Positions 1-27,421 of a stretch of 27,421 nt of DNA are shown piece by piece (the stretch's first letter is position 1; every line of letters starts with the position of its first letter). The stretch is from a virus, in the IMG/VR virus record IMGVR_UViG_3300008107_000542, positions 40,277-67,697 of that record, one strand, 5' to 3'. The translations under genes and the position numbers were made by a program. Below the pieces are notes generated by a model. That model was not told the origin of the DNA. It saw only the letters and a program-made list of their open reading frames with translations, and did not search any database.

Positions 1-407
1 CCCATTGCAATAAGATAGGGGTTATAGATAAATCGAGCATTAGTTATTAAGGGTTCTAGTTGCGATCTTACTGTGCCAGGTAAAACTGTGCTGATTAAAA
101 CAACTAATTGTTTTTTGTTAACATGTTTGTTAACTTCTTGTAAAATATTTTTAACAATAGTGTAATCAAAGTCTTTATTTGGCAAATGGCTTGTTGGCGT
201 TTCTCCCCCGTACATAGGATCGTGCGGAGTTGGTGCTGCAATAAAAATAAAACTACTGTTTTCTACTGCTTCCTTTATTGAAGACATCATAAGAAAAGCA
301 GGTGTCCTAGGCTCAACATCATAGCCCACTACTTGGTAGTGTTCTGCCATTACTTCGGCGCAATCTTGCCCAAGTTTCCCAACGCCAATCATAGCAACTT
401 TAGTCAT
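1..407 (-). CDS. UDP-glucose/GDP-mannose dehydrogenase family protein, N-terminal part (cut by window edge)
   Basis: This is an NAD-dependent oxidoreductase of the family that oxidises nucleotide sugars to uronic acids. Only the first 135 residues are in the window. The Rossmann fold is clear: GVGKLG at residues 8-13 is the dinucleotide-binding loop, and Asp30 after the second strand fits an NAD ribose ligand. The segment AAPTP (57-61) and the family signature STVLPGTVR (107-114) are present, followed by YNPYLIA, which matches the family's NPxxL region. The ATG at 407-405 has a GAGG ribosome binding site (415-418) seven bases upstream. It follows the SGNH gene after a 29-base gap holding a late-promoter-like box. 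It would supply an oxidised sugar donor to the glycosyltransferases of this operon. The exact substrate cannot be decided from this part. Confidence 0.85.
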   Translation of the reverse strand, partial: MTKVAMIGVGKLGQDCAEVMAEHYQVVGYDVEPRTPAFLMMSSIKEAVENSSFIFIAAPTPHDPMYGGETPTSHLPNKDFDYTIVKNILQEVNKHVNKKQLVVLISTVLPGTVRSQLEPLITNARFIYNPYLIAM

Positions 408-425
408 GTATATTCCTCAAAAAAC

Positions 426-433
426 TATTTATT
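426..433 (-). promoter_or_regulatory. T4-type late promoter-like box (AATAAATA)
   Basis: The minus strand reads AATAAATA in the only gap between the SGNH gene and the dehydrogenase gene. It matches the NATAAATA late-promoter consensus of T4-like marine phages. Transcription would begin about 5-6 bases downstream and give a leader of about 14 bases with a GAGG ribosome binding site. In AT-rich DNA an 8-base match is weak evidence alone; the intergenic position is what supports it. Confidence 0.4.
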
Positions 434-436
434 AAG

Positions 437-1234
437 TTAAAACCAGTCTATCTTTATTTCTTTATCCATTACGACTGGAGAATCGTTTGCGTCCAAATTA
501 AAAGTACGATGTATATCATCCGATGTTGCACAGGCTTTTAACAGTTTAGTAGATCTTACAGCATACTTGTAAGTTTCTTGTGGTATTTCAAATCCCACTT
601 TTTTTAAGTAACTGTAGTATCTTACTGGGGATGGATGGTAATCTTGAAACATTACTCCGTGATTAGGGTGCTCGTAAACATGTCCGTGATCCCAATAACT
701 GTGCATTTCTGTTTGGAATACATTAGGCAAGCATATATCTGTTACTGGTTTATATAAATTTAATATTTTTCCAATGTCTCGTGTTTCATCATTTTGATAG
801 TTCCAAGGAACACTGGTAAGAAAAATATAATCACACGGTAAGCTATCGAGAAAACCTTTAGTTAAACTTACTATATTTAAATCTCTTATAATATATCCTT
901 TTGTATCGGCAAATTTTTTAACAAAACTTTCAGGATAAAATTGTTGAGTATAAATGTTACCCGGAGTTTGCCAGTGGTCATTTAGATATCTATCTTCTCT
1001 ACAAAAAGTTGTCCACATCACTACAACTAAATCATCTTCTGTATAATTTAATCTAGTGTTACCTTCGGAAACTTTATAAGAAATAAAAGGATTGCCTGCA
1101 CCAGATTTTCCTAAATTAATAAATTCAGTGTCTGGCATTGTATGTGCAAGAATATCTGCCCAAGTCGGCCAAATATACTTTGTAAAGCTGCATCCGACTG
1201 TGATTAATCTTTTGTATTTTTTTAAAGTTATCAT
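437..1234 (-). CDS. SGNH/GDSL-type hydrolase-like protein
   Basis: A 265-residue protein laid out like an SGNH esterase. Block I is VGCSFT with the candidate nucleophile Ser16 close to the N-terminus. GKSGAGN (42-48) fits the block II glycine and block III-like asparagine region. A late DYHPSP (198-203) supplies candidate Asp198 and His200, in the place of the usual C-terminal catalytic Asp/His pair. Such enzymes remove acyl groups from carbohydrates or lipids, but many phage members are uncharacterised. There is no signal peptide or membrane segment. Its start overlaps the stop of the upstream gene by 4 bases (ATGA), so it belongs to the same operon as the glycosyltransferase and radical SAM genes. 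Deacetylation of a glycan is a reasonable guess but is not shown. Confidence 0.65.
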   Translation of the reverse strand: MITLKKYKRLITVGCSFTKYIWPTWADILAHTMPDTEFINLGKSGAGNPFISYKVSEGNTRLNYTEDDLVVVMWTTFCREDRYLNDHWQTPGNIYTQQFYPESFVKKFADTKGYIIRDLNIVSLTKGFLDSLPCDYIFLTSVPWNYQNDETRDIGKILNLYKPVTDICLPNVFQTEMHSYWDHGHVYEHPNHGVMFQDYHPSPVRYYSYLKKVGFEIPQETYKYAVRSTKLLKACATSDDIHRTFNLDANDSPVVMDKEIKIDWF

Positions 1235-2370
1235 AATTGTGTTGTGAATGTTGATTTTGAAAGCAACATATCAAAGTTATATTTACATACAGATCTAGAA
1301 AAATCTAAAAATTCTGCTAGTTCAGTTGTGTTTAATTTAGATAGGCGTTCAATTTCATCTACTACAGCTATCATTCGTTTTACATCATCTTCAATGAGAT
1401 CATATGCTTCATTAATATAAGGATGAAATGTTTTATAACCTATAGATCTAATTGCTTCTAAACTTCTAGGTCTACTTACAATTATAAAAGGATGAAAATT
1501 TGCAATTGGTTTAAAAAGCTTTTCACTTAAAAATCTTCCCTTTTCTAGGAAGTCATAATAATTTGTCTCACTTACTACACTAAAATAAGTTTCTTCATAA
1601 AATTTAGTAGTGCTTTGTAATAGGTTAACATGGTTAATTTCCATGTCTGTTCTATCTACAAATAACTCTGGCAACGATAAAATTTTATCTTCATTATTTT
1701 TTAACAGTTCTAATTCTGTATAGTGATTTCTATGAATATCTAAAATGTCTGTCCAAACTTTATTCCAATCTCTATTGTCATCTGAGCTGGCTAGACTTAC
1801 ATGTCCGTAATCTAATAAATTTCTAGCAGTTAAAAATGCTACCAGAGCAGGACGATGTAGTCTCCATCTTCTGTTTAAGTTTAAAAATTTTTTAGGATAA
1901 TTTTTTGTTTTAAGTGTATCTGGAAAAACATAACCCATACTAGTTATGTCATTTTTAGTAGAAATTTCAAAAACTCTAGACCATTCAGCTGCAATAGGTT
2001 TACAGTTATATTTTTTAGCTACTATATCAATTTCATTTTTTATATCAGCAGATTCACTTAATAATAATATTTGTTCTTCAGGAATTTTAAATTTAATAAC
2101 AACAAATTTATAAACACCGTCAACAACTGAATGAAATGCTTCATGGCTGTTGTTTAAAATTAACTTAATTCGTCCGCGGCGGATTGAAATTAGTATACTT
2201 GAAGGTACTACTTTGTTTAAATGTTCTAGCCCATCGCCGAGCATAAAGTCAACACAAAAATATTGTGCATCGTTAAACTTTCGCAGTTGTGGTAACACAG
2301 TTACATCTCTCATAGAAATTTCGCTGTTCCAACCAATGTAAGGAGTATTGTTGTCGTTTATAATAGACAT
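1231..2370 (-). CDS. putative glycosyltransferase-like protein of phage type
   Basis: A 379-residue protein that I cannot place firmly in a named family. The middle has a conserved-looking basic segment, FLNLNRRWRLHRP (162-174). It is followed by SVVSET (264-269), LSEKLFKPIA (281-290) and a PFIIVSRP stretch (294-301). An 'SEK..KPI...PFI' pattern resembles the nucleotide-sugar-binding C-terminal half of GT-B type transferases such as fucosyltransferases; this is inference from pattern only. There are no membrane segments or signal peptide. The ATG directly abuts the stop of the upstream radical SAM gene (TAAATG), and its own TGA overlaps the SGNH start by 4 bases. Its operon position supports a glycan-related role. 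Confidence 0.45.
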   Translation of the reverse strand: MSIINDNNTPYIGWNSEISMRDVTVLPQLRKFNDAQYFCVDFMLGDGLEHLNKVVPSSILISIRRGRIKLILNNSHEAFHSVVDGVYKFVVIKFKIPEEQILLLSESADIKNEIDIVAKKYNCKPIAAEWSRVFEISTKNDITSMGYVFPDTLKTKNYPKKFLNLNRRWRLHRPALVAFLTARNLLDYGHVSLASSDDNRDWNKVWTDILDIHRNHYTELELLKNNEDKILSLPELFVDRTDMEINHVNLLQSTTKFYEETYFSVVSETNYYDFLEKGRFLSEKLFKPIANFHPFIIVSRPRSLEAIRSIGYKTFHPYINEAYDLIEDDVKRMIAVVDEIERLSKLNTTELAEFLDFSRSVCKYNFDMLLSKSTFTTQL

Positions 2371-3336
2371 TTAAATCATTTCAAATTTTGGAATAATAAT
2401 ATCAGTACCGCAATGACAATGTTCTTTGCCGCAGATAATTTTTTTAGGGCCAACTGAACTTATGTCCTGTAATATGTGTCCTACCTTGTCACCTTGCCCG
2501 CAACTAGCTAAACTGACTTCTCCAGTAGGATTAATAAAAATAGCATCTCCTACATTGCACAGCCAGCCTTTAAAGAAATTTTCTCCGTTAACAATAATTT
2601 CATTACTGTTAGTAGCTGATTTAGACTGATCGTCGTATTTGTTAAAACTAACTGCTTTACTTTCTTTGTAAGGTTTAGGTAATGTAAAATTCATTTCTAC
2701 GTTATGTGTATCAATGAACGTTTTCTTTTCAGGATCTTTATATTGCCAAGGACCTGCATTAACACTCATTTCATCAAATAACGGTGTCCATTCGATAAAG
2801 TAGTTAGGCATAACTTCTTTTAAGTGATTGCCGTACTCTACAACTTCCCAGAATCGTTCTTCGTGCATCAACATCTTTGTACAAAGATAGTTTACTTTGT
2901 CACAGAGAAAAATATTGTTTTCTTTATATTTTTCTTTGTCAGAAAATTCAACATGGAAACTGGCAACAATATCATCAAACAAATGATAGTGTTTTTCCCA
3001 CCATGCTAACGGACGACTTAAATTAGTATTAACTGCTAATGTGCAGTCTGGCAATTTTTCTCGTAGCCATTCGCAGATAGGAATGAAATTTTTCCAAGCA
3101 GTAGGTTCTCCGCCAGAGAAGAAAAACTTATAATGTTTGTATCCTACTTTTTTATATCTTTCAATAATGATTTCTAAATTTTTAATATAAACATCTAGGT
3201 TATCATCATTCCTATGACTGCCGCCCCAATTGCCTGGATTACAGTAACTACATTTAAAATTACAAAAATTATTAACTTGCCATGTAACTGCCAAATACGG
3301 CTCAGGGGCTGTAATTGCTATTAACTTTTTGCCCAT
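2371..3336 (-). CDS. radical SAM protein with C-terminal SPASM/twitch-like cysteines
   Basis: A 321-residue radical SAM enzyme. Cys25, Cys29 and Cys32 form the CX3CX2C motif that binds the SAM-cleaving 4Fe-4S cluster, and SGGEP (74-78) is the SAM-binding glycine motif. The C-terminus carries further cysteines, Cys260, Cys279, Cys302, Cys307 and Cys309, in an order suggesting an auxiliary iron-sulfur cluster of the SPASM/twitch type. This is the conventional order, unlike the three radical SAM proteins upstream, whose auxiliary-like cysteines are N-terminal. SPASM/twitch enzymes typically modify peptides or sugars; the substrate here is unknown. Its start lies 16 bases inside the end of the upstream radical SAM gene, consistent with translational coupling. 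Confidence 0.85.
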   Translation of the reverse strand: MGKKLIAITAPEPYLAVTWQVNNFCNFKCSYCNPGNWGGSHRNDDNLDVYIKNLEIIIERYKKVGYKHYKFFFSGGEPTAWKNFIPICEWLREKLPDCTLAVNTNLSRPLAWWEKHYHLFDDIVASFHVEFSDKEKYKENNIFLCDKVNYLCTKMLMHEERFWEVVEYGNHLKEVMPNYFIEWTPLFDEMSVNAGPWQYKDPEKKTFIDTHNVEMNFTLPKPYKESKAVSFNKYDDQSKSATNSNEIIVNGENFFKGWLCNVGDAIFINPTGEVSLASCGQGDKVGHILQDISSVGPKKIICGKEHCHCGTDIIIPKFEMI

Positions 3337-4580
3337 CTATAAACCTCTTTTAATTCAGGAATTACATCTAAAATACTTTCATTGCGTACACTGTCTAATT
3401 CGTCATTGAATTTAATAAACTCTTGTATGCCGCCTTTGTTAGGATCACCGCTTTTTAAATTCTGACTTATCATTTTAAATCCATTACTAATGTGAGGATT
3501 GTACGAATATTTGTGAATGTATTCTCTGTAAAGTCTGCCTAGTTTTTCTTTTGAAAATTCAGGAAGAATCATGATATTTGAATACCACGGGCTAGTAGCA
3601 AGATTAAATCTAGGTGCGGTGTTTTTATCAATTAACTCATTGTCTATAAGATAGTCAAAGAATTTAGGAAACTGGAACACATTCCATATACTGATTGTTG
3701 GTGTTATTTGGAACTGTGCATGTGGTACTAGTGCTTTTAATTCGCGTAAATTTTTCTCAGTTCTTTCCCAGTCAGTGCCTTTGCGAATCAATTCAGCATG
3801 ATCTCCCATGCCGTCAAGACTGGCCCAAATAATTAGATTAGGGAACTTTTTCCAATACTCAATTAGATCTTTATCTTTAAATTTAAGACTGCTGAAATTT
3901 GTCGTGTAACTTAATTCAATAGTTTCATTTACTCCAGTTTCAATCCAGTAATCTAAACATTCATAATGCTCGGGAGTAATGATAATTTCTCCACCGGCAA
4001 AGTAAACTTCTACTACATCTTTGAGATACGGTTTGAGTTTAGTCATTAACATTTGATCATCGTTGTTACTGACTACCATTTTAGTCATATTAAAATGCTT
4101 GTCTAAAACTTCAACACCTTTATGTTCAATAAATTCCTGTGCCCATAGGCTAGAGCAACTTGGTCCGCAACTACGGCATTTCATATTACATAGATTGCTA
4201 AAACGAATATCCATATATTTTAATTTAAATTCGTTTAAGCTGCCATCGTCATTAGTATCTTCCACAATATCAACAAAGTCAAGACCTCTGCGTTTATTAT
4301 GACTCTGACGCATAGTCCACGTGCCTAATTTTTCAAGATCGTAGCATCGTTGGCATGCTTCAACAGGTTCGTCGTTGAGCATGTTTAGACGCATTTTCTT
4401 ATAATCATCACTGTTCATCATTTCTAGTACAGATTCGTTTGATTTAATTTCGCCCACTGGCTTATTACTATCAGCTACACAGCACGGCATTACTCTACGA
4501 TCTGGCCAAGCGTGAAAGTGAATCCACGGCAGTATACAAAAATGTTTTCCATTTTCAACAAGGTCTTTTACGTTTTTCAT
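3321..4580 (-). CDS. radical SAM protein with N-terminal SPASM-like cysteine module
   Basis: A 419-residue protein. The N-terminal ~90 residues contain FCILPWIH (14-21), then PCC (32-34) and a CQRC pair (Cys76, Cys79), a pattern like a SPASM auxiliary-cluster domain placed ahead of the catalytic domain. The radical SAM core follows with CNMKCRSC (Cys131, Cys135, Cys138) and FAGGE (194-198). The usual Pro after GGE is replaced by Ile. It is clearly paralogous to the next two upstream genes in layout and in the phrases 'MRLNMLN' and 'DIRFSN.CN.KCR.CG'. It starts 2 bases after the upstream radical SAM stop. The reaction is unknown; peptide or sugar modification is the usual role of related enzymes. 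Confidence 0.85.
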   Translation of the reverse strand: MKNVKDLVENGKHFCILPWIHFHAWPDRRVMPCCVADSNKPVGEIKSNESVLEMMNSDDYKKMRLNMLNDEPVEACQRCYDLEKLGTWTMRQSHNKRRGLDFVDIVEDTNDDGSLNEFKLKYMDIRFSNLCNMKCRSCGPSCSSLWAQEFIEHKGVEVLDKHFNMTKMVVSNNDDQMLMTKLKPYLKDVVEVYFAGGEIIITPEHYECLDYWIETGVNETIELSYTTNFSSLKFKDKDLIEYWKKFPNLIIWASLDGMGDHAELIRKGTDWERTEKNLRELKALVPHAQFQITPTISIWNVFQFPKFFDYLIDNELIDKNTAPRFNLATSPWYSNIMILPEFSKEKLGRLYREYIHKYSYNPHISNGFKMISQNLKSGDPNKGGIQEFIKFNDELDSVRNESILDVIPELKEVYRWAKS

Positions 4581-4582
4581 TC

Positions 4583-5821
4583 TTACTCCGTTAGATTCAT
4601 AAGTCTATTTAATTCTGGGAAAGTTTTAATAAAACTCTCACCTCTAATCTTATCAGTTGACAAGACATGCATAAAAAATGTCTTTTTATTTTCGTCCCAA
4701 GTATCACTTTCGTCTGCAAATTTAACTGCATCTGTTACGAGGTTGTTTAACAGTATCCATTCAGGGCCGTTAGACGATATAAATTTTTCTGCGTTTTCTT
4801 TTGCAGAGGCTTTTAAAATTTTTGGCATACTTTTAGCAGAATAGTAACTAGGATGCACAGCAAGATACAGGCTATGATACCAGTCTTCTAATCTTACAAT
4901 ATTTTTTTCTTTAAGATAATTGTAAAAGTCGCCAATGGTCAAATAATTAAAAATACTGAATACTGTGTTTATTTGAAAATGTACGTAATCTAATTGTCTA
5001 AAAGTAAGCAAATTACTTTCCACTTTCCCCCAATCTGTACCGTGACGTAGCCATTCTGCTCGTTCACCGTAATGATCAATTGAGCAACTTAATTCAACAC
5101 GTTTGAAATGTTTCCACAGATCAAGAATGTCATGATTTTTATATTTGATGTTACTGGCGTTGGTATTATAACGCAGTGTCACATCTGTTCTACCCTTGCG
5201 AATCATTTCTTCAAGGATTGTATAATGCTCGTCTGTGATCAATGGTTCGCCGCCAGCAAAGTATGCTAGATCAATATGTTCAATGTGTGTTAAAACTTCA
5301 TTAAGCAAATCGCCTTTGCCATCGTCAGCATGGATGATTATAGGATGTTTAGGATCAAAATTAGCTCGCTGTTCAGCGGCCCACTGACTGCTAAACTCTG
5401 CACCACAGGTACGACATTTAAAGTTACAAATATTACTAAAACGTATGTCGTAATATTTCATCTTGAAGTCAGGCATAGTACCGTCTTCTTGCGTCTGTGG
5501 CACTAGTTCATCAAAATCTTTACCCCAGTGTTCTTTACTATAATTTCTAAAACTATGGGGGCCAGCTTCTTCGTGTTTATAACAAAAATTGCAGATCTCG
5601 CTCTTTTTCTCATTTAACATATTAAGACGAATAGTTTTCATCTTGTCATTGTTAAAGGCATCTTTTAATGTTGTTTGTTTTGTATTACCAAATGGAGTTG
5701 TGTAGTTATTACTACAGCAAGGATAGATGTCACCTTTGGGAGTTACATTTAAGTGCATCCACGGAAACATGCAAAATACTTTGCTCTCATTAAGTAAAAA
5801 ATCTTTATCTATATTGTTCAT
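4583..5821 (-). CDS. radical SAM protein with N-terminal SPASM-like cysteine module
   Basis: A 412-residue protein if started at the ATG at 5821-5819. A longer reading frame opens at 5938, but its extra 39 residues lie wholly inside the coding end of the upstream gene. The chosen start leaves 15 residues before the FC of FCMFPW, nearly the same as in the downstream paralogue, so I prefer it. No strong ribosome binding site precedes it, so coupling through the 17-base overlap with the upstream gene is likely. The N-terminal cysteine module has Cys17, PCC (34-36), Cys77 and Cys80. The radical SAM motif is CNFKCRTC (Cys132, Cys136, Cys139) with FAGGEP (188-193). Function is as for its paralogues: an uncharacterised radical SAM modification enzyme. 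Confidence 0.85.
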   Translation of the reverse strand: MNNIDKDFLLNESKVFCMFPWMHLNVTPKGDIYPCCSNNYTTPFGNTKQTTLKDAFNNDKMKTIRLNMLNEKKSEICNFCYKHEEAGPHSFRNYSKEHWGKDFDELVPQTQEDGTMPDFKMKYYDIRFSNICNFKCRTCGAEFSSQWAAEQRANFDPKHPIIIHADDGKGDLLNEVLTHIEHIDLAYFAGGEPLITDEHYTILEEMIRKGRTDVTLRYNTNASNIKYKNHDILDLWKHFKRVELSCSIDHYGERAEWLRHGTDWGKVESNLLTFRQLDYVHFQINTVFSIFNYLTIGDFYNYLKEKNIVRLEDWYHSLYLAVHPSYYSAKSMPKILKASAKENAEKFISSNGPEWILLNNLVTDAVKFADESDTWDENKKTFFMHVLSTDKIRGESFIKTFPELNRLMNLTE

Positions 5822-7193
5822 TGGCAATTTCGCATAGTTTATAAAAACTTTCCATTTCTGGAAACACTTGTAAAAAGCTAGTGTCTCGTCTACTGTCCAT
5901 GGCACTAAACCAATTGAAGAAATCTTTACGTCCTTCAATTAGTTTTTCACGAGAATGATTTGTATTCTCCATGTAGTCCACTACACGTTTAAATTTTTCA
6001 TATTCAACGCTGGTAAATTTGTCACTGGCATTATCATCTACATTGTCTTCCATGAACTTTAAACTGTCTTTCATGTAAGGCATGAATTCTTGTTTAGGTA
6101 ATAGATTCATGTCATATTGAAGAGGATCTCGAAGATATGGAGTATCGAAACGTACACGATGTTCTTTTTTGTCATCATACCATCCGTACTGTTTGCGCCA
6201 TTCTAACATTTTTTCTAGTAAGGATTTAAATGTTGTAACACTTAAAATATTAAATGTAATCATAAAAGTAATAGGACTAGTTGTCTTTGTAAGATAAGTG
6301 TGAAAGTTTTCTTCCCATACTGTTAAGTCAAGTCCTGTGCGAATATATTCAGCACGAGGTCCCCATGTGTCCATACTAGTAAACAATTTAAAATTTCTAA
6401 TTTTGTTATTGACTTTAAGTTCTTCTACTTCTGTAGATAATCTATCAACTAACCCGGTCTTAACTCCAAGATTACTATTAACATTAAGTTCTAGCCAAGG
6501 CATAGGATCTTTGTTAATCTTGTCAAGTAATCGCCATGTGCTCACGTGCATTAGGGGTTCACCGCCTGTAACTCGCATAATGTTTAATGTCTTACGCAGT
6601 TCTGGCCACCAACGCCAAAATGCATCCACATACGGATTATCTTCTTCACGACTGTATAACTTCATCCAATCAATGTCACATCGATGATTCTTAACTGTGG
6701 TTACTGGGCCATGTTCTTTAATTTCGTTGAAGAATCTTGTACTATATTTGGGATGACAGTATCCGCATTTAAAATTACATTCGTTACCAAAATTAATCTC
6801 GATATATTCAGGATTAATATTTTGATCCCATGCACCTTTAGCTGTTTGTTCGTAGCGTTCTTCTGTAAAAATACTGGCATTACGAATATGGCGATCACTG
6901 ATATATTCAGGACCCATGGCTTCTATGTTCCAGCAATATTGACAACCGTCAGGCTTCTTACCCTCTAGCATCATCTTGCGTTCTTGTTTTTTGTGATCGG
7001 TATTGTGTAACGCACTAGGATTATCAAATACTTCAATTAAAGGGATCTTATGAGGAGCAGGATGATAACAACTGTGTGTTTCACCTGTTTGTAAGTACAT
7101 AGTCACATGATGCCATTTGGCAAGACAGAATGTAGGACTTACTTCATTCTCTACTTTTATCTTAATTGTTTTGATCTTTTCTTGTTCGTTCAT
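5805..7193 (-). CDS. radical SAM protein with N-terminal SPASM-like cysteine module (divergent)
   Basis: A 462-residue protein and the most divergent of the three N-terminal-module radical SAM proteins. The N-terminal module keeps FCLAKWHH (22-29), a single Cys42 in place of the PCC pair, and CQYC (Cys84, Cys87). The core has CNFKCGYC (Cys139, Cys143, Cys146) with the SAM-binding TGGEP (209-213). Only one cysteine where the siblings have two suggests a changed auxiliary cluster. The C-terminus ends with FLQVFPEMESFYKL, similar to the FPEL..L endings of the siblings, which points to tandem duplication. Its ATG overlaps the stop of the upstream broken glycosyltransferase gene by 4 bases. Confidence 0.85.
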   Translation of the reverse strand: MNEQEKIKTIKIKVENEVSPTFCLAKWHHVTMYLQTGETHSCYHPAPHKIPLIEVFDNPSALHNTDHKKQERKMMLEGKKPDGCQYCWNIEAMGPEYISDRHIRNASIFTEERYEQTAKGAWDQNINPEYIEINFGNECNFKCGYCHPKYSTRFFNEIKEHGPVTTVKNHRCDIDWMKLYSREEDNPYVDAFWRWWPELRKTLNIMRVTGGEPLMHVSTWRLLDKINKDPMPWLELNVNSNLGVKTGLVDRLSTEVEELKVNNKIRNFKLFTSMDTWGPRAEYIRTGLDLTVWEENFHTYLTKTTSPITFMITFNILSVTTFKSLLEKMLEWRKQYGWYDDKKEHRVRFDTPYLRDPLQYDMNLLPKQEFMPYMKDSLKFMEDNVDDNASDKFTSVEYEKFKRVVDYMENTNHSREKLIEGRKDFFNWFSAMDSRRDTSFLQVFPEMESFYKLCEIANEQYR

Positions 7194-7958
7194 TTAAAAT
7201 ACTTTCTCAGTGCATCTTGCATTTTTTTGTAGTAAACGGAACCGTCTGCATCAAGGTCAGCAATTTCAAGTCCATGAGTTTGTTTAATTTCTTGTCCGTA
7301 AAATTTAATTTTTTCTTCTGCATGATCAACAGTTTTATCTGCCCAATGTTCTTTCCAATAATCAGTCAAATATTCAAAATCTCTCACATTGGCATATTCC
7401 CAATCAGTGCAGTTAGTCATATAACAACCTTCTCTAGCACCTAGCATACTGTACAAGCCGTTGTCAACATCTCGCCCAACTGAGCACCATGTTATTAATC
7501 TGTAGTAGTTTTCCCACCAAACTTGTTTTTTCATATCAGTAACTTTAGCGCCTTGGTCCAGTGACATTTTAACACCTTCACGGAAACCTGCCCGCCATGC
7601 TTGGAACGGTGTGGCATTGGTGTAACTTTCGCTGTAGTTTGTATTAAACTGATGATATCTATGATCAAAACAAAACTCTACTAGACCTTTATGATCTGTA
7701 GGGTCTGAATTTTCGTGTGTTTTCATATCGTTAACAAACTTACGTGTCCACATCTTAAGGCCACCGTTACCATACATAAGATGATTAACGTGTACTCGTC
7801 CTGCCGGCTTTATGTGCGGCGTCGCTGCCTTTAACTCCATGTACACGTTTAGCCCATGGGACTTTTTTTAATAAGTCTGCATAATTTTTTTCTGCATTAG
7901 GCTCGTCATAACTTAAGAATACAATGTCTTGATCAATAACTTTAATTTTATTACTCAT
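7190..7958 (-). pseudogene. glycosyltransferase-like gene broken by internal deletion and frameshift
   Basis: Two overlapping frames together look like one gene. The first frame starts at the ATG at 7958-7956, which overlaps the upstream stop as ATGA, and reads 57 codons to a TAA at 7785. It contains VFLSYDEPNAE (13-23) and VPWAKRVHGVKGSDAAHKA (33-51), which I recognise as the start of a phage glycosyltransferase-like family. The second frame (from a GTG at 7846 to 7190, 218 codons) carries the C-terminal part: VNHLMYGNGGLKMW, then TPFQAWRAGFREGVKM. The frames meet between about 7811 and 7798. From memory of the family, a central stretch of some tens of residues with a DGD-type metal motif should lie between them and is missing. 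Either the gene is dead, or a C-terminal fragment is made from the GTG start, or the assembly is wrong here. Confidence 0.65.
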
Positions 7959-8527
7959 GCTTTTTCCTTAATTCCGTAATTAGGAAATCTTTTTAATGTT
8001 GCTACACTTATCTGAGAAAACTGTTGTTCGTGATCACTTTCAAAACTATAATCTATTTTACCATCAACTATGTTGTCAACATCAATTGTAAAGTATCTAT
8101 ATAGGTAATGAGGATCATCTTTTTTGCAAATATAAAATGTAATAGGCGGCAATACTTCTATTTTTTCTAGTGCTTCTTCATTAAAATATACTGTCCATTT
8201 ACTGTCATCTATACTGTGTTCAAGAACAACATTATCATCGGTGTGTAAGGTTACTGGCAAGATTTGAAATAAAGGTTTACTATACTCTACTGTATCATTT
8301 TCTGAAATTGTGATGCCTTTGCTTAAATTATAAAAATATTCTATATTATATTTTCTAAAATCTTTTTTACCATTAATAAAATCATCTATTAAAAATAGAT
8401 CAATTTCAAATATTTTATAGTTGTCTTCTTTGACGTTACTTAATGAATGAACAGTACCTTCATTATCGTAATGAACATAAAAAGAATTATATACTGTTCC
8501 GGAAGTTAAACGGTCTTTTCTGCTCAT
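7955..8527 (-). CDS. hypothetical protein (190 aa)
   Basis: I do not recognise this 190-residue protein. It is acidic and rich in Asp, Tyr, Ile and Phe, without signal peptide, membrane segment, cysteine cluster or catalytic-looking motif. It has a soluble alpha/beta character, with recurring short hydrophobic strands such as PPITFYICKK. It is joined by 4-base ATGA overlaps to a glycosyltransferase upstream and to the broken glycosyltransferase downstream. A role in the same glycan pathway is inferred from position only. A structural or accessory protein cannot be excluded. Confidence 0.6.
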   Translation of the reverse strand: MSRKDRLTSGTVYNSFYVHYDNEGTVHSLSNVKEDNYKIFEIDLFLIDDFINGKKDFRKYNIEYFYNLSKGITISENDTVEYSKPLFQILPVTLHTDDNVVLEHSIDDSKWTVYFNEEALEKIEVLPPITFYICKKDDPHYLYRYFTIDVDNIVDGKIDYSFESDHEQQFSQISVATLKRFPNYGIKEKA

Positions 8528-9354
8528 AAGTTTTCCAATTTTTTAATTATGTCATCAGTAAGAAATTCATCTTCTACATAATGAAATAGTCCGTGCTGTT
8601 GAAAGTTTCCAACTTTTAAATTACCGTCATCACTGAAATAAGAAGATATAGCCGATGTCCATTTGTTAGGAATATTTTTCCAGCCTTGTATTGCTGGTTT
8701 CATATGTGTAAAGCTTGGTACTAGTGTATCTTTGGTAGTAAATTGTTCTTCACAGCCCATAAACTTAAGAGCTAATGCTACACTTACATCCATACTGCAA
8801 AATGTCTGTGGAGAATTTTTAAGATGTAGCGGGTAAAATTTTCTCCACTGGTCAATAATAATTTCTAACCATTTAAAAAATTCATATGTTCTATCAATCT
8901 TTTTAAAATAAAACGCACCAGTGTAAGTGTTAACTAGATTATTAGCAGTAAACGTTTTTCTATAATAATCGTTGTTAATAATATTTCCTCGATAATCTAA
9001 TACATTCGAAGTAAAAAATAAATCTTTTTGTTCAAGATATTTCCACCAATGATCATTGCTGTTTAGCAATAGCATGTCAGTGTCATAGACAATATTTTCA
9101 ACAAATGGACTTATGTGTATTACTTTCCATCGATTTTCAATTTTCCAAGATGACCCTTCTGCATCGTCGCCCCAGGGAATTGGCAGTATGTGATCGAACG
9201 CATGTCTATACGATTCAGGTACTTCGTTATTAGTGACTAAACATGTTTCACGATATAACTTGTTGTTCTTTTTAATACTTAACGCCAAAGCGTAAGCCTG
9301 TCTTACGTAATCAACATTAGAATTTTGTGCTACAAAAATATGACCATTAGACAT
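8524..9354 (-). CDS. GT8-like glycosyltransferase
   Basis: A 276-residue protein resembling retaining GT-A transferases of the glycogenin/GT8 type. The N-terminus gives the opening strand (HIFVAQNSN) followed by an ALALSIKKNN helix. NIVYDTDMLLL (87-97) carries the DTD metal and nucleotide-sugar-binding motif (91-93). NTYTGAFYFKK is the acceptor-side strand, and FTHMKP near the C-terminus offers the His and Lys often used for metal and diphosphate binding. No membrane anchor is seen. It overlaps the upstream glycosyltransferase by 8 bases and the downstream unknown by 4. Sugar donor and acceptor are unknown; virion fibres or host surface glycan are both possible. Confidence 0.75.
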   Translation of the reverse strand: MSNGHIFVAQNSNVDYVRQAYALALSIKKNNKLYRETCLVTNNEVPESYRHAFDHILPIPWGDDAEGSSWKIENRWKVIHISPFVENIVYDTDMLLLNSNDHWWKYLEQKDLFFTSNVLDYRGNIINNDYYRKTFTANNLVNTYTGAFYFKKIDRTYEFFKWLEIIIDQWRKFYPLHLKNSPQTFCSMDVSVALALKFMGCEEQFTTKDTLVPSFTHMKPAIQGWKNIPNKWTSAISSYFSDDGNLKVGNFQQHGLFHYVEDEFLTDDIIKKLENL

Positions 9355-10183
9355 TGTTAATCTGCCTTAATAAACTATACTTGTTCATTACATGAACATC
9401 AACTGTTGATGTCTTAACTGGGGTAAAATCTGAAGAGTATCCTTCTTTCTGAACTAAAAACTTCATTACAGAATCTTCAATTCCAAAAAGAATATCAGAA
9501 TCTCGTATGTAAAATAGTTTGCCAGGTAATTGATGTGCAAATGTTCCTAGAGTAAATCCATTGAGCATGTGTATAGCAATACTAAATGCATAGTCATTCC
9601 TAAAATTAGTACTGTGTATTTGATACACTAACTTATAATAGGTCCAGTTTTCCTTAATATGCTTGACTAGTGCAAACAATAATTTTGTATTTGCTGTTTT
9701 CTTAAAGAAGAAAACTGTGGCCCAGTAAAAAGGAATACTGTGCTCACCTATTGTGGTAAATTCAGAAACATCACGCCATTGCGCTAGATCAAACCCTTGT
9801 TGATAAATTAAAAAGTCATGAGGTTGATCCCAGCAATAGCTTAATGTTTTTGAATTTACAATATAATCTGAATCAATTACCAGTGTGTTCTCGTATGGAG
9901 TAAGATCGAACACACTATAACGTGTACTATTTTTCCAAGGAAGTTTAACACTCTTATTTGCACCGTCGTAAAAGTACTTTGAATTGGCCTGCTCTTCTTG
10001 GTCTAACTCTATAATTTTATCAAACACTGAAATATCTAACTTGTCAAAGATAGTTTTATCATCTGTTATGACTGTCACAGGAACTTCTAAAAATTGTGTT
10101 ACCTTCTTTGCGGCGAACCAAGCCAGTTGTGCGTAATCAATTTCTTGATTATTATAGGCAAACAACACTACTCCGTTGGTCAT
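9347..10183 (-). CDS. GT8-like glycosyltransferase (second paralogue)
   Basis: A 278-residue relative of the neighbouring glycosyltransferase with the same plan. VVLFAYNNQ opens the fold and an AWFAAKKV helix follows. TLVIDSDYIV (100-109) holds the DSD metal-binding motif (104-106), and DVHVMNKYS near the C-terminus supplies the His and Lys expected in GT8-like enzymes. Identity to the other copy is low outside these motifs, so duplication is old or the two were acquired separately. It is joined to the upstream 115-residue gene by an ATGA overlap, making it the second gene after the sigma70-type promoter. Substrates are unknown. Confidence 0.7.
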   Translation of the reverse strand: MTNGVVLFAYNNQEIDYAQLAWFAAKKVTQFLEVPVTVITDDKTIFDKLDISVFDKIIELDQEEQANSKYFYDGANKSVKLPWKNSTRYSVFDLTPYENTLVIDSDYIVNSKTLSYCWDQPHDFLIYQQGFDLAQWRDVSEFTTIGEHSIPFYWATVFFFKKTANTKLLFALVKHIKENWTYYKLVYQIHSTNFRNDYAFSIAIHMLNGFTLGTFAHQLPGKLFYIRDSDILFGIEDSVMKFLVQKEGYSSDFTPVKTSTVDVHVMNKYSLLRQINNV

Positions 10184-10527
10184 TTTACTAGAGTCTCCAC
10201 TGATCTACTGTTCTTAAGTTGTGAGTACTTGGTGTAATACTCATTAATAGAACTTTGATAAATTACTATCAGTGTTTCTAAAAAATTTTTAAGATTTTCA
10301 ATGCTTATCGGAGTATGATTATCATCAATCAATACCATATCCTCATCATAGCCTAGATCCGTTAGTGTTTTAACAAAATTTATAAGGTCGCGAGTTACAG
10401 TAAATGTTCCACCGTTTTGATAATGGATCAAGTTTTGAAGAAATTCTTCTTTGAGTATGTGTTTTTGATTTGACAACGTAGTCATATAATTGGCTACGTC
10501 AAAGGCTTTTTGGACGATTGGATCCAT
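10180..10527 (-). CDS. hypothetical protein (115 aa), first gene of the modification operon
   Basis: A 115-residue, mostly helical, charged protein that I cannot name. Features are an N-terminal helix (AFDVANYMTTLSNQKHILKE), a YQNGGTFTV turn, a central DDNHTPISIENL segment and a polar C-terminal helix ending in SRSVETLVK. Similar small proteins occur in T4-like marine phages as conserved hypotheticals; this is recalled, not searched. The start is secure: AGGAG lies five bases before the ATG and a consensus sigma70 promoter sits 24 bases upstream of the ATG. Being first after the promoter it should be the best expressed gene of the island. A regulatory, scaffolding or substrate role is open. 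Confidence 0.75.
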   Translation of the reverse strand: MDPIVQKAFDVANYMTTLSNQKHILKEEFLQNLIHYQNGGTFTVTRDLINFVKTLTDLGYDEDMVLIDDNHTPISIENLKNFLETLIVIYQSSINEYYTKYSQLKNSRSVETLVK

Positions 10528-10531
10528 GACA

Positions 10532-10537
10532 ACTCCT
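10532..10537 (-). promoter_or_regulatory. ribosome binding site of the 115-aa gene
   Basis: The minus strand reads AGGAGT at this position, with the AGGAG core five bases from the ATG at 10527. It is one of the best Shine-Dalgarno matches in the window and fixes the start of the first operon gene. Confidence 0.75.
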
Positions 10538-10550
10538 AGATTTAATAGTT

Positions 10551-10579
10551 ATTATACTATTTTATCTAAAAATTGTCAA
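10551..10579 (-). promoter_or_regulatory. consensus sigma70 promoter (TTGACA, 17 nt, TATAAT)
   Basis: On the minus strand the -35 box TTGACA (10579-10574) and the -10 box TATAAT (10556-10551) both match the bacterial housekeeping consensus exactly, with the ideal 17-base spacing. Transcription would start near 10544 and reach the 115-residue gene after a leader of about 17 bases with a good ribosome binding site. It lies in the gap between the last virion gene and the glycosyltransferase/radical SAM operon. The operon could therefore be read by unmodified host RNA polymerase, independently of the late transcription expected for the virion genes. I see no convincing terminator before it. Confidence 0.85.
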
Positions 10580-10599
10580 GTATATTGTAGAAACTGGTA

Positions 10600-11586
10600 T
10601 TAAAGTGCTGTAGCAGAGCCAGTTGGTGCAGGAACATCTACGTTAGCACCCGACGGTCTTGTACATAGGCAAGAACTAGTTATAGTTCCAGTAACTGGCT
10701 CGTCAACTGGTGGTCCTAATCCTGTTTGATCGCCAGCATCATTATCGGTGAAAGTTATAGTAAATGCCAACGTGTTAGCAGTAGGTCTGCTTACACCAAC
10801 CAAATATCGATTTTCAGCATATTGTGTTACGCTAGAAGATTGAGTAAGGATATTACTGGCTGCGGCGCCAATGGTCAATGTTTGAAAACCTACAGCAGAT
10901 CCTACGCTACCGCCAGCATTAACTCCCCCGGTGATGTTTGTGCTAGATGCTCTAAAGTTAAGAGTACCAAAGCCGCTTAACATATTAGTCCAATCTGTGT
11001 CTTTGGTAGTTGCGGCAGCACCTGTTCTAGAAGCAGTAATCTGAATTGATCCGCCAGCGTTAAAGAAACAACGAATATGATCTGCTGCTGGTACTGTAAG
11101 ACTTCCTGAAGTGTAACCTGCAAATGTCAGGGTGACGGTATGTGTAATGCTAGCCCCTAAAGCTGATGTACCCCAATTTGTACCCCTAGTTGTTGATGTT
11201 AAAGATACACCCGAAGTAGTTTGTGCTGCTGCAACCACTGCTCGGTTAGCATTTACACCATTATCTGCAAAGTCTTGGTATTGGAGTCGAATAGCTTCTT
11301 GTACCACAGTTGACGGTGTAACATCAAATAAGGTCTGCCATGGGCTTCCAATGGTAGTACTAGCAGTAGAAACTCCAGTGTTAGTTTGATGTACCCTTGC
11401 TTTAGTAAGATCGTCCCTTAACTGGTCCCATTGAGTAGAAGTCATTGTAGTACTTTGACTCACTGGGCTACTTGCAATTGGTTGACCATAACCTGTCGTA
11501 CCAGTGCCAATCCCCATTACTGATGAGATCACAGCCTGGATATTATTATAATCTTGAGCCGTTGCTCTTGTTCCTGATCCTGCCAT
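10600..11586 (-). CDS. virion structural protein (328 aa)
   Basis: A 328-residue protein rich in Thr, Ser, Gly and Ala, with a helical N-terminus followed by beta-strand-type sequence, the composition expected of a tail or fibre component. The N-terminal phrases ATAQDYNNIQ and TQWDQLRDDL with a KARVHQT segment resemble structural proteins encoded beside fibre genes in T4-like marine phages; this is recollection of the family, not a search. A CLC pair occurs near the C-terminus. The ATG has an AAGGA ribosome binding site overlapping the stop of the upstream fibre gene, so it is read with the fibres. Its exact place in the virion is not known. Confidence 0.65.
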   Translation of the reverse strand: MAGSGTRATAQDYNNIQAVISSVMGIGTGTTGYGQPIASSPVSQSTTMTSTQWDQLRDDLTKARVHQTNTGVSTASTTIGSPWQTLFDVTPSTVVQEAIRLQYQDFADNGVNANRAVVAAAQTTSGVSLTSTTRGTNWGTSALGASITHTVTLTFAGYTSGSLTVPAADHIRCFFNAGGSIQITASRTGAAATTKDTDWTNMLSGFGTLNFRASSTNITGGVNAGGSVGSAVGFQTLTIGAAASNILTQSSSVTQYAENRYLVGVSRPTANTLAFTITFTDNDAGDQTGLGPPVDEPVTGTITSSCLCTRPSGANVDVPAPTGSATAL

Positions 11587-11596
11587 TTTATGTTCC

Positions 11597-13381
11597 TTAC
11601 AATATTATTGCTTCAACTAGTTTTACATCTTCAGAGTCGTTGGTTTCTAAAGCTATAGCAAACGTATCTGGAAAATTGCCGGCTAATATAGCTGTGTTTC
11701 TTAAAACATTTCTAGCTGCACCTGCATATCCATTTCCTGCTGCTACTAATTTGTCGCCTTTCTTTACAGATCCAATAACTTTTACAGGAACACGACCTTT
11801 AAGAGCTACATAAGTACCACCTTCTAGACCAGCATTCATCATATATGCAGGATTTGCACTCACTGCACCAAATGCTCTGTCACCAAATCTACAGGCTGTA
11901 ACTTCAGCGTCGCCGCCGACAGTCATTACTGTTCCTACTTCATATTCATCATCAGCTAGATATTTTTCTGCCAAGTCAGCAAACAATGCACTGGTAGCAG
12001 TACCTTGGAATAGTACAGCATTAAGGTTTCCAGCACTGTCTCTGCAAGGAACCGTAAACGGTGTTCCACTGCTGGCTGTGTCTATTGCAGTTGATCTGTA
12101 ATTTGCACCAACCAATAATGTGTTAGCTTGAGTAGCTGTTACTGCTGTAGTAGCTGAAGTTGCATTGCCTAAAAATCCAGCAGCACAAAGTCTGCCTGAA
12201 GAATCTCTTACTGCAACTGTGTTAACTGTTCCAACTCCTGCAGAATCAACAGCAGCGGATCTATAGTTTGCTCCAACTTTTAATTCATCTGCTCTTGTAG
12301 TTGTTCCAACAAACTCATTAGCATAAACTTTGTTAAAAACTGCGCCAGGAGCTCCGAGATTAGTATTTCCTGCAACGTCTGGAACTAATGCTGGAGCAGT
12401 TAGTCCAGTATAAGGTGCTGCTGATGCTTGTGAAGCTGTTATGAATCTAAATTTAGTAAGGTTACTAGGCTGTGTATTATCAGCTAATCTTACGTCAATA
12501 CCTTGATTTAAAGTTTTTCTTTCAATAATTACATCATTACTTGAAACTTTAACTTCTAAATCATCATCGTTACCTAGAGTATAACCTACGTCACCAAACT
12601 TAACATTAATATTTGGTGGACCAATAAAAGAAGTTGTACCTGTGCCTTTTTCAATAAAGTCGTCAGCGGTTCTTGTTTGACCGGCGCTGTTAACTAATCT
12701 TCTAGAAGCACTAGCAGTACCCCAAAATGCAATGGAAGGTACTGGGCCACCCGGACTTACGTCTTCAGGCTGTAAGTTAGCCAGTGTAATACCTTTCTTA
12801 ATTGCAGTGAAAGCGCCTGCGTTTCCTACGTTTAAAATATCTTGGCTAGCTGTGTTGAGTGTATACTCGCTGGACATAGAAATAGTATACGCTACTTTGC
12901 CGTCTACAAAGGCAGCAATTACAGCATATGGATTATTAGATGTGTCATATACTTTAATTGATTTTAATTGTGTTGTGCCAACGCCTGATAATCCCTGTGG
13001 ACCTACTAGTACAAAACTAGTCCCATTGTACACAAACAGCTGATTATTAGCAGTATCAAACCAAAAATCACCAGAACTTAACCCTGTTGGTTCGCTGCTA
13101 CTGGATTCTGAGCCGCCACTAGTTTTCCATTTAGTAGTGCTCTGATCATAAAATTTAATCTTTTTAGCAGAGCTGTCGTACCACATTTGTCCGTTTATAG
13201 GACGCGGAGGAGCACTAGGACCGGCAAAATTTTCTAGCATGTGTACTAGATTTTCATTTTGCGCTTCTCCGTAGCCAGCGTAATTTTTTCCTATAAGCTT
13301 AATATCTAACGTACTATCGATAGTTCCGTCTTCAACAACAGCTACAGTAGTTCCGTTATACTTATCTATGGTATATGCCAT
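11597..13381 (-). CDS. tail fibre protein, paralogue C (594 aa)
   Basis: The shortest of three fibre paralogues. Residues 1-130 are the shared N-terminal domain, with NLVHMLENFA (44-53), GQMWYDS (64-70) and two 'YDQ/YNGT' strand repeats ending at VGPQG; this is probably the attachment end. Residues 364-413 and 419-468 are two copies of a ~50-residue repeat beginning with a VGANYRS phrase. Residues 469-594 form a distal domain starting ADLAEKYLADDEYE and running through KGRVPVKVIGSVKKGDKL. The span 416-594 is matched along its whole length by the separate 179-residue protein at 19981. A TATAAATA box lies in the gap upstream and GAGG precedes the ATG. The distal part may be a receptor-binding or capping domain. 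Confidence 0.8.
   Translation of the reverse strand: MAYTIDKYNGTTVAVVEDGTIDSTLDIKLIGKNYAGYGEAQNENLVHMLENFAGPSAPPRPINGQMWYDSSAKKIKFYDQSTTKWKTSGGSESSSSEPTGLSSGDFWFDTANNQLFVYNGTSFVLVGPQGLSGVGTTQLKSIKVYDTSNNPYAVIAAFVDGKVAYTISMSSEYTLNTASQDILNVGNAGAFTAIKKGITLANLQPEDVSPGGPVPSIAFWGTASASRRLVNSAGQTRTADDFIEKGTGTTSFIGPPNINVKFGDVGYTLGNDDDLEVKVSSNDVIIERKTLNQGIDVRLADNTQPSNLTKFRFITASQASAAPYTGLTAPALVPDVAGNTNLGAPGAVFNKVYANEFVGTTTRADELKVGANYRSAAVDSAGVGTVNTVAVRDSSGRLCAAGFLGNATSATTAVTATQANTLLVGANYRSTAIDTASSGTPFTVPCRDSAGNLNAVLFQGTATSALFADLAEKYLADDEYEVGTVMTVGGDAEVTACRFGDRAFGAVSANPAYMMNAGLEGGTYVALKGRVPVKVIGSVKKGDKLVAAGNGYAGAARNVLRNTAILAGNFPDTFAIALETNDSEDVKLVEAIIL
11978..12292 (-). repeat. two tandem ~50-residue repeats in fibre paralogue C
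   Basis: Residues 364-413 and 419-468 share the order ADELKVGANYRS / ANTLLVGANYRS, then an AVDS/AIDT turn, then VRDSSGRL / CRDSAGNL, and finish with GNATSA / GTATSA. A third copy forms the start of the 179-residue protein encoded at 19981-20520. The repeat is probably a beta-structured shaft unit. Confidence 0.75.
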
Positions 13382-13403
13382 CTTTTAACCTCTTAATCTT
13401 ATA

Positions 13404-13411
13404 TATTTATA
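13404..13411 (-). promoter_or_regulatory. T4-type late promoter box (TATAAATA)
   Basis: The minus strand reads TATAAATA, an exact match to the T4 late -10 box, in the 40-base gap between two fibre genes. Transcription would start near 13398 and lead directly into the 594-residue fibre gene, with GAGG (13388-13391) before its ATG. It could boost expression of this fibre relative to the others. Confidence 0.55.
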
Positions 13412-13421
13412 TCTTACTGCA

Positions 13422-16400
13422 TTAGTGCAGATCTACCCACGAGCCCGGAGCAACATAGGCTTGAACTCTATTAGCATCGCTATTGTAAATTAATTCCCCA
13501 TAATTTAAGAAATTAAACACTCTAGCCGCTAATTGTGCATTTGTATAAGTTGGTAATCTAAAACTAGAACCGCTAATATTACTTGTGCTAGTGTTAGAAA
13601 TAACAATATCACCGAATAAATTAGTAGTAGGTCGTAGCCCAAATGCAGCACCAGGTGTAACCTGCATCACGTACTGTTCTTGTACGCTGGTATTATCAAA
13701 TGCACTTATTCGAAGACCGGATCCTCCAGAACGAATAGTAATAGCATTGGTGCCAGAAATAAGATTAAGTGTGCTAGTTCCTGTTACATTCAATGCTGGA
13801 TTTGTAATATTTCCTGTTACGTTACCTGATACGTTACCTGATAAATTACCGTTAATACCGCCCGATACTGTTAGACTCGTTAGCGTTCCTAAACTAGTAA
13901 TATTTGGCTGTGCTGGTGTCAGTACATTTCCTGTAAGGTTTCCAGATACACTACCTGTTAGTGATCCAGTTACTGCGCCACTTAAATTACCCACAAACTG
14001 TGCCACAGGACCAACAGTACTAATTACTGTTCCGCCCGTGTTTGTTGACAGCATGTTACCTCTTAAATTACCTACAACGTCTACTAAAATTGTGTTAGGC
14101 AATGGAAGAGTTTCTAAATATTTCCAACCAATTGATCCGCCAGTATAAATGAATCCAAGTGCGGTATCTTTTTCATTTAAGATAACATCGTCGTCTGCAC
14201 CTAACAACATATCTAATACTAGTTTGAATGACAGGTCGTTACCATCATACATAGTAAATGCCAGTCCAGGTGCAAAACTGTATGTGCCGCTTACATCAAA
14301 TCTAAATGCGCTGCCTGTGTCAACAAAGTTAGTTGGTGTAAGTACCGTTGATTCGCCGGTAAATGTAACACCGACAGGAGTTGGATGATCGGTTAAAAAG
14401 TTAGGATATGTAACTTTATCAACTGTAACTCGTGTTACGCCCGGAGAAGGGTTAGTTGCAGACACTAATACATAGTCTTTAAACCCACCACTTACGCCGC
14501 TTACAGGATCAATTAGTGCTCCGTCAATGGTTATTGTGTCGTTAGTTCTATAAGCATAACCGTGATTATTAGGATCAATATTAATATTAACTTCAGAGTA
14601 AATTCCAACTACACTAATGTCTAGATCAATAGTAAGGCCAGCGCCTGAAATAGAATCAGTTGTTGTAGCTAAATTTAATTTTGAAAATGGAACTGTAACG
14701 TTCGGTGATACGCCTCTGATGGTCCCAGGGTCATAATCTCTATATCGAATTAATCGTAAATTGTCTGTGTCAAATGCCGAATCAGCATCAACAATTCTTA
14801 CAGTACTACCAATTGCTCGTAAAGAATCTCTTGGTAGAACAAAATCTCTACCTCCTGTACTTCTTGTTCTAGCTAAAATTCTATCAGAAACAACTAGTTC
14901 ATAATCGGCTGATTGAGAAATCCAAGGGCGATTAAAATCGTCAACATACTTTTTAGTAACTAATGTATCGTCCGTATCGCCGCCAATAGTAATAACGCCA
15001 GAGCCTACAACTTTAGAACCTAGTAAGTCAACTTGTCCTGTGCTAGGAAGAAGCTGTAAGTCGCCTCGAGAATAAATCTTGTCATCTGTAATTGTAAGGT
15101 TAGCAGTATGGATAGTTTTAATACCAATAGTTCTTACATTGTTAATGTTGCCTTCTGCTGGTACTGTTCCGCCAGTGGCAGTTACTGCTAATGTTGAACT
15201 AGTCTTTGCAGTAACTATATGATAGTTATTTGTACCAAGATTACCTCCACCGCTGTCAGCTGTGATATACGATCCAACAACAAACTGAGTAGTAGAACTT
15301 AATCCTGTAATATTATAGGTATAAATTTGAGAACCTGTGTCAACTAAATCGCTGACAAATCCGTTGCTCACCGGAGCTGAGGTAATACCAGTAATACCAA
15401 AACCTGCCGCTTTTGTAATGCTATTAGCAATTACGTTTGCTGAAAGAACTGTTACATCATTAATTCTGTATTCTTTAGTATCTGCAACATTAAAATGTTC
15501 TGAGCTATGCCAAGATCTTTCAGTATAGTTATAAACTAATTCATGATTGATAGGACCGTCTATTAAATTTCCACCTTTTAGAACAATGCCACCAAGGTCG
15601 ACTAAAGCACTATCAGTATTTCCATCAGCTAAAATTATATTTTTATCTTTTACAATTAAATCATTAGTGGTAATAGATGTTGTTGAACCTGTTACTGTAA
15701 GATTGCCGTCAATCCTAGCATCACCACCAACATGCAATGTAGCGGTAGGAACTGTTTTAAACACGCCTAGGTACTGAGAACTTGCATCAATAGAAATAGC
15801 ATCATATTGTGTGCCTGCATTAAGTGTAGTAATCTTAATGTCTTGGCCATTTCTGTTACTTTGTAATCTAAAAGTAGCAGCATCAACTAAAATAGTATTT
15901 TCTTGGTTAACACCTAACTTCAAAGGATTAATATTTTGAATTGACAGTGTACCAAACAGGGTATTATTTTGTGTAGCTAATAACACATCTGCAGGAGAAA
16001 TTAGTGTGCCGGTTGCAGAAACTAGAGCATCGGCACTAGTAGCTCGTGTATTAAATTTAAATACGTTTAATGGATCATTAAACACGCCCTGTGTAAATCC
16101 AGGTTTAATTACACCAGCAAAGTCTCCAATTTGTCCAACTAATGTAAACTGTTCGTGCTTACTAAAGATACCCATGACTTTACCAGCAGACCAAAGTGCT
16201 GTAACAGTACGTTGATTACCCTGACTGTCGGAGACTGTTACTACATCAAATCCGCTCTTACCTTGACTGTCTTTCCATATTTTACCAGCAGGATACTGTC
16301 CCACGCCTGTATAAAAATATAATTGATTCTCAACGTTATCAATCCAAAAGTCTCCTTGACCTGGAGTAATTGGGGCGGTGTTACTTACTATTGGACCTGC

Positions 16401-16661
16401 GCCAATTCTAAATACTGTACCGTCGTAGACCTTTAATCTGTTATCGCTAGTGTCGTACCATACTTGACCTACAATTGGATTATTTGGTTCGGTTGTTGAA
16501 GCAAAATTTTCTAGTAATTTTACAAAATTTTCATTGATGTATTCGCCGTAGCCAACTACGTTTTTGCCAATCAATGTTAAATCTGTAGCACTGGTGTCTA
16601 GGCCATTATCAACAATATCTGCTAATAAGCTTCCATCAGTTTTATTAATCTTATAAGCCAT
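13422..16661 (-). CDS. tail fibre protein, paralogue B (1079 aa)
   Basis: The largest of the three fibre paralogues. The shared N-terminal domain is at residues 1-130 (NFVKLLENFA at 45-54, VGQVWYDT at 64-71, GDFWIDN at 103-109). Around 310-395 is a module common in marine phage fibres: HVGGDARIDGNLTVTG, then LIVKDKNIILADGNTD and a SWHSSEHFN phrase. Residues ~583-640 form a 'YELVVSDRILARTR...LP' module that looks like a beta-rich fibre segment. Residues 890-953 are short GN-V-SG / GN-V-TG repeats. The protein ends in GSWVDLH. It starts by TAATG overlap with the upstream fibre gene. It most likely forms a trimeric fibre shaft; receptor and tip cannot be read. Confidence 0.8.
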   Translation of the reverse strand: MAYKINKTDGSLLADIVDNGLDTSATDLTLIGKNVVGYGEYINENFVKLLENFASTTEPNNPIVGQVWYDTSDNRLKVYDGTVFRIGAGPIVSNTAPITPGQGDFWIDNVENQLYFYTGVGQYPAGKIWKDSQGKSGFDVVTVSDSQGNQRTVTALWSAGKVMGIFSKHEQFTLVGQIGDFAGVIKPGFTQGVFNDPLNVFKFNTRATSADALVSATGTLISPADVLLATQNNTLFGTLSIQNINPLKLGVNQENTILVDAATFRLQSNRNGQDIKITTLNAGTQYDAISIDASSQYLGVFKTVPTATLHVGGDARIDGNLTVTGSTTSITTNDLIVKDKNIILADGNTDSALVDLGGIVLKGGNLIDGPINHELVYNYTERSWHSSEHFNVADTKEYRINDVTVLSANVIANSITKAAGFGITGITSAPVSNGFVSDLVDTGSQIYTYNITGLSSTTQFVVGSYITADSGGGNLGTNNYHIVTAKTSSTLAVTATGGTVPAEGNINNVRTIGIKTIHTANLTITDDKIYSRGDLQLLPSTGQVDLLGSKVVGSGVITIGGDTDDTLVTKKYVDDFNRPWISQSADYELVVSDRILARTRSTGGRDFVLPRDSLRAIGSTVRIVDADSAFDTDNLRLIRYRDYDPGTIRGVSPNVTVPFSKLNLATTTDSISGAGLTIDLDISVVGIYSEVNINIDPNNHGYAYRTNDTITIDGALIDPVSGVSGGFKDYVLVSATNPSPGVTRVTVDKVTYPNFLTDHPTPVGVTFTGESTVLTPTNFVDTGSAFRFDVSGTYSFAPGLAFTMYDGNDLSFKLVLDMLLGADDDVILNEKDTALGFIYTGGSIGWKYLETLPLPNTILVDVVGNLRGNMLSTNTGGTVISTVGPVAQFVGNLSGAVTGSLTGSVSGNLTGNVLTPAQPNITSLGTLTSLTVSGGINGNLSGNVSGNVTGNITNPALNVTGTSTLNLISGTNAITIRSGGSGLRISAFDNTSVQEQYVMQVTPGAAFGLRPTTNLFGDIVISNTSTSNISGSSFRLPTYTNAQLAARVFNFLNYGELIYNSDANRVQAYVAPGSWVDLH
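13803..13994 (-). repeat. short glycine/asparagine repeat tract in fibre paralogue B
   Basis: Residues 890-953 are built of repeated units such as GNLSGAVTGS, GSVSGNLTG and GNVSGNVTG, with an ITSLGTLTSLTVSG insert. At DNA level the plus strand shows recurring 'ttacctga' and 'cctgttac' words. Such tracts form extended triple beta-helix shafts in phage fibres and are prone to length change by recombination. Confidence 0.7.
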
Positions 16662-19354
16662 TATATAATCCTACCAGTAAAAATAACATAGTTAATTGCT
16701 TGATAAGGGTTCATAATATCAAACGGTTGTCCAACTGCTCCGACAACATCAATATCGCCAGTTGTTGGTAATAATTGAGCGTTTGAAAGAGAGTTGTTAA
16801 TGTTAGTTGTTATAGCTCCGGTATCTGCAGGAGCTCCAACTGCAAATCGCAAAGCATAATATTGATTACCGGCACTACCAATTAAATCATGGGAGTGTTG
16901 CGGTAATTGATTTACAGTTAATGTCTGTTGTCTTGATCCACCTACTATTCCAGGAGCATTGGCTGAAGGTACTCTAGGTACTACTGGTGCACCACCACCA
17001 CCGTCAATATTTCCTAGCGAAGTAAGTGTCAGTCCTGACAATGACGGGTATGTAACCGGCTGTGGTTGGCAACTGCATATAATAGTTGTAAATCCAGGAC
17101 TTGGAGTGTTATTAGATATAGAAGTAATAACAACTGGAGCATTGGTAGTTAACAGGCCGTGACCCAATACAACTTTACCCAGCTGGAACGGTCCATTAAT
17201 TATTAAACTATTCTGAACTACTAACTCTACAGAGATAGCACTGATTGTAGTAATTGCGTTACGTGTTGCAGAAGTTACAGATGTTTCAATATTGACAGTA
17301 TTATTATTGTCCATATTTTCAACACCTATGGCAAATCGTCCTCTGAGATCAGGTAATGCAAAACTTTGATAACCTTGCAATAAGGACTGAGATTTATAAG
17401 TGTACCCGATCGCAGCAAATAATTCAGGATATAAAGACTGGCGTTGTTCACTGCCGTCACACAACAGATACCCTGGTGGAGGTGTTAACCCTGCATAAGG
17501 AAACACAGCGCCCGGAGGAACTGTACCTAAATTTTGAAATAGTGTAGTCTTGCTTATTTTTCTTAATGGTGGAGACAAAGACGGTCTGTACACCAAGAAA
17601 TAATCACTGTTTAAAGAATCAGCAACTGGTTCTTTTGAATTAATAATATCATCGCTGATGGTAGTAACAAATGCGCCACCTGACTGCGGAGTCACTGTTC
17701 CTGTAACTGTTGCTGCTGCAATAGTGCCGGCAGTCGCTGTTGTATATTCAAACCAATATCCGTAAGTTATATCTTGTCCAATAGCTGTGATAGATTGATT
17801 GGTTATGCTAAACAGTGAATTGCTACAAGAAACACTGATAAACCAGTTTACTTGAAACTGATGATCTACTGCACCTGTGAAAACTCTTGCAGTAAAATTT
17901 GATCGTTGTGCTCTAGTAAGTGTTCTAGTAGGTGTAGGTTGACTGCCGTTAAACTGAATTAACGTACTGTTAACATCACCGGTCATTCTAAAAACAGTAC
18001 TAGCTGCTAATCTTGCTGCAGATCCTGTGATACTACCTGTTACATTACCGGTAAAGCTACCTGTAAAGCTATCACCAAAATAGTTTTTAGCGTAGATATT
18101 TCTAAAACGTTTGTTGCCGCTGCCAACAATACTCGAGTCAGCACCAATATCATGTGCTTCGTTTGTTCTAGCATTAATAGCAACACCGCCTAGAGTAGTT
18201 CCTACTGTGAGATGTCCTGTAACACTGATATCTCCACCAACATAAGCATTACCAGCCACACCTACTCCGCCAGTAGTTACAATACTACCAGTAATTGTTG
18301 ATGTTGAATTAGTAGTGTCAGTGGTATAAATTTGTCCGTTTGTTAATAAATTTCCATTAATATCTAAACTAGCTCTTTCGCTCTGATAGGGCGCTGGCAT
18401 AAAGTCAGGGTTACTTTTGTTAATACCAATTTGACTTAAACCTGTAATTGTAATTACATCTTTAGGTGCATTAAGCAAGTCTGTAGTTCTTAATACAATA
18501 GAAGAACCTAGTGCTTTATTTCCTAAAATTGTCTGCTTGTTAGTTGTTGAAATAAGTGTAGTTTCTAACGAGTCACCAATTCTTACACCAGCTGCGTTTC
18601 GAATATTAAAAGGAAAGTTAGTAGTACTAGACTGGTCGTTCCTTAAAAAATTTGCAGCAGGAACAGTATCATTACCTACAATTAAGGAGTTAGATTTTTC
18701 ACTTATTCCCCAAAATTTAACTGAATTAGTACCATCGGTATCAAAGTCTTCTGTAGTTAAATTGACACCTTGTTTTATTTTTTCGAACCCAGTAATAACT
18801 GATTTAGGAAAAAATTCGTCTTTGCTAATAATAGCAACACGTAGACCGTTTATGTATAATGTAAGAACAGTTCTTTTAGTATTAGTATCTCTATCATCAA
18901 TCTCTTCTGATTTGAGACCTGATGCAGTTCCGCCTTTAAACTCAGGGCCAACTAGCACCCATAAAGAACCGTTATATAGATAAAGTTGCTGATTAGTTGT
19001 ATCAACCCATAAGTCGCCTGTTACACTTTTATCTGATCCCGGAGCAGTATTAGCTTTAATAATATTACCTGCTTCTCTCCAATTTGTACCGTCGAACAAT
19101 CTTAATTGAGGGCGAGGTGGAGTTGAGTCCGAATCTGTATCGTACCATAATTGTCCAACTATTGGATTAGGAGGAGAATTTTTGTTTGCAAAATTTTCAA
19201 GTAGATGTAGGAAATTTTTTCCTACCGGAATAGCAAATTCTGGATAATTTTTTCCTACAAATGTAATACTGGTTGTTTGGTCGAGTGTTTGATCCTCAAC
19301 TGTAACACCATCTGGGTAAGCTGCTGTATCTGAACGCGGAATATTATAAGCCAT
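16661..19354 (-). CDS. tail fibre protein with tail-collar tip, paralogue A (897 aa)
   Basis: A fibre with the shared N-terminal domain at residues 1-137 (NFLHLLENFA at 47-56, VGQLWYDT at 66-73, GDLWVDTTNQQLYLYNG at 113-129). The middle contains fibre-type beta modules, including TGGVGVAGNAYVGGDISV (361-378) and a SFTGSFTGNVTGSITG tract (429-444). Residues ~613-680 match the phage tail collar domain: PGAVFPYAGLTPPPGYLLCDG, then LYPELFAAIG and FALPDLRGRF. The C-terminus has NQLPQHSHDL and NPYQAINYVIFTG, the usual ending of collar-type fibres. This one is therefore the best candidate for a receptor-binding short tail fibre. It begins by TAATG overlap with the upstream gene and is preceded by GAGG. 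Confidence 0.9.
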   Translation of the reverse strand: MAYNIPRSDTAAYPDGVTVEDQTLDQTTSITFVGKNYPEFAIPVGKNFLHLLENFANKNSPPNPIVGQLWYDTDSDSTPPRPQLRLFDGTNWREAGNIIKANTAPGSDKSVTGDLWVDTTNQQLYLYNGSLWVLVGPEFKGGTASGLKSEEIDDRDTNTKRTVLTLYINGLRVAIISKDEFFPKSVITGFEKIKQGVNLTTEDFDTDGTNSVKFWGISEKSNSLIVGNDTVPAANFLRNDQSSTTNFPFNIRNAAGVRIGDSLETTLISTTNKQTILGNKALGSSIVLRTTDLLNAPKDVITITGLSQIGINKSNPDFMPAPYQSERASLDINGNLLTNGQIYTTDTTNSTSTITGSIVTTGGVGVAGNAYVGGDISVTGHLTVGTTLGGVAINARTNEAHDIGADSSIVGSGNKRFRNIYAKNYFGDSFTGSFTGNVTGSITGSAARLAASTVFRMTGDVNSTLIQFNGSQPTPTRTLTRAQRSNFTARVFTGAVDHQFQVNWFISVSCSNSLFSITNQSITAIGQDITYGYWFEYTTATAGTIAAATVTGTVTPQSGGAFVTTISDDIINSKEPVADSLNSDYFLVYRPSLSPPLRKISKTTLFQNLGTVPPGAVFPYAGLTPPPGYLLCDGSEQRQSLYPELFAAIGYTYKSQSLLQGYQSFALPDLRGRFAIGVENMDNNNTVNIETSVTSATRNAITTISAISVELVVQNSLIINGPFQLGKVVLGHGLLTTNAPVVITSISNNTPSPGFTTIICSCQPQPVTYPSLSGLTLTSLGNIDGGGGAPVVPRVPSANAPGIVGGSRQQTLTVNQLPQHSHDLIGSAGNQYYALRFAVGAPADTGAITTNINNSLSNAQLLPTTGDIDVVGAVGQPFDIMNPYQAINYVIFTGRII

Positions 19355-19965
19355 TACTGTACCTCATTCAATCCAGTTAAACTCTGTATACGAACTGTAT
19401 AGTCAATTTGAATAAGTCTATTCAAAGACTTTTGCACAGGGTGGAAAATAACATGTGTAAGCAATCTTGGATTTCCTGTTGTACTGTAACTTACAAGTCC
19501 TAGTTCATCAAATACAAACCTACTTTCATTGTCGCTGGTGTTATCAAATGCATCTTGTCCTGCGGGCTCGCCGTAGTCTAATAAGCAAGTTACAAACACG
19601 TCAGTGTAGTATTTTCCAGAAACGTGTCTAGTTTCTATTCTGTTTCGTGTAGGGTCTAGATTAGATGAAGATCTATCATTTACAATTTTAGAATATGTTT
19701 GATTATACAAACTTGCGTTTGTACCAATTGAGTTTGGAGTGAGGTAGGTGATGATGCCAGTTGGGTCAACTGTAGTACCACCATTTCCAAACGCCATCGA
19801 ATTTATAAATCCTTGACCAGCATCAGCAATACTTTCTGCTAGCGCAATACTCATATTTTCATAATGAATAGCATTACGCTTATTAACAAAAACTTGTTCT
19901 GATACAGGGTCAAAAATCTTTATGTGGCCTTCGATATGAATTCCTGATAGATCTTTACCTTGCAT
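19354..19965 (-). CDS. virion structural protein (203 aa)
   Basis: A 203-residue protein in the middle of the fibre genes. Its opening, IHIEGHIKIFDPVSEQVF, is followed by ENMSIALAESIAD and MAFGNGGTTVDPTGIITYL, a pattern that I associate with structural proteins of T4-like marine phages, though I cannot name the component. There are no cysteine clusters, membrane segments or signal peptide. The stop overlaps the start of the collar-tip fibre as TAATG, so the two are translated together and may act together in baseplate or fibre attachment. The function is inferred from position. Confidence 0.65.
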   Translation of the reverse strand: MQGKDLSGIHIEGHIKIFDPVSEQVFVNKRNAIHYENMSIALAESIADAGQGFINSMAFGNGGTTVDPTGIITYLTPNSIGTNASLYNQTYSKIVNDRSSSNLDPTRNRIETRHVSGKYYTDVFVTCLLDYGEPAGQDAFDNTSDNESRFVFDELGLVSYSTTGNPRLLTHVIFHPVQKSLNRLIQIDYTVRIQSLTGLNEVQ

Positions 19966-19980
19966 ATTAGACTCTTTAAA

Positions 19981-20520
19981 TTATAGACGACCAACTACGA
20001 TTTCAATAACACCTTCTTCGCCATCAAAATCTTCTAACGCTTTTCCAATAACTGAACCTAGTTTTGGATTTTCAGCGGCTTTGGCTCGACCGTTACCAGC
20101 ACTGATCATAAGGTCTCCCTTTTTAACTGCGCCGTAAACACCAACAGGAACTCGTCCTTGTAGTGCAACTACTGCGGTATGTTCACCAAGAGTTACAGCA
20201 CATTCTAACTGGCTGTTCATAATAAATCCTGGGTTAAAGGAAACAACTCCTGCTATTCTTACAGTATCTTCTGCTGCTATAGTAACTTCGTGAGCGCCAC
20301 CGAACATAAGAACTATTCCGGGCTCATAGACTGCATCAGCAACGTATTTTTCAGCTAAATCGGCATAACGACTTGACGTTGCTACTCCCTGAAAAAGACC
20401 TGCATTTAAATTTCCATCAGCATCCCTACATGCTATAGTGAATGGTGTACCTGTACTTGCGCTATCAATGCTAGCTTCTCTGTAAAGCTGGCCTACTTTT
20501 AATGTATCTGCTTGAGACAT
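19981..20520 (-). CDS. free-standing fibre distal-domain protein (179 aa)
   Basis: This 179-residue protein is homologous over its whole length to residues 416-594 of the 594-residue fibre. It starts with one copy of the ~50-residue repeat (ADTLKVGQLYREASIDSAST, then CRDADGNLNAGLFQG). It continues with ADLAEKYVADAVYEPG, LQGRVPVGVYGAVKKGDL and a C-terminal VIEIVVGRL. It lacks the fibre N-terminal attachment domain, so it must bind the virion in another way or act as a separate tip or decoration protein. The ATG is set by AGGAG in the gap upstream. It sits directly after the giant structural gene and has a GATAAATA late-type box about 90 bases upstream. Confidence 0.75.
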   Translation of the reverse strand: MSQADTLKVGQLYREASIDSASTGTPFTIACRDADGNLNAGLFQGVATSSRYADLAEKYVADAVYEPGIVLMFGGAHEVTIAAEDTVRIAGVVSFNPGFIMNSQLECAVTLGEHTAVVALQGRVPVGVYGAVKKGDLMISAGNGRAKAAENPKLGSVIGKALEDFDGEEGVIEIVVGRL

Positions 20521-20552
20521 AATAAAGACTCCTAATATTTTTATATTTAGTT

Positions 20553-20599
20553 AAATCAAAAACTACGGTTTTTGTCGTGATAAACTGCTACTTTGATTT
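20553..20599. repeat. nested inverted repeats in the gap after the giant structural gene
   Basis: The 83-base gap holds a 7-bp perfect inverted repeat, CAAAAAC and GTTTTTG around a 4-base loop (20557-20574). It also holds an 8-bp pair, AAATCAAA (20553-20560) and TTTGATTT (20592-20599), which shares bases with the first, so the two pairings exclude each other. No uridine run follows on the minus strand and the stems are AT-rich, so a strong intrinsic terminator is unlikely. An RNA processing or stability element is possible. Confidence 0.35.
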
Positions 20600-20603
20600 C
20601 CTT

Positions 20604-23600
20604 TTAATATTTATCTTGATACTTATTTGGCCAAACTGACGGAGTATCTTTTAAGAAATTAGCCACTGTATTAGTAGATTTAGCTAACCTCTGTCCTAGA
20701 TCATTCCACAGTCTGCCCTGCTTTTTAACTACTACAACCTTAAGTTCAACTTTTGCACCGTTGGTTAATGTTTTAATAGGTAACGCAGTTAGCTGTAAAC
20801 GTGTTGTTCCAGTGGTGTTAAATTCTTTAACAACTGTTTGATCACCTTCTGGGCTATAAGGGTATTCAGTATTAAGATACTCTGTGTATTCTGATTTTCG
20901 TAGTCGTCTTCCGCCTACGAACACTTCAATTTCGTTAAGTTTTGGTATGTAAGGCAATTCAAGTATACCTTGAGAGTATAATAATGGATCATCAATTGCA
21001 TTACCGGTTTTAATTACTTCGGTGTCCTTATAAGGAATTGTTTCTGAAGCGCCAATACCTTGGATTATACTGCCTGCTTCGTGGTAAGTTGGAAGTCCTG
21101 TTCCCAGTGTTCCGCGACGTAATTGACTTAATTTGTTACCAGTTTTGATAAAATATTCAATTCGTTCTCCGTTAATTTCAATAATTCCGGGTATGTTTTT
21201 AGCAGGATTCGGATCATCTAATTTTGAAGAATCAGCAACTGAAATTGTGTTATCTCCTTGATATAGATTTTCTGTTAAAGAAGTAGCTTTGTTTTTGTTA
21301 AGTCTCTTATAGTGAACTCTGTTTAATATATCTTTAAACTGCATGTAGCCAAAACTTTCGTGTACTACGGTATTTGTAAAGGCAATAATTTGAACAGCGT
21401 CTGTATCTAACAGATAATCTTTTAACCTTATAGTAATGTGATCTTTTTCAAGATAATAATCGATATTGTTACTTAATAACTTATTATTCTTAATTACCCA
21501 CACAAAATCTCCAGACACCGCAGTTTTACGCAGTCTAAAGTTACCGCCTAGTTTGCCAGCAAGCTCATAGAAGTCTGGAGTACCCGGAGCAACTTGTATG
21601 ATTGGTACTAGTGTATCAACGGTTCTTTCTACATCTAAAATATTATGATTATAGAAACTAATTACTTCAAATTTAGTTTGATTTGGATATGTATTTTTAA
21701 ATGTAATTGAATTAGTTGTTGTAGTATAATCTCCAGTGTTATCTATTACTACAACAAAATCTTTGCCTTCCTGGTAGGTAGTCTGATTGAGAATTACTGT
21801 AATATTTGGAGGGTTTGCTCGTACAACAAAATTAGCAGTGATTGTGCCGCCAGTACCAGAGCCGCCTGTGATTGCAAACGGACTTGCTGGAGGTGTAACA
21901 TATACACCTAAACCTACAACAATAACATCTTGTATTTCACCTGTAAATTGATTAATACGTGTAACTTCTAATTTAACAGGCGAACCAGAAATACCTTGGT
22001 CGCCTCCAACGGCATCAATAATGTTGCCTACTGCATAACCAGTGCCACCGTTAGGAACAACAGAATCTTTTTCAACTTCATAGGTAAAAATTGTATAGTC
22101 TAATTCAACGTTAAAGTCTGGACCTTGTACTAATTCTTTTTCGTCAATATAAACTTTTACATCGTTAGTGTTAATTAAACTAGGATCATATTTGTGATCT
22201 TTTAAACTATACGACAGCAGATTGTTAGTCATAGTAAAATAATCTGCTGCTCTAGGAGTAAGGAAATTTTGACCTTGTTTTACTAGCACATTCTGATCAT
22301 AAGGTTTAGTTGTACCAATTCTGTTTGAAAGATTATAGGTAGACTGGCCTGTTAGATATACTATTTCTTCTGACTTAACAATCGTAGCATTGTTTTCTAT
22401 GTTGCCAGAATCAATAATATAATTTATTACTGCACCTACTGCCGGCGGCGTAGCAAACTGTATACCAACTCTTGATCTCCAAGATTGATCTATTTTATCT
22501 GTGTACTCATCATCAGTACTGAACAGTGAATATTCTGCTGGTTCACCGTTGACCAATACTATAGCGGTAGCAGTTGCAAACCATCCTGCTTTAGTAATAA
22601 ATTCTTTAGTAACTCCGTCACCTACAAAATAATCAGTATCAAGCATGTCAGACGACACAAATCCAATACTTATAATTGATATTATTTGATTTGTTGAAGG
22701 AATTGTTGTAAATTCTATTTTGTTATTTTGATAGTTAATTGTATAATCGTCTTCAATTTTTTTAATTTGATCATCTATTTTAACAATCACTGACGTAGCG
22801 TTACCAAAATATTGACCAATTAAATATCCCGTGCTTGCACCGTCAGCTACGTGATTTTTAAACATGATGTTAGGACAGCCGCCGCTAGGTCTATGATATA
22901 CTTTAACTGATAGTGTATCATTGATCTGCCCAGGAACGAGTTCTTCTGTGCCGCCATTACGTTCTACAGAAACAAAATCATCTCCATCTAATACAATGTC
23001 GTCAGGTGCAAGACCAGTTGCACTAGTTAATGCACCATTGGCAAACAATCCGCCTGATAACTGTGTATCGTAGGTGTCTTCGTCCATTGGATAGCTACCA
23101 TCTGACTCTTGCTTTCTAAATATGATTCGGTCACCGTATTTTCCAGCGTACACCGTAGTTTGAATTTCTCTTAATTGTAGATTTACAGATGTTGGAACGT
23201 TGATAATATCAAATGCATTGTTTCCAGTAAATGTTAACATTACAGCATCTGTATTTGTCTGTAAAGGAGTATTATAGTAAGGATCATCAATTCGCACTGG
23301 AGTATCGTATTTGTTACCCCAAACATAACCACCTATACCTAGTTGCGGTGTATTTTCTAAAATAATAATAAACTCTTTGCCTGATACAAGTCGTTTAACA
23401 GTATGAATACCGTTGCAGTTAGGATCAGGGTCGCTAGGATCGGCTTTTACAATTCCTTCAATGATAATAGTTGCGCCGAGATCTAATTTATGATCTTCTT
23501 GTGTTACAATTTTTACTGCGTTAGACTCACTGTTAAACACAGTAATCGAATCAATTAAAGAAACATTAAATCTAGAAACGTAAATGTTTACCTGTTGATT

Positions 23601-26600
23601 ATTTGATGGAACATACGGTAGTCTAAACTCTGTAATTCCAGATTGTGTAACTGTAGAAATGTAATCAGTAAATTTTGGATTATAATTGTCCCACAGACCA
23701 ACACCCCAAGGAACTGCGTTCCAGCCATAGTTAATACCTAGGTCAATCCCACTGATAGTTGCTCCACCGTAGTCAACTCCCTGCATTAATTGATCTAAAT
23801 CTTTTCCGAATTGACCAGTTACAGGGTTGTAATAGTAGTTAATTCTATCAGTTGCTGACAAGTGGTTAAAGTTTTTAGTGTACTCAATGGTGATAACACT
23901 ACCAGCTGCTGGTGCAGAAGTAAATGTAATTAATCCTGAATAACTAGTATACCCTCTGTTAGTTGAAGTAACTGTAGATAGTTTATAGTCGCTTCGTAAA
24001 AGTTCTACGCCATTAATTGTTACGAACGATTTTCCATATTCTATTTCAGGACTCCATCGTAAAGGAAATTGTGTCTTTGACCCCGAAATAATATTTCCAG
24101 AGAACGTTTCATTTTCAATTAGGTCAGCTAACAAGTATGTTCCAGAAATTCGATCAAACTTAACAGTAATTTGATTTGATCTTATTAACGGATTGCCTAT
24201 TACAGCTATTGCTTTTGCCTGCGTACCTGTTGAACTTAATCCACCCTTAATTTCAACAGTAGGTGCTTTACTAAAGTATCCACCGTAGTTGGTAATTTCA
24301 ATTCTATTAATTTTACCATTTGAAATATAAGCCTTTGCTGTGGGATTTATTGTAACAAGCTTTTGATTATTTTCGTTAGTGCTTACACCCACGCCTGTTA
24401 TTTTTACCACTGGCGGAGTCACATACCCATTGCCGGCATCTAAAATTTTAATTTCAATTAAAGAAAATCCAATGTTCTTTACAGTAAAGTTATTAAAATA
24501 ATCTAAATTATCTAAATTAGTTGTCTGACTAGTAACAACACCATCTTCGCCTACTATGATGCTCTTGTTCTGAATTTGATAGTTTTCAGTAACAGTTGGC
24601 AACAAATCAAAGTCTGAAATAAAAGTTTTACTAGGATCAATTGCATTATAATTACTGACGAATTCTCTTATCTTTGTTCTATAAGGTTTTACTTCTTTGA
24701 TGTATTCTTCAAAGAATTCAAGATTATCGCTGTTATATGTAACTTTCTGTTTGAGTTCACCGACGTTATGCTGCCCTTTAACAAAGCTTGTTTTGAAAGC
24801 CCAGTCAACGTATATCTGCTCTGTAAGTGCATATCGTACACCAGCAAAGAATAATTTTAAATATTCTCCCTGTAGTTCGTCAACTAAAATTTTACTTTTA
24901 AGTGTGTTTAGAATAATTCTTAATTCAGATTCTGGATTACCGTCAAAGCTAAACGTATCGTATAACGGGCCGTCATATCCTAATGTATTTGTAGCAAATT
25001 TATACAGACTTGAACTAAACTGAATTGATCCGTTCTGTCTACCAACTACAACATAATTATTTTCTGTGAGGTAGAAAGACTGCGCTATCTTTTTAAATAA
25101 CACCCAGCCACCAGATCCAAGATTAGCAACTTTAACAATACTACCAATAGGAATTTCTGTAGTAATTAGTTCGTAGGTATTGTTAACTAGATAATCAATT
25201 TTTGTAAATTCATTATAAGTTTCTACTATCCCAGTTGTAGGATCAGTATAAGAACCATACCAGTTTATGTACGACCAATACTTTCTTACATCATAGCTTT
25301 GTGATTTGATCTTACTCCAAATTCTGTTGATAGGATCCCAAGTATAGATCGTCCATGTGTCATTATTGGTAGAATCTGACTGTACTAGTACACAGAAATT
25401 TCTTACTACAATTCTTGTGCCAGATGAATATCCTTCGCCGGAGTTTTCAATAAGTATCTCAATAATTTTTCCTTCAGCATCAATAACTGATTTTAGTGCT
25501 GCTCCTTGACCGCTGCCAGTAACTGTCAATGACGGACCGTACCAACTTAAAGGATCATTGTTTACATCAACTTTGTAAACTTTTAGTCTACCATAATTTT
25601 TACCAGAGTCAACAATATTGGCAGAAACTATTCTACCATTAAGCAACACTGGCGTAATAACAGCTTGGCGAATTAAAGTTGTCTGTACAAATCTTAATTC
25701 TTCTTCAGTGTCAATTTTTTGATCCCATAGGCCAGAAACAACCGTTGGCTGCATTTCAAATTTCTGTAATGCTGATAGGTCGTAATCATCAGCCAGTAAC
25801 TTGTCTTTAAGAATCATGTTAACTCTTTCAACGAATTGTTTTAGAGCTTCAATTCTGTTGGCAAACATGCCCTGTCTAGGTCTAAATTCTATACCGTAAC
25901 GTTTCTTTTCAGGCAATGAAATATCTGGAACTAATCTTCCATTTTCATCTCTACCAACTAGACTATGGAACCATTTTTGTTCAATAGCATACGGAATTTC
26001 AGTGCTTCTGTTAGTGCTTAATAATTTCCACTCGCTGTGATAATTGCTTTCTTTATATTCAGATTTCCAATATTGAATATTAACTGCAACATTTTTAGCA
26101 TTTAGATATTTTTTACAATTTACTAGACTAAAACTATTTGGTCCTGTAAATGCAATGTAGCTATATCCGTAGGATGTTGGATCTGCTATTATTTTTGCAA
26201 CGTCAAGGGCTGTTAAATTTCTACCTTCAACGTTTGGTACTGTGGTTTTATTTTTTACCCAGAAATAATAAGTTTCTTTGAATGTTTGACTTACCGAATC
26301 ATATCGTTTCTTTACACTATAAACTGAGTCGTCATATTTTGTAGTGCCTGTAATTCCTTGTGAAAGTCCTTTATCTGTACCAGATAACTTATTCCACTGT
26401 GATGGCAGGATAGAACTTTCTACCCATTCATATACATCAATGCTGGCAAAAGGATGTGCTTCATTCCAATTAGTTGTTCTATAATTTACATCTCCTGATT
26501 GAGGATCTGTAAATCTTGCAGTAGATAAATCCCACCACAGAGCACCAACCACTGACTTTGTCCAGTTTGCAGTCTCATCAACATTTACAGAATCTGTTCC

Positions 26601-27421
26601 TACAGAATAGTTTGCAGGATCAAAGTAAGTTTTATATTTGATTTCTTGATCGGCAATGCCGGGTATTTTACCGTAGATAGGATCTACTACATCAAGGTAT
26701 TTAATAAGCTTACCTGTTTCTGTGCTGTATAGATAAACTTTTTTAATTTTAGTTACGTCAACACTTGGTATTTGTTCGTAATGTTTTTGCCAACTGCTTT
26801 CGCTAGCAGATTTAACATACGAATATACTCTACCAGAGCTTGTATAGTTAATAGAAGATACTACTCGATCAATATCAGATTCTGCTGCAAAAGACAGCAA
26901 TAGAGTATTTTTATAACCAGAAATACTTGTAATATTTACTATTCGTCTAGCTGTCAACGAACCTGAGACGAAAGTTCTTGTGCCTGCAATCGTATAAGTG
27001 CCAGTTAGGCCTAAACCAGTTCCGTTAGAAATAATTTTTACAGGCGTAAGATTACTTCCGTAGATTGTAGCACCAACTTCAATTCTACCTAGCGTAACAT
27101 CAGTTACAGTTAGTGTTGTACCAGAAATAGAACCAACAAACGCAGCATCAGAAGTAGGAGTGATTGTTTCTCCAAAGATAAATGTTGAGTCTAATAGATC
27201 AAAAATATCAATCTTGTTTTCATTAGAGGTTCTTTCAAATACAGTTAAGTTAGAATCAAATGTAGTTGAATTTGAATCAAACAACGTAGCATCAATTCCC
27301 GAACTTACAGAATAAGAGTATAGACTCTTATCATCATTTAAAAATCCGATGTCTGTGCCAAATTGCTCAGATCTATATTCTCTAGGACTTCTTAACACTT
27401 GCCCTATACCAGCTGCCGGGT
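20604..27421 (-). CDS. giant virion structural protein, at least 2271 aa (5' end beyond window)
   Basis: A very large tail or baseplate-type protein ending in PSVWPNKYQDKY. A GTG at 27398 could be taken as the start, but the frame stays open to the window edge with no ribosome binding site, so the gene very likely continues to the right. Residues ~86-150 (counted from that GTG) are a GSISGTTLTVTDV module ending in GTYTIAGTRTFVSGSL, a unit found in many unrelated fibre proteins. Glycine-tyrosine repeats of the kind GNGYVTPPVVKITGVG, GGYFSKAPTVEIKGG and GEGYSSGTRIVV recur along the protein. A central YIKEVKPYRTKIREF segment and an LRRGTLGTGLPTYHEAGS segment also look like those in large structural proteins of T4-like marine phages. 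Its exact position in the particle is unknown. Confidence 0.75.
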   Translation of the reverse strand, partial: PAAGIGQVLRSPREYRSEQFGTDIGFLNDDKSLYSYSVSSGIDATLFDSNSTTFDSNLTVFERTSNENKIDIFDLLDSTFIFGETITPTSDAAFVGSISGTTLTVTDVTLGRIEVGATIYGSNLTPVKIISNGTGLGLTGTYTIAGTRTFVSGSLTARRIVNITSISGYKNTLLLSFAAESDIDRVVSSINYTSSGRVYSYVKSASESSWQKHYEQIPSVDVTKIKKVYLYSTETGKLIKYLDVVDPIYGKIPGIADQEIKYKTYFDPANYSVGTDSVNVDETANWTKSVVGALWWDLSTARFTDPQSGDVNYRTTNWNEAHPFASIDVYEWVESSILPSQWNKLSGTDKGLSQGITGTTKYDDSVYSVKKRYDSVSQTFKETYYFWVKNKTTVPNVEGRNLTALDVAKIIADPTSYGYSYIAFTGPNSFSLVNCKKYLNAKNVAVNIQYWKSEYKESNYHSEWKLLSTNRSTEIPYAIEQKWFHSLVGRDENGRLVPDISLPEKKRYGIEFRPRQGMFANRIEALKQFVERVNMILKDKLLADDYDLSALQKFEMQPTVVSGLWDQKIDTEEELRFVQTTLIRQAVITPVLLNGRIVSANIVDSGKNYGRLKVYKVDVNNDPLSWYGPSLTVTGSGQGAALKSVIDAEGKIIEILIENSGEGYSSGTRIVVRNFCVLVQSDSTNNDTWTIYTWDPINRIWSKIKSQSYDVRKYWSYINWYGSYTDPTTGIVETYNEFTKIDYLVNNTYELITTEIPIGSIVKVANLGSGGWVLFKKIAQSFYLTENNYVVVGRQNGSIQFSSSLYKFATNTLGYDGPLYDTFSFDGNPESELRIILNTLKSKILVDELQGEYLKLFFAGVRYALTEQIYVDWAFKTSFVKGQHNVGELKQKVTYNSDNLEFFEEYIKEVKPYRTKIREFVSNYNAIDPSKTFISDFDLLPTVTENYQIQNKSIIVGEDGVVTSQTTNLDNLDYFNNFTVKNIGFSLIEIKILDAGNGYVTPPVVKITGVGVSTNENNQKLVTINPTAKAYISNGKINRIEITNYGGYFSKAPTVEIKGGLSSTGTQAKAIAVIGNPLIRSNQITVKFDRISGTYLLADLIENETFSGNIISGSKTQFPLRWSPEIEYGKSFVTINGVELLRSDYKLSTVTSTNRGYTSYSGLITFTSAPAAGSVITIEYTKNFNHLSATDRINYYYNPVTGQFGKDLDQLMQGVDYGGATISGIDLGINYGWNAVPWGVGLWDNYNPKFTDYISTVTQSGITEFRLPYVPSNNQQVNIYVSRFNVSLIDSITVFNSESNAVKIVTQEDHKLDLGATIIIEGIVKADPSDPDPNCNGIHTVKRLVSGKEFIIILENTPQLGIGGYVWGNKYDTPVRIDDPYYNTPLQTNTDAVMLTFTGNNAFDIINVPTSVNLQLREIQTTVYAGKYGDRIIFRKQESDGSYPMDEDTYDTQLSGGLFANGALTSATGLAPDDIVLDGDDFVSVERNGGTEELVPGQINDTLSVKVYHRPSGGCPNIMFKNHVADGASTGYLIGQYFGNATSVIVKIDDQIKKIEDDYTINYQNNKIEFTTIPSTNQIISIISIGFVSSDMLDTDYFVGDGVTKEFITKAGWFATATAIVLVNGEPAEYSLFSTDDEYTDKIDQSWRSRVGIQFATPPAVGAVINYIIDSGNIENNATIVKSEEIVYLTGQSTYNLSNRIGTTKPYDQNVLVKQGQNFLTPRAADYFTMTNNLLSYSLKDHKYDPSLINTNDVKVYIDEKELVQGPDFNVELDYTIFTYEVEKDSVVPNGGTGYAVGNIIDAVGGDQGISGSPVKLEVTRINQFTGEIQDVIVVGLGVYVTPPASPFAITGGSGTGGTITANFVVRANPPNITVILNQTTYQEGKDFVVVIDNTGDYTTTTNSITFKNTYPNQTKFEVISFYNHNILDVERTVDTLVPIIQVAPGTPDFYELAGKLGGNFRLRKTAVSGDFVWVIKNNKLLSNNIDYYLEKDHITIRLKDYLLDTDAVQIIAFTNTVVHESFGYMQFKDILNRVHYKRLNKNKATSLTENLYQGDNTISVADSSKLDDPNPAKNIPGIIEINGERIEYFIKTGNKLSQLRRGTLGTGLPTYHEAGSIIQGIGASETIPYKDTEVIKTGNAIDDPLLYSQGILELPYIPKLNEIEVFVGGRRLRKSEYTEYLNTEYPYSPEGDQTVVKEFNTTGTTRLQLTALPIKTLTNGAKVELKVVVVKKQGRLWNDLGQRLAKSTNTVANFLKDTPSVWPNKYQDKY
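20608..20615 (-). promoter_or_regulatory. late promoter-like box (GATAAATA)
   Basis: The minus strand reads GATAAATA across the last codons of the giant structural gene, matching the NATAAATA form of the T4-like late promoter. It would drive the 179-residue fibre-tip gene about 88 bases downstream. The match overlaps coding sequence and is only 8 bases in AT-rich DNA, so chance is possible. Confidence 0.3.

Follow-up and report, generated by a model that had tools for sequence, protein, structure and literature searches.

The window, a stretch of 27,421 nucleotides from the uncultured phage record IMGVR_UViG_3300008107_000542 (IMG/VR), carries a cassette of glycosyltransferase-like and radical SAM genes directly behind a tail-fibre module (11597-20520; F594, F1079, F897 with a collar domain, P203 and P179). 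All genes named here lie on the minus strand. X328 (10600-11586) comes first and is followed by X115 (10180-10527), GT278 (9347-10183), its paralogue GT276 (8524-9354), X190 (7955-8527), X218 (7190-7846), the radical SAM genes rS1 (5805-7193), rS2 (4583-5821), rS3 (3321-4580) and rS4 (2371-3336), X379 (1231-2370), an SGNH-like hydrolase gene (437-1234) and the N-terminal part of the nucleotide-sugar dehydrogenase gene UGDH (3-407), which runs on past three Ns outside the window. Between X115 and UGDH, the ORF list gives 11 ORFs and one partial gene in the same orientation. A preliminary description had correctly noted the single strand and the partial gene, and had counted ten ORFs. The overlaps of 4-17 bases that it reported are present at seven of 11 gene junctions; one junction abuts, and gaps of 2, 29 and 108 bases are found at the others. 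The rS2 ORF is open to a TTG start at 5938; the ATG at 5821 agrees with the homologues and yields the 17-base overlap with rS1. The unit had been confined to positions 1-10527. This is too narrow, because X328, just past this first piece of the window, belongs to it and the island extends for about 13 kb past the window.

rS1, rS2 and rS3 match NF033640 over the full model with 313, 374 and 371 bits (curated cut-off 170), rS1 as an N-terminal twitch-type and rS2 and rS3 as N-terminal twitch/SPASM radical SAM proteins. rS4 gives a partial NF033640 match of 38.9 bits, below this cut-off, and passes Pfam PF04055 (35.9 vs. cut-off 29.5), so that four radical SAM proteins are confirmed. Judged by its sequence, rS4 is a different radical SAM type from the other three. 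All three cysteines of the CxxxCxxC motif (residues 25-32 in rS4) are invariant in 26 rS4, 15 rS1 and 19 rS3 sequences, and rS4 has five more invariant cysteines near its C-terminus (260, 279, 302, 307, 309). The predicted structures of rS4 (pLDDT 85.9) and rS1 (pLDDT 84.6) match solved radical SAM enzymes. For both proteins, the predicted fold is that of a radical SAM barrel; the lack of a foldable barrel, named beforehand as an argument against the island, was not encountered in these models. Their structural neighbours include SkfB, ChlB, CteB and anSME. Fold comparison of rS4 gives 15.0 for BlsE, 14.6 for ChlB, 14.5 for CteB, 14.2 for anSME, 14.1 for MoaA and 13.4 for DesII. Since the first five tie, no function is singled out for rS4. 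Assignments of rS4 as a viperin-type antiviral enzyme (33.1 bits, NF038283 cut-off 180) or as a member of the MoaA family (score far under the cut-off) were rejected. PDB sequence searches with the single proteins rS4 and rS2 yielded no match, and those with rS4 and rS1 profiles weak radical SAM matches only. Among 50,697 records of cultured phages, no match was found to the island DNA, rS4, rS1, GT309, X115 or GT276, and rS3 had three matches with about 25% identity.

The sugar-related genes flank the radical SAM core. The dehydrogenase assignment of UGDH was borne out by Pfam (46 bits vs. cut-off 27). GT276 and GT278 have no Pfam match as single proteins, and the GT8 Pfam models are absent across 18 members of their family. 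Their joint profile matches glycogenin (GT8) with E = 2.7e-5 in the N-terminal ~105 residues only; they are probably GT8-like (glycogenin-like) glycosyltransferases. X218 is an N-terminally truncated relative of GT309, a protein for which family searches confirmed no family. As its match spans GT309 residues 99-242 and is preceded by just 19 X218 residues, X218 lacks the DGDN part of GT309 (64-67). In many loci, a small protein similar to X190 is encoded between GT276 and GT309. X379 has a motif that we take to be that of a GT-B type glycosyltransferase, and the SGNH-like protein displays GCSFT, GxGN and DYHP; neither has a credible family or PDB match. Several of the glycosyltransferase assignments and the SGNH call depend on sequence motifs.

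Gene order was followed across IMG/VR loci. rS1-rS2-rS3-rS4 is kept in all 72 scoreable rS4-bearing loci; 80 were looked at, scoreable meaning more than 6.5 kb upstream, and seven too short loci and one without a separate rS4 ORF were left out. The 16-base rS3/rS4 overlap, computed from the first possible start codon, occurs in 57 of 79 loci. In the best 80 GT309-seeded loci, GT309 lies behind GT276 in 70, 31 of which do not have 3.5 kb of room. In the remaining 39, scored in this set only, radical SAM genes always follow the frame X328-X115-GT278-GT276-GT309 (37 by profile, two by Pfam), and the radical SAM set varies by lineage. The other ten GT309-seeded loci, which lack GT276, come from near relatives, and the seed in them was the far GT309 copy. 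The locus sets (best 80 of 125, best 80 of at least 599 and best 80 of 98) contain near-identical contigs and favour sequences closely related to the query. The island is therefore a conserved cassette and not a loose gene collection: The genes stay together as had been supposed, and a scattered arrangement in relatives was looked for and not seen. It is very improbable that unrelated metabolic genes merely gathered here at a recombination hot spot. Variation of the downstream genes between contigs and of the radical SAM sets between lineages would suit such a moron island, which is disfavoured by the 72/72 and 39/39 counts, the conserved overlaps and the low dN/dS values. Compared with the related locus L024, dN/dS is 0.014-0.033 for rS1 to rS4, 0.035 for the fibre gene F594, 0.025 for GT276 and 0.040 for GT278, rough values with dS above 1. 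The similar figures indicate functional genes and no special constraint on the radical SAM genes.

The cassette is also tied to its site. X328 is present in 63 of the best 80 P203-seeded loci. Where there is room, X115 and GT278 come next in 46 of 47. Exceptions are L234, in which X328 is absent within 10 kb, and L243, in which X328 is followed by 2 kb of sequence that lacks X115. X328 appears to be a fibre-like structural protein, and X115 might be an assembly factor. The polymerase is 50% identical to that of Phosso, and P203 is 55% identical to its Phosso and 42% to its RaK2 counterpart. By these polymerase and baseplate-region homologues, the lineage appears related to giant phages of the RaK2/Atu_ph07 type. 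The source contig measures 67.7 kb, and this cassette is also found on contigs as long as 333 and 244 kb.

Genes for sugar transfer and radical chemistry, arranged in a strict order, probably bring about an as yet undescribed decoration of the phage particle (or of the host surface). We tentatively favour, at somewhat below an even chance, that it modifies a tail appendage of this lineage with X328 as candidate substrate. Substrate, step order, chemistry and timing are here what we infer. GT276, GT278 and a GT309-type enzyme would attach a glycan to a fibre-like protein of the virion. X328 is the most likely target, and X115 may act as a helper. Then, rS1 to rS4 would edit this glycan by 5'-deoxyadenosyl-radical chemistry, e.g. 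by dehydrogenation, epimerisation, deoxygenation or cross-linking. Genes downstream (UGDH, DegT-like, amidinotransferase-like and B12-type radical SAM) might supply unusual sugars. The preliminary description, supported in part by these data, had left open whether the virion or the host surface is the target; the site beside tail fibres and the conserved structural protein fit virion surface modification. Several observations speak against a tail appendage. Conservation is about 70% for rS1 and rS4 (identity medians cover BLAST-detected homologues only), whereas the mean column identity of X328 is 28% and no obvious modification motif is found in it, which fits a small conserved substrate equally well. 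Furthermore, L234 and L243 deviate, and RaK2 and XbC2 have P203, with no radical SAM gene annotated across the 40 kb covered.

Bacterial relatives bear on the main rival explanation, that the enzymes alter the O-chain or capsule of the infected cell so that released virions or competitors fail to adsorb (superinfection exclusion). We consider this rather unlikely, although it would account for the sugar-type genes on the flanks of the core and has been proposed for pelagimyophage glycosyltransferases (PMC7029224, in part). One bacterial relative is located near a sugar nucleotidyltransferase (L101) and others, in 5/47 stretches, near carbamoyltransferases; in addition, a family-2 glycosyltransferase occurs as a fusion with a GT309-like domain. 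A flagellin link (2/47 vs. 0/19 unmatched controls, the query flagellins being drawn from those two loci) was too weak and was dropped. Host-surface remodelling leaves unexplained why X328 and X115 are kept with the glycosyltransferases, both in the 46 of 47 phage loci and on one bacterial contig with pheT (G169), where X328-X115-GT278-GT276-163aa-GT309 and radical SAM genes form a unit and P203 was not found. X115 was detected in 1/290 and 1/299 bacterial genomes, the latter a Rhodobacteraceae MAG contig bearing the whole phage cassette; a scan of genome contigs by two short peptide patterns missed relatives recovered by another search.

Host-surface remodelling also leaves unexplained a second type of cassette. 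At the equivalent site behind P203 and fibre, Phosso and Atu_ph07 encode other radical SAM proteins, which do not match the rS1-rS4 profiles, around a precursor-like protein with a CHxSCHASCHxSRSRR tail. No glycosyltransferase was recognised there, which likewise counts against glycan editing on a tail appendage. Counting back from gp215, the tailed protein is Atu_ph07 gp170. Virion proteins of Atu_ph07 cluster in CDS 170-215 (PMC6102473, in part); by this gene numbering, gp170 would open the cluster and be part of the virion. For two radical SAM proteins of Phosso, the top-ranking matches are to peptide maturases such as PapB and DynA, with scores far below threshold. Together with SkfB, ChlB, CteB and anSME among the neighbours of rS1 and rS4, this suggests a RiPP-like maturation, in which the radical SAM enzymes would act not on sugars but on residues of a virion protein, by cross-linking or epimerisation, and the glycosyltransferases would form a separate layer. 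For the cassette in the window this is improbable: The Phosso and Atu_ph07 enzymes are of other families, a narrow Cys/His-motif filter (10 rows, among the first 120 of 308) gave no precursor-like ORF in rS4-seeded loci, and the structural neighbours of rS4 also include enzymes for sugars or cyclitols (BlsE, DesII and BtrN). A broader proposal, possible if doubtful, is that giant phages mature a tail-appendage protein by multi-enzyme radical SAM chemistry as in bacterial peptide natural products. The substrate would be glycosylated X328 in one lineage and, in Phosso and Atu_ph07, a virion protein at its Cys/His tail. Radical chemistry would then be a general means to armour or diversify phage adhesins. 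If the tail appendage is indeed modified, an uncultured phage lineage that is recovered widely has a conserved four-enzyme radical pathway for host-facing parts of its particle. Radical SAM enzymology would thereby be connected to phage receptor biology and to virion modification, and the Phosso and Atu_ph07 cassettes bring the idea within reach of tests in cultured phages.

In the open-licence PMC literature, no published description of the cassette was found. The 'Moraphages' (PMC12619734) are not evidently the same group: The text does not contain the word radical, and their hosts are mostly Bacteroidota. The solved structures of BlsE, DesII, BtrN, MoaA and anSME align to rS4 with their radical SAM barrel and a further domain; identities of 12-17% (BtrN 20% over a short stretch) do not permit transfer of function. 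rS1-rS3 resemble NF033640 proteins over the full model and differ from them in that three or more paralogues and rS4 occur here in a fixed order. The Phosso/Atu_ph07 cassette shares the site and the presence of several radical SAM genes, and differs in its enzyme families and its tailed protein. Mycobacteriophages carry glycans on capsid and tail tube subunits (Freeman 2023, cited in PMC12619734), a different target, and the portion of that account considered mentions no radical SAM enzyme. In pelagimyophages, a variable host-recognition cluster contains tail fibres and glycosyltransferases, and two related phages differ in it by radical SAM cassettes (PMC7029224, in part). This cluster is called hypervariable there, whereas no other part of the island core described here is as well conserved as its radical SAM core.

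The window covers the terminal 27.4 kb of an IMG/VR contig that is 67.7 kb long. At 1-10527, the ORF listing gives 11 ORFs on the minus strand and a partial gene; the preliminary description had the partial gene right and counted one ORF too few. It had also described the genes as mostly overlapping by 4-17 bases. This holds for seven of 11 junctions, if ATG at 5821 is taken as the rS2 start, and fails for the other four. The order of transcription is X115 (a small conserved protein), the paired probable GT8-like glycosyltransferases GT278 and GT276, X190, X218 (an N-terminally truncated relative of the glycosyltransferase-like GT309), the radical SAM genes rS1, rS2, rS3 and rS4, X379, an SGNH-like gene and UGDH, which is interrupted by three Ns at the window border. 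Ahead of the island in this direction lie three genes of fibre type, F897 (which has a collar domain), F1079 and F594, and then fibre-like X328. P179 (window 19981-20520), also from the tail-fibre module, has PHROG C-terminal region matches and a weak Peptidase_G2-like domain in common with F594, so that it could represent a stand-alone copy of this domain.

On the same strand, the island extends ~13 kb past the window. This part comprises the C-terminal part of UGDH, X169, a B12-type radical SAM gene, a DegT-like aminotransferase, a protein with a phrog_25854 match that presumably resembles an amidinotransferase, a possible oxygenase (sub-threshold Pfam match), a GT-B-like 366-aa protein (recognized by motif only), X204, a 1542-aa protein with ~100 aa repeats and a GT309-like part at its end (L006:8105-12733), and GT309. 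The B12-type gene consists of two overlapping ORFs in different frames (L006:16549-18587, contig 36549-38587). In some related contigs it is one long ORF, e.g. in L082 (739 aa), and the split reflects either a frameshift or a sequencing error. In other contigs, a relative of the 1542-aa protein occupies GT309's place directly before rS1.

The expectation that the radical SAM genes are conserved together was borne out. An rS4 search of viral contigs yielded 125 stretches encoding relatives, of which the best 80 loci (60-100% identity) were examined. In all 72 of these with >6.5 kb upstream, rS1-rS2-rS3 are present in that order. Seven shorter loci contain rS1, rS2 and rS3 (three loci) or rS3 and rS2 (four), and one of the 80 has no separate rS4 ORF. 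In 79 loci, rS2-type genes occur in one (26), two (44) or three copies (9), and the 16-base rS3/rS4 overlap is retained in 57. Median identities to the window are 72% for rS1, 71% for rS4, 66% for rS3 and 55% for rS2-type genes, paralogues included; they amount to 44% for GT309, 40% for SGNH, 32% for GT278, 31% for GT276 and 29% for X379. Outside the core, some sugar genes (UGDH C-terminal part 70%, B12-type radical SAM gene 73%) are also well conserved where present.

At least 599 relatives were found for P203, a structural protein whose gene lies outside the island. Among the best 80 loci, 63 contain X328, and 47 have at least 1.6 kb after it; X115 and GT278 were each found in 46 of these. 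GT309 lies behind GT276 in 7/7 loci with room. X328 was not found within 10 kb downstream in one locus (L234), nor X115 in another (L243) with X328 and 2 kb of room. With GT309 as seed (best 80 of 98 loci), GT309 follows GT276 in 70 loci; 31 had no room. All 39 loci with GT276 and room carry radical SAM genes: the complete quartet (10), an rS1-type gene but none of rS2-rS4 (10), more divergent NF033640-like sets (17) or other subfamilies (2). Because of these counts, the frame fibres-X328-X115-two glycosyltransferases-GT309-radical SAM is general among the loci examined here, with the quartet as one of its versions.

rS1, rS2 and rS3 passed NF033640. The radical SAM protein rS4 is shorter and has five invariant Cys close to its C-terminal end. 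A foldable radical SAM barrel, on which the pathway proposal depended, is predicted: AlphaFold2 models of rS4 (pLDDT 85.9) and rS1 (84.6) match solved radical SAM enzymes. For rS4, BlsE (Z 15.0, 4.2 A, 268 aligned) is tied with ChlB (Z 14.6), CteB (14.5) and others. rS1 matches SkfB (Z 12.4, 4.3 A, 235 aligned) and BlsE (Z 12.1). The closest viral models to rS1 are from uncultured Caudovirales phages (TM 0.75), so rS1-like proteins are known in phages. In profile comparisons, GT276 and GT278 resemble glycogenin. GT309 has an invariant D64xDN and no PDB match; in one bacterium, a family-2 glycosyltransferase domain is part of a GT309-like protein. The DGDN part of GT309 is missing from X218, which is nevertheless kept, with 80-85% identity in L024 and L091.

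We tentatively favour the reading that the cassette modifies a tail appendage. The conserved glycosyltransferases suggest a glycan, which they would place on the appendage, and the conserved quartet suggests that C-H edits would be made in a fixed order on a conserved acceptor. Pure peptide maturation, which would leave the glycosyltransferases aside, is improbable. A tail appendage as target is suggested by the site behind the fibres and by X328, which travels along with the enzymes.

It is also suggested by the presence, at the same site, of a different radical SAM cassette that surrounds a likely virion protein. Judged by polymerase and P203, the lineage is close to Sinorhizobium phage Phosso, Agrobacterium phage Atu_ph07 and RaK2/121Q-type giant phages. 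Behind P203 and a fibre that resembles F594 at its ends, Phosso and Atu_ph07 have genes for a cupin-like protein, a radical SAM protein, a 306/296-aa protein with the C-terminal ends DYCHTSCHASCHSSRSRR / DFCHSSCHASCHNSRSRR, a 259/263-aa protein and additional radical SAM proteins. The CHxSCHASCHxSRSRR-tailed protein (L352:24321-25241, L353:20098-20988), annotated as hypothetical, was found in three records only. Counted back from major capsid protein gp215, it is Atu_ph07 gp170. Virion proteins detected by mass spectrometry are mostly encoded in three clusters, of which CDS 170-215 is one (PMC6102473), and gp170 itself is presumably among them. Remodelling of the host surface by the cassette is a less likely but serious rival to tail-appendage modification. 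In RaK2 and XbC2, P203 has different neighbours, and the 40 kb examined contain no gene annotated as radical SAM. Among 50,697 deposited phage records, rS4, rS1, GT309, X115 and GT276 had no match; rS3, alone of six cassette proteins sought, gave three weak ones.

In bacteria, a scan of species genomes with patterns from the rS4 alignment yielded two loci. One, on a Rhodobacteraceae MAG contig, is the phage cassette in complete form; the other is a deltaproteobacterial groundwater contig of 4.6 kb, where a nucleotidyltransferase lies beside three radical SAM genes, of which one is rS3-like and one rS4-like. In the phylum of the latter, 33/290 genomes have rS4-like matches (E <= 1e-10). GT309-like genes were found in 10 of 47 stretches around bacterial rS4-like matches, carbamoyltransferases in five (four being query loci) and flagellins in two (both query loci); none of the three occurs in 19 unmatched control stretches. 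At L131:3849-8950 and L132:1722-8051, rS2-rS4 relatives adjoin flagellin genes (3/4 Pfam-checked), hinting at flagellin modification in these two genomes. Another 20-kb bacterial stretch (G204:C1:745200-765199) has 12 ORFs labelled rS1-, rS2-, rS3- or rS4-like. That X328 and X115 are functionally tied to the cassette enzymes is best supported by a bacterial contig (G169:C21:125000-139884). Next to pheT, it contains X328-X115-GT278-GT276-163aa-GT309 together with radical SAM genes of different subtypes (24-39% to rS2/rS4); no P203 was found in this genome.

No description of the ordered cassette was found in open-licence literature, including the available parts of the three papers cited here. 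According to these parts, the host-recognition clusters of pelagimyophages contain glycosyltransferases and differ between two related genomes by radical SAM cassettes (PMC7029224), a T4-like genome carries 12 radical SAM genes (PMC5332604), and radical SAM genes are prevalent in Tasman Sea samples (PMC7150976).
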